Positions 1 to 64,000 of a stretch of 64,000 bases of DNA are shown piece after piece. Numbering within the stretch: the first letter of the stretch is position 1; each line of letters begins with the position of its first letter. The translations under genes and the position numbers were made by a program. The notes below the pieces were generated by a model. The model was given only the letters and a program-made list of their open reading frames with translations. It was not told the origin of the DNA and did not search any database. The stretch is from a virus, in IMG/VR virus record IMGVR_UViG_3300042691_042003, positions 62,001-126,000 of that record. The stretch is one strand, 5' to 3'.

Positions 1-1
1 A

Positions 2-1351
2 GATGGAGTAGTTCCTTTTTGTAAAATTTACGATTCAACAATTCTTGCAACTAGTCAAGGTTCAGTAAGAAGAGGTGCCGCTTCTGTTAATATTGATATC
101 GAACATGGAGATTTTTGGGAATGGTTAGAAATTCGTGAACCAAAAGGTGATGTTAATAGACAATCTTTAAATCTTCATCAATGTGTTGTAGTTTCTGATT
201 CATTTATGCAAAAAGTTGAAGCAGGTGATAAAGAAGCTAGAGCAAGATGGACAGCCGTTCTTCGTAAACGTAGAACAACTGGAGAACCTTATATTATGTT
301 TAAAGGAAATGTAAATAGAAATAATCCAGAACCTTATAAGAATTCAGGATTAAAAGTTTACATGACTAATATTTGTTCAGAAATTACTCTACATACTGAC
401 GAATCTCATTCTTTTGTTTGTTGTCTTTCTTCTATTAATCTAGCTAAGTATGATGAATGGAAAGACACAGATCTTATCTATACTTCTACTTGGTTTTTAG
501 ATGGTGTAATGGAAGAATTTATTCAGAAAGCAAAATATATGAGTGGTTTTGGTAATTCTGTTAGATCTGCTGAAAAAGGAAGAGCTTTAGGTTTAGGAGT
601 TCTAGGTTGGCATACTTATCTTCAAGAAAATGGAATTCCTTTTGAAGGACTTCTTGCTCAATATGAAACTCGTAAAATCTTTTCACAAATTAAGCTAGAA
701 TGTGAAAGGGCAAGTAGAGATATGGCAAGAGAATATGGTGAACCTCTTTGGTGTGTAGGAACCGGAATGAGAAATACACATACTCGAGCAATTGCACCTA
801 CAGTCTCTAATTCAAAGCTTTCAGGTAATATTTCACCTGGAATCGAACCTTGGGCAGCTAATGTATTTACTGAACAAACTGCAAAAGGAACTTTTATCCG
901 TAAAAATCCTACTTTGAAGAAATATCTTAAGAAAATGAAAATGGATAATGAAACTGTTTGGAATCAAATTCTTTCCGATGGAGGTTCTGTTCAAGGATTA
1001 GATTTTCTAGATAAATGGTTCTTTGTAGACGGTAAGCTAATTGAAATTATTGATGATTCTGTTAATTTCGATGATAAAATTCCTTTTAAAGAAGTTTTCA
1101 AAACATTCAAAGAAATTAATCAATTAGACCTTGTAAAACAAGCAGGATTAAGGCAACAATATGTAGATCAATCAGTTTCACTTAATTTAGCCTTTCCTAC
1201 AGAAGCTTCTCCTAAATTTATAAACCAAGTTCATATGGAAGCATATAAACAAGGAATTAAAACACTTTATTACATGAGAACTGAATCTGTTCTTCGAGGC
1301 GATATTGCTCAAAAAGCTCTCGATCCGGATTGTCTTTCATGTGATGGCTAA
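2..1351 (+). CDS. nrdA: Ribonucleotide reductase class I large subunit, 3' part
   Basis: The reading frame is open from the left edge, so the start lies outside the window. The protein reduces ribonucleoside diphosphates to deoxynucleotides for phage DNA synthesis. Visible landmarks are NICSEI (the active-site Cys and Glu of class I enzymes), the partner Cys in CCLSSINLA, the radical-transfer tyrosine pair in TLYYMRTE, and a C-terminal CLSC pair that would be re-reduced by thioredoxin or glutaredoxin. The tail is shorter than the CxxxxC tail of the E. coli enzyme. A strong terminator follows. The small subunit nrdB is not in the window. Family assignment is firm; subclass is inferred from the tyrosine pair and Cys-rich tail. 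Confidence 0.95.
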   Translation, partial: DGVVPFCKIYDSTILATSQGSVRRGAASVNIDIEHGDFWEWLEIREPKGDVNRQSLNLHQCVVVSDSFMQKVEAGDKEARARWTAVLRKRRTTGEPYIMFKGNVNRNNPEPYKNSGLKVYMTNICSEITLHTDESHSFVCCLSSINLAKYDEWKDTDLIYTSTWFLDGVMEEFIQKAKYMSGFGNSVRSAEKGRALGLGVLGWHTYLQENGIPFEGLLAQYETRKIFSQIKLECERASRDMAREYGEPLWCVGTGMRNTHTRAIAPTVSNSKLSGNISPGIEPWAANVFTEQTAKGTFIRKNPTLKKYLKKMKMDNETVWNQILSDGGSVQGLDFLDKWFFVDGKLIEIIDDSVNFDDKIPFKEVFKTFKEINQLDLVKQAGLRQQYVDQSVSLNLAFPTEASPKFINQVHMEAYKQGIKTLYYMRTESVLRGDIAQKALDPDCLSCDG

Positions 1352-1386
1352 GATATCCTTTCGCCGTATACGAAGGTATAAAAAAT

Positions 1387-1440
1387 GTTAATAATTTTTT
1401 ACCCGAGATTTTTTTATCTCGGGTTTTTTTATTATATTAG
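1387..1440 (+). promoter_or_regulatory. Early-type promoter (GTTAATAA ... TATATTAG)
   Basis: GTTAATAA at 1387-1394 is followed 46 bases later (start to start) by TATATTAG at 1433-1440. This is a variant of the TATATTTG box seen at 28306, 33731, 48617 and 62174, and it fits the Bacteroidota -7 consensus TAnnTTTG except for one base. The first gene starts 22 bases downstream of the box. Confidence 0.6.
1401..1430 (+). terminator. Intrinsic terminator after nrdA
   Basis: A perfect 9-bp inverted repeat (ACCCGAGAT / ATCTCGGGT) with a six-T loop is followed by a T run. It lies between the GTTAATAA box and the TATATTAG box of the next promoter, so termination and re-initiation are packed together. 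Confidence 0.9.
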
Positions 1441-1461
1441 CTTATCAAACATATAATATAT

Positions 1462-1866
1462 ATGACTACAAACGAAAAATATGCAATGAATCGTACCATT
1501 GGTATATTCATGGGAGGTGAAATTATCGGTACAGAATCTTATGATAGAGGAGGATCCGAACTTGTTATTGAAAGATGGAAAGTTCCTCAAGGAATTGCTG
1601 CTTATGATGATAGTGCAAAAATAGGATATTTTCATTATGATCTTCATTGGGATCGTTTAATGTCGGTTATAGAAAAAATTGAAGAAATGGGACATTCAGT
1701 TATAATTTCTAGAACCACATGTAAAATTGTAGAAGATTTTAAAATCTATCCTATAATTGATAAGACTTCCGATGAGAAAATAGATGCTGTTTATTTAGCA
1801 ATCTGTGAATTTGTTAAGAAACATAACCATGAGCAATTTTTAGAAGATTTAAAAAATGAAAAATAG
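1462..1866 (+). CDS. Hypothetical protein, 134 aa
   Basis: I do not recognise this protein. It is the first gene after the early-type promoter at 1387-1440, which suggests early expression. It is soluble and mixed alpha/beta in composition, with no membrane segment or signal peptide. The first Met gives MTTNEKYAMNRTIG, and a second Met at codon 9 is an alternative start. Its end overlaps the start of the next small gene by 11 bases, so the two are probably co-translated. The following small genes lead directly into the sliding clamp gene, so it may be a regulatory or replication accessory gene; that is only a guess from position. Confidence 0.6.
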   Translation: MTTNEKYAMNRTIGIFMGGEIIGTESYDRGGSELVIERWKVPQGIAAYDDSAKIGYFHYDLHWDRLMSVIEKIEEMGHSVIISRTTCKIVEDFKIYPIIDKTSDEKIDAVYLAICEFVKKHNHEQFLEDLKNEK

Positions 1867-2017
1867 AATAACTCTTTCTGATATAATTCTAATGGATCGA
1901 AAAATCCGTAGAGATATTGAAATAGAAGCAGGAATGAATCGATCTTCCCTTCGAATTCATCGTTCTAAGAAAACTTATACAAGGAAAAACAAACATAAAT
2001 ATGGCGAAGCGATTTGA
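1856..2017 (+). CDS. Small basic protein, 53 aa
   Basis: This short frame (ATG 1856, TGA 2015-2017) encodes a very basic protein rich in Arg and Lys, ending RKNKHKYGEAI. It bridges an otherwise empty 134-base stretch, overlapping both the preceding gene (11 bases) and the following gene (17 bases), which is the spacing pattern of real genes here. The N-terminal part (TLSDIILMDRKIRRDIEIEAG) could form a small helix-turn-helix-like fold, but nothing is recognised. A nucleic-acid-binding role is plausible from charge alone. Confidence 0.5.
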   Translation: MKNRITLSDIILMDRKIRRDIEIEAGMNRSSLRIHRSKKTYTRKNKHKYGEAI

Positions 2018-2249
2018 ATTTTACGTAGGAATTAGTAAAAGTGAAGAAAGTAAATTTTTTGATCTTTTAGAAGATATTAATCTAGATTCAGAATATTCTA
2101 TAGCTAAAATGATCGGATTTTTTGATGATCCTGATTCTTATTATACATTTGTTGTTGAAGGAACAATGGATGCTTATAAAAGATTCTATAGAGTGACTAA
2201 GGAAGGTAACTTAAGTTGGGTAAAATCTCTATATCATTATGAAGAGTGA
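2001..2249 (+). CDS. Hypothetical protein, 82 aa
   Basis: Unrecognised small soluble acidic protein. It overlaps the genes on both sides (17 bases upstream, 11 bases downstream), so it sits inside a tightly packed run leading to the sliding clamp. Two beta-rich stretches (RFEFYVGISK and YYTFVVEGT) and several aromatic residues suggest a compact alpha/beta fold. No catalytic motif, membrane segment or metal site is visible. Confidence 0.6.
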   Translation: MAKRFEFYVGISKSEESKFFDLLEDINLDSEYSIAKMIGFFDDPDSYYTFVVEGTMDAYKRFYRVTKEGNLSWVKSLYHYEE

Positions 2250-2496
2250 AAAAATTTTACATATCTTAGAAAAGCCTAAAGCTAAAACCTATTATAAAAT
2301 CGTCGAGGATAAAGATGATCCTTGGTTTATATACATTCAGAAAATTGATAAAAAAACCAAAGAGATTCAAAAAAATTCAATGATAATTGCAAAAGATCTT
2401 GAAAGTCAATTAAAACTTATCAAATCCGATGGATGGGAGGAAACTTCCGAAGAACAACTTACATATAATATTAAAAATCAACAAGATAGAAAATGA
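2239..2496 (+). CDS. Hypothetical protein, 85 aa
   Basis: Unrecognised small soluble Lys-rich protein. It begins 11 bases before the previous gene ends and overlaps the start of the clamp gene by 4 bases (ATGA), suggesting translational coupling to the clamp. The sequence DPWFIYIQKIDKKTKEIQ looks like a beta-hairpin. No known motif was found. Confidence 0.6.
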   Translation: MKSEKILHILEKPKAKTYYKIVEDKDDPWFIYIQKIDKKTKEIQKNSMIIAKDLESQLKLIKSDGWEETSEEQLTYNIKNQQDRK

Positions 2497-3239
2497 AAAT
2501 ACAAGTAAAGAAAGTTTCTGTTCCTCATTTATCTTCTTTAATTAGAAGAATGTTGCTAATGGACACTTCAGTTTATCTGAACGTAGATTCAGAAAGAATT
2601 TGGTCCGATGTTTATACGCCAACAAAAGATGTAGTAAAATCAATATCTCTTCCTATTGATAATGTTCTACAATTTGATAAACCTCTTACCGAAACAATTA
2701 AGCTATCATTCTTTTCAGGCCAAAGACTTCTTGCTTGTTTAGGTTATTTTGATCCTCATAATCTTTCTGCTGAAATTAATGTTTTTAAAGATGAAGATGA
2801 TGGAATCCTTTATGCAGAAAAGATTATTTTTAAAGACAATCAGTTAAAAATTGAATTACATTGTCAAGATATTTCTCTTGGATTTACTTCAATGACTTCT
2901 GAACAAGTAAAACGAGCATTTGATCTTTCTACAAAAAATTATGAATTTAAGCTTTCTTCAGAAAATTTCTCTAAAGTTCTTTCTTTACAAACTCTCGATA
3001 AATCTGAATTGTTTACAATATACTCAGATAAATCAGGCGTACATATTAAATCGGATTCTTTCGACATTATTATAGACGACAATTATAAAAAAGTAGAAGA
3101 ACCAAGATCAATTTTTAAATCTTTCCTTCAAAGGATCGATAAAGAAACTTATACTGTTACCGTTTGTGAAAATAAAATGATTCTTGTTTCTGACGAATCA
3201 AATACGAATGTCGCATTAAATCTTGCAATCACAGAATGA
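2493..3239 (+). CDS. 45: Sliding clamp (T4 gp45-like)
   Basis: At 248 aa it is close to T4 gp45 (228 aa), and it directly precedes and overlaps (ATGA) the polymerase gene. The beta-strand-rich, weakly repetitive sequence and the C-terminal end MILVSDESNTNVALNLAI look like a processivity clamp. In T4, gp45 tethers DNA polymerase and also activates late promoters together with gp55, which matters here because a gp55-like protein is encoded at 14031. The identification rests on length, position and general sequence character; clamps diverge strongly, so a profile comparison would be needed for certainty. Confidence 0.65.
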   Translation: MKIQVKKVSVPHLSSLIRRMLLMDTSVYLNVDSERIWSDVYTPTKDVVKSISLPIDNVLQFDKPLTETIKLSFFSGQRLLACLGYFDPHNLSAEINVFKDEDDGILYAEKIIFKDNQLKIELHCQDISLGFTSMTSEQVKRAFDLSTKNYEFKLSSENFSKVLSLQTLDKSELFTIYSDKSGVHIKSDSFDIIIDDNYKKVEEPRSIFKSFLQRIDKETYTVTVCENKMILVSDESNTNVALNLAITE

Positions 3240-4432
3240 TTAACGTAGAAAATCTCTCTTTAGATGAAATAAAAAACCTCGATTTAGCATCTCTTTCAGA
3301 TGAAGATATTAAAAACCTAAAGGAAGAATCTCTAAAATGTTATACTACCGAGCAAGCAATTAAGCTTGCGATTAATTCAATCTATGGTGCATTTGCAAAT
3401 GAATATTTTCACTTCTATAACGTCGCAATTGCAGAAACAGTAACTCTACAAGGTCAAGATGCCATTCGATTCACTGAAAAGATGGTTGACAAATACTTTA
3501 AGGAATTCTTCCATAAAGATAAACAACTTCATCAAGCTTTGAATGTAAAAGAAGATTGGGAAGTTAAACCAATCAAAGGCCAAGTTTGGAAATATACCGA
3601 TACCGATTCAGGTTACTTAATCTTTGAAGAAGTAATGGAATCAGTTAATTGGCAAGGATCCGTAAAAGATTTCGTTCTTGCTATTAATTCAAATCGACTT
3701 GCTTCTTATATTAAGAAGGTTTTAGATGATTATGCAAAACAAAGACATACCGACAATTATCTAGATTTTGAATTAGAAACTATTGCAGAAAACGCCATTT
3801 GGGTAGCAAAGAAAAAATATATTCAAAATATTATATGGAAAGATGGAAAAGATTATGACAATCTTTCTTATATTAAGACAACAGGTCTAGAAATTATTCA
3901 GTCTTCGACTCCTCCTTTCTGTCGACAAAAACTTATCGATGCTGTAAAATATATCTTTTCAAAAGTAAAAATTACAGCAAAGGATAATTCGGATTTAGTT
4001 AAATTGATTAAAGAAATCAAACGAGAATTTAAAGTTTCAAATATCGAAAAGATTTCTATGACTCGTAGTATTTCTGAATATTCTAAATTTATCATTAACG
4101 ATACTGATAAATTTGAAATGAAAGGTGGTTGTCCAATTCATGTTCGTGCAGGTGGATATCATAATTACCTTCTTAATCAAGAAACGAAGCTAAAAGGAAA
4201 ATACGAAATGATTCGTTCAGGTGATAAAATTAAATGGTATCATGCTTCAGATTCTTTTTGTGATGTATTTGCTTATAAAGCTGGAAATTATCCTTTCGAA
4301 TTTGCACCTAAAATGGATTTAGAAGTTCAATTTCAAAAAACAATTCTAGATCCTCTTAATCGAATTATTGTCCCTGCAGGTCTTCCTGCTCTACATCCTT
4401 CATTAGCTTATACTAGTGGAGCTCTATTTTAA
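3236..4432 (+). CDS. 43: DNA polymerase family B, C-terminal part (split gp43)
   Basis: This 398-residue protein starts just before polymerase motif B (KLAINSIYG, residues 43-51). It contains motif C (YTDTDS, near 121-126), then a thumb region with TTGLEIIQSSTPPFCRQKL, similar to the T4 gp43 segment around IMGMETQQSSTP. The exonuclease domain and motif A (DxxSLYPS) are missing. Nothing resembling them is present upstream, where the clamp gene occupies the DNA. The start overlaps the clamp stop (ATGA), so the short form is a real gene and not a frameshift product. The N-terminal part must be encoded elsewhere. Polymerases split between motifs A and B are known in some Aeromonas T4-like phages (43A/43B, from memory). 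Confidence 0.88.
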   Translation: MINVENLSLDEIKNLDLASLSDEDIKNLKEESLKCYTTEQAIKLAINSIYGAFANEYFHFYNVAIAETVTLQGQDAIRFTEKMVDKYFKEFFHKDKQLHQALNVKEDWEVKPIKGQVWKYTDTDSGYLIFEEVMESVNWQGSVKDFVLAINSNRLASYIKKVLDDYAKQRHTDNYLDFELETIAENAIWVAKKKYIQNIIWKDGKDYDNLSYIKTTGLEIIQSSTPPFCRQKLIDAVKYIFSKVKITAKDNSDLVKLIKEIKREFKVSNIEKISMTRSISEYSKFIINDTDKFEMKGGCPIHVRAGGYHNYLLNQETKLKGKYEMIRSGDKIKWYHASDSFCDVFAYKAGNYPFEFAPKMDLEVQFQKTILDPLNRIIVPAGLPALHPSLAYTSGALF

Positions 4433-4443
4433 AAATAAAAATT

Positions 4444-5628
4444 ATGTCAAAAGAATTTTCAATTAATGAATTACAAAAGGAGTTGAAGAAAGTAAACCCT
4501 TTTGGAGATGTAATCAGTAAATCTGATTTCTCAAAAATTACTGAATGGATTGACACTGGAAATTATCATCTGAATGCAGTATTTTCAGGTGATCTTTTTG
4601 GTGGTATACCTAACAATCGTACAATCTGTCTTGCAGGTGAATCAGGTACAGGTAAAACATTCCTTCTTCTAAATATGTGTCGAGAAGCACAAAGAAAAGG
4701 ATATTATGTAATTTACTACGATACCGAAGGCGCAGTTGATGTAGATAATGTACAAAATTTTGGAATTGATCCAGAAAAATTTGACCATCAACCTATGTCT
4801 GATCTTGCAAAATTTAGAACTTCAGTTACAACTCTTTGTAAGAAAATGATGGAAGCCAAAGAAAAAGGTTATAAAACACCTAAAATTATGGTTTGTCTTG
4901 ATTCTCTAGGTATGCTTGCCACAACAAAAGAGATTGATGATGCTATGAGTGGTAATACAGCTGCAGATATGACTCGTGCTAAAATGGTTCGTTCTCTTTT
5001 CCGTATTATCACTTCGGATCTTACAGGTCTTGGAATTCCTTTTATTTTTACGAATCATACATATGCTTCTACTGGAATGTTTCCAACAATTAATCTTTCA
5101 GGAGGAGGTGGTCTTGTTTATTCTGCTTCTGTAATTCTTGCTCTTTCCAAAGCACAAATTAAAGAAGGAACTGTTCAAACAGGAATTATTGTATCGGTTA
5201 AAACCCTTAAAAATCGTTTCGGTAAACCTATTCCTATTAAGTTTCATATTCGTTGGGATCGAGGAATGAATCCTTACATTGGTATGGAAGAATACATTTC
5301 ATGGGACACTTGTGGAATTCAAAAAGGCAATATTATTTCTCAAAAAGATTATGATAAGCTTTCAGATAAAGATAAAGCTGAAGCAAGTCCTTTTCAAGCA
5401 AATGGAAATACTGTTTACTTCGTTCCTAAAGAAACAGCAAGGAATTTTATTGTAAAACATCTTGGTCGTGGAGTTTCACCTCAAGAATTCTTCACCCCTG
5501 AAGTATTTTCTACTGAAGTTTTAGAACAAATTAACGAAAAGAAAATTAAGCCGAGATTTAGTTACGGAACTGAACAATCCGATGTAGAAGAAATCGAAGC
5601 ATTCTTAATTGGTGGAGATGATGAATAA
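4444..5628 (+). CDS. uvsX: UvsX recombinase (RecA family)
   Basis: At 394 aa it matches T4 UvsX (391 aa). It catalyses ATP-dependent strand invasion for recombination-dependent replication and repair. The Walker A motif GESGTGKT is at residues 65-72 and the Walker B-like IMVCLDSLG at about 148-156. The segment IPFIFTNHTYASTGMF is typical of the RecA core, and the Gly-rich LSGGGGLVYSAS loop matches DNA-binding loop 2. It lies 11 bases after the polymerase gene and before gp41, forming a replication/recombination operon. Confidence 0.93.
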   Translation: MSKEFSINELQKELKKVNPFGDVISKSDFSKITEWIDTGNYHLNAVFSGDLFGGIPNNRTICLAGESGTGKTFLLLNMCREAQRKGYYVIYYDTEGAVDVDNVQNFGIDPEKFDHQPMSDLAKFRTSVTTLCKKMMEAKEKGYKTPKIMVCLDSLGMLATTKEIDDAMSGNTAADMTRAKMVRSLFRIITSDLTGLGIPFIFTNHTYASTGMFPTINLSGGGGLVYSASVILALSKAQIKEGTVQTGIIVSVKTLKNRFGKPIPIKFHIRWDRGMNPYIGMEEYISWDTCGIQKGNIISQKDYDKLSDKDKAEASPFQANGNTVYFVPKETARNFIVKHLGRGVSPQEFFTPEVFSTEVLEQINEKKIKPRFSYGTEQSDVEEIEAFLIGGDDE

Positions 5629-5935
5629 AGATTCGATTAAGATTAAATATCTTATCGGCTCTTTTCGTGATGAACCAAATTATCCAACTTATGAAGATTT
5701 TCTTTTTCTAATGGAAAATTGGTTTTATCATGAAGATGGAAAACATTTTATTCACACATATAGAGCCGTAGAAGAAACAGGTAATCCTTGTTTTACGAAT
5801 AATATCCTTCAGGAAAAGCTAAACGGAGACGAGAAGATCACAAAAGATCTTCTCGATTCTCTATTAAATGAAGGTAAAATTAGAGTAATTAAAGAGACTC
5901 GTTTCACGACATATTATGAAATCCTAAAAAATTGA
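5618..5935 (+). CDS. Hypothetical protein between uvsX and gp41
   Basis: About 105 aa; ATG at 5618 or 5621 both fit, and an upstream TTG (5609) is less likely. A GGTGGAG sequence just upstream, inside the end of uvsX, may help initiation. The first part (PNYPTYEDFLFLMENWF) and the last part (LLDSLLNEGKIRVIKETRFTTYYEIL) resemble a small winged-helix fold. The position between recombinase and helicase suggests a replication accessory role, but nothing is recognised with confidence. Confidence 0.55.
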   Translation: MMNKDSIKIKYLIGSFRDEPNYPTYEDFLFLMENWFYHEDGKHFIHTYRAVEETGNPCFTNNILQEKLNGDEKITKDLLDSLLNEGKIRVIKETRFTTYYEILKN

Positions 5936-5952
5936 TCTTACATATAAAAAAT
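5936..5952 (+). promoter_or_regulatory. Candidate middle-type promoter before gp41
   Basis: TCTTACATATAAAAAAT lies 15-31 bases before the gp41 start. The same TCTTACATAT core occurs before the clamp loader (28972) and the topoisomerase gene (49602, TTCTTACATATTATAAA). All three precede DNA replication genes, which suggests a shared promoter class. Confidence 0.45.
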
Positions 5953-5966
5953 AATCTAAATAAAAT

Positions 5967-7265
5967 ATGGTTGGATCTACAGAATTTGAAAAAATATTCT
6001 ATCTTTATACAAGACAGAATCCAAAATATCTTAAAACAGTAAATGAAGATTATTATGAAAATTCTGAAATAGGAACACTTCATTCGGTAACAAAACAATT
6101 CTTCGATAGATTTAATCAAGTTCCTTCTAAAGAACAACTTAAAGTTGTTTCGAAACAAGATAAATTTAAAGAAAGAATTTCTGATTCGATTATCGATATT
6201 ATTTTCGATGAACCTATCGAATCTTATGATACTGAATGGATTGAAGAAACCTGCCAATCTTGGATTCTTTGGAAATCTTTAGATAAATCTCTTGTAGATA
6301 CTCTTGAATACGTAAAGACTGTAAAAGTTACTCCTAACAATGTTAAAGATATTATTAATAAGGTTAAATCTCTTATTAATGATCGAAATAATATCACATT
6401 TAATCAAAACTTAGGAAAGAATTTTTTTGAAGTCGAATCACATATCCCAGAACAAAATTCTAAAATTACAACAGGACATCGATTTGTAGATCAATTCACA
6501 GGTGGATATCGAACAAAATCTCTTGTTGTTTATGCAGGTGAACAAAATATTGGTAAATCTATTTGGTTATCAAACGATGCAGTAAATTATGTTCGTGCTG
6601 GATTAGATGTTGCAGTCATTACTGCTGAAATGGCAGATATTGATTTTATTCATCGTATCGGTTCTAATTTGCTTAATATTCGACTTACTGAATATGAAAA
6701 GCTAAGTAAACAACCTAATTTTATTAAGACTCGTCTTTCATCTATAACCGATGGAATTATTCCTCCAGGGAATCTTTTTGTTAAAGAATATCCAACTTCA
6801 CAAGCAACAGTTCCTGATATCGAATCTTATTTAAAAGAGCTAGAAACTGTAAATGGGATAAAATTAAAAGTTATCGTCATTGACTATATAAATATTCTAT
6901 CGAATCATAGAAATCCAAATTCGGAAAATACTTATATGAAGATTAAGCAAATTGCAGAAGATCTTCGTGCTATGGCTGTTAGAAATGAATGGGTTGTTAT
7001 AACAGCAACTCAAATTAATCGAGGTGGATATGATTCAACAGAAATTACAATGAACCATATTGCTGAATCTGCAGGTCTTTCACATACTGCGGATATTATT
7101 TATGGAATTATACAAGACACTAATATGCATATGAATAATGAATATTGGTTAAAAATACTTAAAGTCAGAAACGGAACCGGTAAAAATAGTCGATGCATGT
7201 ATAATATCGATTATAATTACATGAGATTGATCGAATCCGATACAATCATAAACTCAACAATTTAA
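5967..7265 (+). CDS. 41: Replicative DNA helicase (gp41, DnaB family)
   Basis: The 432-residue protein is close to T4 gp41 (475 aa). It would unwind DNA ahead of the fork as a hexamer with primase. The C-terminal RecA-like core has Walker A GEQNIGKS (191-198), a Walker B strand ending VIVIDYINIL (about 303-312), and the DnaB-type motif VITATQINRGGYDST with the conserved Gln. The N-terminal 150 residues are helical, as in the DnaB N-terminal domain. It is followed two bases later by a small gene and then gp47. Confidence 0.9.
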   Translation: MVGSTEFEKIFYLYTRQNPKYLKTVNEDYYENSEIGTLHSVTKQFFDRFNQVPSKEQLKVVSKQDKFKERISDSIIDIIFDEPIESYDTEWIEETCQSWILWKSLDKSLVDTLEYVKTVKVTPNNVKDIINKVKSLINDRNNITFNQNLGKNFFEVESHIPEQNSKITTGHRFVDQFTGGYRTKSLVVYAGEQNIGKSIWLSNDAVNYVRAGLDVAVITAEMADIDFIHRIGSNLLNIRLTEYEKLSKQPNFIKTRLSSITDGIIPPGNLFVKEYPTSQATVPDIESYLKELETVNGIKLKVIVIDYINILSNHRNPNSENTYMKIKQIAEDLRAMAVRNEWVVITATQINRGGYDSTEITMNHIAESAGLSHTADIIYGIIQDTNMHMNNEYWLKILKVRNGTGKNSRCMYNIDYNYMRLIESDTIINSTI

Positions 7266-7266
7266 T

Positions 7267-7731
7267 ATGAATGAAAATATAGAAGAATTCGAAGAAGAAG
7301 ATTACAGTGAAAAAAGAGATAAAATCTTCCAAAATCTATACGATGAAATTGAACTAGATTCAAGTGATATAACTTTTAAAGTAGATCCTTCATTTGAAGT
7401 AAAATCTTACGAATATACCTTAGATGAAAAAATGATTCTTGAAAAAATAGAAGAAATCATTTGTGATGTCGAAAGATTTGAAAGATTTAGAAATCCAGAT
7501 GAAAGTGGAACCTACATAAAAATGAGTAAAAGTGATATAAATGATGTTTATTTTCACGTAATCGAAAGGCTACCTAAAGAACCTAGAATAGAAATATTTT
7601 CGGTAATATCTTCTATGTTTGATATATCAGCGGATAAATTTTATGAATGTCTTTCAAATACATTTAAAACAGAATTGATTACTGAACTAAAATCAAGAGG
7701 ATATTTGTCGAATCGTAATTCCCTTTTTTAA
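7267..7731 (+). CDS. Hypothetical acidic protein, 154 aa
   Basis: I do not recognise this protein. It starts two bases after the gp41 stop, and its last base is the first base of gp47, so it is certainly part of the replication/recombination operon. The first 60 residues are very acidic (EEFEEEDYSEKRDKIF). The C-terminal half looks helical, with FKTELITELKSRGYL near the end. A helicase loader or recombination mediator would fit the position, but no gp59 or UvsY similarity could be seen by eye. Confidence 0.6.
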   Translation: MNENIEEFEEEDYSEKRDKIFQNLYDEIELDSSDITFKVDPSFEVKSYEYTLDEKMILEKIEEIICDVERFERFRNPDESGTYIKMSKSDINDVYFHVIERLPKEPRIEIFSVISSMFDISADKFYECLSNTFKTELITELKSRGYLSNRNSLF

Positions 7732-8819
7732 TGGAAATAAAAGCAAAAAGAGCTTTCATTGTATCTGATACTCATTTTGGTGCTAGATCTAATTCGGTAG
7801 AATGGTTAGATGTAATGAAAGATTGGTTTTATTCAGATTTTATTCCTAAAGTAAAATCTGAATATCAACCAGGTGATATACTTATTCATTGTGGAGATGT
7901 ATTTGATAATAGACAATCTGTAAATCTACTTGTTTTACATGAAGGGATACGTCTTTTTGAAGAGCTTTCTAAGATTTTTGTAGACGGGATATATGTAATT
8001 GCCGGAAATCATGACGTAATGAGAAAAACTTCTAATGATGTTTCTTCTCTTGATTGCTTAAAATATATTCCTAAGGTCAATATTTTAAAAGAACCTGTTA
8101 TTGCTGAAATAGGCAATACAAAATCTCTATTTATGCCATGGAGAACCGATACTGAAGAAGAACGTAAATGCCTATCTGAATTTAAAATAAAAAATCTTCA
8201 TTATCTTTTTTGTCATACTAATATCTCTCATCTTAAATTTGATAATAGTAGAGAAGTAGAAGAAGGAATTTCTATAAAAGAATTAAATAAATTTAGAAGA
8301 GTTTATTCAGGACATATTCATTGGGGACAAAGAAAGAAAAATGTTACAATGGTCGGTAATCCTTATCAAATGACTCGTTCGGATGCAGGAAATGAAAAGG
8401 GTTGGTATATTCTTGATTTTGAAAGTGGTGAAGAAAGATTTATAGAAAATACATATTCTCCTAAATTTGTTAGAATTTATTTAAATAAATTTTTAGATAA
8501 AACTATAGATGATCTAAAGAATGTATGCACGAATAACAGGGTTGACCTCTATGTGCCTTCTAGTTTTCTTTTAAGGTATCATATTAATCCTATTATTGAT
8601 GTCTTAAGTGAAATTACGAAGAAACTAGAAGTGATTCCTTTTGAAGATGATATAGATTCTAATGAAGATTACGTCGATGGAGATGAATCATTTAATATTT
8701 ACGGACTTTGTGAAAGATATGTAAAAAATCTTTCTTCTATGGATTCTATTTCTAAAGAAAAAGTCCTCACAAAAATTAATAACATTTATAACAATATCAT
8801 TAAAGAATCTAGAGAATGA
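7731..8819 (+). CDS. 47: Recombination endonuclease subunit gp47 (Mre11/SbcD family)
   Basis: Calcineurin-like nuclease that acts with gp46 to resect DNA ends for recombination-dependent replication. All metal-binding motifs are present: SDTHFG (12-17), GDVFDNR (55-61), AGNHDVM (91-97), CHTNISH and GHIHWG. Length 362 aa versus 339 in T4. It overlaps gp46 by 4 bases (ATGA), as expected for a two-subunit complex. Confidence 0.93.
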   Translation: MEIKAKRAFIVSDTHFGARSNSVEWLDVMKDWFYSDFIPKVKSEYQPGDILIHCGDVFDNRQSVNLLVLHEGIRLFEELSKIFVDGIYVIAGNHDVMRKTSNDVSSLDCLKYIPKVNILKEPVIAEIGNTKSLFMPWRTDTEEERKCLSEFKIKNLHYLFCHTNISHLKFDNSREVEEGISIKELNKFRRVYSGHIHWGQRKKNVTMVGNPYQMTRSDAGNEKGWYILDFESGEERFIENTYSPKFVRIYLNKFLDKTIDDLKNVCTNNRVDLYVPSSFLLRYHINPIIDVLSEITKKLEVIPFEDDIDSNEDYVDGDESFNIYGLCERYVKNLSSMDSISKEKVLTKINNIYNNIIKESRE

Positions 8820-10486
8820 GAATAATCGATGTTCAATGGAAAAATTTTAATAGCTATGGAAATATTCTACAGCATATTAATTTTGAAGAAAATAAAGGAG
8901 ATCTTTATTTACTTTTAGGTTCAAATGGGAATGGGAAAAGTACTATTGCTGAAGTTATAACTTTTGCACTTTATGGAAGGATCGAAAGAAAAAATAAATC
9001 AGATCTTCCAAATCGTTTAAATAAAAATCTTTGGTGTAGAATTGTATTTAAATCTAAAAATAAAAAGATTGAAATCGTAAGAGGAGTTTCTCCTGGTCTA
9101 TTTGAAGTTATGATAGATGGAGTTCCTTACGAAACTGCAGGTAATTCTAATGTTCAAGATTATTTAGAAAACGAAATTTTTGACATTCCGTATCAGGTTT
9201 TTAAAAATATTATTGTTCTTTCAATTAATGATTTTCGATCTTTTCTTACTATGTCTCCAGGAGATAAAAGAAATATTATAGATAGACTTTTTGGATTTAC
9301 TATCATAAATCAAATGAAAGATCAAATCAAAAATGAAAGAAAAGAGATTAAAGATCAAATCAAAACTATAAACGATGAATTAGGAATTATCGAAGAATCT
9401 ATAATCTCTATAAATTCAAAAATAAAAAATTTGGAAGATTCTAAGAAAGAAGATAAAAGCAAGCTAATTCAAGAGTATAAAGAAAAGATTCTCGATCTTC
9501 TAAAAACAAAAAAGAGCACTGAAGAAAATCTAAATAAAATAAAAGAATTAGAGAAGAAAATACACACTTCCTTTGATGAAAAGAAAGAAGAATATTCTAA
9601 ATTAGGATATGAAATAAAAGGAATTGAAGAAAAAATTGATCTTTATAACAATTCTCAATGTCCTACATGTGGTTCTGATTTAGATACGGAACATCACCAT
9701 ACTGAAAAAAGTAATCTTTGTACAAAAAGAGATGAAATAAAAGAAACGATAGAGACCTTAAAAAATTATCTTTCAGAAAATCAATCTAAAATTAAATCAA
9801 TAGGCGATAAAATAAAAGAAACAGAAAATTCTATTATTCGAATTAATCTAACGGTAGGACAATATAAAAATGAGATAGAGAAAGCCGTTAATGAAAATAA
9901 AGAAATGGATTCTAATTATCTTCAAGACTTAATAAATGAAAATGTTAAGAAGAAAGAGGAAAGGAAAAAATCTCATACTGAAAAAAGCTTAGAAGATACA
10001 TTTTTAGATGTAGTAGAAAATGTTTTAGGAGAAGATGGAGTTAAAAATCTTGCAGTAAAAACTATCCTTCCTTCTCTTAATCAAAATATTTCTAATATGT
10101 CTAAACAAATGCATCTTCCTTATTCAATTAAATTTAACGATAAATTTGATTGTGTAATAAATGCTTTAGGGGAAGAAATAAATCCTCGAACTATGTCAAC
10201 TGGAGAAAGAAAAAAAGCAGATTTTATTATTATCATTGCTCTTCTTAAACTTCTAAAAATTCGTTATCCTTCTCTAAATATTCTTTTTCTTGACGAAATA
10301 TTTTCTTCTGTAGATTCAGGAGGAGTTTATGAAATTATTAAGATTTTAAGAGAAATTTCTAAAGAAAATTTATTGAATACCTGGGTAATTAATCATACCG
10401 AGCTACCAATGGAACTTTTTGATAAAAAAGTTGAAGTTCAAAAAGAAGGAGGATTTTCTAGAATAACTTTAGAAAACATAACGTAA
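8816..10486 (+). CDS. 46: Recombination endonuclease subunit gp46 (Rad50/SbcC family)
   Basis: SMC-like ATPase of 556 aa (T4 gp46 is 560). Walker A GSNGNGKST is at 35-43. A long Lys/Glu-rich coiled coil is interrupted by a zinc hook CPTCGS near residue 282. The C-terminal half carries the ABC signature (STGERKKAD) and Walker B (NILFLDEIFSSVD), followed by a D-loop and a switch His in VINHTELP. It works with the overlapping gp47 at DNA ends. It is the last gene of the replication block; a late-type promoter follows. Confidence 0.94.
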   Translation: MRIIDVQWKNFNSYGNILQHINFEENKGDLYLLLGSNGNGKSTIAEVITFALYGRIERKNKSDLPNRLNKNLWCRIVFKSKNKKIEIVRGVSPGLFEVMIDGVPYETAGNSNVQDYLENEIFDIPYQVFKNIIVLSINDFRSFLTMSPGDKRNIIDRLFGFTIINQMKDQIKNERKEIKDQIKTINDELGIIEESIISINSKIKNLEDSKKEDKSKLIQEYKEKILDLLKTKKSTEENLNKIKELEKKIHTSFDEKKEEYSKLGYEIKGIEEKIDLYNNSQCPTCGSDLDTEHHHTEKSNLCTKRDEIKETIETLKNYLSENQSKIKSIGDKIKETENSIIRINLTVGQYKNEIEKAVNENKEMDSNYLQDLINENVKKKEERKKSHTEKSLEDTFLDVVENVLGEDGVKNLAVKTILPSLNQNISNMSKQMHLPYSIKFNDKFDCVINALGEEINPRTMSTGERKKADFIIIIALLKLLKIRYPSLNILFLDEIFSSVDSGGVYEIIKILREISKENLLNTWVINHTELPMELFDKKVEVQKEGGFSRITLENIT

Positions 10487-10496
10487 AATTGAGATA

Positions 10497-10510
10497 GATA
10501 TATAATAAAT
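10497..10510 (+). promoter_or_regulatory. Late-type promoter (GATATATAATAAAT)
   Basis: This matches the box repeated before most structural genes (for example 23584 and 42980) and resembles the T4 late -10 sequence TATAAATA. It lies 21 bases upstream of the next start, with no recognisable -35 element. Confidence 0.6.
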
Positions 10511-10517
10511 CTCAATT

Positions 10518-11618
10518 ATGGCTGTATACGATTTACATTTTAATAAGGATGATGTAGCAATTAGAAACATCATTATCGGTCTTTTAGCAACTTTATCTGA
10601 TAACATCTATTGGTATAATCAAATAGGAACAAAAAAAGATGAAGTAAGAAAAATAAACGTCCCTTTTTATTTTAGTACTACAGGAACAGAAAGATATTTA
10701 CAAGATAATTTCTTGAATAATATCGATTTTGATCCTGAAATGCTTCAGGCTGAAACTTTTTATAATAAGATTCCGAGAGGAATCGTTAATTTTGAAGCTT
10801 TTTCTATTGAAACACAAGCCATAGTTAATAAGTATGTTAGAATGAATCATTTAAAGCAAGAGCTTGATGGTACACTTAATACTTATAATTCAGAAGCTTT
10901 TATGGTCCCTATTATTATGGACATAAATACAGAAATTCATGTTGATTCTATTCTAGATCAAATGAAATGTTCTGAGGCTATAATCCGAACCTTCTATAAA
11001 GCGAAAGCTTATCAAGTCGATATAGCATATACTAGAATTCCTTGCCTTATAACATTTCCGGATGATTATACTAGTGAAAGGACTGTTGAATTTTCCTTTA
11101 GTGATAAAAAGGAATTTAAAGTTAATTTTTCTCTACAAGTTAAATCCCATATACCTGTATTTAAAGAAGGAACTGAAATATTTGCAGGAACTAATATGGG
11201 AGCTTTTCAAGCAGGAACTTTTATTCCTCCTTCAATAGGTAATGTTTCTAAATCTACTAATTCTTCTGCCAAAGTAGGAGTAGATGGAAGTCCTATTAAT
11301 AACTCTAATACAGGATCTAATACAGGATCTAATACAGGGTCTGGTAATGGATCTGATAATGGATCCAGTAATGGATCAAATAATTCTAATCAAGGAATAT
11401 CACCAAATACAGGTTTAGGGGGTGGAGGAGATTCTATGTATTCAAATACTAATTCTTCTGTTTCATCCTTATCTGCTCCAAGAGGAGAAACCGGATCTTC
11501 TAGTACTGTAGGTTATAATCCAGGAAAGACTGGATCCACTTATGATGGTATATCCGGTAACGATCCTTCATGGCCTATAAATCCTAGGACCGATTTTCCT
11601 CCTAGGCCTTCTAATTAA
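10518..11618 (+). CDS. Probable tail terminator / sheath stabiliser (gp15-like) with Ser/Asn/Gly-rich tail
   Basis: Residues 1-220 resemble T4 gp15 in layout: a short helix, a segment of the type (V)PFYFSTTGTERYLQ, then PIIMDINTEIHVDSILDQMKC-like strands, where gp15 has a similar PIKMIYELSIFTR region. The domain ends in FSLQVKSHIPVF, comparable to the gp15 end. gp15 caps the finished tail and joins it to the head. Residues beyond 240 form a low-complexity extension with SNTG and xNGS repeats that T4 gp15 lacks. The gene opens the late region behind a late-type promoter. The gp15 identity is inferred from pattern only; a baseplate or other structural protein is the alternative. Confidence 0.45.
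   Translation: MAVYDLHFNKDDVAIRNIIIGLLATLSDNIYWYNQIGTKKDEVRKINVPFYFSTTGTERYLQDNFLNNIDFDPEMLQAETFYNKIPRGIVNFEAFSIETQAIVNKYVRMNHLKQELDGTLNTYNSEAFMVPIIMDINTEIHVDSILDQMKCSEAIIRTFYKAKAYQVDIAYTRIPCLITFPDDYTSERTVEFSFSDKKEFKVNFSLQVKSHIPVFKEGTEIFAGTNMGAFQAGTFIPPSIGNVSKSTNSSAKVGVDGSPINNSNTGSNTGSNTGSGNGSDNGSSNGSNNSNQGISPNTGLGGGGDSMYSNTNSSVSSLSAPRGETGSSSTVGYNPGKTGSTYDGISGNDPSWPINPRTDFPPRPSN
11306..11392 (+). repeat. In-frame short repeats (SNTG and xNGS units)
   Basis: Three near-identical 12-base units (TCTAATACAGGA) are followed by four degenerate 12-base units ending in AATGGATC. They encode the Ser/Asn/Gly linker of the gp15-like protein and look like replication-slippage expansion. Confidence 0.8.
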
Positions 11619-11623
11619 AACAA

Positions 11624-11640
11624 GATATATAAATTAAATA
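11624..11640 (+). promoter_or_regulatory. Late-type promoter (GATATATAAATTAAATA)
   Basis: GATATATAA box 29 bases before the next start codon, matching the late-type class. A T4-like TATAAATT sits inside it. Confidence 0.6.
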
Positions 11641-11652
11641 AAATTTTAGTCG

Positions 11653-12441
11653 ATGGGACTTATTAAATCGTACGATGAATTTATTAATGAGAATTTGTAT
11701 GGACAATATTCATATTATGGTGCAGGTTCTCTTTATCCAATCGTTAGTAAATTAGCAACTGAAGGAAAAAATCCTCAACAAATTTATCTTTATCTTACTA
11801 CTTTAGGTATTGATGAAGAAAGAAAAAGAAAAGTTATTACTCAAGTTTTTTTAAATGAATCTATAGATTTCGATTCTATTCAAGAAAAGGGAGGACTTTA
11901 TGAGGATGATGTAGAAGATATTCTTAAGGCAGATACAAAAGATCTTGAAAAGGGTATTGAACCTTCAAAAGCTAAATCTGAAAAAGATGAAGAAATAAAG
12001 AAAATTTTAGATACTTCTAAGTCTGATGAAGATGATGAAGAGAAAGAAGAAGAGAATGTAGAAAAGGATAAAGAAGACGTTTCTACGAAAGTTTCTGCTA
12101 TACAATCAGTTCTTAAAGATGCTCAAAAATTAGAAAAAATTAAGAAAATCCTTTCTGAATCTATGGGATTCGATATAGATGGAGTTGATGATGAAGTTTT
12201 AATGAATATTTTTAATTATCATAAAGTTATTGAAGCTCTTACTCCAGCAGAAAAAGATAAATTAAAACCTTCTGATTTTATATTTCCTGATAAAAGATCT
12301 TGGCCAATCCATGATGAAAAGCATGCTAAAACTGCTTTAGTTTGGGCTACTTGGCCTCAATATAAAAATATAAAAAATGAGGTAGTTTCTGCAGTTATTA
12401 AAAGATATCCACAACTAAAAGGAATAGGAGCTTCTAAATAA
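11653..12441 (+). CDS. Head-targeted internal protein candidate, 262 aa
   Basis: The protein begins MGLIKSYDEFINE followed by N, the first of a series of N-terminal tags that resemble the T4 internal-protein capsid-targeting sequence. Cleavage by the gp21-like protease would be expected after Glu13. The body has a helical domain (residues 20-75), a strongly acidic Lys/Glu/Asp linker (about 85-150), and a C-terminal domain ending PDKRSWPIHDEKHAKTALVWATWPQY... with conserved-looking Trp residues. That C-terminal part resembles small DUF-type domains in phage structural proteins (SFPDKRSYPIHD-like), a guess from memory. It follows a late-type promoter. Confidence 0.7.
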   Translation: MGLIKSYDEFINENLYGQYSYYGAGSLYPIVSKLATEGKNPQQIYLYLTTLGIDEERKRKVITQVFLNESIDFDSIQEKGGLYEDDVEDILKADTKDLEKGIEPSKAKSEKDEEIKKILDTSKSDEDDEEKEEENVEKDKEDVSTKVSAIQSVLKDAQKLEKIKKILSESMGFDIDGVDDEVLMNIFNYHKVIEALTPAEKDKLKPSDFIFPDKRSWPIHDEKHAKTALVWATWPQYKNIKNEVVSAVIKRYPQLKGIGASK

Positions 12442-12469
12442 AAAGATTATAATAAAAAAATCCATAAAA

Positions 12470-14029
12470 ATGTCTAAACTTAAAACAAGTTACAGTACAA
12501 TCTCTTTAAGAGATAATCTTTCTAATCTATACAAAGATTTAGATAAAAACACTTTGTACTCTTCTATTTTATCACTTCGCCTTAATACAGTTTTAGAAAT
12601 GCAAAAAAATGAAATACATTCTTCTATTTTTTCTGATTCTGACGAAGATAAAGGATTTATTTCTCGTCTTTCTATTGTAGAAAATTTGATTAAAGATTTG
12701 AAGATGTATAATTTTGTTCCTTCTATTAAGAAATTTATAGAAGAAAATGAACAAATCTTAGAAGAAAATAAATTAGAAATAGCTGTAGAGAAAACTTTGC
12801 ATTCTCTTAAAAATGATAAAAATACAAAATTCTACGAAAAAGCTATAATTGATCTAAAGGAATCTTTTGAAACAGAAAATCCTTTATTTTCTATCGTAGA
12901 AAATATGAAACAGCACGTTTGGATTCCTTCTATTAAAAATCTTTATGAATTTGCTAAATTTCAAAAAGGATCTATTACTGAAGTAAACCCTAATTTTAGA
13001 GTAACTAAAATTTATTCTCCAGTAGAACCTATAAATGAAAATTCATTTAATTTTTATTCTTCAGGAAAGGTTCTTAATTATAATGACGGTGAAATTACTG
13101 AATCAGAATCTAAAACTTCGGAAGATTTTAATTTCTTAGTTTCTATTGTTGAATCTGCTAAAATTACAGATAATAATATTAGATTCCTATTTAATAATTC
13201 AATTCTTGATATTAAATTAGGAGAGGATAAAAAAGCCTTAGTAAATCATAAAATTGTTGAATCTAAAAATTTAAGAGATTATCTTCTTTCAACTGCTTTA
13301 GTTCCTTATTCAGAAAAAAATAAAGTAGCTATTTTCGAAAGAGCTCTCGAAAAAGGATCAGATATTAAAGAAATCGATCTTGGATATAAAGTTACTTCTA
13401 ATATATATGAAGGTCTTTCTTGTTCTATATTTAATTCAAATAACAGAATTTTTATTCAGAAAGTAAATAAAGGAATGAAAGAAAATTCTATAGTTGAAGC
13501 TGAATCTCCTTCTGATGCAGTTAATATTGTTAAGAATTTTATGAATTTTGATATTTCTGAATCTATTAAGGATTTAATTGTAACAGAATCTATTGAAATT
13601 GCTAAAAGAAAAGAAGAAACTGAAAAAATTAAAAATCGAATTGCTTTCTTAATGGAAAAGCTTGCTGAAGTAGAATCAGTTGAATCAGAAATTGGGAAGA
13701 ATCCTAGAATTTTAGAAGCTAAAAAACTTCTTGAAGATCAAATAATTGCTCAAAATAAAAAATTAAGTGTAATTGAAGGTGTAGAAATTCCTTTCACTCC
13801 TTCTATGGGAGGTCCTAAAGTAGGAACCGCTAAGATTGCAACAAAAAATGATTTAAAAGCTGGCAAAGAATACACATTAAATGGAAAAGGAGGATATATT
13901 TTCCAGGGTGTTGCCGATGATATTTATATTTTTAATCATAAAGATGAAACCGATCCTTCACCTATTCATATGAATAATGTAGAGGTAGAAAATTCTATCT
14001 CAAAAGGAGAAATCACTGAATGTTATTAA
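12470..14029 (+). CDS. Probable virion protein, 519 aa
   Basis: Not recognised. The N-terminal 120 residues are helical. The middle is mixed, with many Glu/Ser-rich segments. A coiled coil lies at about 375-440. The last 65 residues (TKNDLKAGKEYTLNGKGGYI to the end) form a small beta domain that is clearly related to the C-terminal domain of the protein at 16620 (SDMKPGKEYVL..., YQGVTDGVHIF..., SVISKGGVVEV). Possible L/I-x-E cleavage sites are numerous. The location beside tagged proteins and the late sigma gene suggests a head or scaffold component. GATTATAATAAAAAAAT upstream (12445) may be a weak late-type promoter. Confidence 0.6.
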   Translation: MSKLKTSYSTISLRDNLSNLYKDLDKNTLYSSILSLRLNTVLEMQKNEIHSSIFSDSDEDKGFISRLSIVENLIKDLKMYNFVPSIKKFIEENEQILEENKLEIAVEKTLHSLKNDKNTKFYEKAIIDLKESFETENPLFSIVENMKQHVWIPSIKNLYEFAKFQKGSITEVNPNFRVTKIYSPVEPINENSFNFYSSGKVLNYNDGEITESESKTSEDFNFLVSIVESAKITDNNIRFLFNNSILDIKLGEDKKALVNHKIVESKNLRDYLLSTALVPYSEKNKVAIFERALEKGSDIKEIDLGYKVTSNIYEGLSCSIFNSNNRIFIQKVNKGMKENSIVEAESPSDAVNIVKNFMNFDISESIKDLIVTESIEIAKRKEETEKIKNRIAFLMEKLAEVESVESEIGKNPRILEAKKLLEDQIIAQNKKLSVIEGVEIPFTPSMGGPKVGTAKIATKNDLKAGKEYTLNGKGGYIFQGVADDIYIFNHKDETDPSPIHMNNVEVENSISKGEITECY

Positions 14030-14030
14030 A

Positions 14031-14387
14031 ATGTACGTAAAACCTAAAGAATTCTATGAGGAAATTTGTATTTCCCTAGAACAAAAAAAGTTAACCAAAA
14101 AGGCACAGGATATGCTTATCCTTATTGCCTATAGAGCTAATACTAAGCTGACTTATGAAAACCCTATGGATAGGGAAGATTGTATTTCTTTTGCCCTTTT
14201 GGACCTTTTTAAATATTGGGATCGATTTAAACCTGAAAAAACAAAAAATGCGTTTGCTTTTTTTACACAAGTAGCAAAGAATGGTTATGCTAAAGGTTGG
14301 AATAAATTAAGACCTGGAAAATACAAAGGAACCATTTCTCTTAGTGGAAAAAGCAATGCAGATTCCGATGGAATATATTCTGTATAA
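14031..14387 (+). CDS. 55: Late sigma factor (T4 gp55-like)
   Basis: 118 aa (T4 gp55 is 185). The stretch from about 48 to 95, including DREDCISFALLDLFKYWDRF and then KPEKTKNAFAFFTQVAKNGY, closely follows the gp55 core, which reads roughly EMIADGIEASIKGLHNFD, then KNPHAYITQACFNAF. This is the sigma region-2-like domain that recognises the late TATAAATA box. The C-terminal clamp-binding tail of T4 gp55 is shorter here, ending SDGIYSV. With the gp45-like clamp (2493) and the GATATATAA boxes it forms a plausible late-transcription system. It starts one base after the previous gene and overlaps the next by one base. Confidence 0.65.
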   Translation: MYVKPKEFYEEICISLEQKKLTKKAQDMLILIAYRANTKLTYENPMDREDCISFALLDLFKYWDRFKPEKTKNAFAFFTQVAKNGYAKGWNKLRPGKYKGTISLSGKSNADSDGIYSV

Positions 14388-14839
14388 TGAAGAATCTTCT
14401 TACATACGATCAATTTAATGAACAATACCTTCCTTATTTTGGAGTAAAACAAGCCTTAGATGATTCTAAGAATTTCATTACGAATGAGGAAAAAATGTCT
14501 GATTTTCATAGAATTTATACTATGAGTCCTACTTGGTGGATTGCTTGGAAAAGAGAAAATGGAGAAGATTATGGAATTAAACAAGATGCATTTTCTAAAA
14601 CTTATTCGGTTTCTAAAGGAGGAAAAGTTTCTTTTATTTTTGATTATGGTAGAAATAAAGTTTTTACTAATGAATCTCCTGAAATTTTAAAGTTAAAAAA
14701 AGATTTATCTCAAAAAGAATTCGATAAAATAAAAGATAAAGCCGAAGGGGTTGGAAAACCCAAAGAAGATAAAGGAGAAAAGAAAGAAAAAAAGAAAGAA
14801 AAAGGAGCAGATGACATCATGTCATCATTAGGAATATAA
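14387..14839 (+). CDS. Tagged internal protein candidate, 150 aa
   Basis: Begins MKNLLTYDQFNEQYLP, a weaker version of the tag in which the cut would follow FNE. Residues 40-95 look like a globular domain (SPTWWIAWKRENGEDYGIKQ; KVSFIFDYGRNKVFTNES). The C-terminal 40 residues are a Lys/Glu-rich tail ending DDIMSSLGI. Its ATG overlaps the stop of the gp55-like gene (TAATG), so the two are translationally coupled. Function is unknown. Confidence 0.65.
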   Translation: MKNLLTYDQFNEQYLPYFGVKQALDDSKNFITNEEKMSDFHRIYTMSPTWWIAWKRENGEDYGIKQDAFSKTYSVSKGGKVSFIFDYGRNKVFTNESPEILKLKKDLSQKEFDKIKDKAEGVGKPKEDKGEKKEKKKEKGADDIMSSLGI

Positions 14840-14860
14840 AAAAAAATAAAAAAATAAAAA

Positions 14861-15778
14861 ATGAAAAATATTTTAACATTTGAAAACTTTATTAATGAAT
14901 CTTCGGATTTTAATGGCTTCGATAAAGACGACAATGATTTAATTTATGAATTAAATTACATGTATAATTTATTTGGATCCGGAAGGGATAACAGAAAAAC
15001 CAGGACATATGAATCTAATTTATTGTCTATTTATGAGTACTTTATGGAAAGTAACGAAGAATTTAGTCAATCTATCCTTGATAATTTACTTTTTGAAGCA
15101 GATGAAGAGAAAGAATTAAAAAAAGATATGCAAGCTAGAGATGAATTGGAAATGGGAGATAAATCACTTCCTATGAAAGTAGCTAGACTTATAACATGGA
15201 TTCCCCCTTTTACTCCAGTTAGAATAGGTTATGAACTTCTTAAAATTGTTGATAAAAAAGAAAAGATTAAGAAGCTTTTGAAAAATGTTCCTGAAGGTCC
15301 AAAAAAAGAAAAATTAAGAGCAGAATTAAATAATCTAAAACATAGTCAAGTTAATGCAGTTGCTCAATTAAAGAAAGCTAGAGTAACTAAAGAAGTAGGA
15401 ATTAGATATTCAAAACCTGATCAAGTTGTTCGTCAAGAAGTTAAACAAGTAAAGGATTCTTACAATTATGAAAACGACGAGGATATTCTAGAAAATATTT
15501 ATTTTGAAGGTCTTTCTAAGATTGTTAATATACTTGAAGCAAAAGGAAAAATTAGTGCTGAACAGAAAGAGAAAATTATGAAGCAAGCTGAATCTAAAGG
15601 TAAGGCCGAAGGAAAATCTTTAGCTTCAAAAGCTCAAAGTATTGCAAAGAAAATTTCTCAAAACCCTGATAAAAAGGCTGAAGCTTTAGACTCTTTAAAA
15701 CAAAAAGCAGAATCTGAAAAGGAAGCTTGGAAGAAATTAAAGCAAAAAGCAGAAGAAAAAGGAATTACTTTAGGATAA
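14861..15778 (+). CDS. Tagged internal protein candidate, 305 aa
   Basis: Begins MKNILTFENFINE followed by S. The tag would be removed after Glu13. The remainder is highly charged and mostly helical. A hydrophobic stretch near residues 105-128 (KVARLITWIPPFTPVRIGYE) might contact membrane. Long Lys/Ala/Glu-rich coiled-coil segments (about 125-180 and 225-300) follow. Additional possible protease sites occur (for example FLESNEE and LLFE). No enzyme motif is seen. Its stop overlaps the next ATG. Confidence 0.65.
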   Translation: MKNILTFENFINESSDFNGFDKDDNDLIYELNYMYNLFGSGRDNRKTRTYESNLLSIYEYFMESNEEFSQSILDNLLFEADEEKELKKDMQARDELEMGDKSLPMKVARLITWIPPFTPVRIGYELLKIVDKKEKIKKLLKNVPEGPKKEKLRAELNNLKHSQVNAVAQLKKARVTKEVGIRYSKPDQVVRQEVKQVKDSYNYENDEDILENIYFEGLSKIVNILEAKGKISAEQKEKIMKQAESKGKAEGKSLASKAQSIAKKISQNPDKKAEALDSLKQKAESEKEAWKKLKQKAEEKGITLG

Positions 15779-16593
15779 TGAAGAATTTGAAAACATACGA
15801 AGAATTTTTAAATGAATCGATTCCTTCTTACTCTTTTGATGGAAATCAAATTGAAGTGGGATCTTCGGTTCAGTCTTTGGATGGATTTTCAGGCATTATA
15901 ATTTCAAAAGAAATTTCTAACGGTAAAGTTTCTTTTAGAGATAATAAAGGAATTATTCACATCTGTGAATCAAAAGATCTTATTATCGATGATTTAAATG
16001 AGGGATTAAAATGGTGGGATATAGCTAAAGGTATTGTTGCTTCAGATGCTATTAAAACCGGACCTAATTTTAAGAACGGAAGTATTCTTTCTACTTTAAT
16101 TTCTTTAGCATGGAGAGATAAAATTACAAATAAAATTGAATCTATAAGAAATAAGCCAGGTTATGATGAAATGAAAGATGTTGCTTTTACTCTAGCTGAT
16201 AAATTAAGTAACGATCCTAGAATGTATGGGTTAGTTAACAAATTAGCTAGTCATCCTAGAATAACTACAATTTTTACTCCTTCTCAAAAAGAAAAAATAA
16301 AAGCTGCTAAAGTTAATTTAGAAAGACAACAAATTATTAAAGATATTTCTAGTTATATCAATGATTCTTTAACTCCTGAAGAAAAGAAATTTTTTGATGA
16401 TATAAATAATTTAATTAAAATAAAAAACCCAGAATCCGAAGAAATAGAAGAAGATGTTACAACCGATCCTAACAGAACAGTCGGAACCGGAACATACACA
16501 ACTACACATTCGGATCCAAATGTTTTAACTAAAGGATATTCTAATACTACCGATTCTGGATCTAATGGAAGCTATCCGGTTTATATAGGCTAA
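15778..16593 (+). CDS. Tagged internal protein candidate, 271 aa
   Basis: The start at 15778 (TAATG overlap) gives MKNLKTYEEFLNE followed by S; an in-frame extension upstream is possible but would bury the tag, so it is rejected. After the tag comes an SH3/KOW-like beta stretch (IEVGSSVQSLDGFSGIIISK). A helical middle with GLKWWDIAKGIVASDAIKTG follows, then a Thr/Ser/Gly-rich low-complexity end. Function unknown; probably packaged with the DNA. Confidence 0.65.
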   Translation: MKNLKTYEEFLNESIPSYSFDGNQIEVGSSVQSLDGFSGIIISKEISNGKVSFRDNKGIIHICESKDLIIDDLNEGLKWWDIAKGIVASDAIKTGPNFKNGSILSTLISLAWRDKITNKIESIRNKPGYDEMKDVAFTLADKLSNDPRMYGLVNKLASHPRITTIFTPSQKEKIKAAKVNLERQQIIKDISSYINDSLTPEEKKFFDDINNLIKIKNPESEEIEEDVTTDPNRTVGTGTYTTTHSDPNVLTKGYSNTTDSGSNGSYPVYIG

Positions 16594-16610
16594 GATAAAT
16601 ATAAAAAAAT
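16594..16610 (+). promoter_or_regulatory. Late-type promoter (GATAAATATAAAAAAAT)
   Basis: GATAAATATAAA lies 26 bases before the next ATG. It deviates from GATATATAA at one position, as do the boxes at 29953 and 46389. Confidence 0.45.
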
Positions 16611-16619
16611 AAATTTTAA

Positions 16620-17015
16620 ATGAAAAATTTACTCTCTTTTGAAGAATACATTAATGAAAATTACATCCAAGAAGCCACAGATGCTGATGGGTTTGATCCT
16701 GCTAAAGGAAATGTAACAGATCCTGAAAAAGGTGATATTAAAGCAACTACTGGGAAAAATAATGACCCTGGATTTACTTCGGATCAAGCTCCTGATAAAA
16801 TTGCAAGTCCTGTTTCTACTATTTCTGATATGAAACCAGGTAAAGAATATGTTCTTACCGTAGATGGTAAAAAACATACTGATATGCTTTATCAAGGTGT
16901 TACTGATGGAGTTCATATTTTTAACGGAGAAGATAAGGCTCATGATATCACTTTTACCGATTCTGATTTATCCTCTGTTATCTCTAAAGGTGGTGTAGTA
17001 GAAGTTGCCGAATAA
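16620..17015 (+). CDS. Tagged internal protein candidate, 131 aa
   Basis: Begins MKNLLSFEEYINE followed by N, with a second possible cut a few residues later (IQE before A). A Pro/Lys/Asp-rich linker leads to a C-terminal beta domain of about 65 residues. That domain shares KPGKEYVL, YQGVTDGVHIFN and SVISKG with the end of the 519-aa protein at 12470, so the domain has been copied or exchanged. Function unknown. Confidence 0.65.
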   Translation: MKNLLSFEEYINENYIQEATDADGFDPAKGNVTDPEKGDIKATTGKNNDPGFTSDQAPDKIASPVSTISDMKPGKEYVLTVDGKKHTDMLYQGVTDGVHIFNGEDKAHDITFTDSDLSSVISKGGVVEVAE

Positions 17016-17033
17016 TTTCTACTTATATTACTT

Positions 17034-17513
17034 ATGCATTCAATAAAGAATAATAAACCTTCTAAGAAATCAGGATTTCAACAAGGTTATTTTCCTATAA
17101 ACGAATGTAAGAAATATCAAGGTAAAGGTCCTATAATTTATAGATCTTCTTGGGAGAAAAAATTTTGTTTATATTGTGAAAGGAATCCGGCGATCGTATC
17201 TTGGTCGTCGGAATCTTTCGTTATAAGGTATTTTAATCCTCTTGATAATAAATATCATAATTATTTCCCTGATTACGTTTTAAAATTAGAAAGCGGAGAA
17301 ATTTTTATAGTTGAAGTAAAACCTAAAGCTCAATTAATAAAACCGGATCCTCCAAAGAAAAAAACTCCTAAGGCTTTAAAGTCTTATAAATGGCTTTATG
17401 AAACTTGGGTTACAAATATGTGTAAAAAGGCTGCTGCCGAAGAATTTGCTAAAGAAAGAGGATGGAAGTTTCTTCTCGTAACTGAAGATTTTTTTAAAGT
17501 TAGATCAGAATAA
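17034..17513 (+). CDS. 4: Head completion protein (T4 gp4-like)
   Basis: Very similar in plan to T4 gp4 (150 aa), which readies the filled head for tail joining. Landmarks are GPIIYRSSWEKKFC (36-45), IVSWSSESFVIRY, HNYFPDYVLK and the KPDPPKKK-type loop. The pattern E41, D80 (FPD) and E94-x-K96 (VEVKPKAQ) matches a PD-(D/E)XK nuclease fold, so a DNA-trimming role is possible. It overlaps the following gene by one base. Confidence 0.85.
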   Translation: MHSIKNNKPSKKSGFQQGYFPINECKKYQGKGPIIYRSSWEKKFCLYCERNPAIVSWSSESFVIRYFNPLDNKYHNYFPDYVLKLESGEIFIVEVKPKAQLIKPDPPKKKTPKALKSYKWLYETWVTNMCKKAAAEEFAKERGWKFLLVTEDFFKVRSE

Positions 17514-18259
17514 TGAAATTAATATCTAATTTTTTAGAATATATAATAGATCTTTTAAATCTTCAGCTTAGTACTTCTACTGAAGGAGAGAAAGAAGAAA
17601 TTATTACGGCAAAAAATGCTTATGAATGGTTTCTTAAAGAATCCGAAGATAAGAATAGTAAAAGAGTTGAAATAAATAAAGATCCTCTTTTATATCCTGG
17701 TAAAATTTATGTTTTTAAATATAATGCAAAATACAAAAACGTTTTAGATTATTGGGATAAACATCCAATAGTTCTAGTTTTAGGAAATTTACAAGGGGAA
17801 AAAGGGAAAATCGTTTTAGGTCTTAATATTAGTTGGTATCCTCCTGCAGCTAGAAAGTATATTGTTGAAACAATCAGGAAAATATATTCCTCAAAATATA
17901 AAGAGGCTATTATGAAAAAAAGTTATCAAGCTAATTCTCAAGCCCCTGTTTATTTAGATTTATACCAACTTAAAAATTTTTTAGATCAATATGGATTTTC
18001 TTTTGCTTTGAGATCTTATATTCCTGGTCAGATAATAGCTCCTAAATATTGTATATGCTATGAAGATTGGGACAAAGCAGTTTTACTAGATCAACCTAGG
18101 ATTTTCCCTGAATTAGAAGTTAATGATCCTTTTTATTCTCTAAGAAATATTTATGAAGAATTTAAGAATCATATAAAATATCAAAGAAATAATAAATCTG
18201 ATTTAAAAATAAAAAGAGACGAAGCAAAAGCTAAAGGAAAATATAAATTTACTAAGTAA
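17513..18259 (+). CDS. Conserved phage structural protein candidate, 248 aa
   Basis: Contains PGKIYVFKYNAKYKNVLDYW, then KHPIVLVLGNLQGEKGKIVLG, then LNISWYPPAARKYI. I associate this pattern (FKY...P-Y-D-x-P-x-V-L...GLNxxxxPP) with a conserved protein of marine T4-like phages found among head/tail completion genes. It lies between the gp4-like gene and the portal. Candidate roles are DNA-end protector (gp2-like) or connector/baseplate component; none can be fixed from sequence alone. The basic C-terminus (KRDEAKAKGKYKFTK) could bind DNA. Confidence 0.6.
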   Translation: MKLISNFLEYIIDLLNLQLSTSTEGEKEEIITAKNAYEWFLKESEDKNSKRVEINKDPLLYPGKIYVFKYNAKYKNVLDYWDKHPIVLVLGNLQGEKGKIVLGLNISWYPPAARKYIVETIRKIYSSKYKEAIMKKSYQANSQAPVYLDLYQLKNFLDQYGFSFALRSYIPGQIIAPKYCICYEDWDKAVLLDQPRIFPELEVNDPFYSLRNIYEEFKNHIKYQRNNKSDLKIKRDEAKAKGKYKFTK

Positions 18260-18271
18260 GTTTTTTATTCG

Positions 18272-18289
18272 AATATATAATATAATAAT
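18272..18289 (+). promoter_or_regulatory. Late-type promoter before portal gene
   Basis: AATATATAATATAATAAT, 26 bases before the portal start, matches the late-type class apart from the leading base. Confidence 0.5.
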
Positions 18290-18297
18290 AGAAAAAT

Positions 18298-19911
18298 ATG
18301 GCCGGTTTTGTAAATCGAGACGAAACTTCACAAGGAGCACCGACTCCTGCTGCAAGAAATTTAGTCAGTAAAGCATTAAAATCTCTTTCATCATTTGGAA
18401 TGATGTATGATGATATGGTGCTTAAAAATTCTAAAGCTATTGGTATTAATGAAGATCGATATGGTTGGAGGATGGATCCTCGAAATGTTGCAGGAGGAGA
18501 ATATGACGATTATGCACTTTTTGCTAATCTTTCAATGACTGATATCAATCTTAGAAAATCGATTTCTATTTTTGATAAATCATATCCAAAGAAAAGAGAA
18601 GATTTAAGAAAATTCGCTATCCAAGATGAAATTGAAGAAATTCTAGATACCCTTTGTGATGAAGCAATTGTTTATGACGATAAAAATTATTTTTGTTTCC
18701 CTCTCGCTTTTGATGATGAAACTCTTGAACCTGGAACTCTTGAAGCAATAAAAATTGCTCTTGATACTAATTTTAAAAGAATTTATCAGTATTTTGGATT
18801 TAATAATGATATAGCTGGATGGTCTTATTTCCGTAAATGGTTAGTTGATGGTTATCTTGCTTTTGAAATTATCTACAATAAAGATCAAACAAGAATTATT
18901 GGATTTAAAGAACTTGATCCTATTTATCTTGAGCCGGGTCTCGATAAAGAAGGAAAGAAAATTTGGAAACAATTTAAAGGTCAACCTAACAAAGAAAGAC
19001 TTATTTATGATTCACAAGTAATTTATATTTCATATGCAAACGTAAATACTGTTAATCGAGTTTCTTATGTTGAAAGATTAATTCGTTCTTTTAACCTTTT
19101 AAGGATTATGGAACATTCTAGAGTTATTTGGGCAACTGTTAACTCTTCATTTAAGACTAAATTTGTTATTCCAGTTGGAGGAAAATCAAAAACTCGAGCT
19201 AAACAATCTCTTGGAGTTCTTATGCAGAATTACAGAGAACAAATTGATTTTGATACTGATTCAGGAGAACTAAAAGTTAATGGTAAACCAATGATGCCTT
19301 TCAATAAAGAATATTGGTTACCTTCCGGTGAAGCTGGAGAACCAACTATTGAAACAATCGGCAATGATGGACCTGATCTTTCAGATACTGAAGCTCTTAA
19401 ATATTTTAGAGAGAAGCTGATTAAGGTTTCTAAAATCCCCCTTTCAAGATTTGATATGGAATCTCCTCCTTCTTGGGAAATGAATGCTGAAGGGATGACT
19501 AGAGATGAAATTAAATTTGGTCGTTTTATTACTCGTCTTCGTTCTGTATTCCAAGAAATTCTAGTAAAACCTCTTTGGATTCAAATGTGTTTAGATTTCC
19601 CTGAATTGAAAGATGATGATGCGTTTAAAGCACAAATTGGAGTAAAATATCATAAATATAATATTTTTGAAGAAATGAAAGAAATTGAAATTCTTCAAAA
19701 AAGATTAGATTTTGTAACTTCAATGAAAGATGGCCTAGTTGAAACCGATGCAAATATGAATGAAATTAAATATTTTGCTTCTGAATTCTTAATACAAAGA
19801 TTCTTAGGTCTTACTCCGGATGATCTAAGAGTTAATAGAAAACTTAAAGAAATTGAAGATCGAGAAAAGATAGAATTAGCTAAAAAATCAGCTGAAGCTA
19901 CTGGAATATAA
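18298..19911 (+). CDS. 20: Portal vertex protein (gp20)
   Basis: 537 aa (T4 gp20 is 524). Forms the dodecameric ring through which DNA enters and leaves the head and on which head assembly starts. Recognisable segments include YDDYALFANLSMTDINLRKS near the N-terminus and ILDTLCDEAIVYDD. In the C-terminal half, MESPPSWEMNAEGMTRDEIK and FGRFITRLRSVFQEILVKPL match T4 portal motifs of the type EMTRDEIKFTKFI. It is followed by the protease gene, as in T4. Confidence 0.93.
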   Translation: MAGFVNRDETSQGAPTPAARNLVSKALKSLSSFGMMYDDMVLKNSKAIGINEDRYGWRMDPRNVAGGEYDDYALFANLSMTDINLRKSISIFDKSYPKKREDLRKFAIQDEIEEILDTLCDEAIVYDDKNYFCFPLAFDDETLEPGTLEAIKIALDTNFKRIYQYFGFNNDIAGWSYFRKWLVDGYLAFEIIYNKDQTRIIGFKELDPIYLEPGLDKEGKKIWKQFKGQPNKERLIYDSQVIYISYANVNTVNRVSYVERLIRSFNLLRIMEHSRVIWATVNSSFKTKFVIPVGGKSKTRAKQSLGVLMQNYREQIDFDTDSGELKVNGKPMMPFNKEYWLPSGEAGEPTIETIGNDGPDLSDTEALKYFREKLIKVSKIPLSRFDMESPPSWEMNAEGMTRDEIKFGRFITRLRSVFQEILVKPLWIQMCLDFPELKDDDAFKAQIGVKYHKYNIFEEMKEIEILQKRLDFVTSMKDGLVETDANMNEIKYFASEFLIQRFLGLTPDDLRVNRKLKEIEDREKIELAKKSAEATGI

Positions 19912-19929
19912 TATTCTCAGTTAACCCTT

Positions 19930-19946
19930 GATATATATAAAAAAAT
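19930..19946 (+). promoter_or_regulatory. Late-type promoter before protease gene
   Basis: GATATATATAAAAAAAT lies 27 bases before the start, the same spacing as other late-type boxes. Confidence 0.55.
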
Positions 19947-19956
19947 AGAAGCCTAA

Positions 19957-21801
19957 ATGAGCAATTATTTACTTGTACTAGAAAGATCTGAAGGTAATCT
20001 TGCAGTTTCGAAAGAAGGCGATAAGTATGTCCTAGAAGGAATTTTTACTGAAATCGGAGTAAAGAATAAAAATAATAGAATTTACGACGAAAAAGAATTA
20101 CTTCCACATATTGAAGAGCTACAAACAAAATTAAAAGGAAATAAACTTCTTGGAGAACTAGATCATCCTAAATCTTTTGATATTTCTCTTAGAAATGCAT
20201 CACATGTAATAGAAGATATTAGCTATGATAAAGGGTCTAAGAAAGTTACTGGTAGAATTCGTTTACTTAATACGGATGCCGGTAAACAAGCTATGGCTCT
20301 TGTTGACGCTGGAGTTCCTCTTCATATTTCTAGTAGAGCTGCTGGTGTTGTTGAAGGTAATGGTCATGTAAAAATTAAGAAAATGTTTACTTATGATTTA
20401 GTTGCAGATCCTGGATTTGCTAACGCTGAATTAAAAAGAGTAAACGAATCTTTTGGATTTTCTGATGACGATTTAATTCAAATATTTGAAATTCCTAGCA
20501 CAATAGACGAATCATTTGTTGATGATAAATATACAAAACAAACAAAAAAAGAAGAAATGGATTCTAATCAATACATCAAGGTTGAGGATTTCAATGAATA
20601 TACCAAGCATTTAAAAGAAGAAATCGACGGATTGAAAAAATCTTTAACCGAATCTAAAAATTCAAACGATTCTGAAATCAATGAAGGTTTAGTTCGTTAT
20701 GCTGAAGAAACAGCAAAGAGAGTAAATCAAATCCAAGAATATGTTGGAAAACTTGCCGAATCGGTTGATGGTCTTATTTCACATAACGATTATATCGTTG
20801 AAAATCTAGAAAAAGTTAAAGATTATGCTGAAATGGTTGGAGAAAGATCTAATCAAGGTATTAATTATGCTGAGAAGCTTGCTGAATCGGTAGATCATCT
20901 TATCGAATATACCAAGATAATTGCTGAGAAAGCTGATCAAGGTATCGAATACACTAAGCATATTGCTGAAATGACAGATAATAATATCGAATACACAAAG
21001 CACGTTGCTTTAAAAGCTGATCAAGGTATCGAATACACTAAGTATATCGCTAATGAAAATTCTAATCGTTGGAATTATCAAACCTATATGAATGAGCAAC
21101 TTGATAATGTAATTTCTCATAACGATTATATCGTTGAAGGAACTTCTTCTATTATTGAATATACTGAATATCTCAAAGAACAAACCGAAAATCTTGCTAA
21201 TTACATGAACCATGTGGTTGAAAAGATTAATGAAGGATTTGTTCCTAATTCTTTTGAACCTAAAGATGATTTTGAAAAAGAAATTTCTGAAAAAATCGGA
21301 TCTATTTTAGAATCAGTTAAAGAAGAGGTTTCTTTTGAAAAGAAAGATAATAATTTGAATTTCTTAAATTTCCTTTCTGAAAGTAAAAGAAATCAATTCC
21401 ATTCTCTTAACGATGATATGAAAGAAAGAGTTATTTCTACATTTGAATCTAATAAATATTATGGTTCTGCTGATGCAGAAAAGCTTTTCGAATCTATCTT
21501 TATTATTCAAGCCCCTGTAATGAATTGGCTATCTAATATGCCTTCTAAATACAGAGAAGCATGGAACGGACTTAATGAATCTCAGAAAAATGCAATCAAA
21601 GCTCAAGCTTCTGTTAGAAATCTTGATACTCAATACAAAATTGACGATTTCTGGTCTACAAGAGATTTAAGAACTGTTAAAGTTGAAACTCCTCTTACTG
21701 AATCTAATGAAACAGTAATTGAAGAATCCCCTAAATATGTAACTCCTTCTACATATATGCAAACAGTTGAAGACGAATTAAGAAGGAGATTTAAAAGATA
21801 A
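19957..21801 (+). CDS. 21: Prohead protease fused to scaffold core (gp21-gp22-like)
   Basis: Residues 1-165 form a gp21-type prohead protease with catalytic His70 (GELDHPKSF) and Ser125/126 (PLHISSRAAG). It would cut head proteins after L/I-x-E type sites during maturation. Residues 170-614 are a long, charged coiled coil. This includes five 14-residue repeats (302-371) of the type IEYTKxIAEKADQG, a pattern expected of a scaffold such as T4 gp22. In T4 these are separate genes. An internal site, LKRVNE before SFGF (about residue 164), would let the protease release itself from the scaffold. Several later sites (EINE/G, LTE/S) could dismantle the core. It lies between portal and capsid genes. 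Confidence 0.85.
   Translation: MSNYLLVLERSEGNLAVSKEGDKYVLEGIFTEIGVKNKNNRIYDEKELLPHIEELQTKLKGNKLLGELDHPKSFDISLRNASHVIEDISYDKGSKKVTGRIRLLNTDAGKQAMALVDAGVPLHISSRAAGVVEGNGHVKIKKMFTYDLVADPGFANAELKRVNESFGFSDDDLIQIFEIPSTIDESFVDDKYTKQTKKEEMDSNQYIKVEDFNEYTKHLKEEIDGLKKSLTESKNSNDSEINEGLVRYAEETAKRVNQIQEYVGKLAESVDGLISHNDYIVENLEKVKDYAEMVGERSNQGINYAEKLAESVDHLIEYTKIIAEKADQGIEYTKHIAEMTDNNIEYTKHVALKADQGIEYTKYIANENSNRWNYQTYMNEQLDNVISHNDYIVEGTSSIIEYTEYLKEQTENLANYMNHVVEKINEGFVPNSFEPKDDFEKEISEKIGSILESVKEEVSFEKKDNNLNFLNFLSESKRNQFHSLNDDMKERVISTFESNKYYGSADAEKLFESIFIIQAPVMNWLSNMPSKYREAWNGLNESQKNAIKAQASVRNLDTQYKIDDFWSTRDLRTVKVETPLTESNETVIEESPKYVTPSTYMQTVEDELRRRFKR
20860..21069 (+). repeat. Five 42-base tandem repeats in the scaffold region
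   Basis: Units start at 20860, 20902, 20944, 20986 and 21028, each encoding 14 residues that begin INYAEK, IEYTKI, IEYTKH, IEYTKH and IEYTKY. Fourteen residues is two heptads, as expected for a coiled-coil rod that can lengthen by duplication. Confidence 0.85.
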
Positions 21802-21813
21802 TCTAATCAAATA

Positions 21814-21829
21814 GATATATACTATAACG
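21814..21829 (+). promoter_or_regulatory. Late-type promoter before capsid gene
   Basis: GATATATACTATAACG is a late-type variant, with an 81-base distance to the capsid start that is longer than usual and gives the capsid mRNA a real leader. The leader is A-rich (AAAACAAACAAAAATAAAAT) near the start codon. Confidence 0.5.
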
Positions 21830-21894
21830 CAAAATCTGCTAAGACACAAAAAGCAAAAGGCGTAAATTAAAAACAAACAAAAATAAAATTAATT

Positions 21895-23529
21895 ATGTAT
21901 TTAATTAACGAACAAGAAGTTTTCGGTAAATGGGCTCCAATTATCGAATCAACTACCGGCATTCAGGATCGTTCTAAAGTTGAATGGATGTCTAAGTACT
22001 GTCATTATCATGAATTGTACGAAAATAATAACCTCGCTCAACTTGGTGCTGTAAATGGCATGGGAGCTACTCGTTTCCCTGGAGATCCAGGAACTCAAAG
22101 TCAGTTCTTCTCTCAAGAAACTGGTTCTGGTGATAAGGCTCACACTCTTCTTCCTCTTGCTATGCAAGTTGCAGCTCAGACTGTAGGTCTTGATCTAGTT
22201 CCTGTTGTACCTATGCCTGGTCCTATGGGTGTTCTTACCTATCTTGACTTCGTATATGGTGGTGGTAAAACTAATGGTACTGGTGCTAACATTCCTCTCC
22301 TTGTAAAAGTTGATGTAGGATCTACTGCTGCTCCTGGTGCTGCTGGAACTACTGGAGGTATTACTTATACTTATGTAGGACCTTCTCGTATTGACGGTAA
22401 TGCTATATTCCATATTACTGGTTCTCTTACTACTGGTACTATTCTTTCTAATATGTATGCTTCTGCTGGTTCTACTAACCTTAACAATGTTAAATATACT
22501 GGAGCTGTTACTAAGGTTGAATTAGTTAAAGCTCTCGAAGATCATATTACTGGTTTCTCTGGAGATTCTCTTCGTGCTGGAATTTATGCAGATACTGCTA
22601 ATAATGGTGTTAATGATCCTCTTTCTCGTTTTGATGGTGAAGGAACTCAAGATAACATCATGAACTTAAGCCTTTTCAACAAATCTGTTGAAGCTAAAAC
22701 TTTCCAAGTTGCTGCTGCTGTTACTCGTGAGCAAGTTCAGGATCTTAAGCAATTTGGAGTTGATGCTGTTTCTCAGGTTGAATCTGTTCTTATTAACGAA
22801 CTTACTCAATCTATCAACAAGAACATTCTTTCTAGAATCTTCGCTCTTGGTGAAAGAAACCACTCTCAAGTTATTTCTACTCAAGGTCTTAACTTCTTCT
22901 TGAACCTTGGTTCTATTCCTAGATTAGTATCTTATGCTTCTGTTACTAACGCTCCTTATACTGCTTTTGCTTCTTATCTTAGCAGCAATTACAGTAATTT
23001 AACAGGTGCTACAATGAACGCAACTGAAAATTCTTCTTCACCTGCTGAAAACCTTTCTACTCGTCAGCGTAAGATCATGTCTAAGATCCTTGCAATTGCT
23101 AACCTAATTGCTATCCGTGGTCGTCGTGGTCCTGCTACTTTCGTAGTAACTAACGGTCAAGTATGTTCTGCTCTTCAGGATGTAGCTGGTTTCGTACCTG
23201 CTCCTATGGCTAACACCATCAATCAGATGAGCGGTTCTCTTTACCCAATCGGTACCCTTGCTGGTCTTGCTATCTACAACGATCCTAACATGGCTTGGAA
23301 CGATACTCGTTTCTGTGTAGGTCGTAAAGGTGATGGTAATTCTCCAGGACTCGTATTTATGCCTTACTTGATGGCTGAATCTGTTCAGACTATCGCTGAA
23401 GGTACTATGGCTCCTAAGGTTGCTGTTAAGTCTCGTTATGCTCTCGTTGAAGCTGGTTTCCACCCACAAACCATGTATTTAACTTCCGGAGTTCATATCG
23501 ATTCTCTTATCGCTGGAGGTTTAGTATAA
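21895..23529 (+). CDS. 23: Major capsid protein (gp23)
   Basis: 544 aa (T4 gp23 is 521). Builds the prolate or isometric head shell. The N-terminus MYLINEQEVFGKWAPIIEST resembles the T4 gp23 start, whose first 65 residues are removed by gp21. A likely cut here is after LYE43. Later motifs include ITREQVQDLKQFG-like (VTREQVQDLKQFGVDAVSQV) and RGRRGPATFVVTNGQV, which match the T4 capsid fold. Codon use is more biased to C-ending codons in the second half, as expected for a very highly expressed gene. A strong terminator follows. Confidence 0.95.
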   Translation: MYLINEQEVFGKWAPIIESTTGIQDRSKVEWMSKYCHYHELYENNNLAQLGAVNGMGATRFPGDPGTQSQFFSQETGSGDKAHTLLPLAMQVAAQTVGLDLVPVVPMPGPMGVLTYLDFVYGGGKTNGTGANIPLLVKVDVGSTAAPGAAGTTGGITYTYVGPSRIDGNAIFHITGSLTTGTILSNMYASAGSTNLNNVKYTGAVTKVELVKALEDHITGFSGDSLRAGIYADTANNGVNDPLSRFDGEGTQDNIMNLSLFNKSVEAKTFQVAAAVTREQVQDLKQFGVDAVSQVESVLINELTQSINKNILSRIFALGERNHSQVISTQGLNFFLNLGSIPRLVSYASVTNAPYTAFASYLSSNYSNLTGATMNATENSSSPAENLSTRQRKIMSKILAIANLIAIRGRRGPATFVVTNGQVCSALQDVAGFVPAPMANTINQMSGSLYPIGTLAGLAIYNDPNMAWNDTRFCVGRKGDGNSPGLVFMPYLMAESVQTIAEGTMAPKVAVKSRYALVEAGFHPQTMYLTSGVHIDSLIAGGLV

Positions 23530-23550
23530 TATACTTCATTCCTTATCAAA

Positions 23551-23580
23551 AAAGAGCTCTCTTTGGAGAGCTCTTTTTTT
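23551..23580 (+). terminator. Strong terminator after the capsid gene
   Basis: Perfect 11-bp stem (AAAGAGCTCTC / GAGAGCTCTTT) with a TTTG loop and a T run. Confidence 0.95.
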
Positions 23581-23583
23581 GTA

Positions 23584-23600
23584 GATATATAATTAAATTA
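23584..23600 (+). promoter_or_regulatory. Late-type promoter after capsid terminator
   Basis: GATATATAATTAAATTA directly follows the terminator and lies 29 bases before the next start. It is among the cleanest copies of the late-type box. Confidence 0.6.
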
Positions 23601-23612
23601 GTCTAACTAAAT

Positions 23613-24179
23613 ATGGTATTTGTACAACCTATTAACGTTCTTCGTATACAAGAAGAGCTTAAAAAATATCAAGATCTTTGTAATCAATATAATCATACTC
23701 CTATAAAGAAGGAATTTGAAGATATTGTAAATTTTATTCTTCTTCATAGCGGTACTTCAGGGGATATATTTGAATGTAATTCTTCTACAATAGATTTCCT
23801 ATATGAAGATTTTATCCAAAAAATAAATGAAGCTCACGCTGAAGCAGGTGGAGAAGCTCAATGGGACAATGCAGTAGATGCTGCTACAAACGTTGCAAAA
23901 GGAGTAATGAAAGGTTTAGCAGTAGGAGCTGCTTTAACTGCAGTTTATATTGCATTTCTTTTTAAAAGAGGTAAATTAAAAGCTTCTTTAGATAATGAAA
24001 AGAAAATAGAAATGGATAAACTTAATGCATTTAAGAAAATTATTGATCTTTCTATTCAAGTTTCAAAAATAAAAGGAGAACCACCTCCTAAATTAACATC
24101 TTTAACCCAACCTTCTACAACAGAAGAGCCGGGAATGCCTGAAAAACCTGATAGTCCAGGATCATCTGATCAAAACTAA
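23613..24179 (+). CDS. Membrane-anchored or internal head protein candidate, 188 aa
   Basis: Not recognised. One hydrophobic segment (about 99-117, GLAVGAALTAVYIAFLF) is followed by the positive KRGKLK. A site INE before AHAEAG (residue 73) fits the prohead protease rule, so it might be processed in the head, with DFIQKINE acting as a variant targeting segment. The last 30 residues are Pro/Glu-rich. It is expressed from a late-type promoter and followed by an acidic coiled-coil protein. Confidence 0.55.
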   Translation: MVFVQPINVLRIQEELKKYQDLCNQYNHTPIKKEFEDIVNFILLHSGTSGDIFECNSSTIDFLYEDFIQKINEAHAEAGGEAQWDNAVDAATNVAKGVMKGLAVGAALTAVYIAFLFKRGKLKASLDNEKKIEMDKLNAFKKIIDLSIQVSKIKGEPPPKLTSLTQPSTTEEPGMPEKPDSPGSSDQN

Positions 24180-24187
24180 TCATCAAT

Positions 24188-25285
24188 ATGAAAGATTTAA
24201 ATTCTATAAAAGATTTATATTTGTATAAATTATACGAAGAAAATCTAATAAGTTCATTAGAAGAAATTTTAAATGAAGAAGATTCTAAGGAAGGAGAAAA
24301 AAAATCTCTTATCGATAAGATAAGAGATAAGATAAGGTCTTTGAGAGAAAAGATGCCAGAAAATCCTGATAATAAACCTGCTATTACTAAAAAAAGAGAA
24401 GCTATTTCAAATAAAATTGATACTCTTAAAGACCAAGTAGAAAAAGAGGAAAAAAAGGAGGAATCTAATGATAAAAAAATTAAAAGATTAGAAGAAGAAT
24501 ACAAAAAGGCTAAAGAAAATTATGAATCTCAGTATGCCGATTTAGTAGAAGCTGGTAAAAGTGCTAGAGAAGCTACTCATAAAATTCTTGAAAGTGGATT
24601 TTTTGGAAGAGTGAATTTTTTTGCTTGGTTATTTGTTAGTAGTAGAAGAGCTAAAACTAGGGTTGAATTTCTAGAAGGTCTTTCTAAAATGATTCCTAAT
24701 CAAGAAAAAGCTAAAATGGTTGATGATCAGCTTAATAAAGCTAAAGAAATCGCTGATTCTTTAACAAAACAAATGGATGAAGCTGAAGAAAGGGGAGAAG
24801 AATCTGCTAAGAAAACAGATCCAAAAAAATTAGAAAAAGCACAATCTTCTGAAACTCCTGAAGAAACTCCTGAAGAAACTCCTGAAGAAACTCCTGAAGA
24901 AACTCCAGAAAAAGGAGATGAAGAAAGGCAAAATTTAATGGGTTCCGGAAGTTCAGAAGAACCTAAAGAAGATGATCTAAAAAAAGAAGAACCTAAAGAA
25001 GATACAGAAGATGAGAAGAAAAAAATTGAATCTCAAATAGACGAATTAAAATCTAAATTAGAAGATGTTAAAAAATCGGCTGAAGAGAAAAAATCAGAAG
25101 GTGATGAAGAATCTTATAAATCAATAATGGATAACGTTGAAAAAATTCAAAATGTTATTAAAGAATTAGAAGATAAAAAATCAACATTAGAATCTTTTGA
25201 TGAAGATAGCTCTAAAATTTGGGCAATTAATTGGTTATTAAATGATCTTCAAAATAGAATTAATCTAGGAGAACTAAATGGTTGA
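24188..25285 (+). CDS. Acidic coiled-coil protein with TPEE repeats, 365 aa
   Basis: Highly charged, predicted almost entirely helical, with coiled coils at about 35-120 and 275-345. A moderately hydrophobic patch (RVNFFAWLFVSSRRAK, near residue 140-155) may be a membrane or partner contact. Five TPEE repeats form an extended linker near residue 223-242. The N-terminal segment SSLEEILNEEDSK contains a possible protease site (ILNE). It overlaps the next gene by 8 bases. Probably a virion internal or scaffold-like protein; no homologue recognised. Confidence 0.55.
   Translation: MKDLNSIKDLYLYKLYEENLISSLEEILNEEDSKEGEKKSLIDKIRDKIRSLREKMPENPDNKPAITKKREAISNKIDTLKDQVEKEEKKEESNDKKIKRLEEEYKKAKENYESQYADLVEAGKSAREATHKILESGFFGRVNFFAWLFVSSRRAKTRVEFLEGLSKMIPNQEKAKMVDDQLNKAKEIADSLTKQMDEAEERGEESAKKTDPKKLEKAQSSETPEETPEETPEETPEETPEKGDEERQNLMGSGSSEEPKEDDLKKEEPKEDTEDEKKKIESQIDELKSKLEDVKKSAEEKKSEGDEESYKSIMDNVEKIQNVIKELEDKKSTLESFDEDSSKIWAINWLLNDLQNRINLGELNG
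24852..24911 (+). repeat. 12-base tandem repeat (ACTCCTGAAGAA), about five copies
   Basis: Exact 12-base units encode TPEE repeats in the acidic coiled-coil protein. The last unit has one third-base change. Likely recent slippage expansion. Confidence 0.9.
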
Positions 25286-25766
25286 AATTCGTAGACAAAA
25301 TGCAGGCAAAACACCTACAAAATACGGAATAGTTACAAAAGGTCTAAAACCTAGATATAAAAAAGTTCTTAATGAAAATCCGGTTATTAAGAAATATTCG
25401 GATGATGATAGGTTCATACAGGCCATCTTCAGGATTGAAGATGAGAAGATAAGATTATCCCATTTACAAAGGCCGTTTGTTCACCCTGTGTCAAAAGAGA
25501 TATACACGTTTGAATGTATTAAAGACTCTTATAAAATATTTAATTGGGAATGTGCTTATTGTAAAATTCCAATACAATCGAGAATAGATAGATTTAGTCC
25601 TGATAATTTTACATGTGAAAAATGCTATAAGTACTATATTAAAGATTCTAAAAAAATAAATCAAAGAATTATTGAGTCTTCACTTTCTTTTACCGAAAAA
25701 TGTAAGAGGATGATGATAGATAATCAGAAATCATTCTTAAAATATCTAAAGAAAAATGAAAAATAG
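25278..25766 (+). CDS. Small zinc-ribbon-like protein, 162 aa
   Basis: Basic protein with a four-Cys cluster: C92 and C95 (CAYC), then C113 and C116 (CEKC). This spacing fits a zinc ribbon. A further Cys occurs at 80. The basic N-terminal region (GLKPRYKKVLNENPVIKKYS) could contact nucleic acid. It overlaps the preceding gene by 8 bases and the RimK-like gene by 11 bases. Base composition in 25400-25510 is a little less AT-rich than its surroundings. A late-transcription co-activator or a structural zinc protein are both possible; unproven. Confidence 0.6.
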   Translation: MVEIRRQNAGKTPTKYGIVTKGLKPRYKKVLNENPVIKKYSDDDRFIQAIFRIEDEKIRLSHLQRPFVHPVSKEIYTFECIKDSYKIFNWECAYCKIPIQSRIDRFSPDNFTCEKCYKYYIKDSKKINQRIIESSLSFTEKCKRMMIDNQKSFLKYLKKNEK

Positions 25767-27231
25767 GTTCGATTATTTTGATCAATTTGTTTTAAATGAA
25801 GCTAAGAAAAATAAAACCCCTAAGATTAAGGTTCTTATGCTCTCAAATATTAGTGAAGAATCTTATACTGTTCCTGCAGTTGAAGCCGAATGTAAAAAGA
25901 GGGGGATAGTTTTCCGTATTATCGATATTAACACTTGCTCTTTAATTAAAGATAAGAAAGGAGACGGTTATATTATAAATGATAAAACTAAGGTTCCTTT
26001 TAAAATAGATTCTGAAGACACAGCTATACTTACTAGAAGAGGAGTCGTTAGAAGTACTATGACGAGAGATCTTATTTCTCAATTAGAGGATGCCAATTTC
26101 TTTGTTGTTAATACTCTTGAATCTATTCTTGCTTGTGAGAATAAATTTGTCACTTCAAAAATTCTTATGAATGCTGGAATTCCAGTTCCTAAAATGGCAA
26201 TTGTTGATGGTGAAGAATCTATCGATTCAGCTCTAAAAGAAATAGGTGGTCAATTTCCTATAGTTCTTAAAATGCTTTCAGGATCTCATGGTATTGGAGT
26301 TTCTATTATTGAATCTCTCGCTTCTCTTAAATCGGTTTTACAAACTATGTGGAAAATCGATCCAAATATCGAAACTCTTATTCAAGAAAAAATTGATTCT
26401 GATTACGATCTAAGAATCCACGTTCTTACTAAAAGATTTAATTCTCCTTCTCCGGATGAAACCGATTCAGTTCTCCTTGGTTATATGAGACGTAATAGAG
26501 TTAAAAAAGATTTCAGAACTAATTATTCTCTTGGAGGAACGGTTGAAAAAACTAAGGTTACTCCTGAACAAGAAAAAATTGCGATTGAGGCTGCTAAAGC
26601 TGTAGGTTGTAATTGGTGCGGTGTTGATCTGATCGTTGATAAGAAAACGAAGAAAAATTATGTTCTTGAAGTTAATTCTTCTCCAGGAACACAAGGTTTG
26701 AAAAAAGCTACAGGAGTCGACGTAGTAAAAGATATAGTTGATTTTCTTTCGGATAAAAAGAATTGGATTAGATCTCGTAGAGTTATAGGTTTTAGAGAGG
26801 TAATAACAATTCCAGAAATAGGTGATGTTATTGCTAAATTTGATACTGGTAACGGAGCTATGTCTTGCTCATTAACTTACGATACTGCAGAATTAATTGA
26901 TGGAGATAAATTTATCGAATGGGAATTAGGAGGTAAAAAATTCAAAAGTAAAGTAGTAGGATTTTCTACTGCTGAAGTCGGTCCTAAAACACACGAAAGG
27001 CCTACTATTCTTATGGACATATCTTTTGCAGGTAAAACTTATAAAGATGTTGAAGTTTCTCTAGTAGACCGTAAAGAAAAATCTACTAAATTCTTAGTAA
27101 ATAGAAAATTCATGGAAAGAATAGGATGTTCTGTTTCTCCTTATAAAACATTTATGATTACTTCTTTTGATGGAGAATATTCAGCAAGAGATGCAAAAGG
27201 AGATCCACATGCAGGAATAAAATTTATATAA
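25756..27231 (+). CDS. Tagged RimK-like ATP-grasp ligase fused to a retropepsin-like (PF05618-type) domain
   Basis: Begins MKNRFDYFDQFVLNE before AKKNK, a head-targeting tag with a cut after Glu15. Residues 23-340 match RimK: the ATP-grasp loop VLKMLSGSHGIGVS (about 171), EKIDSDYDLRIHVL, KKDFRTNYSLGGTVEK, GVDLIVDKKTKKNYVLEV and NSSPG (metal-binding Glu and Asn, about 303-311). RimK enzymes add glutamate residues to protein C-termini, classically ribosomal protein S6. Residues 345-491 resemble the RimK-associated retropepsin-like domain (so-called ATP-dependent zinc protease). They carry FDTGNGAMSC with candidate catalytic Asp363, then ERPTILMDISFAGKTYKDVE and FLVNRKFMERIGCSV. A packaged, injected protein-modifying enzyme is inferred, analogous to the T4 Alt strategy but with different chemistry. 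Confidence 0.85.
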   Translation: MKNRFDYFDQFVLNEAKKNKTPKIKVLMLSNISEESYTVPAVEAECKKRGIVFRIIDINTCSLIKDKKGDGYIINDKTKVPFKIDSEDTAILTRRGVVRSTMTRDLISQLEDANFFVVNTLESILACENKFVTSKILMNAGIPVPKMAIVDGEESIDSALKEIGGQFPIVLKMLSGSHGIGVSIIESLASLKSVLQTMWKIDPNIETLIQEKIDSDYDLRIHVLTKRFNSPSPDETDSVLLGYMRRNRVKKDFRTNYSLGGTVEKTKVTPEQEKIAIEAAKAVGCNWCGVDLIVDKKTKKNYVLEVNSSPGTQGLKKATGVDVVKDIVDFLSDKKNWIRSRRVIGFREVITIPEIGDVIAKFDTGNGAMSCSLTYDTAELIDGDKFIEWELGGKKFKSKVVGFSTAEVGPKTHERPTILMDISFAGKTYKDVEVSLVDRKEKSTKFLVNRKFMERIGCSVSPYKTFMITSFDGEYSARDAKGDPHAGIKFI

Positions 27232-27233
27232 AT

Positions 27234-27485
27234 ATGAAAAAGCTAAAAAATATTCAATCAATTGAAGAATATTTAGGAGAAGCAGCAGGTTCTCCTAATA
27301 CAGAAAATTATATGTTTTTTGAAAATCTAAAAACTATAAAACAAAGTATAGAAGAACTTATGACCCTTGATCCTATTATGGTAGATCAAATTCTTCAAGA
27401 TGGTCATGATTGGGCAGAAGATCATATTGCAACTGCTAAGGAATCAATCGATCAGGTTACTCACTTTTTTATGAACAAAAAATAA
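27234..27485 (+). CDS. Tagged small protein, 83 aa
   Basis: Begins MKKLKNIQSIEEYLGE before AAGS, a variant tag in which the cut would follow LGE. The rest is helical and acidic (ENLKTIKQSIEELMTLDPIM; DQILQDGHDWAEDHIATAKE). It starts two bases after the RimK-like gene and could be its partner or simply another packaged protein. A terminator that can serve both strands follows at once. Confidence 0.65.
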   Translation: MKKLKNIQSIEEYLGEAAGSPNTENYMFFENLKTIKQSIEELMTLDPIMVDQILQDGHDWAEDHIATAKESIDQVTHFFMNKK

Positions 27486-27508
27486 AGGTCAATTTATCGA
27501 CCTTTTTT
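27484..27508. terminator. Bidirectional terminator between convergent units
   Basis: AAAGGTC (27484-27490), eight-base loop, GACCTTT (27499-27505), followed by T residues on the + strand. On the minus strand the stem is followed by a T-rich stretch too. It closes both the + strand unit and the two-gene minus-strand unit. Confidence 0.75.
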
Positions 27509-27802
27509 CATTTTTATAATCATTAGAATTGATAGAAGAATCGAAGTGCTCATAAATCCATATGCAATGAATTTTGGAATTTGTGAATGAAATTCATGAA
27601 GCATCCAAAATATATTCATAAAAATCCAAGAAGTAACGGTTAAATTTTCTAATCTATTTTCTTTCTCGGTCCATAACATATAAAGAGAGAAAAAGATTGT
27701 TGGAACCGTCATTATTTTTGCAAGGAGAGATAATTGAAGGCACCATAATGAATCTTTAATTACCCAAGAAATAATATGCAGCTTATTAGAAATTTCTTTC
27801 AT
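27494..27802 (-). CDS. Small membrane protein, 102 aa
   Basis: Three hydrophobic segments are visible (about 27-45 IMTVPTIFFSLYMLW, 53-72 NLTVTSWIFMNIFWMLHEF, 78-97 FIAYGFMSTSILLSILMII), ending with basic KMKKGR. Its start overlaps the stop of the speD homologue (TAATG on the minus strand), so it is the second gene of the only minus-strand unit in the window. It could be an inner-membrane transporter-like or holin-like protein; nothing specific is recognised. Confidence 0.65.
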   Translation of the reverse strand: MKEISNKLHIISWVIKDSLWCLQLSLLAKIMTVPTIFFSLYMLWTEKENRLENLTVTSWIFMNIFWMLHEFHSQIPKFIAYGFMSTSILLSILMIIKMKKGR

Positions 27803-28227
27803 TAGTATTCAGAATTATTATAGCTGCTATGATCTCTTTCAATAGTTTCAGATCCATTAGACACTACATGTAAACCTTTATTTCGATCGATCATCATCCA
27901 ATCATAACTAACAAGTTCCATCATATCTAAATGATCTATAACTGTTTGAAGTTCATATTTTTTACATGAATAAATATCAAATTGTAACATAGGAACTTCT
28001 AAAGCATCCCATATATGAATTGAAGCATGAGATGTTGCTAAGGTAACAGTTCCAGTGATTCCTTCATTACCTTCTTCATCAACATAAACCGATGTAGGTC
28101 CAGCAACTACGACCATTCCAACTTTTTCTACTAAATCTCTAAACCATTTATTTAAGATTTCTTCTGATTTAATAGGTTTTTTACAAAAAGCTTTTACCAA
28201 CAAATGTTGATGATAGGGTATGAACAT
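27802..28227 (-). CDS. speD: S-adenosylmethionine decarboxylase homologue (SpeD-like)
   Basis: 141 aa, the size of bacterial class 1b AdoMet decarboxylase proenzymes. The core LATSHASIHIWD matches the LAESHISIHTWPE motif. Ser66 would be the autocleavage residue that becomes the pyruvoyl group, and His71 and Cys88 (FDIYSCK) match the processing His and catalytic Cys. The Glu normally before the serine is Thr here. The enzyme would make decarboxylated AdoMet for spermidine synthesis, or deplete AdoMet; SpeD relatives acting on ornithine or arginine are also known. Genes of this type occur in cyanophages. It lies on the minus strand, divergent from an early-type promoter. Confidence 0.8.
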   Translation of the reverse strand: MFIPYHQHLLVKAFCKKPIKSEEILNKWFRDLVEKVGMVVVAGPTSVYVDEEGNEGITGTVTLATSHASIHIWDALEVPMLQFDIYSCKKYELQTVIDHLDMMELVSYDWMMIDRNKGLHVVSNGSETIERDHSSYNNSEY

Positions 28228-28259
28228 TTCTTTAAATTTTTGTTTATTTATTCTTAAAT

Positions 28260-28313
28260 GTTAATAAAAAATGTAAAAAAATTTTTTTATTTAGAGATTT
28301 TTTATTATATTTG
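28260..28313 (+). promoter_or_regulatory. Early-type promoter (GTTAATAA ... TATATTTG)
   Basis: GTTAATAA at 28260-28267 and TATATTTG at 28306-28313 (46 bases start to start), separated by an A/T-rich run. TATATTTG fits the Bacteroidota -7 box TAnnTTTG exactly. The next gene starts 21 bases after the box. Confidence 0.75.
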
Positions 28314-28334
28314 TATAAATCAAATTAGTAAAAT

Positions 28335-28532
28335 ATGATAAAAATTCCTAAGTACTTGCTTCACATTCTTGGTGCTCTGTTTTTTGCTGCACTTTCCATC
28401 ACAACTATGTTTGGAATTCTTCAGCAATATCTCTACTTCGAAAATGTGTTTAGTGAAATTTTCTTTTGTTCTCTTATGGCAATGACAAGTTTCGTCTTTT
28501 CTATATCCGCTTACACACTTAAAATTCGTTAA
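28335..28532 (+). CDS. Small two-helix membrane protein, 65 aa
   Basis: Two hydrophobic helices (about 8-28 LLHILGALFFAALSITTMFG and 38-60 VFSEIFFCSLMAMTSFVFSI) with basic residues at both ends. It is the first gene behind an early-type promoter, a position typical of host-takeover or superinfection-exclusion proteins in phages, but no family is recognised. Confidence 0.6.
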   Translation: MIKIPKYLLHILGALFFAALSITTMFGILQQYLYFENVFSEIFFCSLMAMTSFVFSISAYTLKIR

Positions 28533-28533
28533 T

Positions 28534-28971
28534 ATGCAAATACAAAATTTATCATCTAGAAGGATTTCGGTTTATATCCGTAAAGCTAATCGTCTCCTTA
28601 AGAAAACAATCGAAGGAAAAGATCAAGATCTAAACGAAGTTCAAATTTCTTCTTATTCTCTTATTAAGAAGCTGATAAAGCATGACGATTCAGATTTGAT
28701 TTATTCTCCTATTTCAAACACATATTACATCGAAAATGGAGATTATTACGTTCGATTTACAAATAATTCTTTGACCGTCACGAATGGTAAATTTTCATAT
28801 TACGTTTGGTTACCGGACAAAAAAATGGAATCTCTACAATCCCTTTTTCATGCTAAACTTGAATCGAAAAAAGAAGTTTTAGATAAGAAGTACGATCGAA
28901 ATACTCTTAAAAGTTTCGAAGAAATTCATCAATCTCTTGAAAATAGAAGCTTCTTTGATACGGTGAAATAA
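28534..28971 (+). CDS. Hypothetical protein, 145 aa
   Basis: Unrecognised soluble protein starting one base after the previous stop. The N-terminus is basic (SSRRISVYIRKANRLLKK). A beta-rich centre (YSPISNTYYIENGDYYVRF) is followed by a helical end. It precedes the clamp loader gene, from which it is separated by a middle-type promoter. Role unknown, probably early. Confidence 0.6.
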   Translation: MQIQNLSSRRISVYIRKANRLLKKTIEGKDQDLNEVQISSYSLIKKLIKHDDSDLIYSPISNTYYIENGDYYVRFTNNSLTVTNGKFSYYVWLPDKKMESLQSLFHAKLESKKEVLDKKYDRNTLKSFEEIHQSLENRSFFDTVK

Positions 28972-28986
28972 TCTTACATATAATAA
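28972..28986 (+). promoter_or_regulatory. Candidate middle-type promoter before clamp loader
   Basis: TCTTACATATAATAA, 18 bases upstream of the gp44-like start and overlapping the previous gene's stop region. Shares the TCTTACATAT core with 5936 and 49602. Confidence 0.45.
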
Positions 28987-28989
28987 AAT

Positions 28990-29943
28990 ATGAATCCTAA
29001 AAAAGCACTTTGGACTGAAAGATATCGTCCTACTGATCTTGATGAACTTATAGTTCCTCAACGAGTTTACAATAAACTAAAAAATGGTGTTTATCAGAAT
29101 CTACTTCTTTATGGTGGTCCTGGTTCAGGTAAAACTTCTTCGGCTAAAATTCTAGCTAAAGATCATCCATCAATGTATATCAATTGTTCTTCTGAAACCG
29201 GTGTTGATACGGTAAGAACTAAAATTACAGAATTTTGTTCTTCTCTTTCTGTTATCGATGGTGAACGTAAACTTAAAGTTGTAATTCTTGATGAATTTGA
29301 TGGTGTTTCCGATGCTTATATGAAAGCACTACGTGGAACTATCGAACAATTTGAAAAAACTGCTCGTTTCGTAGCTACATGTAATTATTTTAATAAGATT
29401 CCAGATAATATTCAATCTCGTTTCGAATGTATTAATTTCGATTTCACTGAAGAAGAAGAAAAAGAAATCGAAGTAAAATACTTCAAACGAATCTATGAAA
29501 TCGTTAAAAACGAAGGAATGGAAATCGAAAAAGATGCTCTCGTTGAATTAGTTCGACGTAAATTTCCTGATCTTCGTTCTACAATTAATGTTCTTCAAGG
29601 ATACTTTGCCGAAGGAAAACTGAAAATTACTTCTGAAGATGTTAAAAAATTCCATGGTGTCTTTAAAGATCTTTATGAACATATTTTTAATCCTTCAAAC
29701 GACGAAGTAAAGAATTATCAATATCTCGTTTCAAATTATTCTTCTAAAGTCGAAGATGTTATTCAATCTTTAGGAACTGATTTTATCGAATATATTCAAA
29801 TGGAAAGACCTCAGCTTATGCGTAAAGTAGGTGAAATCTGTTACGAAGTAAACAAACATTCATTCGAATTACGTTTTGTAGTTGATCCTGTGATTACTAT
29901 GCTGTCTCTCGTTTATCGAATTCAAACAATCATCAGAAGCTAA
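28990..29943 (+). CDS. 44: Clamp loader large subunit (gp44, AAA+)
   Basis: 317 aa (T4 gp44 is 319). Loads the sliding clamp at primer ends. The N-terminus WTERYRPTDLDELIVP, Walker A GGPGSGKT (42-49), VVILDEFDGVSDAYMKALRG (Walker B) and FVATCNYFNKIPDNIQSRFE (sensor 1 and arginine finger) are all canonical for this AAA+ family. In T4 this gene lies beside the clamp gene; here it is about 26 kb away. Confidence 0.93.
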   Translation: MNPKKALWTERYRPTDLDELIVPQRVYNKLKNGVYQNLLLYGGPGSGKTSSAKILAKDHPSMYINCSSETGVDTVRTKITEFCSSLSVIDGERKLKVVILDEFDGVSDAYMKALRGTIEQFEKTARFVATCNYFNKIPDNIQSRFECINFDFTEEEEKEIEVKYFKRIYEIVKNEGMEIEKDALVELVRRKFPDLRSTINVLQGYFAEGKLKITSEDVKKFHGVFKDLYEHIFNPSNDEVKNYQYLVSNYSSKVEDVIQSLGTDFIEYIQMERPQLMRKVGEICYEVNKHSFELRFVVDPVITMLSLVYRIQTIIRS

Positions 29944-29952
29944 GTTATCGAA

Positions 29953-29968
29953 GATAAATAATAAAAAA
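29953..29968 (+). promoter_or_regulatory. Late-type promoter before the tagged-gene array
   Basis: GATAAATAATAAAAAA, 24 bases before the first gene of the tandem array. It has one base different from GATATATAA. Confidence 0.5.
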
Positions 29969-29976
29969 GTTTTCGC

Positions 29977-30231
29977 ATGAAAAATTTCCCTTCTTATGAA
30001 GAATTCTTAAATGAAGGAAATTGGTCTCAAATGATGAAAGGTGTAAGAACTGGTTCGGTCCCTTACACTATTGTTGCTATCGATAGAGTAGCTAAAAAAG
30101 TCGTAGGCCAAGAAATCGTTAGTATTCGTGATGCAGTTCCTGCTTATTACGAAGATATGAAACGTAGATTCTCTAAGTTTCATTTACATATTGAAGATTC
30201 TACTGGAAAGGTAGTTTGGTCAGAAAAATAA
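29977..30231 (+). CDS. Tagged internal protein candidate, 84 aa (array gene 1)
   Basis: Begins MKNFPSYEEFLNE before GNWS. The mature protein would be about 71 residues with a beta-alpha-beta look (VPYTIVAIDRVAKKVVGQEI; RRFSKFHLHIEDSTGKVVW). It opens a run of eight consecutive genes whose first 13 codons are related. Small and basic, it would fit the role of an injected internal protein. Function unknown. Confidence 0.7.
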   Translation: MKNFPSYEEFLNEGNWSQMMKGVRTGSVPYTIVAIDRVAKKVVGQEIVSIRDAVPAYYEDMKRRFSKFHLHIEDSTGKVVWSEK

Positions 30232-30239
30232 AATCAGAA

Positions 30240-30617
30240 ATGAACACACATATTAAATCATTTAATGAATTCCTTAATGAAAGTGTAAATGATCCTGTTC
30301 TCGTTGCTTTACGTGCTGCTAAAGAAGATCGTAAAAAGATGATGATGGATAAGAAAGAAAGAATGAAAAGGCGAGTTTACGGTGCAAAACGTGAACAAAT
30401 GGAAGCTGAGCTAGATAAAATCTGGCAAGAAATTAAGGATAATAAGCAGCAACAATCTGATCTTTGGAGAGAAATGGAAGCCGAGGCCGGTGATAAGAGC
30501 CCAAACTTTTCAGATGCAGATGGCAACCGTTATGGTCAAAAATTCAACGATCTTGATGATGAATTAGAAAAGCTTTATCGTCGTCGTTCTGAATTAGAAA
30601 CAAAATTAGCATATTAA
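30240..30617 (+). CDS. Tagged coiled-coil protein, 125 aa (array gene 2)
   Basis: The ATG at 30240 gives MNTHIKSFNEFLNE before SVND; an upstream in-frame TTG is ignored because it would bury the tag. The rest is a nearly continuous helix with basic clusters (KEDRKKMMMDKKERMKRR) and a Gln/Glu-rich second half. DNA binding inside the head is conceivable given the basic part. Confidence 0.7.
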   Translation: MNTHIKSFNEFLNESVNDPVLVALRAAKEDRKKMMMDKKERMKRRVYGAKREQMEAELDKIWQEIKDNKQQQSDLWREMEAEAGDKSPNFSDADGNRYGQKFNDLDDELEKLYRRRSELETKLAY

Positions 30618-30618
30618 G

Positions 30619-30870
30619 ATGAATCATATTCCTTCATTTGAAGAATTTTTAAACGAAAGTTCTCATTATAAAATTGACGATTTCCAAGTTGGAGATGTTA
30701 TTCACTTTAAAGATGGTGAAGCTTGGAAAGTTGTTAAAGTTAATAATATAAGAGATTTAATCTCAGTATTTCCTCATAATAAGTTAGCAAAAGATAAAAA
30801 CGTTAGCATAACGATAGAATTAAGACTTAAATATCTTAATGATAACGTAACAAAAATTGAAAAGTCTTAA
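30619..30870 (+). CDS. Tagged SH3/KOW-like protein, 83 aa (array gene 3)
   Basis: Begins MNHIPSFEEFLNE before SSHY. The following segment VGDVIHFKDGEAWKVVKVNN has the look of a small SH3-like or KOW barrel, comparable to the 57-residue protein at 51689. Starts two bases after the previous stop. Confidence 0.7.
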   Translation: MNHIPSFEEFLNESSHYKIDDFQVGDVIHFKDGEAWKVVKVNNIRDLISVFPHNKLAKDKNVSITIELRLKYLNDNVTKIEKS

Positions 30871-30871
30871 T

Positions 30872-31699
30872 ATGAAAAATATCCCTTCTTTTGAAGAATT
30901 CGTAAACGAAAGTTTGAACGAATCTCTTAGCTTAACTCTTAGGGATGTTCCTAAAATCGTTAAGGATTTCGTTTCGAGGACTAAATATATCAAAAATCTT
31001 AAAGAAAAAGATTGGTTAACTGCATCGGAAATTATCATAGTAACTGATAAAGATTTTGATATAAAAGGTAAATCAACAACTGGCAATTATATGTTGCTAG
31101 GACTTTATAAAACTTATGGACCTGTTTATAAAGTTGAATGGGCATCCGTAAGACCTGATATGAAATATCCTGCTAATGCTGGAATCTATAATAAAGAGAT
31201 TGATAAAGCCACATGGGAAAAACTAAAAAATGCCCATGAAAGAAAAATGATCGATCCAAAAAGTCTTACGGCTAATGATATTAAAAACACAGGAGATCTT
31301 TTAGGTAAATTCATAACCGATGAAATTAATACATCTTCGGTTCCTGTTAAAGGTCAATTTGATCCAACAAATTCAGGATCAATTAAAATGGAAATTGAAA
31401 GTGCTTATAAAGATTCAGAAGTTAGTATCGTTAGAGGAGATAATGTAAGAGTAGATTTCTACTTTAAACGTGCTGGTGATGGCCGTAATGTTGCTAAAAC
31501 TAATCTATTCTTTATCATAGATCCTTCTCAACAATCGGTAGAATTTAAAAATCCTGATGTTAGTGGTCTTAGTAGAGCAAACTACAGAAATATGAGAGAT
31601 ATTTCAGCATTCTTTAAGAGTTCTATTCAAGCTTGGAAGGATGAAGATAAGAGAAGATCAGATGCTATGCAACAAACAGCATTTAGTCAAGATAGATAA
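30872..31699 (+). CDS. Tagged internal protein candidate, 275 aa (array gene 4)
   Basis: The start chosen at 30872 (one base after the previous stop) gives MKNIPSFEEFVNE before SLNES, so two cuts six or so residues apart are possible (VNE and LNE). The mature part is alpha/beta with NYMLLGLYKTYGPVYKVEWA and a second domain from about 165 (VRVDFYFKRAGDGRNVAKTN). No enzyme motif is recognised. It is among the largest members of the array. Confidence 0.7.
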   Translation: MKNIPSFEEFVNESLNESLSLTLRDVPKIVKDFVSRTKYIKNLKEKDWLTASEIIIVTDKDFDIKGKSTTGNYMLLGLYKTYGPVYKVEWASVRPDMKYPANAGIYNKEIDKATWEKLKNAHERKMIDPKSLTANDIKNTGDLLGKFITDEINTSSVPVKGQFDPTNSGSIKMEIESAYKDSEVSIVRGDNVRVDFYFKRAGDGRNVAKTNLFFIIDPSQQSVEFKNPDVSGLSRANYRNMRDISAFFKSSIQAWKDEDKRRSDAMQQTAFSQDR

Positions 31700-31714
31700 A
31701 AAAATAAAACAATA

Positions 31715-32014
31715 ATGAATAATCATATTCCATCATTTGATGAATTTTTAAATGAAAGTTCTCTTCAAGGAACTCCTAAATTTCTTCCAGGTAAAGCTGC
31801 TATTGCTTATGGTGATGAAGAAGGTAAAATCGTAGCTGCTGAATTTGCTAAAGATTGGAAGAAACTTAAGAAATACGACGAAACCGGTTGGTTAGATCCT
31901 ACTGAAATGAAAAACATGGGAATCGAACCTACAGATATTCTCGTAGCCTTCAAAGATTCTGAAGGAGGAATTAATGTATACACTTACGGTGAAGGAGGTG
32001 TAGAGCTAAAATAA
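31715..32014 (+). CDS. Tagged internal protein candidate, 99 aa (array gene 5)
   Basis: Begins MNNHIPSFDEFLNE before SSLQ. Acidic body with KFLPGKAAIAYGDEEGKIVA and a C-terminal beta segment (DILVAFKDSEGGINVYTYGE). Function unknown. Confidence 0.7.
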   Translation: MNNHIPSFDEFLNESSLQGTPKFLPGKAAIAYGDEEGKIVAAEFAKDWKKLKKYDETGWLDPTEMKNMGIEPTDILVAFKDSEGGINVYTYGEGGVELK

Positions 32015-32025
32015 AAAATTAAAAA

Positions 32026-32583
32026 GTGAAACATATACAATCGTTCGACGAATTCATTAATGAATCAGAAGATCAGAATCTTCCTCTTAATGAAAATAAT
32101 TTAGTTTATATTAAAGATAAGAAATTTAAATCTTCACAAGATATTATGAATTTCTTTCAGAAAAATGCAGGTTCCGCTTTTGAAAAATTTATTTCTGATA
32201 AAATGGGAGTGAAAGCTAAAGCTGTAACTGGAGTTTCCAGAAGAGGTGATGCTGTTAATATTTCTACACAACCAATTTCTAAAAAAGATTTAGGAATTTT
32301 TGGATTTGTTTTTAGTGAAGTATCTATCGATTCTTTTGGTGGAGGTATAATTGAACATCAAATGGTAAATAATATGCAATTTGAATTTTGTCCTGCTATC
32401 TTCTTTAGATTACATGTTAGTTATAAACATATAGGAGGTGGTTCTAACGGTGCCGATATTGTACTTCCTAGTAATGATCCTTACAATACTCTTATTATGT
32501 ACGATATCGTAGAAAATCGTTTTCTAGATCAGGCCGAAGCTAAAGCTTCTAAAACTAAATATTGGGTCGAAGGATCTTGGTAA
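32026..32583 (+). CDS. Tagged internal protein candidate, 185 aa (array gene 6)
   Basis: Starts at a GTG: the tag reads MKHIQSFDEFINE before SEDQ. The body is beta-rich (DAVNISTQPISKKDLGIFGF; FEFCPAIFFRLHVSYKHIGG) and ends TKYWVEGSW. The GTG start is supported by the conserved tag, which begins exactly at this codon. Function unknown. Confidence 0.7.
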   Translation: MKHIQSFDEFINESEDQNLPLNENNLVYIKDKKFKSSQDIMNFFQKNAGSAFEKFISDKMGVKAKAVTGVSRRGDAVNISTQPISKKDLGIFGFVFSEVSIDSFGGGIIEHQMVNNMQFEFCPAIFFRLHVSYKHIGGGSNGADIVLPSNDPYNTLIMYDIVENRFLDQAEAKASKTKYWVEGSW

Positions 32584-32599
32584 AAATAAAATTTAAATA

Positions 32600-33427
32600 G
32601 TGAAACATATAAAATCATTTGACGAATTTTTAAACGAAGGTCTTAACGAGGCTAATATCTCATTCTATAAAAATGTAGTTCAGCAAGCTATTAAAGATGC
32701 TTTAGGGCATGATGTAAAACAATCTGATGTTAAAGTAGGAGCAAAAAAGCAAAGTGGAGGATATGATTTGATTACTCTTAATGGAAAACTTCTTTGCTCT
32801 TCTTCTCAACACGATGAAATGCTTCGTTCTGCAACTAATGCAATTAAAGAAGATCCTGCTAAGTATGGTTTGAAAGAATCTGCAATGAACGAAGCAATGA
32901 CTTTCGATGATGCTGTAAAGCAATTTACTGCAAATCCTTATGGAATTGGTGCTAGTCGAGTTCATGTTGTAGGAGATGAAGAACATCATGTTAAAGGTCA
33001 TAGAATTCTTAAATTCTTTCATTCAACTGCTTTCGATAGAGATAAAACTATGGCTAAACTAAAAACTCTAGGTTTTAGCGCAAAGAACATGACAAAGAAC
33101 ATGACCGATAAAGGATATATGTTCAGATATTATATAAGCCTTTTTGAAGGAGCAGTAAATGAAGATTCTATTGATGAAGCTGCTAAATGGCCTCTAACCG
33201 ATAAAATTGACAGTAAAACTTTTTATGATATGTGGGCTTCTTTAGATGTTGCTACTCAAAATCTCAGTGATTATATGGATGAAGCAAATAAAGGAAAAGA
33301 AAGTGATGCTCTATTCTCTTTGAAAGTTGCTTATGATGAGCTAACTGATTTAATGAAAAGTAAGACAATCGAAAAGCAGCTAAAAGCTATTGCAGAAGAG
33401 CTAAAAGATAAAAATGCACTTAAATAA
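32600..33427 (+). CDS. Tagged multi-site protein, 275 aa (array gene 7)
   Basis: GTG start giving MKHIKSFDEFLNE before GLNEA. Several additional x-N-E sites occur: GLNE/A (17), AMNE/A (near 97) and AVNE/D (near 183). They would divide it into three roughly equal globular pieces, so it may be a polyprotein. Pieces: residues 18-97 (small alpha/beta domain), 98-183 (basic, FDRDKTMAKLKTLGFSAKNM) and 184-275 (helical). Function unknown. Confidence 0.65.
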   Translation: MKHIKSFDEFLNEGLNEANISFYKNVVQQAIKDALGHDVKQSDVKVGAKKQSGGYDLITLNGKLLCSSSQHDEMLRSATNAIKEDPAKYGLKESAMNEAMTFDDAVKQFTANPYGIGASRVHVVGDEEHHVKGHRILKFFHSTAFDRDKTMAKLKTLGFSAKNMTKNMTDKGYMFRYYISLFEGAVNEDSIDEAAKWPLTDKIDSKTFYDMWASLDVATQNLSDYMDEANKGKESDALFSLKVAYDELTDLMKSKTIEKQLKAIAEELKDKNALK

Positions 33428-33429
33428 TT

Positions 33430-33669
33430 ATGAAGAATATTCCCTCTTTCGAAGAATTCTTAAATGAAGCTGCAAGAGTCGATACATTTCCTTACAAAGC
33501 TTCACATTCTAAAGATCCTAAAGGTTTTGGACTTTGGTATTTTAGTTTCAGTAAAGATGGTTCCGATTCCTTTTCCCCTGAAAAATCTATGAGTTACGGA
33601 GATGCTTTGAAATGGGCACAAGCTCAAGCAAAAGAAAAGAAACAATCTGTTATTTATGTAATGGGATAA
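33430..33669 (+). CDS. Tagged internal protein candidate, 79 aa (array gene 8)
   Basis: Begins MKNIPSFEEFLNE before AARV, identical in the tag to genes 3-4 of the array over most positions. The mature part includes FGLWYFSFSKDGSDSFSPEK and SYGDALKWAQAQAKEKKQSV. Last gene before the terminator at 33699. Confidence 0.7.
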   Translation: MKNIPSFEEFLNEAARVDTFPYKASHSKDPKGFGLWYFSFSKDGSDSFSPEKSMSYGDALKWAQAQAKEKKQSVIYVMG

Positions 33670-33683
33670 AAAAATTTAAAATT

Positions 33684-33738
33684 GTTAATAATTTTTTGGC
33701 TCGGCATTTTTTTATGTCGAGCTTTTTTATTATATTTG
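33684..33738 (+). promoter_or_regulatory. Early-type promoter (GTTAATAA ... TATATTTG)
   Basis: GTTAATAA at 33684-33691 and TATATTTG at 33731-33738 (47 bases start to start), enclosing a terminator hairpin. The next gene (RNase H) starts 45 bases after the box. Confidence 0.75.
33699..33728 (+). terminator. Terminator inside the early-type promoter
   Basis: GCTCGGCAT / ATGTCGAGC stem (one G-T pair) with a six-T loop, then six T residues that run into the TATATTTG box. Same architecture as at 1401-1430. Confidence 0.9.
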
Positions 33739-33783
33739 TACTATACTCATTTAAAAAGCATATAATTAAAAAATCATTGTATA

Positions 33784-35037
33784 ATGACTGGTAAGTACAC
33801 ATTAATCTTCGACGGTAACTTTTGGTTACACAAAACCTATTTTATAGGTCAAAAAATCAAGCAAGGCAAACCCTTCAATTTCATCGACGAACCGGATCAA
33901 GATAAAAATCTTCTTCTTTGGAAACTCTCTGTCGACTTCGCTGCTGAAATCAAACGCTTCGAAGGAATCACTAATCGAATTGTTTATACAGTCGATTCTT
34001 CTTCTTGGCGAAAAACATTTCATCCTGAATCCGAATATAAAGCTAATCGAGTAAAATCTTCGGAAATCAATTGGTCTCTTATTTACGATGTCCATAACGA
34101 ATTTATCCAATCTCTTGAAAAGATGGGCATCATTATTTCTCGTGTTCGAAATGCCGAAGCCGACGATCTTATCTTTGCTTGGTCTTCTCATCTAAATCAA
34201 CAAGGACAAAATGCACTTATTATCTCAGGTGATAACGATCTTCTACAACTCGTAAATCACGATAAATCTTCAGGTGCAAACACTCTTTATTACAATAAAT
34301 TCGATAAAGATCTACACGTTTTCTCGGGTTTTCAAAATTGGCTCGATATCGAAGAAATCACTAACGATATCTTCAATCTTCCCGTCGATCTCGTTTCTAA
34401 TACAAAAACTCATCTTCGTCAAATTATTAAAACCAATAAAATGAAAATCGACGAAGTCAATACAAACGAATTTATTTTTAAGAAAATTCTTCTAGGTGAT
34501 TCAGGCGATAACGTTTCTCCTCTTCATGTTACTATTAAAGAAACAAAATCAGGTCCTAAACGATTTGCCGTAACAGAAAATCATTCTAATCTAATTCTTA
34601 ATGAATTTAAAACCGATAAGGTTTTCGTAAATCAATCTCATCTATTCAACGAAGAATACATCAATCAAATCTGCGAAATTGCTAAGCGAGTAATTAAAAT
34701 CGAAAAGCCTATCGAAGAAATTCGTACTAAATGGGAACTTAATCGTAATCTTGTCTTTCTTCATAAAAAATGTATTCCTGAATCAGTTCTTACTTCAATG
34801 TTCGAACAAATCGAAGGATGTAATTTAACTCATTTTTCTGCTCTTGAATTACATAATCTTATGAATAAGGACGAAATTCTTAAAGGAACCACTTACGTAA
34901 AAGAAAAAGTCGATTCTTTTAATGAATCAGGAATTTTTAAATCTTCTATGAAGAAAGAATCTCCAATTGAAAATGTAAAAATAGTCGAAAAACAAAGTGG
35001 ATTCGATGATTCATTTTGGAAAGACCTCTTAAAATAA
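33784..35037 (+). CDS. rnh: RNase H / 5'-3' exonuclease (flap endonuclease family)
   Basis: 417 aa (T4 Rnh is 305). Removes RNA primers from lagging-strand fragments. Metal-binding features: D10 (LIFDGNFWLHK), EADDLIFAWSSHL, LIISGDNDLLQLV and ILLGDSGDNVSPL, the last being the H3TH entry. An extension of about 100 residues relative to T4 is mainly C-terminal. Expressed from the early-type promoter upstream; its codons favour ATC, GAC and CGA more than those of the structural genes. Confidence 0.9.
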   Translation: MTGKYTLIFDGNFWLHKTYFIGQKIKQGKPFNFIDEPDQDKNLLLWKLSVDFAAEIKRFEGITNRIVYTVDSSSWRKTFHPESEYKANRVKSSEINWSLIYDVHNEFIQSLEKMGIIISRVRNAEADDLIFAWSSHLNQQGQNALIISGDNDLLQLVNHDKSSGANTLYYNKFDKDLHVFSGFQNWLDIEEITNDIFNLPVDLVSNTKTHLRQIIKTNKMKIDEVNTNEFIFKKILLGDSGDNVSPLHVTIKETKSGPKRFAVTENHSNLILNEFKTDKVFVNQSHLFNEEYINQICEIAKRVIKIEKPIEEIRTKWELNRNLVFLHKKCIPESVLTSMFEQIEGCNLTHFSALELHNLMNKDEILKGTTYVKEKVDSFNESGIFKSSMKKESPIENVKIVEKQSGFDDSFWKDLLK

Positions 35038-35038
35038 T

Positions 35039-35263
35039 ATGTTAGAATTCTCAAAAACTCGAACAGGCAAGAAATTTATCGAAAACGATATTCCTGCTTT
35101 AGTCCTAGCTTTAAGTAAGCTTACTGAATCAATTAACGAATCGAATAAAATCGAAGAAAAAAAATTAGTCTTAGAACAGAAACGTTATATAACAGAAAAA
35201 AATGCCGGAATTACCAGAAGTAGCGAGGACGACAATATCGCTGAACAATCGATTACAGAATAA
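35039..35263 (+). CDS. Small hypothetical protein, 74 aa
   Basis: Starts one base after the RNase H stop and overlaps the glycosylase gene by 62 bases in a different frame. Lys/Glu-rich helix (LALSKLTESINESNKIEEKK). The last 20 codons are constrained by the overlapping Fpg start, so only the first part may be under selection. Unrecognised. Confidence 0.45.
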   Translation: MLEFSKTRTGKKFIENDIPALVLALSKLTESINESNKIEEKKLVLEQKRYITEKNAGITRSSEDDNIAEQSITE

Positions 35264-36020
35264 GGAAATTTCTGAAGTTATCATACATTCGGGTCGCTAT
35301 ATGAGACATGGCGACCCGATTGGTTTAGATAGGTTTCGATTAGATCTTCCTGCAAAAGTAGACTCTGTAAATTTCTATGGAAAATTTATTCTTTTCGAAT
35401 TAACTAGTAGAGAAGGAAAAAAATGGTGGATTTGGAATACTTTAGGAATGTCAGGTGGATGGAGAAATGAACATTCTAAGCATGGACATGTCGAATTAAA
35501 ATCAGAAGGATTCTCTGTATTTTTTACCGATGCAAGGAATTTCGGAACAATGAAATTTATAGATTCAAAATCTTTAACTGAAAGAAAAATTTCTTCAATA
35601 GGACCAAATCATCTCGCTAATGATATTTCAGATGAACTTTTCGAACAAAGATTAATGAAATATCCTGAATCTACTATGCCTCAGGTTTTAATGAATCAAA
35701 ATCTTATTGGAGGGATAGGTAATTATATTAAAGCTGAAATCCTTTACAGAGCAGGTGTTTCCCCTCATCGGAAAGTAAAAGAACTTACTAAAGAAGAATT
35801 TTCAAAATTAAATAAAGCTACTGCTGAAGTTGTTAGAAGCTCTTTCGTTAATGGAGGAGCTTCTTTTCATTCTTACTTTGGAATGGATTGGGAAGAAGGT
35901 AAATTTCCTTTTTATTTTAAGGTTTATGGAAGAGATGTTTGCGAACGAGGATATAAAGTCGTAAGAGAAAATACTCTTGATGGAAGAGCAACTTGGTGGG
36001 TTCCTGAAATACAAAAATAA
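35202..36020 (+). CDS. Formamidopyrimidine/endonuclease VIII-type DNA glycosylase
   Basis: Begins MPELPEV, the hallmark of Fpg/Nei with catalytic Pro2 and Glu3; K61 (FYGKFILFEL) matches the conserved catalytic-site Lys. It excises oxidised bases and nicks the strand. GGIGNYIKAEILYRAGVSPH is the helix-two-turn-helix. The C-terminal finger FKVYGRDVCERGYKVV followed by GRATWWVPEIQ keeps the active-site Arg but has only one Cys, so it is probably a zincless finger like NEIL1. 272 aa, normal length. Confidence 0.92.
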   Translation: MPELPEVARTTISLNNRLQNKEISEVIIHSGRYMRHGDPIGLDRFRLDLPAKVDSVNFYGKFILFELTSREGKKWWIWNTLGMSGGWRNEHSKHGHVELKSEGFSVFFTDARNFGTMKFIDSKSLTERKISSIGPNHLANDISDELFEQRLMKYPESTMPQVLMNQNLIGGIGNYIKAEILYRAGVSPHRKVKELTKEEFSKLNKATAEVVRSSFVNGGASFHSYFGMDWEEGKFPFYFKVYGRDVCERGYKVVRENTLDGRATWWVPEIQK

Positions 36021-36021
36021 A

Positions 36022-36351
36022 ATGAAAAGAACAAAAGCTCTACATAGAAAAATCATTAAAGAATATAAAGACGCTACACCATTTGAAATATGGGAAGGAC
36101 TAAGAGATAATTTTACTTTTGGATTTATCGGTGCTACTCTTGTAGTTTTTATCTCTACAAAAACAGATTTAGGAGTTTTATTTGGTTATTTAGCTTATTA
36201 CTTCTTTATGGGAAAAATAGTAAATAGGCCTAAGTATGTTACGGATTTAGGAAAATTAATTGTTTTTCCGATTCCTTCGGCTTTAGGAGCATTTACCGGA
36301 TATAAGGTCTCTTCATATCTGATAGAAACATTCATTCACAGTTTAAAATAA
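36022..36351 (+). CDS. Small membrane protein, 109 aa
   Basis: Start at 36022, one base after the glycosylase stop; a longer in-frame version reaching into that gene is unlikely. After a basic amphipathic N-terminus (KRTKALHRKIIKEYKD) there are three hydrophobic segments (about 31-47, 49-62 and 76-103). Function unknown. Confidence 0.6.
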   Translation: MKRTKALHRKIIKEYKDATPFEIWEGLRDNFTFGFIGATLVVFISTKTDLGVLFGYLAYYFFMGKIVNRPKYVTDLGKLIVFPIPSALGAFTGYKVSSYLIETFIHSLK

Positions 36352-36366
36352 TAGCATATAATATTT

Positions 36367-36777
36367 ATGGAACTATTCGATTTTACAAAAGTAATTTTTA
36401 CAAACCCAAAGGAATATACTAAAACAAAAAATTCTGAAAAGGCTAAACATTTTTTTATGATTCAAAGGTTTTTTAGTATAAAATTTCCTACAACCGCACA
36501 GTCTCTTAATAGAAATGGAATTAATCCTTGGGCTGTTATGGATCTTTGGCATATTGTAGGATCTCGTTTCCAGAAAGTGCCAGGGTGGATATATACAAAG
36601 ACAAAAAAAGTACAAACAGAAAAAACTTGGAAACCTAATCCAGAAATTTCTAGAATTTGGAAAGAAAGAAATGGATTAGGAGAAAGAGAACTTCAATTTG
36701 CAATTAAGTTTAATCCAGAAGAAATGAAGAAAAGTTTTTCACTGTTGGAAAAACAAATTATTATGGATGATAAGTGA
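36367..36777 (+). CDS. Possible clamp loader small subunit (gp62-like), 136 aa
   Basis: The plan LFDFTKVIFTNPKEYTKTKN, FFMIQRFFSIKFPTTAQSLN, then WAVMDLWHIVGSRFQKVPGW is reminiscent of clamp-loader small subunits of marine T4-like phages. Those carry a D-Y-x-x-x-I-x-x-T-K start followed by F(I/M)(V/I)NRxxS and a hydrophobic helix (from memory). The clamp loader large subunit at 28990 needs such a partner and no better candidate is present. The ATPase lid would not be expected in this subunit. Tentative. Confidence 0.4.
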   Translation: MELFDFTKVIFTNPKEYTKTKNSEKAKHFFMIQRFFSIKFPTTAQSLNRNGINPWAVMDLWHIVGSRFQKVPGWIYTKTKKVQTEKTWKPNPEISRIWKERNGLGERELQFAIKFNPEEMKKSFSLLEKQIIMDDK

Positions 36778-37438
36778 TGAGAATGAAGAGCTTGGAGAAT
36801 ACTTTTTTATGATAGAACCAATAATTTTAGAGATATACCTAAATAAGAATAATTATAAGGAAAGACTTCTGATAAATGATTTAAAGAAAAGTGCTAGAAC
36901 TATTAAAATAGATCATATTACTGAAGATTCTTCTTTCTTTGTTAACGCTTCAGAGGTAGAAGATATTCTTTATTCTAAGTATAAAAAAGAAATAAATAAT
37001 TTCGATTCTACTCATCCTAATCGTCTTTTAAATACTACAAATTCTATTTTCTTCTTAGAATCTGCTATTAGGGGATTTCAAAATCTAAGATATTTTAGAA
37101 TTCATGTTTCAGAAGATGAAGAGTTAGCAAAATCTAAGGGATCTATAGATTATAAAATAATGCATTCAAAAATAGATTTAGGAAAAAATCTAACTCCTGA
37201 ATTTTACGAAAAATGTATTTATGTTTTTAAGAAAATAGGTCTTTACGATCCTTCATTTTTAAATCCAAAACCTTATGTAGAAATTAATACAAGAGAGTTA
37301 TTCTTTCATCTTTATAAATACCAATCAGAATTTGAAGAAGAAGAGGAAGAATTTCATATTGTAGAAGACATTATTTCAATTTTTGGTCCTAAATTAGAAG
37401 CAGATAATTCTATGATATTAATTATTCTAGAAAAGTAG
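36767..37438 (+). CDS. Hypothetical acidic protein, 223 aa
   Basis: Not recognised. Starts 11 bases before the previous gene ends. An internal Met (36810) is an alternative start, giving MIEPIILEIYLNKNNYKERL. Acidic C-terminal patch (SEFEEEEEEFHIVED). Mixed alpha/beta, no membrane segment. It immediately precedes the late neck/terminase block. Confidence 0.55.
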   Translation: MISDENEELGEYFFMIEPIILEIYLNKNNYKERLLINDLKKSARTIKIDHITEDSSFFVNASEVEDILYSKYKKEINNFDSTHPNRLLNTTNSIFFLESAIRGFQNLRYFRIHVSEDEELAKSKGSIDYKIMHSKIDLGKNLTPEFYEKCIYVFKKIGLYDPSFLNPKPYVEINTRELFFHLYKYQSEFEEEEEEFHIVEDIISIFGPKLEADNSMILIILEK

Positions 37439-37442
37439 AATA

Positions 37443-37457
37443 AATATATAAATATAG
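37443..37457 (+). promoter_or_regulatory. Late-type promoter (TATAAATA present)
   Basis: AATATATAAATATAG, 23 bases before the next start, contains the exact T4 late box TATAAATA. Confidence 0.55.
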
Positions 37458-37465
37458 TATTTTTA

Positions 37466-37858
37466 ATGGCTTTAGATGAAAAGAGGATTGAAGAAATTTT
37501 TAATACCCTAGAGGTAATTAAAACCAAGCTTCCTAATGGAGAATTAGAGAGCATTAAAATATCCATAGATTCTTTAAGATCCGATCAAAAAATTATTAAA
37601 GAAGATTTAGAATATTTTAAGAAAAGACTATTTAATCCCGATGATGGTATTATTGTTAAAGTAAATAAAAATACCGATCTAATAAATCAATTTAACGACG
37701 AATTAGAAGAAATTCCTGATCTAATTAATCGGATAGAGACTTTAGAAAGATGGAAAGCCTCGGTAAATAAAGCTTCTTGGTTTATATTCACTACTATAGG
37801 TGGTCTCGTTGCTGCTTTATTGACCTCTTTATTTCAAGGAATAAAGTTGATAAAATAA
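37466..37858 (+). CDS. Coiled-coil protein with C-terminal membrane anchor, 130 aa
   Basis: A Lys/Glu/Asp-rich helical region ends in RIETLERWKASVNKASWFIF, leading into one membrane helix (about 103-125 WFIFTTIGGLVAALLTSLFQ). The layout resembles XhlA-type haemolysin/holin accessory proteins of phages, in which a coiled coil precedes a single C-terminal helix. It could take part in lysis, but it sits in the neck gene block, so a structural role is possible. Confidence 0.5.
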   Translation: MALDEKRIEEIFNTLEVIKTKLPNGELESIKISIDSLRSDQKIIKEDLEYFKKRLFNPDDGIIVKVNKNTDLINQFNDELEEIPDLINRIETLERWKASVNKASWFIFTTIGGLVAALLTSLFQGIKLIK

Positions 37859-37868
37859 AGAATTATGA

Positions 37869-39710
37869 ATGAGATTCGATTACCAAATTATTTCTAATAA
37901 TATCACTTATAATACAGGTGATACTCTACTTATAGATTTTTCAAATCATTTTCCTTATGTAAAATCTATTGATTCTATAGATTTAGATTTTTCTCCTTTA
38001 GAGACGGATTTAGATGGACATGATATCTACATAAGATGGTCTTATGATATAGAACAGATAGATCGAGCAACAGGAAAACCTCATGTTATTTGGTCTGCTT
38101 GGGTACAATTACCTGGAGAAAAAATTACAGATTCTTCAGTATTTTCTAAAATAATCAGAAACGAATCCGATTCTTTCGATCTACAATTTAAGCTAGTTAG
38201 AAGAGGATCTCTATCAGGAGCTAGAAGAGTAGAAAGAATTGTTATCGAATATACTGAAGGAACTATTCCTGAATCGGTATCGGTTCCTCCTATAAAAAGA
38301 GAGCTATGTAAAGCCAATGCTTGTCCTACTACTAATTTTGCAACAGGGATTACAGTTAAATGTGATTCGAATCTTTTTAGACCTTATGATGTAATTAATC
38401 CTGCGATAAAGCTTTATCAAGAAATTTCTTGTGCAGTTTCCGATATGTTTGGACATTGCGTTAGATATTTTAAAACTCAAGCAAAAATTGAATCTGCAGA
38501 TCCAGTTCTTAAAGAATATTCTCTTTTTGATGTTACCGCGGTAAAAGACATTAAAGTTCTTGTTCCAGATAATCAATTTCCAGATAATGCTATTCGATTT
38601 CTTCCTTATGATATGGATTTTGGTGATGGTCTAGAAGTTCATATAGTTAAAGAACATTTCGAAAGAGCTTTTGGATATGATGATCTTCCTGAACAGAAAG
38701 ATTATATTTATTTTCCTCTTATAGATCGTATATTCGAAGTTAATTCTGCTTATCTTTTTAGGGATTTTATGGCTAACGAATCTTATTATAAAGTTATGCT
38801 TTATAAATGGCAAGATAAGCTTAACGTTATGCGTGAAAATCCTGAAATTGATGAGTATGTTAATAATTTACATGAAAGTCTTGATGAGGTTTTAGGTCCT
38901 GAAATTCAAAAAGAATACATTGAAATAACAAAACCTATGCAATATCAAACTATTGCTATCGGAGGTTACGATCATGTTAGAAGTCATATTAATCAAAATC
39001 TTGTTATAGAGAATAGAGATCTAACAAATTATTTTACGATAGTTGGAAAATATTTTTATGATATGACTAAAGGGATGAATTGGAATGATATTGCTGTACA
39101 ATATAAACTTAAAGTTAATAGAGATTCAAATTCTAATACAGCATTTACTATGTGGTTTAAACCCCAACATACTACAACTAGCACAAATGTTTATGATACC
39201 CTTCTTGACGGATATGATTTACAAAATCAAAAAGGTTTTCATCTTTCTTTAGATTATGTTAGTGCTACAGGACCTTCTAAATCAATAACATTAAGATCCA
39301 ATTCACAAGTTCTAACTTTTGATAAGAATTTTCCGATTCTTTCTAATAATGATTGGTATGCTCTTGTTGTTAATCATATGAATGAATTCGGTCAAGCTTC
39401 AGTTCATATTTGGAAAATGAAATATAATTCTTCTCTTCCACCTAACGGTCAACAGAGAACAACAGATCTCCAACTTATATTTAGTCAAGTTCTTAATATG
39501 AATTCAGAAGCTATTAATCCTACCGATACTATATTCCAATTAAGAGCCGGAACTCTTTATCAAACAAATATTAGAATATGGTCAGAATCTATGGAAGAAG
39601 AAGTACAACCTGTAACACTTAATCAATACGTTGTTAGAGAACAAGACTTAGCACTTCTCATTGATAATGCTGTCAATCCTTTGCGTCTCGTGAAGGAATA
39701 TGTAAGATAA
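37869..39710 (+). CDS. Virion structural protein, possibly neck (gp14-like core with lectin-like end)
   Basis: 613 aa at the place where T4 has neck genes, just upstream of the terminase genes. Residues around 260-310 (DYIYFPLIDRIFEVNSAYLF and MANESYYKVMLYKWQDKLNV) resemble the gp14 motif type: planar strand, I-x-x-P-x-x-x-x-x-F-E-(V/I), then a Y/W-rich strand. The N-terminal 120 residues are beta-rich (IYIRWSYDIEQIDRATGKPH). The C-terminal 200 residues (TAFTMWFKPQHTTTSTNVYD; WYALVVNHMNEFGQASVHIW) look like a LamG/concanavalin-type domain, which could bind sugars. Assignment to gp14 is tentative. Confidence 0.5.
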   Translation: MRFDYQIISNNITYNTGDTLLIDFSNHFPYVKSIDSIDLDFSPLETDLDGHDIYIRWSYDIEQIDRATGKPHVIWSAWVQLPGEKITDSSVFSKIIRNESDSFDLQFKLVRRGSLSGARRVERIVIEYTEGTIPESVSVPPIKRELCKANACPTTNFATGITVKCDSNLFRPYDVINPAIKLYQEISCAVSDMFGHCVRYFKTQAKIESADPVLKEYSLFDVTAVKDIKVLVPDNQFPDNAIRFLPYDMDFGDGLEVHIVKEHFERAFGYDDLPEQKDYIYFPLIDRIFEVNSAYLFRDFMANESYYKVMLYKWQDKLNVMRENPEIDEYVNNLHESLDEVLGPEIQKEYIEITKPMQYQTIAIGGYDHVRSHINQNLVIENRDLTNYFTIVGKYFYDMTKGMNWNDIAVQYKLKVNRDSNSNTAFTMWFKPQHTTTSTNVYDTLLDGYDLQNQKGFHLSLDYVSATGPSKSITLRSNSQVLTFDKNFPILSNNDWYALVVNHMNEFGQASVHIWKMKYNSSLPPNGQQRTTDLQLIFSQVLNMNSEAINPTDTIFQLRAGTLYQTNIRIWSESMEEEVQPVTLNQYVVREQDLALLIDNAVNPLRLVKEYVR

Positions 39711-39863
39711 TTATCTACATATTATGTCTCTCATTTATAATAGTTTTTTCATTTATTTGAAACTCATCCCTTTTAAAAGTCATATAACCATTACAAGGAT
39801 TTCAGGTAAAGAAGAATATAGTAATTCAAGCCTCTTCTGAGATCATCCCAAAAAAATCAATTT

Positions 39864-40490
39864 ATGGATTCAGAGAACAAAGATAATCCTGCAAGAAGAT
39901 CTATAGAAGATCTACTTAATGAAGAAAACAATTTACCTACTCAATCAAGTAGTCTCCCTGCCTTTCAATTGAATGAGCCAGTAGATTATGATGAAATGAA
40001 AGCTTCTTCGATAAATAAATCAAAGAAGCTAATGAATTCTCTTCTTAAATTTTATCTCTCTCAAGAGCTAATAGATAATAATGAATATATTCAAGCTAAA
40101 GCAAAGCTTGAGATGATGACTCTTTCTAATTTAGTCAATCAAATGCAAATTGCTGAAAGAGCTATTACAACATTAATGAGAACTATCGATACAGGAGAAG
40201 TTACTCCTCGAATGTTTGAGGTTCTTGCAGGTCTTCAAAAGACAATGCTAGATATTATGAAACATCAAACTCTTCATATGATGGCTGCTGAAGAAAATAT
40301 GAAGAAGCTAAAAAGAGATATTGATGTTTATTCAAATACAATAGAAATTAAACCGAACCAAAAAATAGAATCAGGAAACGTTTCAAGAGGAACAAGAAAT
40401 TTAATGAAAGAGATTCAAGCTGAATTAGGAAATGAAGAAGACTCGGATGATCCTAATGATTTTGATTCTGATTCTCAAAATGAACTATGA
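39864..40490 (+). CDS. 16: Terminase small subunit candidate (gp16-like)
   Basis: 208 aa, mostly helical, two genes before the large terminase. The centre (LINQMQIAERAITTLMRTID-like, with ITTLMRTIDTGEVTPRMFEV and LAGLQKTMLDIMKHQTLHMM) fits the T4 gp16 oligomerising core. The N- and C-termini are acidic and flexible. gp16 recognises DNA and stimulates gp17. Identification relies on gene order plus helical character. Confidence 0.65.
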   Translation: MDSENKDNPARRSIEDLLNEENNLPTQSSSLPAFQLNEPVDYDEMKASSINKSKKLMNSLLKFYLSQELIDNNEYIQAKAKLEMMTLSNLVNQMQIAERAITTLMRTIDTGEVTPRMFEVLAGLQKTMLDIMKHQTLHMMAAEENMKKLKRDIDVYSNTIEIKPNQKIESGNVSRGTRNLMKEIQAELGNEEDSDDPNDFDSDSQNEL

Positions 40491-41173
40491 AAAATATAAA
40501 TACTTCTTTTAAATTTTTAAAATTTGGAGATTTTCAAAGAAAAGGACATAACGATAAAGAAATGGATCCTAGACATATAAAAAGAATAGAAGGGGAAAAA
40601 GTCATATATTTAACTTTCGATATGTGTCCTTCTTCTAAATTAGATTCTGATATTATTGATTATCTTAAGAAGAGTAGATATGAAGCTTCATTTTTTGTTT
40701 GTGTAGATTGGATCGAAAAAAATCAAGGAGGAGTTGATTTTTCATTTTTAGATGATCCTTCTTTTACGATAGGAGGGCATGGATATCATCACGTAGATCC
40801 TTTAAAGCAATCTGATGATGAGCAATTAGAAGATTTAAATAAAGCTCTTAATTATTGGATTGATTCTGGTAAAAAAATTCATTGGTATAGAACACCTTTC
40901 GGACATCCTACTGAAACAACTTTTTCTTTTTTGAAAAAGAATGGAATTAAATGTGCTTCTTGGTCAGGTCCAGTTTTTGATAAAAAAGACGGAGGTGTTA
41001 ATTATAATCCAAACGATGCAGCTAAATTTTATATCGAAAATTCTTTAAGAGATGGAGATATTGTTTTAATGCATGCTAATGGACAAGGAATTAATACTCT
41101 TAAAATCCTAAAAGAATTTACTTACGAATTATCTAAGCAAGGATATAAATTCAAAAAACTACCTAATGTTTAA
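40487..41173 (+). CDS. Polysaccharide deacetylase (NodB/CE4 family)
   Basis: 228 aa. CE4 motifs in order: motif 1 YLTFDMCPS (43-49; canonical TFDD, here the second Asp is Met), motif 2 GGHGYHHVDP (96-105; metal-binding His), motif 3 WYRTPFGHP (about 138-146), and motif 5-like DIVLMHANG. It would remove acetyl groups from N-acetylglucosamine in peptidoglycan or surface polysaccharide. No signal peptide is visible. It overlaps the terminase small subunit by 4 bases and the large subunit by 8, an unusual position for an accessory enzyme. Activity is uncertain because of the altered motif 1. Confidence 0.82.
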   Translation: MKNINTSFKFLKFGDFQRKGHNDKEMDPRHIKRIEGEKVIYLTFDMCPSSKLDSDIIDYLKKSRYEASFFVCVDWIEKNQGGVDFSFLDDPSFTIGGHGYHHVDPLKQSDDEQLEDLNKALNYWIDSGKKIHWYRTPFGHPTETTFSFLKKNGIKCASWSGPVFDKKDGGVNYNPNDAAKFYIENSLRDGDIVLMHANGQGINTLKILKEFTYELSKQGYKFKKLPNV

Positions 41174-42971
41174 AGTAAAGGAATATCAAGAAGAAAAAGA
41201 AGAAGATGATGGTAAGGTAATTTGGACCTCTAAAAAAGTAGAAGATCTTCTTCGATCGATGGAAGAAGGATATCAAGCCGTACATCATCCTTTCTATGAA
41301 GGAGATCCTAATTATAAGAAAGGAAATATAGTTTTTGAATATACAGATCACGAATTTTCAGAAATAAAACGTTGTGCGAAAGATATTATTTATTTTGCAA
41401 ATACTTATTGTCAAGTAATGACCGATGAAGGTTATCAAAAAATAACACTTCGTCCTTATCAAGAAAGAGTTCTTAAATCTTATCAAGAGAATCGATGGAA
41501 TATATTTATGGCATCGAGACAGATCGGTAAAACAATTACTTCTTCTATTTTTCTCACTTGGTATCTTCTTTTCCATTTCGATAAAAACGTTCTCCTTATG
41601 GCTAATAAAGGTGCTACTACAAAGGAGATAATGGATAAAATCAAAGCAGTTGTAGAAGGTCTTCCTTTCTTCCTAAAACCTGGAGTTGCAAAGAAAGATG
41701 TAATGACTATGATATTCGATAATCGTTGTCGAATTATAGGACAAAACACAACTAAAACAGGAGGTATCGGTTTTACAATACACCTTTTATTCCTAGACGA
41801 ATTTGCACATATTCAAGAAAATATTAAGAGACCTTTTTACGAAAACGTTTATCCTACACTTTCTTCTTCTAAGATTTCGAGAGTAATTATTACAAGTACT
41901 CCAAACGGATATGATCTTTTTCACGATCTCTATCAAGGTGCTGTTGATGGAATGAATGAATATACACCTATTCGAGTCGATTGGTGGGAAGTCCCTGGAA
42001 GAGATGAAGAATGGAAATTGAGAGAAATAGCTAATTTAGGTTCTGAAGAGGCATTTAATCAACAATATGGTTGTCAATTCCTTAATTCATCTTCTCTTCT
42101 CCTTTCATCTGAACATATACTTAGATTAGAAGGAGATCAAAAAGATTTTATTTTTCAGGAAATAGATGATTTAGATGACCTTTTTATTGATTATTCTCAG
42201 CTTAAATGGGATCCAGATTTTGATCTTTTAGAAATAGAGGATGAAAAGAATTTTTTCCTTCTTTCTGTAGATCTTGCAGAAGGAATAGGTCGAGATTTCT
42301 CAATAATCAATATATTTAAGATAAAAACTATTAAAGATTATGATATAGAGAAACTTACATCTCCTGGAAATATATCAGAATTTTTTGGTATAGAGCAAAT
42401 AGGTATTTTCAGATCTAATGTTCATAATTTAGATGATTTTTCTAAAATTTTATACACTTTATGTGTAAAAGTTTTTGATCAAGAAAATTTAAGAATGGTA
42501 GTTGAATATAACACTTATGGATCAGAATTAATTAAAAATCTTATTTCTCTATATCCAGCTAGTAACGATTTTGATGAAGAAGTTATTGTTCGATATCATC
42601 ATAGAATAACATCAAAAATTAAAAGTTTAGGTCTTCGTCTTAATAAAGAAAATAAAATTCTTTATTGTGAAAAAATGAAAAAATGTGTAGGAGCCGGTCA
42701 AATTTTAATTAAAGATCGAAGAACAGTTGATGAAGCAAAAACTTTTTCTAGAAATCCTAATGGATCTTATTCAGCTCAATCGGGTAATGATGATTGTATT
42801 ATGTCATGTATTACTGCTTCTTCATTTTTTGATACTTTAGATTTTATAGAAATAGTCGAAGAACTTTTTGATAATATTGATACTGACACTCAAAAGCTAA
42901 TTGATAAAATGATAGAAAGTTCCGATACAGGAGATTCAACCGATTATTCTAGTTATGATTATATTTTTTAA
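41166..42971 (+). CDS. 17: Terminase large subunit (gp17)
   Basis: 601 aa (T4 gp17 is 610). DNA-packaging motor ATPase and headful nuclease. Walker A ASRQIGKT (116-123), Walker B LLFLDE (207-212), coupling motif VIITSTPNGYDLF, and a nuclease domain with acidic motifs FFLLSVDLAEGIGRDFSI and MVVEYNTYGSELI. GNDDCIMSCITA near the C-terminus supplies the third acidic motif. All essential residues appear intact. Confidence 0.95.
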   Translation: MFKVKEYQEEKEEDDGKVIWTSKKVEDLLRSMEEGYQAVHHPFYEGDPNYKKGNIVFEYTDHEFSEIKRCAKDIIYFANTYCQVMTDEGYQKITLRPYQERVLKSYQENRWNIFMASRQIGKTITSSIFLTWYLLFHFDKNVLLMANKGATTKEIMDKIKAVVEGLPFFLKPGVAKKDVMTMIFDNRCRIIGQNTTKTGGIGFTIHLLFLDEFAHIQENIKRPFYENVYPTLSSSKISRVIITSTPNGYDLFHDLYQGAVDGMNEYTPIRVDWWEVPGRDEEWKLREIANLGSEEAFNQQYGCQFLNSSSLLLSSEHILRLEGDQKDFIFQEIDDLDDLFIDYSQLKWDPDFDLLEIEDEKNFFLLSVDLAEGIGRDFSIINIFKIKTIKDYDIEKLTSPGNISEFFGIEQIGIFRSNVHNLDDFSKILYTLCVKVFDQENLRMVVEYNTYGSELIKNLISLYPASNDFDEEVIVRYHHRITSKIKSLGLRLNKENKILYCEKMKKCVGAGQILIKDRRTVDEAKTFSRNPNGSYSAQSGNDDCIMSCITASSFFDTLDFIEIVEELFDNIDTDTQKLIDKMIESSDTGDSTDYSSYDYIF

Positions 42972-42979
42972 GATTCGAA

Positions 42980-42999
42980 GATATATAATTAAAAAATTA
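42980..42999 (+). promoter_or_regulatory. Late-type promoter before sheath gene
   Basis: GATATATAATTAAAAAATTA, 28 bases before the start codon; near-identical to 23584. Confidence 0.6.
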
Positions 43000-43007
43000 G
43001 ACAAAAA

Positions 43008-46000
43008 ATGGCAATTTCTCCTAGTCTACAACAATTTAAGTCTTCTGGTGTCTATCGATTAGAATTCGATAAAAGTCAGATTACTAATATCCCTTCAGAG
43101 ACTATCCGATTGATTATTGGATTTTCTAAAAAGGGACCTTTTAACACTCCTGTATTTGTTCAGGATAATGTCTTTTTTAAGGCTGTTTTCGGTGATATCG
43201 ATCCAGTATTAGAAAGAAAAGGATCTTTCTTCCATAGAACTGCTTTAACATGCTTAACAAGAGGTCCTGTTATCGTTCTAAATCTTCTTAATTTAGATGA
43301 CGATCAAGATACTTCTCAATACGTTTCTGTATCTACTTCTGCAACTGAAATAAATTCTCCTGTAGATTCTGCTCCAGTTTCTAAATATTTTAATACAGAT
43401 AAATTCTGGTTCGTTGATCCTAATGAATTATTAAATGTTGCTAATTTAGGAGCTTATCAATCTGCTTTTGCTACTAGATTAATTAATTTTGCTAATGTAG
43501 GAAGGAAACCAGTTTCAGTTATTACAAGAAGATCTGATCTTCTTGGTTATGATGTACTTGCTAAAGAATGGTTTAGTGCAGGAGCAGTACCTTTCTTTAT
43601 GAATGAAAATGATTACATTTCTGATTATTTAATTGATGTAATTATTCTTGAAGGTGATTTTACTAATTATACTAATCTTTCAATCGATCCTATTTTTGGT
43701 AATTATTTTAATACTACTGGTCTTAAAAAGACAATTATCGACGAATATGGCTTTGAAAGAGATGGTTTAAATACTTTCCTTGCTCTTCCTCAAGTAAATG
43801 TTTTAGGTGTTTATTCAGGTTCTATAATTCCTGATTTCCAAGATCAAAATAATAATAATATTTTTGTTCAGGATCTAGTTAATCTTGAAACTTCTAAAAC
43901 TGGTGTTCTTATGGCTATCAATAGAGATGCCTTCGACAATGATACTTATCAAATGGGAGGAGTAGCTGGAAGAGTTATTTCAGCTGATATCGTTGATTTA
44001 GTAGGACATACCGTAGAATCTGAACAACCAGGTATAATTAATTTCCTTTCTTATTATGGATCTATTATACAAGATTTAAATTATGCAAATAAATCCGGTA
44101 ATCCTTCTATCTATGCTACTAGTATCGTAGGATCTCCTGTTGCGGGAACTACTGCTAATGCACTTCTTCAAGCTTCTACTTCTCTTCAAGGAGTTGCTGG
44201 ATATACTACTGTAGGAGCTACTGGATATTTCGATAAAATTATAATTTACGGTCCTTCTGCAACTAGACCAGCAACCTTTACTTCTGCTTTCGCAACTAAG
44301 GCTGATCTTACTACTTTTGCAGATTCTATTTCTGCCGGTAATTCTTTTATTAAAGTAGATTTAAAGAGAACTTCTGGACCTACAGGTTCTGTTAATTTTG
44401 CAGCTGTAACTTCTAAAGATTATGATTCTACAGCTGAAACTTTAACTCTTCAAACTCAGTTAATATTAGATCCTTCTTCTACTTATTCTAATTTTATAAC
44501 AGGACCTACTAATGCTGATTATGCATTCTTCCATATTTCTGCTCCAGGAGTTTCTGCTAATGGAGGAACTTCTACAATAGGAATCATTAAAAATAATGAT
44601 TGGATTTTCCAAGAAGGAGGTTTAGTATATGGAGGACCTAATTCTGGAGTAAATACTGCATTTTTAGATGGTATAATTTCTGATGGTGATAGAATTTCTA
44701 TAAACGGTTTAACTGGATCTTCAGGAGTTTATAAATACATAGATTTTACTAATTCTATCACTAATGATTTTTCAGGAAGTACATTTAATGGAAGTACTAA
44801 AGCATTTCCTTCTGGATTAGCTCCAATTTTTAATAAAAATCTAAGCTATACTTTTATTAGTGCTTATGATACTGCTGATTTCATTGGATTTACTGCAATT
44901 TCTGCAACTGCTTCATTCCCTATTAAAACCTTAACTGATAATATTAATGAATCGTTAGAAGTAGATTCATCTATCACTCCTAATAATCCTACTAATGTTG
45001 TTTACTTTGATAATTCAGCTGCTGGTCCTTTAGGATTAGCTGGATTCTTAAGTTCTACTGAGAAAAAAATAATCAAAGGAGATTATTTAGTACAAAATTT
45101 CGGAGGAACTGATGCCCCTAACTATTTAGATACTTCTAAAACCGGTAAATCTAGATTAACTAAAGTTACTTCAGTTATAGAATTTACCGATCCTCTTTCA
45201 CCTTATTATCAAAAAATTAAGGTAACCACTAACGATCCTATTTATATAGATCCTGTAGATGGTACTGTAGAAAGATATAAGGATATCAGAAGCTTCTTCT
45301 CTTATTATCGTCCTGTAGCCCTTAACGGATATTCTTTAAGAGATGCTCAAATGCCAAATGGATCAGTTACTAGACAAAATCAGATTCTAGATGTAATGTA
45401 TAATTCTAATCTTGCTAACGCACTTACTGATAGAGAATTAATTACATTCCGTTATATTATCGATTCCTTTGAAGGAACTATTGAACCAGGAACTAAGGTT
45501 CGTCTTTCTAGACTTGCTAAAAATCGTCAGTCAGCATTAGCAATTTGCAATATGCCTTCGGTTAAACAATTCAAGAATAGTTCTAACCCAATATTTAAGT
45601 TCACTCCTACTTCATCTTTCGATGCAAAATATATTGCTACTGGAGGTAATCTTGATCTAGCTCCTTCTAACATATTCTCTTTACCAGGAATCGCTGATGG
45701 ATCTAACTTTGCCGCTTACTATGGACCTAATTTGATAATTAGAGAAAATGGTGCAAATGTTTCAGTTCCTCCTGCAGCTCACGTTTCTAATTTGTACATT
45801 GATAAGTATAATTTAGCACTTCCTTATTCAATCGTTGCAGGTCCACGTAGAGGAGTTGTAACTGGAACTGGATTAGTTGGAGTTGAATTTGCATTCGATA
45901 GAAATGATCTTGATTCAATCGAACCATTTGGTTATAATGCAATTCTTAATAAGAGAGGATTTGGATTAGTTATTAACGCTAATCAAACTGCTCAACAGAA

Positions 46001-46343
46001 TGTTAAATCTGCTCTTTCTCAAATACATGTTCGTGAATTAGTAATTTACATCCAAGACGGTATCGAGGCAATTCTTAAGAATTATCGTTGGGAATTCAAT
46101 AATGCTCAAAATCGTCTTGAAATTAAGACTCTTGCAGATAATTTCTTATCTCAGATTCTTACTGATGGAGGACTCTATGATTATCAAAACATCATGGATA
46201 CCACTAATAATACAAACGAAATTATTGATAGTAACATAGGTATTCTCGATACTTACATCGAGCCTGCTAGAGGAATGGGTATACTTGTACATCGTACAAC
46301 TATTCTTAGAACTGGAACTATCGCTACTGGTAATTTCCTATAA
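43008..46343 (+). CDS. 18: Tail sheath protein (gp18), enlarged
   Basis: 1111 aa versus 659 in T4. The contractile sheath drives the tube through the envelope. The N-terminus (SSGVYRLEFDKSQITNIPSE; GFSKKGPFNTPVFVQDN) and the C-terminus (ALSQIHVRELVIYIQDGIEA; LDTYIEPARGMGILVHRTTI) match the sheath fold. The extra about 450 residues lie in the middle, rich in Ser, Thr, Ala and Gly. They probably form domains exposed on the outer surface of the tail. Followed by a terminator and the tube gene, as in T4. Confidence 0.9.
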   Translation: MAISPSLQQFKSSGVYRLEFDKSQITNIPSETIRLIIGFSKKGPFNTPVFVQDNVFFKAVFGDIDPVLERKGSFFHRTALTCLTRGPVIVLNLLNLDDDQDTSQYVSVSTSATEINSPVDSAPVSKYFNTDKFWFVDPNELLNVANLGAYQSAFATRLINFANVGRKPVSVITRRSDLLGYDVLAKEWFSAGAVPFFMNENDYISDYLIDVIILEGDFTNYTNLSIDPIFGNYFNTTGLKKTIIDEYGFERDGLNTFLALPQVNVLGVYSGSIIPDFQDQNNNNIFVQDLVNLETSKTGVLMAINRDAFDNDTYQMGGVAGRVISADIVDLVGHTVESEQPGIINFLSYYGSIIQDLNYANKSGNPSIYATSIVGSPVAGTTANALLQASTSLQGVAGYTTVGATGYFDKIIIYGPSATRPATFTSAFATKADLTTFADSISAGNSFIKVDLKRTSGPTGSVNFAAVTSKDYDSTAETLTLQTQLILDPSSTYSNFITGPTNADYAFFHISAPGVSANGGTSTIGIIKNNDWIFQEGGLVYGGPNSGVNTAFLDGIISDGDRISINGLTGSSGVYKYIDFTNSITNDFSGSTFNGSTKAFPSGLAPIFNKNLSYTFISAYDTADFIGFTAISATASFPIKTLTDNINESLEVDSSITPNNPTNVVYFDNSAAGPLGLAGFLSSTEKKIIKGDYLVQNFGGTDAPNYLDTSKTGKSRLTKVTSVIEFTDPLSPYYQKIKVTTNDPIYIDPVDGTVERYKDIRSFFSYYRPVALNGYSLRDAQMPNGSVTRQNQILDVMYNSNLANALTDRELITFRYIIDSFEGTIEPGTKVRLSRLAKNRQSALAICNMPSVKQFKNSSNPIFKFTPTSSFDAKYIATGGNLDLAPSNIFSLPGIADGSNFAAYYGPNLIIRENGANVSVPPAAHVSNLYIDKYNLALPYSIVAGPRRGVVTGTGLVGVEFAFDRNDLDSIEPFGYNAILNKRGFGLVINANQTAQQNVKSALSQIHVRELVIYIQDGIEAILKNYRWEFNNAQNRLEIKTLADNFLSQILTDGGLYDYQNIMDTTNNTNEIIDSNIGILDTYIEPARGMGILVHRTTILRTGTIATGNFL

Positions 46344-46350
46344 AAAATTA

Positions 46351-46378
46351 AGAGCCGGTCTTACGGCCGGCTCTTTTT
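46351..46378 (+). terminator. Terminator after sheath gene
   Basis: 10-bp stem (AGAGCCGGTC / GGCCGGCTCT, one T-G pair) with TTAC loop and T run. Confidence 0.95.
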
Positions 46379-46388
46379 AATGACTTTA

Positions 46389-46405
46389 GATAAATAATTA
46401 AATTA
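46389..46405 (+). promoter_or_regulatory. Late-type promoter before tube gene
   Basis: GATAAATAATTAAATTA, 34 bases before the tube start and ten bases after the terminator's T run. Confidence 0.55.
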
Positions 46406-46422
46406 AAAAAAGAAGATAAAAA

Positions 46423-46974
46423 ATGCCAGGTTTACCTCATTTTCTAAACAGTAAAGCAGCTACTAAGTTTTACGAACCGTATTATCAAAACCTATTTGAG
46501 GTTACTGTAATTCCTCCAGCAGTTGTTTCCGGAGGATCTATCCTCATCGAACATGTTAATAAGATTTCTGGTCTTAATCAAGACAGAGGAACCGAAATAA
46601 TTACTCAGAAATTTAAATTTGCTGAAAGGAATTATGCTTCTGGTGTTCCTACTGGTACTAGTACTGATTTAAAGATAGAATTCTCTATGAACTTTAACGA
46701 TGCAAATGAATTCTATGTTTATAAAACTCTTAGAGATTGGTGGAGATTAGTTTATAATCCTCTTACTGGTGAGCAAGGATTAAAGAAAGATTATATCGGT
46801 ACTGTTGTTGTTACAAACTTCAATCGTAAAGGAGATATTTGGTGGCAGAGAACTTTCTATAATTGCATTCCTATGTCAGATATTCCTGAATTAACTCACG
46901 ATTACGGTGGTGGTGAAACTCAAGCTCTAGAATTTGGATGGAAATCCGACTACTGGTCTGAGAATATAGTATAA
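46423..46974 (+). CDS. 19: Tail tube protein (gp19)
   Basis: 183 aa (T4 gp19 is 163). Forms the inner tube. Features seen in the family include FYEPYYQNLFEVTVIPP near the start, TSTDLKIEFSMNFNDANEFY, LRDWWRLVYNPLTGEQG and WWQRTFYNCIPMSDIPELTH. It has its own promoter and terminator, consistent with the high copy number of the product. Confidence 0.93.
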   Translation: MPGLPHFLNSKAATKFYEPYYQNLFEVTVIPPAVVSGGSILIEHVNKISGLNQDRGTEIITQKFKFAERNYASGVPTGTSTDLKIEFSMNFNDANEFYVYKTLRDWWRLVYNPLTGEQGLKKDYIGTVVVTNFNRKGDIWWQRTFYNCIPMSDIPELTHDYGGGETQALEFGWKSDYWSENIV

Positions 46975-46991
46975 TTCTAAAATGATAATAT

Positions 46992-47017
46992 AAAAGGACT
47001 CTCTCGAGTCCTTTTTT
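46992..47017 (+). terminator. Terminator after tube gene
   Basis: 10-bp stem AAAAGGACTC / GAGTCCTTTT with TCTC loop, followed by T residues. Confidence 0.95.
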
Positions 47018-47045
47018 CTTTTTAAATCATATAAAAAAGAAAATA

Positions 47046-48170
47046 ATGAAACCAAATCCAAAACCGGTCACTGGATATAGATTGCTTGTTTCTGAACCTT
47101 CGATGAATGATAGCACTGAACAATTCATTCAGGATATAAATGAAGTTTGGAATTCAAGATATCTTACAAATGGCGGACCTAAAGTAATACAATTCCAAGA
47201 AAGATTAAAAGAAAAATATGGATTTCCTAATATATCAGTAGTTGTAAATGGAACTGTAGCTTTACAATCTGCTATTAGATCTCTAAATCTCCCTAAAGGA
47301 GGGAATATTATTACAACACCTTTTACTTGGATATCTACAACATCTTCTATTATTTGGGAAGGATATAAACCTAGATTTGTTGATATAGATCCTTTTACTT
47401 TTAATATTGATCCTAAAAAAATAGAAGAAGCAATTGATGAAGATACGGTTGCTATTCTTGCTGTTCATGTTTTCTCTAATCCTTGTGCTATAGAAGAAAT
47501 TCGTACAATAGCTAATAAGCATGATCTGAAAGTTATATATGATGCCGCTCATGCCTTTGGTGTTCAATATAAAGGAAAAGATGTTTCTCTTTATGGAGAT
47601 ATTTCTATCCATTCTTATCATGCAACAAAAGTTTTTAATACAGGAGAAGGAGGAGCTGTAATTACTTCTGATCGTAAACTATGGGAAAGAATTGAACAAA
47701 TTAAAACTTGTGGTCTTAATGAAAAGAAAGAAATTGTAAGAATTGGTACTAATGCAAAAATTCATGAAATCACTGCTTGTATAGGACTAACTAATTTAGA
47801 AATTGTAGATAAATCAATTCAATACAGAAAAGAACTTTTCGAAAAATATTACGAAAATCTTAAAGACCTTGAAAAAGAAGGAAAAATACAATTTCAAAAA
47901 TTTAATAAAAGCTCTTATAATTTTTCTTATTTACCTATTGTTTTCAAAGATGAAGAAACCGTTATTAAGATAGATAAATCTCTACGAGAAGAACTAATTA
48001 TGTGTAGGAGATATTTTTATCCTTCTTTAAGTAGTCTTAAATGGGCTTATGGACAATCATGTCCTATATCTGAGGATATTTCAAAAAGAATCCTTTGTTT
48101 TCCTTCTCATGATAGAGTTACAAATGAAGATATAAAAATAATTTGTTCAAAAATTAAAGAATGTTTATGA
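47046..48170 (+). CDS. DegT/DnrJ/EryC1/StrS-type sugar aminotransferase
   Basis: 374 aa, PLP-dependent. Transfers an amino group to a nucleotide-linked keto-sugar. Family landmarks: WNSRYLTNGGPKVIQFQERL, VVVNGTVALQSAIRSL, ITTPFTWISTTSSIIW, VIYDAAHAFGVQYKG and the PLP-binding Lys195 in YHATKVFNTGEGGAV. It begins a short accessory group after the tube gene. Together with the PglD-like acetyltransferase at 53202 it could build an acetamido sugar. ATATAAAAAAGAAAATA upstream may be a weak late promoter. Confidence 0.92.
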   Translation: MKPNPKPVTGYRLLVSEPSMNDSTEQFIQDINEVWNSRYLTNGGPKVIQFQERLKEKYGFPNISVVVNGTVALQSAIRSLNLPKGGNIITTPFTWISTTSSIIWEGYKPRFVDIDPFTFNIDPKKIEEAIDEDTVAILAVHVFSNPCAIEEIRTIANKHDLKVIYDAAHAFGVQYKGKDVSLYGDISIHSYHATKVFNTGEGGAVITSDRKLWERIEQIKTCGLNEKKEIVRIGTNAKIHEITACIGLTNLEIVDKSIQYRKELFEKYYENLKDLEKEGKIQFQKFNKSSYNFSYLPIVFKDEETVIKIDKSLREELIMCRRYFYPSLSSLKWAYGQSCPISEDISKRILCFPSHDRVTNEDIKIICSKIKECL

Positions 48171-48589
48171 AAAAATTTTTATTTCTACTTCTCTTCTTAA
48201 TTCCTTTTTCTTCTTTTTCACAAGAAAAAACAGATTCGATTCTAAAGGGATTTTATTCTAGGGTTGATCCAAATAGAACTCTTCAATGTTGTGATAGCTC
48301 AAAAACTCTAGAAGAGATTAAAGTTTCTTTTCTTCTCCCTGAAGGAGTTTATCCTAAACATGATTTTAGCCTTAATCGATATTATGAAGAAAATTTAAGT
48401 CCTTCAATCATCGATGAAGTTACTACAAAATTGGTTTCTACTTATTATCGTAAATTTTCAGATAAAAAAACAAAAAAATTTAAAAATAGTTGTTATAACG
48501 TTTTTATCTCTAATAATGTACAAGATGATATTACTTGTGATGTAATATTTATTGTAGGGAGAGTTCATATTGAAATAAAATTTGAATAA
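48167..48589 (+). CDS. Secreted protein with Bacteroidota-type signal peptide
   Basis: Start at 48167 gives MKKFLFLLLFLIPFSSFSQE; an ATG two codons earlier is possible. The hydrophobic core followed by SFSQ and a charged residue is a signal peptidase I site typical of Flavobacteriia. The mature part has Cys pairs (CCDSS, and single C residues later) that could form disulphides in the periplasm. No family recognised. It overlaps the aminotransferase by 4 bases. Confidence 0.7.
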   Translation: MKKFLFLLLFLIPFSSFSQEKTDSILKGFYSRVDPNRTLQCCDSSKTLEEIKVSFLLPEGVYPKHDFSLNRYYEENLSPSIIDEVTTKLVSTYYRKFSDKKTKKFKNSCYNVFISNNVQDDITCDVIFIVGRVHIEIKFE

Positions 48590-48616
48590 AAATTTTTTTC
48601 TTTGCGAAATTTTTAT

Positions 48617-48624
48617 TATATTTG
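48617..48624 (+). promoter_or_regulatory. Early-type promoter (TATATTTG)
   Basis: Exact TATATTTG box 18 bases before the GMP reductase start, preceded by an A/T-rich stretch. The upstream GTTAATAA box is absent or degenerate here (TTGAAATAA near 48570). Confidence 0.65.
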
Positions 48625-48642
48625 TAATATCATCAATCTAAA

Positions 48643-49587
48643 ATGAAATTTGATTATCAAGACATTAATTTAGTACCTAGGAAGTGTTCAGTTAACTCAC
48701 GAAATGAATGTGATACTTCTTGCACTTTAGGGAATCATACATTTAAACTTCCTATAGTCCCTGCAAATATGGAATGTGTAATAACTCCTGCAATGGCTAT
48801 TGAATTTTCAAAAAGAGGATATTTTTATATCTTACACAGGTTCATCTCTTCTAATGAAATTATCCATTTCGTTAGATATATGAATGAAAATCGACTTATT
48901 TCTTCAATTTCTTTAGGAGTTAATGATGATTCAAAACAATTAGTTGAAGATTTAATAACAGAAGGATTAACAGTTGATTTTATTACTGTAGATATTGCTC
49001 ATGGTCATTCTATTAAAATGGAAAAGATGCTTAAATTTCTAAAGAAAAGAATGCCAGAATCTTTTATTATTGCAGGTAATATTTCTACCGAAGATGCAGT
49101 ATACGATTTAGAAGAATGGGGAGCTGATGCAATAAAAGTAGGAATAGGTCCGGGATCTGCTTGTACAACATATCCTTCAACCGGTTTTGGGTCAAGAAAT
49201 TGTCAAGCTTCTATCGTTCAAGAATGTTCTAATGTTTCAAATATTCCTATTATAGCAGATGGAGGAATATCTAATCCAGGAGATATTTCTAAAGCCCTTG
49301 TTTTAGGAGCTTCAATGGTTATGATTGGTGGTATGCTCTCTGGTTTCACTGATTCACCAGGAGACACTGTAGAAAAAGAAAATGGATTATATAAGCAATT
49401 TTGGGGCAGTGCATCTAGTTATCAATCTGGAAAAAGTTCGAGAATTGAAGGGAAATTAAATCTTATTCCTTTAAAAAATCGATCTATTTTTGATGAACTT
49501 GTATATATTGAAGAATGTTTACAATCTTCAATTTCTTATGCAGGAGGAAAAGATTTAAGTGCCTTTTTACAAGTCGATTGGATTTGA
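48643..49587 (+). CDS. guaC: GMP reductase / IMP dehydrogenase family enzyme
   Basis: 314 aa TIM-barrel enzyme. The catalytic loop VGIGPGSACTT (Cys174) has the GMP-reductase form GPGSxCTT. Other landmarks are FDYQDINLVPRKCSVNSR, LPIVPANMECVITPAMA, VDIAHGHS, IIAGNISTEDAVYDLEEWGA, IIADGGISNPGDISKALVLG and the flap-type RIEGKL near 275. No CBS domains are present, which also favours GuaC over GuaB. It would convert GMP to IMP (or the reverse branch) and shift purine pools for phage DNA synthesis. Confidence 0.85.
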   Translation: MKFDYQDINLVPRKCSVNSRNECDTSCTLGNHTFKLPIVPANMECVITPAMAIEFSKRGYFYILHRFISSNEIIHFVRYMNENRLISSISLGVNDDSKQLVEDLITEGLTVDFITVDIAHGHSIKMEKMLKFLKKRMPESFIIAGNISTEDAVYDLEEWGADAIKVGIGPGSACTTYPSTGFGSRNCQASIVQECSNVSNIPIIADGGISNPGDISKALVLGASMVMIGGMLSGFTDSPGDTVEKENGLYKQFWGSASSYQSGKSSRIEGKLNLIPLKNRSIFDELVYIEECLQSSISYAGGKDLSAFLQVDWI

Positions 49588-49601
49588 TCCAAAATTTCAA
49601 T

Positions 49602-49618
49602 TCTTACATATTATAAAT
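49602..49618 (+). promoter_or_regulatory. Candidate middle-type promoter before topoisomerase gene
   Basis: TCTTACATATTATAAAT, about 15-31 bases before the start; third member of the TCTTACATAT class. It also contains TATAAATA in overlap, so late recognition cannot be excluded. Confidence 0.45.
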
Positions 49619-49632
49619 AATCAATTCAATAG

Positions 49633-51468
49633 ATGGAGACTGTAGAAATAAGTAAGAAGTATTCTCTACTAAACGAAATAGAACACGTTCTTAAAAGGCC
49701 AGGAATGTATGTGGGATCAACAAAACCACATGCTTCTTCTGAATTTCTTTTTAATAGAGAACGATTTGAAAAGAAAGAAGTTCAATACAATCCAGGATTC
49801 CTTAAACTTTTCGACGAAATTGTTTCTAATTCAGTAGATGAATCAAAAAGAAATTCTAATCTAAATTACATTCATGTAACTCTTAATGAGAAAACAGGAG
49901 AAATTTCAGTATGGGATAACGGTGGAATTCCTGTTATTATTCATACTGAACATAATATTTGGATTCCAGAACTGATTTTTTCTAATCTACGAGCAGGTTC
50001 TAATTTTGATGATACTCAATCAAGGACAGTTGCAGGAACAAATGGTGTAGGTGCTTCTCTTACTAATATTTTTTCTAAAAGATTTACAATTAAAACTGCA
50101 GACGGTAAAAATCAATTTGTTCAAACATTTTCAGAAAATATGTCTGAAAGAACAAAACCGAAAATTATCGAATCTGATAAAAAATTCACAGAAATTTCTT
50201 ATATAACCGATTTTAAACAATTCGGTATGGATCAAATCGATGAAACCCATATCGATATGATTCGTAAAAGACTTATAGATATTGCAGCTTGCAATCCTCA
50301 TCTAAAAGTACAATTTAATAACGAGAAATTTCGATTTAAAACATTTAAAGAATATGCTGATCTTTATGGTGAAGGCACATTCTATGAAAGATCTGAAAAT
50401 TGGGAAATTGCCTTTTGCCCGTCTAATTCAGGATTTCAATCAATTTCATTTGTAAATTCGATTGAGACAAAAGATGGTGGGACTCATGTAAACTTTATCA
50501 TGGGTCAGACAATTGATAAACTTCGTCATATGATTTGGAAAAAACATAAGGTTGATATTAAGCCTTCTGATATTAAAAATCACATAACGATTTTTATCAA
50601 TTGTACCGTCATCAATCCTTCTTTTTCTTCTCAAACTAAAGAAAAACTTATTACTGAAGTAAAAGATTTTGGATCTACTCATGTTATTTCTGATAAGCTA
50701 ATTAAAATTCTTTTTCAATCAGAAATTGTTGCTTCTATACTCGATTGGATTGAAAGAAAAAAACTTGCAGAAGAACGAGCTCAGTTAAGAAAATTAAATA
50801 AAGATCTTAATACAAGCAAGATTTTAAAGCTAATCGATGCAAAATCTAGAACAGAACGAGATAAATGTGTTTTAGGTATATTTGAAGGTGATTCAGCTAA
50901 ATCAGCAGTAAGACAATATCGAGATCCTCAAATATTTGGTGCTTTTCCTCTTAAAGGAAAATTTCTAAATGTTTCGGAAATGAAAAATACTGATGTAATA
51001 AAAAACGAAGAAGTTGTTAATCTTATGGGTTCTATAGGTCTTCGATTAGGTGAAGAACCTACAAATCTTCGTTATGGTAAAATTCTTATATTTACTGATG
51101 CTGATCCCGATGGTGATGCTATCGCTGCTCTTCTTCTAAATTTTTTCAATCGTTATTGGCCTGAACTTTTCGATCGAGGAATGATTTATCGAGTTCTTAC
51201 TCCTCTTGTTGTTGCAAAGAAAGGTAAATCAGTACAACAATTCTATTCAAAAGAAGAATATGTAGAATGGGAAAAGAAAACCGATACAAAAGGTTGGAAT
51301 GTAGAATACAAGAAAGGACTCGCTGCTCTTGAAGATGACGAGTATCAACAAATCATAACAAATCCTAAAACCGTTCAAATAAAGAATGATCCTCTTTTTA
51401 GAGAATCCCTTGATGCATGGTTTGGTGGAGATTCAAATAAACGTAAAACAAGACTTCTTAAATTTTAA
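49633..51468 (+). CDS. 39: DNA topoisomerase II large subunit (gp39 + gp60 in one chain)
   Basis: 611 aa. ATPase and TOPRIM parts of a type II topoisomerase, which relieves supercoils ahead of phage forks. GHKL motifs: FDEIVSNSVDES, VWDNGGIPV and GTNGVGASLTNIFS. TOPRIM: CVLGIFEGDSAKSAV, GAFPLKGKFLNV and ILIFTDADPDGDAIAALLL. In T4 these are separate genes 39 and 60; here they are continuous. It overlaps the next gene by one base. Confidence 0.93.
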   Translation: METVEISKKYSLLNEIEHVLKRPGMYVGSTKPHASSEFLFNRERFEKKEVQYNPGFLKLFDEIVSNSVDESKRNSNLNYIHVTLNEKTGEISVWDNGGIPVIIHTEHNIWIPELIFSNLRAGSNFDDTQSRTVAGTNGVGASLTNIFSKRFTIKTADGKNQFVQTFSENMSERTKPKIIESDKKFTEISYITDFKQFGMDQIDETHIDMIRKRLIDIAACNPHLKVQFNNEKFRFKTFKEYADLYGEGTFYERSENWEIAFCPSNSGFQSISFVNSIETKDGGTHVNFIMGQTIDKLRHMIWKKHKVDIKPSDIKNHITIFINCTVINPSFSSQTKEKLITEVKDFGSTHVISDKLIKILFQSEIVASILDWIERKKLAEERAQLRKLNKDLNTSKILKLIDAKSRTERDKCVLGIFEGDSAKSAVRQYRDPQIFGAFPLKGKFLNVSEMKNTDVIKNEEVVNLMGSIGLRLGEEPTNLRYGKILIFTDADPDGDAIAALLLNFFNRYWPELFDRGMIYRVLTPLVVAKKGKSVQQFYSKEEYVEWEKKTDTKGWNVEYKKGLAALEDDEYQQIITNPKTVQIKNDPLFRESLDAWFGGDSNKRKTRLLKF

Positions 51469-51710
51469 TGAAAACTTACGTACCAGATAAATCTATGAGA
51501 TCTAATCCTCTTTCTAGAACTGAAGGAGGATCTACAATTAAAGTAGTATATCAACATATGGATAAAAATCCTTTTGAAGTGATTTACGAAAATATCAAAT
51601 ATCCACAAAAATATATTGATAGAATAATGAAAGAAAATGTAGGAAACGGGAAAAGTATTTTACAAATTTTTATAAACAACGAAATAACATGGGAAGCAAA
51701 TTCAAAATAG
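51468..51710 (+). CDS. Hypothetical protein, 80 aa
   Basis: Unrecognised basic protein whose ATG shares one base with the topoisomerase stop. It includes TEGGSTIKVVYQHMDKNPFE and YPQKYIDRIMKENVGNGKSI. Located within the topoisomerase operon, so co-expressed. Confidence 0.6.
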   Translation: MKTYVPDKSMRSNPLSRTEGGSTIKVVYQHMDKNPFEVIYENIKYPQKYIDRIMKENVGNGKSILQIFINNEITWEANSK

Positions 51711-51862
51711 GTGATAAAGTATTTAAACCAAAAGGATATAAATTTCCAGGAATTGTTGTTTCTGTTTTTACAAACACTTCAGGTGATATCCGAATTGTAG
51801 CAGAAATGGAAGATAATGGAATGTTACATATTTTTAGTGAATCCCAGTTAGAATTAAGATAA
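51689..51862 (+). CDS. Small SH3/KOW-like protein, 57 aa
   Basis: Short frame from ATG 51689 to TAA 51860-51862 beginning MGSKFKIGDKVFKPKG, followed by two further strands (FPGIVVSVFT; IRIVAEMEDNGMLHIF). The pattern suits a small beta barrel. It overlaps the previous gene by 22 bases and its stop overlaps the gp52 start, filling the gap precisely. Confidence 0.6.
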   Translation: MGSKFKIGDKVFKPKGYKFPGIVVSVFTNTSGDIRIVAEMEDNGMLHIFSESQLELR

Positions 51863-53205
51863 TGCAAAAAACTGTTACTGAATATTTAGATAATGAATAT
51901 GCCGCTTATGGCATGTATACTATCGAAAACCGTGCTATTCCTTCCGTGATCGATGGATTTAAACCAACACAAAGGAAAATTATTCACGTTGCAAATAACG
52001 TTTGGAAAGGTTCAAATGATAAACCTACTAAAGTTTTTCAATTTGCAGGTAGAATTGCAGCCGATGCACATTATCATCATGGTGATGCTAGTCTTAATGC
52101 TGCAATTATCGGAATGGCACAATCATTTAAAAATTCAATGCCTCTTCTTGATGGTATAGGACAATTTGGTTCTCTCAGATCTCCTGAACCAGGTGCAGCT
52201 CGTTATATTTCAACAAAATTAAATGGAAACTTTAGGCTATTATACAAAGATTTTGAACTACTCGAAAAGCAAGAGGAAGAGGGTAATGAAATTGAACCGA
52301 GATTTTTTCTACCAATCATTCCTACCGTTTTGCTCAACGGTTCTTCCGGCATTGCTGTGGGCTTTGCTACTAACATACTTAATCGTAACCCAATAGATCT
52401 TATTGATGCTTGTCTTCTTTCTTTAGAAGGTAAAAAATTCGAAGAACCCCTTCCTTGGTGGAAAGATTTTAACGGTATTGTTCAAAAAGTTGAAGGATCT
52501 AATTCATATCTAATTAGTGGATCTTATAATGTTGCAAATACAACTACGGTAGAAATATCAGAATTACCTCCTTCAATGACATATCAAAAATTCGAAGGAC
52601 TTCTTAATTCTCTGCAAGAAAAAGGTCATATTCAGTATTACGACGATAACTGTACGAAGAATGAAATTAAATATATTGTAAAATTTCAAAGAGCAATCCT
52701 TGCAGAAAAGATTAAAAGAGAAATTCTTGAAAATATGTTTAAGATTAATGAATCTGAAACAGAAAATCTTACTTGTCTCGATGAAAAAGGAAAGCTAATT
52801 ATATTTAAAAATGTTACAGAGCTAATTCAATATTTCGTTAAATTTCGTCTTTCATTTTACGATAAGAGAAAAGAATTCATTCTTTCTGATTTACAAAGAC
52901 AATCTAATATCCTAGATAATCGAGCCAAATTTATAAAGCTTATAGTTGAAAAGAAGATTCAAATCAATAATATCCCTAAATCTCAGATAATCGAATCAAT
53001 AGAGAGCCACAAGATTGATAAGAAAGATGGATCTTTTGATTATCTTCTTTCAATGCCAATTTATTCTCTAACAAAAGAAAAATACGAGGAAATACAAAAA
53101 CAATTGGAATCTATTCTTTCTGAAATAGAAAAGACGAAAAAAATCAAACCAATTGATATGTATAAAACCGATCTAAAAGACCTAAGAAAAAAGCTAGTAA
53201 AATGA
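51862..53205 (+). CDS. 52: DNA topoisomerase II medium subunit (gp52)
   Basis: 447 aa (T4 gp52 is 442). DNA breakage-reunion subunit with catalytic Tyr115 in GAARYISTKL. Other landmarks are AYGMYTIENRAIPSVIDGFK, HYHHGDASLNAAIIGMAQSF and FGSLRSPEPG. A coiled coil occupies the C-terminal third. It overlaps the acetyltransferase gene by 4 bases. Confidence 0.94.
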   Translation: MQKTVTEYLDNEYAAYGMYTIENRAIPSVIDGFKPTQRKIIHVANNVWKGSNDKPTKVFQFAGRIAADAHYHHGDASLNAAIIGMAQSFKNSMPLLDGIGQFGSLRSPEPGAARYISTKLNGNFRLLYKDFELLEKQEEEGNEIEPRFFLPIIPTVLLNGSSGIAVGFATNILNRNPIDLIDACLLSLEGKKFEEPLPWWKDFNGIVQKVEGSNSYLISGSYNVANTTTVEISELPPSMTYQKFEGLLNSLQEKGHIQYYDDNCTKNEIKYIVKFQRAILAEKIKREILENMFKINESETENLTCLDEKGKLIIFKNVTELIQYFVKFRLSFYDKRKEFILSDLQRQSNILDNRAKFIKLIVEKKIQINNIPKSQIIESIESHKIDKKDGSFDYLLSMPIYSLTKEKYEEIQKQLESILSEIEKTKKIKPIDMYKTDLKDLRKKLVK

Positions 53206-53798
53206 ATCATGTAGTAGTAGGTATTGGAGGACTTGCAAAGCAAGCTTTAAGCACTTTTAATAAAGAAAGGCCTCTTCTTTTTTATGTTAATATGGACATA
53301 GAAGATGATGAATTTTATGAGCACCCTATAATTAAATCTAAAGTAGATCTTCCTAAGACTTTTACTTTTTCCGTTTGTATAGGTGATCCTAAATGGCGTA
53401 AGAAATTCTATGAAGAAATGTCTTCTTTGGGAGGGGATCCTCTTAATACTTATGGAAATTATAATATAATTGAAAAGGTAGATATAGAGAAAGGTAATAT
53501 GTTTCTAAATTATGTTTTAGTAGAGCTAGGATCTAAAATAGGAAGTGGGAATCTTTTTAATTGTTATTCTTCGGTTTTTCATGATGTAGAAATAGGAGAT
53601 TTTAATGAAATAATGCCAGGAGCTAAAATTTTAGGTGGAGCTAAAATAGGTAATTCTTGTAGAATAGGAACTAATTCTGTAATTTTTCCTAAAGTCAAAA
53701 TTTGTGATAATGTTGTTATTGGTTCAGGATCAATTGTTAGAAAGGATATTAACGAATCAGGAACTTACGTAGGATCTCCTATAAGGAGGATAAAATAA
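53202..53798 (+). CDS. PglD/NeuD-type sugar acetyltransferase
   Basis: 198 aa. N-terminal Rossmann-like segment (NHVVVGIGGLAKQALSTFNK) followed from about 105 by a left-handed beta helix made of hexapeptide repeats (IGSGNLFNCYSSVFHDVEIG; PGAKILGGAKIGNSCRIGTN). His127 matches the catalytic His of PglD. The end ESGTYVGSPIRRIK is the usual G(N/S)PA(K/R) ending. It would acetylate an amino sugar, fitting the aminotransferase at 47046. Confidence 0.88.
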   Translation: MNHVVVGIGGLAKQALSTFNKERPLLFYVNMDIEDDEFYEHPIIKSKVDLPKTFTFSVCIGDPKWRKKFYEEMSSLGGDPLNTYGNYNIIEKVDIEKGNMFLNYVLVELGSKIGSGNLFNCYSSVFHDVEIGDFNEIMPGAKILGGAKIGNSCRIGTNSVIFPKVKICDNVVIGSGSIVRKDINESGTYVGSPIRRIK

Positions 53799-53826
53799 TC
53801 TAATATTAATTTATTATCTTATCATG

Positions 53827-53843
53827 GATATATAAAATAAAAT
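53827..53843 (+). promoter_or_regulatory. Late-type promoter before baseplate block
   Basis: GATATATAAAATAAAAT, 22 bases before the next start. The box is flanked by a 5-base inverted pair (CATGG and CCATG), which could be an operator for the adjacent ribbon-helix-helix protein. Confidence 0.55.
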
Positions 53844-53848
53844 AATCC

Positions 53849-54097
53849 ATGAACAAAGGGAACAAAGATGAAAAAATCCAAGTTCTCCTTTCTAATGAGG
53901 ATCATCATAAGCTAAAGAATATAATTCTTAATTATTCCATGATGAATGGAAAATTAATGACTTCATCAGCTTATGTTAGGGAATTAATACTTAATCACAT
54001 TAGAGAATATGAAGGAGAACAAAATTCTTTTGTAAACGAAAGGATAAAAGAAATAATACAAAAAACAAAATTTGAAAAAAATATAACACATGAGTAA
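53849..54097 (+). CDS. Ribbon-helix-helix-like DNA-binding protein candidate, 82 aa
   Basis: A beta strand (KIQVLLSNEDHHKLKNII) is followed by two helices (SSAYVRELILNHIREYE), the layout of CopG/Arc-type regulators in which the strand reads DNA as a dimer. It directly follows a late-type promoter and overlaps the baseplate gene by 8 bases. It may regulate its own unit. Alternatively it is a structural accessory protein; low similarity to known members. Confidence 0.55.
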   Translation: MNKGNKDEKIQVLLSNEDHHKLKNIILNYSMMNGKLMTSSAYVRELILNHIREYEGEQNSFVNERIKEIIQKTKFEKNITHE

Positions 54098-55049
54098 TTT
54101 TGAAGATGCTGCAAAAAAAGATTTAGAAAAAAGAGAATTTCCTCCTATCCCAGAACAGAATGTTGAATCTAATGAAAAGGTAACTTCTTTAGGTAAAGCT
54201 AGTATGTTTGATGGACCAGAAACTGATGAACCGGTATTACTTCCTGGATATCATGAAATTTGGTCAGAAAATTTTCCGTCTAAAGGAATTTTTTATGCTT
54301 CTAATACTAGATTTTTTATTAGGCCAGCTGAAGTAAAAGAAATTAGACACTTTTCAACAATAGATGAACAAAATCCATTTTCTGTAGATGAAGCTTTAAA
54401 TGAAATTCTTAAATCTTGTTTAATGATCAGACAGCCTAATAAGCAAATGTCTTTTAAAGATCTTAAAGAAGAAGATAGGATTCATGTTATTCTTTCTATA
54501 AGAGAACTTACATTTTCTAAAGGCGAAAATCAACTAGCAATTAAACATACATGTGAAGAATGTGGACATGATAATGAAATTAAGATTGAAAATCGTTCTT
54601 TCCAAAGTAATGATTTAGATCCTAAAATTATGAAATATTTCGACGAAGAAAGCAGGATATTTCATGTTCAAACTAAATCTAATGGGATTATTAAAATGTC
54701 TCCTCCGTCTATAGGAACTATGATGGAAATTACAAAATACATTCAAAAGAAACAACAGGAAAATAAAAAGATAGATCAATCTTTTATTAAAGTTCTTCCT
54801 TATTTAGTTCAAGAATGGAGAGGATTTACTGAATCTACTATCTCAAATTTGGAGGTAGAATTTTTACAATGGTCATCTTCAAAATATCAAACAATGTACA
54901 TGCTTTCTGATATGTGTCGTGTAGGTGTAAAAGAGAAATTATATTCTACTTGCGAAAAATGTCATTCCGGCCTAGAGAGCCCAATAACCTTTCCCGGAGG
55001 CATCAAAAGTCTTTTCGTTGTTTCAGATCTCTCTGGAGAACTTCTTTAA
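54090..55049 (+). CDS. 26: Baseplate hub / tail assembly protein (T4 gp26-like)
   Basis: 319 aa. The segment YHEIWSENFPSKGIFYASNT, then RFFIRPAEVKEIRHFSTID, is characteristic of the T4 baseplate hub family (gp26/PF12322). Two CxxC pairs (CEECGHDN and CEKCHSG) could bind zinc. It stands directly before a small overlapping frame and the tape-measure gene. That is the place of tail assembly chaperones in most tailed phages. The stop is in a possible frameshift context. Confidence 0.82.
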   Translation: MSNFEDAAKKDLEKREFPPIPEQNVESNEKVTSLGKASMFDGPETDEPVLLPGYHEIWSENFPSKGIFYASNTRFFIRPAEVKEIRHFSTIDEQNPFSVDEALNEILKSCLMIRQPNKQMSFKDLKEEDRIHVILSIRELTFSKGENQLAIKHTCEECGHDNEIKIENRSFQSNDLDPKIMKYFDEESRIFHVQTKSNGIIKMSPPSIGTMMEITKYIQKKQQENKKIDQSFIKVLPYLVQEWRGFTESTISNLEVEFLQWSSSKYQTMYMLSDMCRVGVKEKLYSTCEKCHSGLESPITFPGGIKSLFVVSDLSGELL

Positions 55050-55314
55050 GACTAAAACTTATCTTCTCTATCATCTTAGATTACAACCATCTGAGATTGA
55101 AAAAATGCCTTATTACGAGTACGAATTTATCGTACAGAATTTGATAGATATATTAAAAGAGAAGCAAGAAGCAGAAGAAGGACAATCTAAACAATATTCA
55201 GATATGAATCCGAATTCTATGATGAAAAATGCTCAAAAATCTATGCCTAACATGGGTAATTTCAAAGCTCCTTCATTTAGTTTTCCTTCAATGCCTTCAT
55301 CTCTAAAAATATAA
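55018..55314 (+). CDS. Tail/baseplate assembly protein (gp51-position), possibly made by frameshift
   Basis: Overlaps the gp26-like gene by 32 bases in the +1 frame. A TTG start at 55018 has no good ribosome site at normal spacing, and the first ATG (55106) would cut off the conserved-looking part LENFFKTKTYLLYHLRLQPS, EIEKMPYYEYEFIVQNLIDI. The last third is Met/Pro/Ser-rich. It sits between gp26-like and tape-measure genes, matching T4 gp51 or the T part of a G/GT chaperone pair. Confidence 0.6.
   Translation: MFQISLENFFKTKTYLLYHLRLQPSEIEKMPYYEYEFIVQNLIDILKEKQEAEEGQSKQYSDMNPNSMMKNAQKSMPNMGNFKAPSFSFPSMPSSLKI
55035..55050 (+). promoter_or_regulatory. Candidate +1 ribosomal frameshift site
   Basis: GGAGAACTTCTTTAAG: an SD-like GGAG is followed by CTT then the TAA stop of the gp26-like gene. 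Slipping from CTT to TTT would continue at AAG (55048) in the frame of the next protein. The arrangement resembles the RF2 (prfB) site, where an SD-like sequence precedes CTT-TGA. A shift would give a fusion of about 407 residues. Confidence 0.4.
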
Positions 55315-55322
55315 TCTTATGA

Positions 55323-58300
55323 ATGGCCGTAAGACAAGAAGATGTTAATAGCGCTATGTTGTCCATCCTTAAAAAGATGGACAAGATGGTGCAGGCTTCA
55401 GCCGAATCTTATAATAATCAAAATACTATATTAACTTCTATAGAAAAAACTTTTAAAGTTGAAGTTTCTGTAGAATTAAAGAAGCAGACTAAATTACTTA
55501 CTTCTATAAATTCTTCTTTTCTAAAAGAAGAAAAAAGAAGTGAAGCTAGTGTTTTCGATTTTTTTAAAAGAAAATCTTCTGAAGATAGATGGAAAGATAG
55601 CGTATTAAGAAATTTAGAACATCATACTAGATTATTAATTTTAATAAAAAATAAAGAATCCGGAGGAAAGGGAAGTACTAATTTTAATATCCAAACTAAT
55701 CTAGATAAAGTTTTGCTAGCTTTACCAGAGGCTTTATTAAAATTATTAAAAGTTGTTGGAACAGCTTTTTTATTAGGACCAATACTAGAAGAAGGAGCTT
55801 TAGTTTTAACTAAAGTACTTAAAACTTTACTTAATTTTTCTAAAGATGTAAAAATATCTACTGCTCTAAAATCTGTAGTTTTTATAGCAGTTTTAGAAGC
55901 TTCAAAATTAAGAGACTTATTAAAATTATTTAAAGAAGTAGGTGGTATTTTTTCTATATTTACTCTAGGTGATATAGATGGAGGAGCAAAAAGAATTTCT
56001 AGAGCAATTACACATTTACTTTCAATAGGATTACCTACAAAAGAAAATCCGAAAGGATTGAATGTAGTGGATGCTGTATTTTCTTCTTTCGCTATCAATT
56101 TATTAGCAAATGCACCACTTAAAAATTTAATAGACGCTTTAGCAGATCCAATAGATTTTTGGTCCTTAATTGGAGTAGAAAAGGGGACAAAAGCTACAAA
56201 AGCCATGGTAGATTCTATTAGAGGATTATTAAAAATTTCCGAAGGAATTAGATGGCAAGATGTTCTTTGGTCAGTTTTAGCTATAAAATATCTAGCAGAA
56301 TCTCCTATAGGAGATCTAATAAATGCTTTAAAACCTGGATTTTTTGCTACTATGTTCTCTGCTTCTGGAGGAGGAGCAAAAATACAAAGGAGAGCTGAAG
56401 GTTTTGCAGGAGCGATAAGATCACTACTACTAGTATCCGAAGGAATAGAACCAGAAACAATAATTAGTAGTATTGTTTCTATAGGGATTCTAGCTTATAG
56501 TGTAGATGTTTTAATTAGTGCTATGAAAAGCGCTGCTATTTGGAATCCACTTCTAATTATTGGAGTAAAAATAACTAGAAAAATTATTAATACTCTAGTA
56601 GGAGGAATGTCAGAGGTTCTAAAAGATGGAGAAAATTTAGTTTATGCAGGAATTTACCTTGTTCTACTTTCATTCTCTTTAGGAACTATTATGACTATGA
56701 CTGTTGTTGCTGCTCTTTTAGCACCTTTAGTTATGATAGGAGGATTAGTTATTAGATTTACTATTAATCAGCTTTTATCTATTAAAAGATCGGTAGATAA
56801 AGAAAATCTAGATCAAGCGGTAATAACTAAATTTGAAACTTTAGGATTAATAGTTTCTGCTGTTATAGGTGCTATAGCTCTTCTTATAGCTCTTGATAAT
56901 AAAGCTCCTTTAACCGATGTTCTAATAAAAATAGGATTTTTTCTTGTTATTAGTAATGTTTTAACTTTCACAACTCTATTTTTAAGTAAGAAATTATCTA
57001 CTGCAAAACAAGGAGATTTTGACAAATTTGCTTTGATGGCAACAGGTATAACTAATATGATGAATGCAATATCTATAGTTATTCTTTCTAAAGCTTTAGA
57101 AAATCCAGCAGAATCTTTTAAAAGAGTTATTATGTTTGTTGTTCTTTTTGCAGCAATTTCATTTTCAACAATGTATACTGTAAGTCTTTTAACTAAGACT
57201 AAAAAAGGAAATTTTGATTCTTTAGCTTTACTTTCTACCGGTATAACAAATATTCTTAATGCTATAGCTGTTGTTATACTTTCAAAAGCTTTAGAAAATC
57301 CTCCAGATTCTTTTGCTAAAGTATTTATGTTTATTTTAATATTTGGAGCTTTAGTTCTGACTACGAGTTTAGCAGTAAAACAAATACAAAATGTTAAATT
57401 CCATTCTATTATTGCTTTTGGAGTATTAGTTATTTCTATGGTTGCAACCGTTGCATTAGTTATTCTATTTATGAATGCATATGGAACAGGGTCTATCCAA
57501 AATATTATAATGTTTTCTCTCCTATTAGGAGCTATTGCCTATGCTGCTTCTTTCTTTTCTAAAAAATTAGGAACAAAAAATGCATTTAATCAAATTTTAA
57601 AAGCTTCATTAGCAATAGTCATATTTTCGACTGCTATTACTTTAGTAGCTTTAATGATTAATAATTTTGTTTCTATGGTAGATCCTTTATCGGTTTTATC
57701 TCTTTTAGTAACTATATCAGCAATTTCATATATAGCTATGCATATAGGGAAAAAAGAAAAAGATATAATGAAAGGAGCTAAAGCTTTTGGAGCTATATCT
57801 TTATCGTTAACTCTATTTATTGCTCCTCTATATCTTTTTGCTAAATCAGGATTTGGATTAATGGAAGCTTTATCTCTAGGATTAATTCTTTTAGGAGTTA
57901 CGGGAGTATTTTTCTTAGCAGGAAAAAAAGAAAAAGATATAAAAAGCGGAGCTCTAGCTTTAGGACTAGCAGGATTAGCATTAATACCTATCTCATTTTC
58001 TTTATCCATTTTTGCTAAATCAGGATTTAGTATTGAAAATTCTATAGCTCTTTCTTTATCACTTATAGGAATGGCTTATGGATTTGCTTTAGCAGGGAAA
58101 AAATGGAAAGATGTTCTGAAAGGTGCTCTAGCTTTAAGTATTGCAGGATTAGCATTATTTGCAATCACTCCTTCTCTAATGAATTTTGCTAAATCTGGTT
58201 TTAGTATTGAAAATTCTATAGCACTCTCGATATCACTTATAGGAATGGCATTCGGATTTGCTTTAGCAGGAAAAATGTGGGTAAATGTTTTGAAAGGTGC

Positions 58301-60443
58301 TCTAGCTTTAAGTATTGCAGGATTAGCATTATTTGCAATCACTCCTGGATTAGCAGTATTTGCTATGTCGGGATTTGGAATTATGAGTGCTCTTTCATTA
58401 ACTCTTGTTCTTTTAGGTATGTCAGTAGGATTTGGTTTTGCAGGTATAATGTGGAAATCTATCATGAAAGGTGCTCTAGCTTTAACTATTGCAGGAATAT
58501 CTTTATTGCTAATAACACCAGGATTAGCAGTATTTGCTATTTCAGGTTTTGATCCTATGAGTGCTCTTTCATTAACTCTGGTTTTAATTGGTATGTCAAT
58601 AGGTTTTGGATTTGCTGGAATGATGTGGAAATCTATTATGAAAGGTTCTATCGCCTTAATTATTGCAGGAATATCTTTATTGCTAATAACACCAGGATTA
58701 GCAGTATTTGCTATGTCAGGATTTGGAATTATGAATGCTTTATCCCTTACCGTTGCTTTAATAGGTATATCAATCGGTTTTGGATTAGCTGGAATGATGT
58801 GGACTTCTATCATTAAAGGAGCTATTGCTTTAACTATAGCAGGATTATCTCTATGGCTAATAACACCTCCTTTAGTACTTTTTGCTAAATCTGGATTTAC
58901 TATAATGGATGGATTAACTCTAGCAGGAACTTTAGGATTAATAGCGGTAGTTTTTGGATTAACTGGAGTTTTCTTTGCCCCTGTTGCTTTAGGAGCAGTT
59001 GCTTTAGGACTTTCTGCAATTGCTATATGGCTAATGACTTATGCTTTAAAAGAATTCCAATCTCTTAATTGGACCGAAAAAGATAGCGATAAATTAACTT
59101 ATACTATAAAATCCGTATTAGGTGCTCTTTCTGGTACGAGTGATAAAAAAGGTATAATGGATAATATAACAGGAGCTGTAGGACAAGGCTTACAAGCTAT
59201 TATGGCTCTTCTTTCTGCAGGACCTCTTCTAGTAGGATCTGCTGCAATTTGGTTAATGTCTGTAGCATTAGAAAAATTCCAATCAATTAATTGGGGATCT
59301 TCTGATAATGAACATTTAGCTTTAACTATATCTGCAGTACTAGGAGCTCTTTCTGGAAGTGCTCCAAACATACCAAAAGCTAATGTAGCAACAAGGATGT
59401 TAGATACGATAATAGCCTTTATGGGAGCAGGAGCTTTAGTTGTAGGATCCGCTGCAATTTGGCTAATGTCTGAAGCTTTAATTAAATTTAAAACTGTCGG
59501 TTGGGATAAAACACAAAATTCAGTATTAGGAGATACTATTAGTTTACTTTTAGGTACTCTTTCTGGTAGTTCTCCTAGTGGAGCAGGAGCTGCTTCAGGG
59601 AAACGTGATATATTGGATATAATTATTTCATTAATGTCAGCTGGAGTTTTAGTATTCGCTGCTGCATCTATATGGTTACTTTCTGAAGCTTTACTTAAGT
59701 TTAAATCAGTTAAATGGACTGCTAACGATACTAAACAACTATCATTCACTATGAATGAAATCCTTTCGGTAATGACAGGAGCAGAAAAAGATGGTGGACT
59801 TTTCGGTGCAATTACAGGTGCAGCAAAAAGTCTTATAGGTTCTGTAGGTAGTGCAGGTAATGCTACATCTTTAGGACTTGCTTCTTTATCGATAATTAAA
59901 TTATCTGATGCTTTACTTAAATGGAAGAATTTAGGATGGGATAAAAATCAAACTAGTAATTTAAGAAATGCAATAGATCAAATTCTGCTTGCATTTAAAT
60001 CCAGCACTCCAGATGGATTGGAATCAGTTGCAGATAATTTTGACAAAATTCAAAATTCTATGAAGCTTCTTAAAGGTCATATAAATGATATGGATCTTAA
60101 GAAACTTACACTTACTGATTCAATGATGAGATCCATTGCTATGCTTTCTAAATCTCCTGAAGCTATAGGACAAAAAATAGCAGAATCTATCGATAAAGCT
60201 TTTGAAGATCTCGCTAAAGCTATCGCTGAATCTATTGGAGAAATTAAATCCGAAGGAGGAGGAGCCGCAGGAGCTGTAGAAACTACAGCTGCACCAGCCA
60301 AAGGATCTCCTGCTCCAGGTGCACCAGCTAAAGGATCTCCTGCTCCTCCTCAAGGTAAAATGCCTACCGCTTCAGAAATAGGCAATGCAGTTTCTAATGC
60401 TCTATTAGCATCAACATTAAAAGTAAGAGTAGTTACTCCTTAA
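55323..60443 (+). CDS. Tape measure protein (gp29 functional analogue)
   Basis: 1706 aa, nearly three times T4 gp29 (590), which implies a long tail. The N-terminus is a coiled coil (MLSILKKMDKMVQASAESYN). From about 130 it is dominated by alternating hydrophobic helices. Residues 783-1188 are seven exact-length 58-residue repeats plus a diverged eighth. Later 85-residue type repeats carry LSAGPLLVGSAAIWLM, GAGALVVGSAAIWLM and SAGVLVFAAASIWLL. A Pro/Ala/Gly-rich hinge (KGSPAPGAPAKGSPAPP) precedes the C-terminus. It sets tail length and is likely ejected into the host membrane. Confidence 0.88.
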   Translation: MAVRQEDVNSAMLSILKKMDKMVQASAESYNNQNTILTSIEKTFKVEVSVELKKQTKLLTSINSSFLKEEKRSEASVFDFFKRKSSEDRWKDSVLRNLEHHTRLLILIKNKESGGKGSTNFNIQTNLDKVLLALPEALLKLLKVVGTAFLLGPILEEGALVLTKVLKTLLNFSKDVKISTALKSVVFIAVLEASKLRDLLKLFKEVGGIFSIFTLGDIDGGAKRISRAITHLLSIGLPTKENPKGLNVVDAVFSSFAINLLANAPLKNLIDALADPIDFWSLIGVEKGTKATKAMVDSIRGLLKISEGIRWQDVLWSVLAIKYLAESPIGDLINALKPGFFATMFSASGGGAKIQRRAEGFAGAIRSLLLVSEGIEPETIISSIVSIGILAYSVDVLISAMKSAAIWNPLLIIGVKITRKIINTLVGGMSEVLKDGENLVYAGIYLVLLSFSLGTIMTMTVVAALLAPLVMIGGLVIRFTINQLLSIKRSVDKENLDQAVITKFETLGLIVSAVIGAIALLIALDNKAPLTDVLIKIGFFLVISNVLTFTTLFLSKKLSTAKQGDFDKFALMATGITNMMNAISIVILSKALENPAESFKRVIMFVVLFAAISFSTMYTVSLLTKTKKGNFDSLALLSTGITNILNAIAVVILSKALENPPDSFAKVFMFILIFGALVLTTSLAVKQIQNVKFHSIIAFGVLVISMVATVALVILFMNAYGTGSIQNIIMFSLLLGAIAYAASFFSKKLGTKNAFNQILKASLAIVIFSTAITLVALMINNFVSMVDPLSVLSLLVTISAISYIAMHIGKKEKDIMKGAKAFGAISLSLTLFIAPLYLFAKSGFGLMEALSLGLILLGVTGVFFLAGKKEKDIKSGALALGLAGLALIPISFSLSIFAKSGFSIENSIALSLSLIGMAYGFALAGKKWKDVLKGALALSIAGLALFAITPSLMNFAKSGFSIENSIALSISLIGMAFGFALAGKMWVNVLKGALALSIAGLALFAITPGLAVFAMSGFGIMSALSLTLVLLGMSVGFGFAGIMWKSIMKGALALTIAGISLLLITPGLAVFAISGFDPMSALSLTLVLIGMSIGFGFAGMMWKSIMKGSIALIIAGISLLLITPGLAVFAMSGFGIMNALSLTVALIGISIGFGLAGMMWTSIIKGAIALTIAGLSLWLITPPLVLFAKSGFTIMDGLTLAGTLGLIAVVFGLTGVFFAPVALGAVALGLSAIAIWLMTYALKEFQSLNWTEKDSDKLTYTIKSVLGALSGTSDKKGIMDNITGAVGQGLQAIMALLSAGPLLVGSAAIWLMSVALEKFQSINWGSSDNEHLALTISAVLGALSGSAPNIPKANVATRMLDTIIAFMGAGALVVGSAAIWLMSEALIKFKTVGWDKTQNSVLGDTISLLLGTLSGSSPSGAGAASGKRDILDIIISLMSAGVLVFAAASIWLLSEALLKFKSVKWTANDTKQLSFTMNEILSVMTGAEKDGGLFGAITGAAKSLIGSVGSAGNATSLGLASLSIIKLSDALLKWKNLGWDKNQTSNLRNAIDQILLAFKSSTPDGLESVADNFDKIQNSMKLLKGHINDMDLKKLTLTDSMMRSIAMLSKSPEAIGQKIAESIDKAFEDLAKAIAESIGEIKSEGGGAAGAVETTAAPAKGSPAPGAPAKGSPAPPQGKMPTASEIGNAVSNALLASTLKVRVVTP
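57669..58886 (+). repeat. Seven tandem 174-base repeats in tape measure gene
   Basis: Units begin at 57669, 57843, 58017, 58191, 58365, 58539 and 58713, always exactly 174 bases apart, and an eighth diverged unit begins at 58887. Each encodes 58 residues of the form (K/M)SGF...ALSL...GxxxGFxxAGxxW...KGALAL...LA(V/L)FA. Units at 58017 and 58191 are nearly identical in DNA, pointing to recent duplication. Confidence 0.92.
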
Positions 60444-60462
60444 AAACTAAAATAAAAAATTT

Positions 60463-61218
60463 ATGGCTAGAAAATCCAAATCTCTTTCTCAAGAAGAACA
60501 ACAAGAAATTTTTGATTCTATTATGAATCAACCTAATCAATCTCTTAAAAATGCAAAAATCGATTTAAAATTTAAAAATCCTAATCAAAAACTTTTTGCT
60601 GAGTATATAGAAGAAAAGGAGGTTATAATTTGTTCTGGACCTGCAGGAACCGGTAAAACTTATATTGCTTGTGCTCAAGCACTTAAGCTTCTTAAAAATG
60701 ATGAACGTTTTAAAAAGATTTATATTGTAAAATCAGTTACAACTCTTAAGGATGAAGAAATTGGTTATTTAAAAGGCTCTATGGAAGAAAAGATGGAGCC
60801 TTTTGTGTATTCTTTTATTCATAATTTTGAAAAGATCGTAGGTAAATCGGTTATTAATTCTATGAAAGAAAATGGCACAATACAAATTATGCCGATTGCT
60901 TATTTAAGAGGGATAAATTTTGATGATTGTATAGTTCTTATTGACGAATGTCAAAACATTACACCTGATAATATGCATACAATTATGACTCGTTTAGGAT
61001 CTAATTGTAAGATGATTTTTATGGGAGATGCTGCTCAGATAGATCTCAGAAATAAAAGAAATTCTTCTCTTCAGCTAATTATGGATCGTTTTTCTAGATT
61101 AACAGAATTTGGATGTATGAATTTTTCTAATCATGATATTGTTAGAAATCCTCTAATCAAGAAAATAGAAGAAATATTTAATAACATTTCTGAAACTAGT
61201 AAAAAGCCACAATCATAA
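60463..61218 (+). CDS. phoH: PhoH-family ATPase
   Basis: 251 aa. Walker A GPAGTGKT (59-66), PhoH-specific segments IYIVKSVTTLKDEEIGYLKG and MEEKMEPFVYSF, IMPIAYLRGINFDDCIVLID (Walker B) and MIFMGDAAQIDL. Phage PhoH proteins are common in marine myoviruses; they are RNA helicase/ATPase-like, but their role in infection is unsettled. No PIN or KH domain is attached. Confidence 0.93.
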   Translation: MARKSKSLSQEEQQEIFDSIMNQPNQSLKNAKIDLKFKNPNQKLFAEYIEEKEVIICSGPAGTGKTYIACAQALKLLKNDERFKKIYIVKSVTTLKDEEIGYLKGSMEEKMEPFVYSFIHNFEKIVGKSVINSMKENGTIQIMPIAYLRGINFDDCIVLIDECQNITPDNMHTIMTRLGSNCKMIFMGDAAQIDLRNKRNSSLQLIMDRFSRLTEFGCMNFSNHDIVRNPLIKKIEEIFNNISETSKKPQS

Positions 61219-61230
61219 AATTAAAAAAGC

Positions 61231-61740
61231 ATGAAAACATTTTTTACGAGTGATACTCTATTTGGGAGAAATTATATAGCTCTTGAAAGAGGATTTGAAT
61301 CTGAAGAAGAAATGGCTGATGCTTATATCACAAATTGGAATGAAAAAATTTCTAAAGAAGATATTGTCTATCATCTAGGAAATTTTTCTTGGGATCCGAT
61401 TTCTTGTGAAAGTACTATGTCCGTTTTAAATGGTAAAATCCATTTTATTATGGGACCTTACGATACACATCTTCCTCAAATGTCTATGATTAAATTAAAT
61501 AGACATGTAATTGTTCAAAATCAAATTTCTTACATACATAATAAAAAAGCAATTATTTCTCATTGGCCTCTTTTAGATTGGCCAGGTAAAGAAGAAGGAA
61601 TAATACATGTACATGGAGGTAATTTTGAAACCGAAGCAAAACTAAATTCTTTCCGATTTAATGCTAACATTAGCTCTTGGAATAGTGGACCTATTGAACT
61701 AGATTTTCTTTTAGATATCGTTAAATCATACAATTCATGA
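61231..61740 (+). CDS. Degenerate calcineurin-like phosphoesterase
   Basis: 169 aa with the frame of small phage metallophosphoesterases (FFTSDTHFGH..., EEM...NWN..., D.VYHLGDF..., L.G..., GNHD, SHWP, HGH). Metal ligands are replaced: H to L10 in FFTSDTLFGRN, D to N51 in YHLGNFSWD, and GNHD to GPYD (75-78). The last His motif reads HVHGG. Overall fold residues are conserved, so it is probably catalytically dead but structurally intact. It overlaps the next gene by 4 bases. Confidence 0.75.
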   Translation: MKTFFTSDTLFGRNYIALERGFESEEEMADAYITNWNEKISKEDIVYHLGNFSWDPISCESTMSVLNGKIHFIMGPYDTHLPQMSMIKLNRHVIVQNQISYIHNKKAIISHWPLLDWPGKEEGIIHVHGGNFETEAKLNSFRFNANISSWNSGPIELDFLLDIVKSYNS

Positions 61741-62123
61741 AAAAAGATTTAATTCTTTTCCGAGGCTTACCTGGATCAGGTAAGTCTACTTTGGCATCTC
61801 TTCTTTGTGATGTTCATTATTCAGCTGATATGTTCTTCGAAAAAGACGGAGAATATAAATTTGATATTTCTCTTATTAAAGAAGCTCATGAATTTTGTAA
61901 AGAGAAAGTAGAAGAAGCTATGGCTGAAGGAGTAGGAACTATTGGTGTTGCTAATACATTTACTATGGATTGGGAAATGGATCCTTATTTCTTTCTAGCA
62001 GAATATTTCGGATATCAAATTCATACCGTAATAGTAGAAAATCGACACGGTTCCAAGAATATACATAATTGTCCTGAAGAAAAAATAAAGATGATGAAAG
62101 ACAGATTTAGCATTAATTTATAA
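61737..62123 (+). CDS. P-loop kinase (AAA_33 / polynucleotide-kinase-like)
   Basis: 128 aa. Walker A RGLPGSGKSTLASLLC (9-24), followed by HYSADMFFEKDGEYKFDISL, a substrate loop with the D-x-(F/Y) type found in T4 Pnk-like and related small phage kinases. TIGVANTFTMDWEMDPYFFL is the expected N-T-(N/F) element. Substrate unknown: RNA/DNA 5' ends or a small molecule. Followed by an early-type promoter. Confidence 0.82.
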   Translation: MKKDLILFRGLPGSGKSTLASLLCDVHYSADMFFEKDGEYKFDISLIKEAHEFCKEKVEEAMAEGVGTIGVANTFTMDWEMDPYFFLAEYFGYQIHTVIVENRHGSKNIHNCPEEKIKMMKDRFSINL

Positions 62124-62127
62124 AAAT

Positions 62128-62181
62128 GTTAATAACTTTTTCAAAACTATTTTTATTTTTGGAATATATTTATTATATTTG
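62128..62181 (+). promoter_or_regulatory. Early-type promoter before sigma gene
   Basis: GTTAATAA at 62128-62135 and TATATTTG at 62174-62181, spaced 46 bases start to start. The sigma gene starts 18 bases after the box. Confidence 0.75.
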
Positions 62182-62198
62182 TATATCTTAAAATTCAT

Positions 62199-62807
62199 AT
62201 GGCAAAAAAACAAAAAACAGATTCTCTCAAAGATCTCGGCTATCAGTTTAAGCAAACTCGATCCGAAAAAGTATTTACCGAGCTTTATAATCGAATCAGA
62301 CCAGGACTTTATAATTACATTTTCCAAATCGTTAAGAATAATGACGATACCGAAAATCTAATTTCTCACGTAATGTCTACTGTCTATAACAAGATCGATA
62401 CATACGACCCTAAATGGCATATTTCAACTTGGATTTATCGAATTGCTTATACATGCGCTTGCATGGAATTACGCTTCCGTAAAGCAAGAAAAATCACTCA
62501 TATGTCTCAATTAGAACAATCAGAAAACAAAAATCTGATCTCTAAAATCGAATTCGAATCTCTTGAAACTTATAAAGATGATCTAATTCTTAACGAAGAA
62601 ATTCAAGAGAAAGAAAACGATACGAATCGTCTACATTCTATTATCAAAAATCTACCTGAAGAATATCGAATCGTAATTGAAGAAAAATTCTTTAACGATA
62701 TGAAATATGATGAAATTGCACAAAAGCTAAACATACCTCTTCATACTGTTAAAAACCGAATCTCTCGAGGAAAAAGAATTATTAAAGAGAAGTACGGGAA
62801 TATATAA
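62199..62807 (+). CDS. ECF-type sigma factor
   Basis: 202 aa. Region 2 lies at about 24-95 (FTELYNRIRPGLYNYIFQIV; STWIYRIAYTCACMELRFRK) and region 4 at about 150-200 (LPEEYRIVIEEKFFNDMKYD; EIAQKLNIPLHTVKNRISRG), the complete layout of extracytoplasmic-function sigma factors. The N-terminal 20 residues are basic. It would redirect host RNA polymerase. It is expressed from an early-type (host-recognisable) promoter, so it may switch on the next class of phage promoters, for example TCTTACATAT. It is distinct from the gp55-like protein. Confidence 0.92.
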   Translation: MAKKQKTDSLKDLGYQFKQTRSEKVFTELYNRIRPGLYNYIFQIVKNNDDTENLISHVMSTVYNKIDTYDPKWHISTWIYRIAYTCACMELRFRKARKITHMSQLEQSENKNLISKIEFESLETYKDDLILNEEIQEKENDTNRLHSIIKNLPEEYRIVIEEKFFNDMKYDEIAQKLNIPLHTVKNRISRGKRIIKEKYGNI

Positions 62808-62820
62808 ATAAAAAGGATTC

Positions 62821-63117
62821 ATGAAAAATACAAAACTTCCTTCTTTCAAAGAATTTAATAAGACTTTTGAAGATGTAAAAGTTGAAGAAGCTATGGGTGT
62901 TGCTTCTAAAAAGCTACAAAAGGCAACTGAAGAATTCCATAGTGCTCAATTAGAACTTCAAAAGCTACAAAAACAATTTGTAGGTCTTGCTAAAGATGAT
63001 TCAAAAAGAGAAAGCATGAAACAAAGCATCCTTAATCAGCATAAAATAGTAAAACAAAAGGAAGCAATATTTGCTAAAGCTCTCGGTGATGAAGATATTG
63101 AAGACCTTGAAATCTAA
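62821..63117 (+). CDS. Tagged coiled-coil protein, 98 aa
   Basis: Begins MKNTKLPSFKEFNKTFEDVK; the tag is less regular than others and a cut could follow VEE before A (about residue 24). The rest is a heptad-rich helix (QKATEEFHSAQLELQKLQKQ) with an acidic end (GDEDIEDLEI). Probably packaged or a scaffold-like helper. Confidence 0.6.
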   Translation: MKNTKLPSFKEFNKTFEDVKVEEAMGVASKKLQKATEEFHSAQLELQKLQKQFVGLAKDDSKRESMKQSILNQHKIVKQKEAIFAKALGDEDIEDLEI

Positions 63118-63121
63118 ATTA

Positions 63122-63604
63122 ATGTGGTTTAATTTTTGGAAATGGCCTAAAGAACTAATTGACGATTATCGTCAATGGTCTGTAGTTAAAGAAGCTTTAC
63201 AAGAAGAAGATACAAAGCAGAAATTCGCAAATTTTAAATATGAAATGCGAATTGATAAAATAGGAAGAATATACACGGTTATTAATGTACCCGATGAACT
63301 TCTTCCTTTCGAATTTCGTAATCAAGTTTGGCCTTGGGTTTTAGATCAATTAAGAGAAATAGATGAACTTCTTCTTTCTTGTAGATTAAATGATTTAGTT
63401 TATCCTGAAGTACAAAAACTTGAAGAATATCCTGCATATTTAGTAGTTCTCACTCCTTCTACCGAATCTTTGGAGTGGGCCAAATTTTTTGGTTGGATTT
63501 TTAATTGTGTATTTACTTCTTCGTTTCTTTTCCTTACAAATAAGATAATTACAAAAACAACAGAAAAGTCTGCTATAGATTTTATTATATCTCTTTTTAA
63601 TTGA
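63122..63604 (+). CDS. Hypothetical protein with C-terminal membrane segment, 160 aa
   Basis: ATG at 63122 gives MWFNFWKWPKELIDDYRQW; an in-frame upstream start would overlap the previous gene by 47 bases and is less likely. The middle (IDKIGRIYTVINVPDELLPF) looks globular, and residues about 120-140 (FFGWIFNCVFTSSFLFL) are hydrophobic. Not recognised. Confidence 0.6.
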   Translation: MWFNFWKWPKELIDDYRQWSVVKEALQEEDTKQKFANFKYEMRIDKIGRIYTVINVPDELLPFEFRNQVWPWVLDQLREIDELLLSCRLNDLVYPEVQKLEEYPAYLVVLTPSTESLEWAKFFGWIFNCVFTSSFLFLTNKIITKTTEKSAIDFIISLFN

Positions 63605-64000
63605 AAACGACAGTTGGAGACCACGGCAAAGGACGTTACTACGTGGTTGATGAAGACAGGAACATTAAGCTCCCTTCCGTAACGACAATACTTACCGAAA
63701 CTTCGGATAAATCAGCATTGGATGCTTGGGTAAAGCGTATAGGACAAGCTGAAGCCGATAAAATATCCACATTTTCTGCAAATCGAGGAACGTTCATGCA
63801 TTCACTTCATGAACATTACCTTTCTGCTAGATTTATTGAAAATCTAGAAAATCCCTTACAAATTTGTTTTAAAAGAGCTATTGAAGAATGCTCTTCTCTT
63901 ACTAAAGAAGAAATGGAAGTAGGGAAAAATCTTTTTCTTAATTTCCATAATAGCTCAGATTTTTATGAAAATGTAAAAGAAATTGCATTTCAAGAAGAAC
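63601..64000 (+). CDS. PD-(D/E)XK exonuclease (RecB-like), 5' part
   Basis: TTG start at 63601 overlaps the previous stop (TTGA). The window ends after 133 codons. GRYYVVDEDRNIKLPSVTTI, then LTETSDKSALDAWVKRIGQA and NRGTFMHSLHEHYL, follow the start of a RecB-type nuclease family common in T4-like marine phages, with Y(x)PSVTTIL, LxxWxxRxGxxxA and RGTxxHxxxExYL. The catalytic D...ExK part lies beyond the right edge. Confidence 0.8.
   Translation, partial: MKTTVGDHGKGRYYVVDEDRNIKLPSVTTILTETSDKSALDAWVKRIGQAEADKISTFSANRGTFMHSLHEHYLSARFIENLENPLQICFKRAIEECSSLTKEEMEVGKNLFLNFHNSSDFYENVKEIAFQEE

What the first reader, a model, noticed from the sequence alone, without database searches (positions are those of the whole stretch)
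29977..33669. Eight tagged cargo genes in tandem behind one late-type promoter
The array holds eight consecutive genes with related first 13 codons and unrelated remainders, with 0-16 bases between them, closed by a terminator. Similarity stops right after the predicted cut. This looks like a cargo cassette in which new genes are captured downstream of a ready-made tag, comparable to an effector island.
Basis: partly seen in the sequence, partly recalled or inferred. Interest (0 to 1): 0.8.

Follow-up and report, generated by a model that had tools for sequence, protein, structure and literature searches.

The report
Phage head cargo genes with cut tag
A large T4-like virus of bacteria carries about 30 unrelated proteins, eight of them in one row, that share a short removable address label for the virus head; in related viruses the same cargo units also occur strung together in longer proteins, joined exactly at predicted protease cut sites, so the virus appears to load a swappable set of passenger proteins.

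Summary
Eight tandem genes (29977-33669, gaps of 1-16 bases) share an N-terminal tag, M(K/N)xIPSFEEFLNE|S, and nothing after it. The tag matches the T4 capsid targeting sequence. A matrix built only from this clade ranks T4 ipII, ipIII and gp61.1 as the top three of 458 T4 ORFs. The four tag positions shown in T4 to govern targeting or cleavage are the four that match. The window encodes the matching S77 prohead protease, portal and gp23. The same virus record has about 30 tagged genes. The gp44-RNase H interval is a hotspot in relatives (54 bp to 7.15 kb), and none found carries these eight genes. The more surprising result lies in the relatives: cargo modules occur either as single tagged genes or inside longer proteins, and all nine independent module starts fall on LxE| cut sites (1.3 expected). 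Sibling phages gain or lose whole modules there. Best reading: head-internal cargo, some made as protease-cut polyproteins, probably injected. Virion content, cleavage and counter-defence function are inferred. A new variant of the T4 internal-protein kind.

The parts
28990..29943 (+). gp44-type clamp loader, conserved left flank
   Evidence: PHROG 168 E 9e-68; 79-86% identical in close relatives
29953..29960 (+). GATAAATA, possible T4-type late promoter element 24 nt before the first array gene
   Evidence: weak
29977..30231 (+). array gene A1, 84 aa; tag MKNFPSYEEFLNE|G; mature module 71 aa
   Evidence: module recurs in G001, G002, a sibling phage, L159 and L149; confident alpha-beta model, pLDDT 93.3
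30240..30617 (+). array gene A2, 125 aa; tag MNTHIKSFNEFLNE|S; charged, looks coiled-coil
   Evidence: tagged homologue in G007, 49% identical
30619..30870 (+). array gene A3, 83 aa; tag MNHIPSFEEFLNE|S
   Evidence: no homologue found among held loci
30872..31699 (+). array gene A4, 275 aa; tag MKNIPSFEEFVNE|SLNE|S
   Evidence: no homologue found
31715..32014 (+). array gene A5, 99 aa; tag MNNHIPSFDEFLNE|S
   Evidence: no homologue found among held loci
32026..32583 (+). array gene A6, 185 aa, GTG start; tag MKHIQSFDEFINE|S
   Evidence: only the tag matches elsewhere
32600..33427 (+). array gene A7, 275 aa, GTG start; tag MKHIKSFDEFLNE|GLNE|A; candidate three-module polyprotein with internal cuts after 32893 (MNE|A) and 33163 (VNE|D)
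   Evidence: its modules have no detected homologue, so the split is predicted only
33430..33669 (+). array gene A8, 79 aa; tag MKNIPSFEEFLNE|A
   Evidence: tagged paralogue at record position 183655, mature parts 40% identical
33698..33723 (+). stem-loop with T tail, likely terminator closing the array
33784..35037 (+). RNase H-like 5'-3' exonuclease, conserved right flank
   Evidence: PF02739 E 3.5e-14; 66-75% identical in close relatives
19957..21801 (+). prohead protease (S77, gp21-like) fused to a coiled scaffold-like part with 14 [LI]xE|[SAGN] sites
   Evidence: PF03420 E 3.6e-12, PHROG 207 E 1.3e-39; sites
18298..19911 (+). gp20-type portal
   Evidence: PF07230 E 8e-71
21895..23529 (+). 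gp23-type major capsid protein with a likely propeptide cut WAPIIE|STT at residue 18
   Evidence: PF07068 E 8.4e-36
11653..12441 (+). tagged head-region gene, conserved in relatives
14861..15778 (+). tagged head-region gene
15778..16593 (+). tagged head-region gene, conserved in relatives
16620..17015 (+). tagged head-region gene, conserved in relatives
25756..27231 (+). RimK-like ATP-grasp enzyme with a variant tag (FDYFDQFVLNE|A); relatives' RimK-like proteins were picked up by the tag pattern
   Evidence: PF08443 E 3.4e-35

Best explanation
The array is a set of head-internal (packaged) cargo genes of a T4-like phage. Each protein carries a T4-type capsid targeting sequence: an aromatic at -6, F at -3, L/I/V at -2 and E at the cut. 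This tag takes it into the prohead core. The phage's S77 protease then cuts after [LIV]NE, freeing an unrelated mature protein in the head with the DNA. By analogy with T4 Ip1-3 and Alt, many mature proteins are then injected and act early in the cell, most likely against host defences. The cargo repertoire turns over at several hotspots. Its unit of exchange is the module between two protease sites. Modules appear as single tagged genes, or fused in frame into longer proteins that keep a cut site, sometimes a whole internal tag, between modules. Tandem tagged genes and polyproteins are thus two forms of one cargo set. Shown here: tag homology, protease presence, clade-wide repertoire, locus variability, module boundaries at cut sites. 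Inferred: cleavage, packaging, injection, function.
For: Tag: a matrix from 121 non-redundant clade tags ranks T4 ipIII, ipII and gp61.1 first to third of 458 T4 ORFs (17.3, 17.3, 14.3; shuffled maximum 2.2). T4 genetics put targeting at CTS residues 4 and 7 and processing at 8 and 10 (PMC9026906); these correspond to columns -6, -3, -2 and 0, which are F/Y in 118, F/Y in 118, L/V/I in 120 and E in 121 of 121 tags. Protease, portal and gp23 are in the window. The gp23-like protein and the scaffold-like part have LxE|S/A/G sites. Scale: 24 clear and about 30 probable tagged genes in the record; 136 tagged proteins from the clade fall into 85 mature families, 60 of them singletons. Hotspot: gp44-RNase H interval 54 bp to 7151 bp. 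Modules: internal [LIVM]NE|[SAGN] sites 30 against 3.9 expected; 9 of 9 independent module starts within 5 residues of LxE| (1.28 expected, P < 5e-6; strict NE motif 7 of 9, 0.74 expected); sibling phages with 94-99% identical flanks differ by whole modules at the cut (87 vs 235 aa, 201 vs 119 aa, 160 vs 76 aa, 135 vs 252 aa); window A1 stands alone here but is residues 148-216 of a 216-aa polyprotein in G001, with the cut at 145.
Against: No proteomics: cleavage, packaging and injection are not shown. Module ends (3') coincide with sites only weakly (3 of 7, 0.97 expected). LxE is a short motif and untagged proteins also exceed their shuffles about twofold (24 vs 11.2). The six array proteins searched have no match in named phages, and no member matched a PADLOC defence-system model, so anti-defence function rests on analogy. 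In the window itself only A7 shows candidate internal modules, and these have no homologues to confirm the split. The tag's synonymous sites are saturated, which argues against recent capture in this array.
Confidence: 0.8

Rival explanations
1. The tagged proteins are prohead core or head-assembly components, comparable to T4 gp67, gp68 or the scaffold. They fill or shape a large head and are cut up or kept as inert fragments, rather than being delivered as effectors.
For: Four tagged genes lie in the head module (11653-17015) and three of them are conserved in relatives. The A1 domain occurs in a 308-aa protein just after the S77 protease in a distant T4-like phage, flanked by GVKE| and ESVNE|, and near the terminase in L149. 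T4 core proteins are cut into fragments (PMC5694885).
Against: Array content differs completely between relatives and 60 of 85 mature families are singletons, unlike an assembly core. Some tagged proteins elsewhere are enzymes or DNA-binding types: RimK-like ligase, glycosyltransferase, cytidylyltransferase, Dps-like.
Confidence: 0.25
2. The array is a capture cassette in which foreign coding sequences are repeatedly inserted behind a copied tag DNA segment.
For: In the G002 array the tag regions are 45-60 bp DNA repeats, 91-98% identical, and siblings exchange modules right behind them. Two relatives' RimK-like enzymes were picked up by the tag pattern.
Against: In the window array identical tag codons equal the codon-usage expectation (123 vs 126.9), and cargo homologues in other phages have their own tags or sit behind internal cut sites, so genes mostly move together with tags or as modules.
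Confidence: 0.3
3. The shared N-terminus is a localisation or secretion-like leader unrelated to the head, or a remnant of gene duplication without function.
For: Processing was not tested; the tag is short.
Against: Peptide-level conservation with free synonymous change, residue-by-residue match to the T4 CTS, and a cognate protease and matching gp23 cut in the same genome. A duplication remnant would leave similarity after the tag, and there is none.
Confidence: 0.04

Closest known systems
T4 internal proteins Ip1, Ip2, Ip3 and Alt with capsid targeting sequence (CTS)
   Same: 10-20 residue N-terminal tag with matching key residues, cut at LxE by a gp21-type protease; unrelated mature parts; encoded in variable hotspots; T4 Ip1-3 are injected and inhibit GmrSD restriction enzymes (PMC12373910, PMC3012670, PMC9026906)
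   Different: T4 has three Ips in two loci; here about 30 tagged genes per record with tandem rows of 8 or more, and modules that also occur in longer proteins with internal cut sites; targets unknown
Processed ejection proteins of SPN3US and phiKZ-like giant phages
   Same: head proteins cut by a prohead protease at an xxE motif, ejected into the host (PMC5694885, PMC10052503)
   Different: long propeptides (often over 100 residues), few processed proteins, no shared short tag over dozens of unrelated genes and no module exchange described in the passages read
Polyvalent proteins of phages and conjugative elements (Iyer et al. 2017)
   Same: several conflict-related domains in one polypeptide predicted to be packaged and delivered (PMC5512222)
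   Different: defined by recognisable enzyme domains and often their own metallopeptidase; here short unknown modules, a CTS-type tag, and predicted excision by the prohead protease
Anti-CRISPR / anti-defence gene hotspots between conserved phage genes
   Same: unrelated small genes swapped between conserved flanks
   Different: here the genes share a head-targeting tag, so delivery with the virion rather than early expression is expected

Membership tests
T4-type internal (CTS) head proteins | short N-terminal CTS with the targeting and processing residues defined in T4 IPIII | tested here: met
   clade-only matrix picks ipII, ipIII and gp61.1 out of all T4 ORFs; key columns conserved
T4-type internal (CTS) head proteins | cognate S77 (gp21) prohead protease and gp23-type capsid in the same genome | tested here: met
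   PF03420, PHROG 207, PF07230, PF07068
T4-type internal (CTS) head proteins | similarity restricted to the CTS, mature parts unrelated | tested here: met
   tag 0.78 vs 0.08 after the cut; no similarity among the eight mature array proteins
T4-type internal (CTS) head proteins | variable gene content at the locus in relatives | tested here: met
   interval 54 bp to 7151 bp, no shared array
T4-type internal (CTS) head proteins | present in virions, tag removed, injected | not testable with these tools
   needs virion proteomics and infection assays
T4-type internal (CTS) head proteins | inhibition of host defence (Ip1-3 vs GmrSD) | not testable with these tools
   only analogy; PADLOC has no match, which does not bear on inhibitors
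Prohead-protease-cut cargo polyprotein (proposed variant) | cargo modules exchangeable with boundaries at LxE| sites | tested here: met
   9 of 9 module starts, 1.28 expected; sibling phages differ by modules
Prohead-protease-cut cargo polyprotein (proposed variant) | module ends also fall on sites | tested here: inconclusive
   3 of 7 within 5 residues, 0.97 expected
Polyvalent proteins | multiple recognisable conflict or enzyme domains, often with a metallopeptidase | tested here: inconclusive
   few Pfam or PHROG matches among 116 members

The most novel reading that the evidence does not exclude
T4-like phages of this clade deliver exchangeable 'cargo trains'. The prohead protease, known as an assembly enzyme, also matures multi-module cargo polyproteins inside the head, and recombination in the DNA that encodes the cut sites and tags swaps cargo units between single genes and polyproteins and between phages.
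Probability: 0.55. Interest if true: 0.85.

Novelty: new variant of a known kind. Interest (0 to 1): 0.72.

Why it matters
In T4, three injected internal proteins disarm restriction enzymes in the first moments of infection. If this reading is right, some large phages carry an order of magnitude more such passengers, in rows and in protease-cut chains, and shuffle them at known boundaries. The tag and cut rule would let anyone list candidate injected proteins, mostly of unknown fold and function, straight from sequence. It would also give a natural toolkit for loading several proteins into a phage head from one gene.

Tried and rejected
Nucleotide search of the window in named phages: no match. 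tblastn of A1, A2, A4, A6, A7 and A8 in named phages: no match. IMG/VR scans with A4, A6, A7 and the A8 pair: no relatives beyond the tag. Bacterial genome scan with the A1 family: none. PADLOC over 116 tagged proteins: none. Fold search with the confident A1 model: only a generic alpha-beta arrangement in PDB (best Z 8.5 to Rubisco small-subunit-like domains, not taken as kinship); best viral match is an unnamed protein of virus NIOZ-UU157, TM 0.85. The A8 model is weak (pLDDT 76). A Pfam NleE match to one tagged protein was below its cut-off and its frame was broken in the genome search, so it was dropped. A Bacteroidota -7 promoter motif was not clearly enriched. Membership in the published bS21 phage clade was tested and not found: no bS21 in five records.
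Full report
What is there. The window is positions 62001-126000 of a 246,081-base viral record from IMG/VR. Between the clamp-loader gene gp44 (28990-29943) and an RNase H-like 5'-3' exonuclease (33784-35037) lie eight tandem genes with gaps of 1-16 bases. Their first 13-14 residues follow M(K/N)x(I/F)(P/K/Q)S(F/Y)xEF(L/V/I)NE. After the glutamate all similarity ends: aligned on that residue, mean identity is 0.78 in the tag and 0.08 in the next 60 residues, and no two mature parts are homologous. None of the eight has a convincing Pfam or PHROG match.

The tag is a T4-type capsid targeting sequence. A position matrix made from 121 non-redundant tags of this clade, with no T4 sequence, was run over all ORFs of phage T4. 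The three best of 458 are ipIII, ipII and gp61.1; shuffled N-termini never exceed 2.2 where these score 14-17. Published T4 genetics assign targeting to CTS residues 4 and 7 and processing to 8 and 10 (PMC9026906, read). These map onto the aromatic at -6, F at -3, L/I/V at -2 and the invariant E in our columns. The window also encodes the machinery: a T4-type portal, an S77 prohead protease fused to a coiled scaffold-like part with many LxE sites, and a gp23-type capsid protein with WAPIIE|STT near its start.

Scale. The record carries 24 clear and about 30 probable tagged genes in several clusters (near record positions 48-49, 56-57, 73-79, 92-95 and 240 kb) plus singles. A degenerate DNA form of the tag occurs 18 times here and 21, 14 and 10 times in three relatives, always on one strand, never in the reversed control. 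From all loci held, 136 tagged proteins fall into 85 mature families, 60 of them seen once. Rows of about ten and eight tagged genes occur in G001 and G003, at other loci.

The locus in relatives. gp44 and the exonuclease gene stay together over a wide range of identity, while the interval goes from 54 to 7151 bases. Some relatives have nothing there, some have collagen-like or other untagged genes, some have one or two tagged genes. No relative found has the eight-gene array.

How the array arose. Within the eight tags, 123 of 196 same-residue codon pairs are identical; codon usage alone predicts 126.9. The tag is held at the peptide level and was not recently copied in this array. Tagged homologues of A1, A2 and A8 exist at other loci or in other phages, so genes travel with their tags.

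Cargo modules and polyproteins. Internal [LIVM]NE|[SAGN] sites beyond residue 40 are about eight times more frequent in tagged proteins than in their shuffles (30 vs 3.9). When a mature part of one tagged protein matches an internal stretch of another, that stretch starts at a predicted cut: nine of nine independent cases within five residues of LxE|, 1.28 expected, never reached in 200,000 simulations (an earlier version of the test gave 8 of 10, 1.11 expected). The tag was removed from the queries, so the match cannot be drawn to the site by the tag itself. Window gene A1 is an example: alone here, but residues 148-216 of a 216-residue protein in G001 whose cut lies at 145. Two phages with 94-99% identical flanks give natural experiments: four nearby genes differ by whole modules (87 vs 235, 201 vs 119, 160 vs 76 and 135 vs 252 residues) with joints at VNE|, LLE|, VNE| and INE|. 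In one, the joint is a complete internal tag (NENFLYEEFINE|AKD), as expected if two tandem tagged genes fuse in frame. In that array the tag DNA is repeated at 91-98% identity over 45-60 bases, which would serve recombination. Module ends are less clearly on sites (3 of 7). In the window, A7 has two such internal sites and is a candidate three-module protein, without homologues to confirm it.

What the cargo may do. Known examples of the kind are T4 Ip1-3, injected inhibitors of GmrSD restriction enzymes with no similarity beyond the leader (PMC12373910), and Alt. Tagged proteins elsewhere in this clade include a Dps-like protein, a RimK-like ligase, a glycosyltransferase and a cytidylyltransferase-like enzyme, which suits proteins that act in the cell or on the DNA. 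On the other hand the A1 domain also sits, between cut sites, in a protein next to the prohead protease of a distant T4-like phage. Part of the cargo may therefore serve the head. The A1 mature domain folds with confidence (pLDDT 93.3) into a small alpha-beta domain without a telling relative.

Verdict. The array is a real row of CTS-tagged head cargo genes, a large-scale relative of the T4 internal-protein loci. The unexpected part is the module format: tandem genes and protease-cut polyproteins are interchangeable containers for the same cargo units. I found no description of this in the papers I could search, but most subscription papers are not held. Cleavage, packaging, injection and function are inferred.

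Noticed in passing
T4 NC_000866.4 18966-19130 (-), locus L148: T4 gp61.1 (54 aa, hypothetical) begins MKTFKEFIKED and scores third after ipII and ipIII with the clade matrix; it may be an overlooked CTS protein of T4.
   Followed up: partly
Sphingomonas phage PAU, record positions 9332, 101031, 106051, 106521, 112994, 113313: PAU has its own repeated N-terminus, MKTxxKLYExKLNE|S/A, on at least six ORFs: a likely lineage-specific capsid tag.
   Followed up: no
Chryseobacterium phage MA9V-1, record positions 122538, 126205, 176213: Three ORFs start MK(T/N)F..F(V/I)NE|S/A, another tag variant.
   Followed up: no
window 19957-21801: Prohead protease and scaffold-like part appear fused in one 614-aa ORF, unlike separate gp21 and gp22 in T4.
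   Followed up: partly
L007 7000-7428 and L012 9697-10125: A Dps-like (PHROG 858, DUF5856) protein carries the tag; in L012 it lies in the gp44-RNase H interval. A DNA-binding ferritin-like protein packed with phage DNA would be notable.
   Followed up: partly
L007 4639-5217: A cytidylyltransferase-like enzyme with a weaker tag (MNNLLTYEDFLFE|D); if it makes NAD precursors it could counter NAD-depleting defences.
   Followed up: no
L159 5659-6585: The A1 domain sits inside a protein shortly after the S77 protease in a distant T4-like phage, bounded by LxE sites on both sides.
   Followed up: partly
L015 10978-11463, L034 10977-11576, L018 10957-11478: The same gp44-RNase H interval holds collagen-like (GPTG repeat) genes in several relatives.
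   Followed up: no
L088 2435-3958 (G002): A 507-aa tagged protein with four (x)ESVNE| joints, the longest apparent cargo polyprotein seen.
   Followed up: partly
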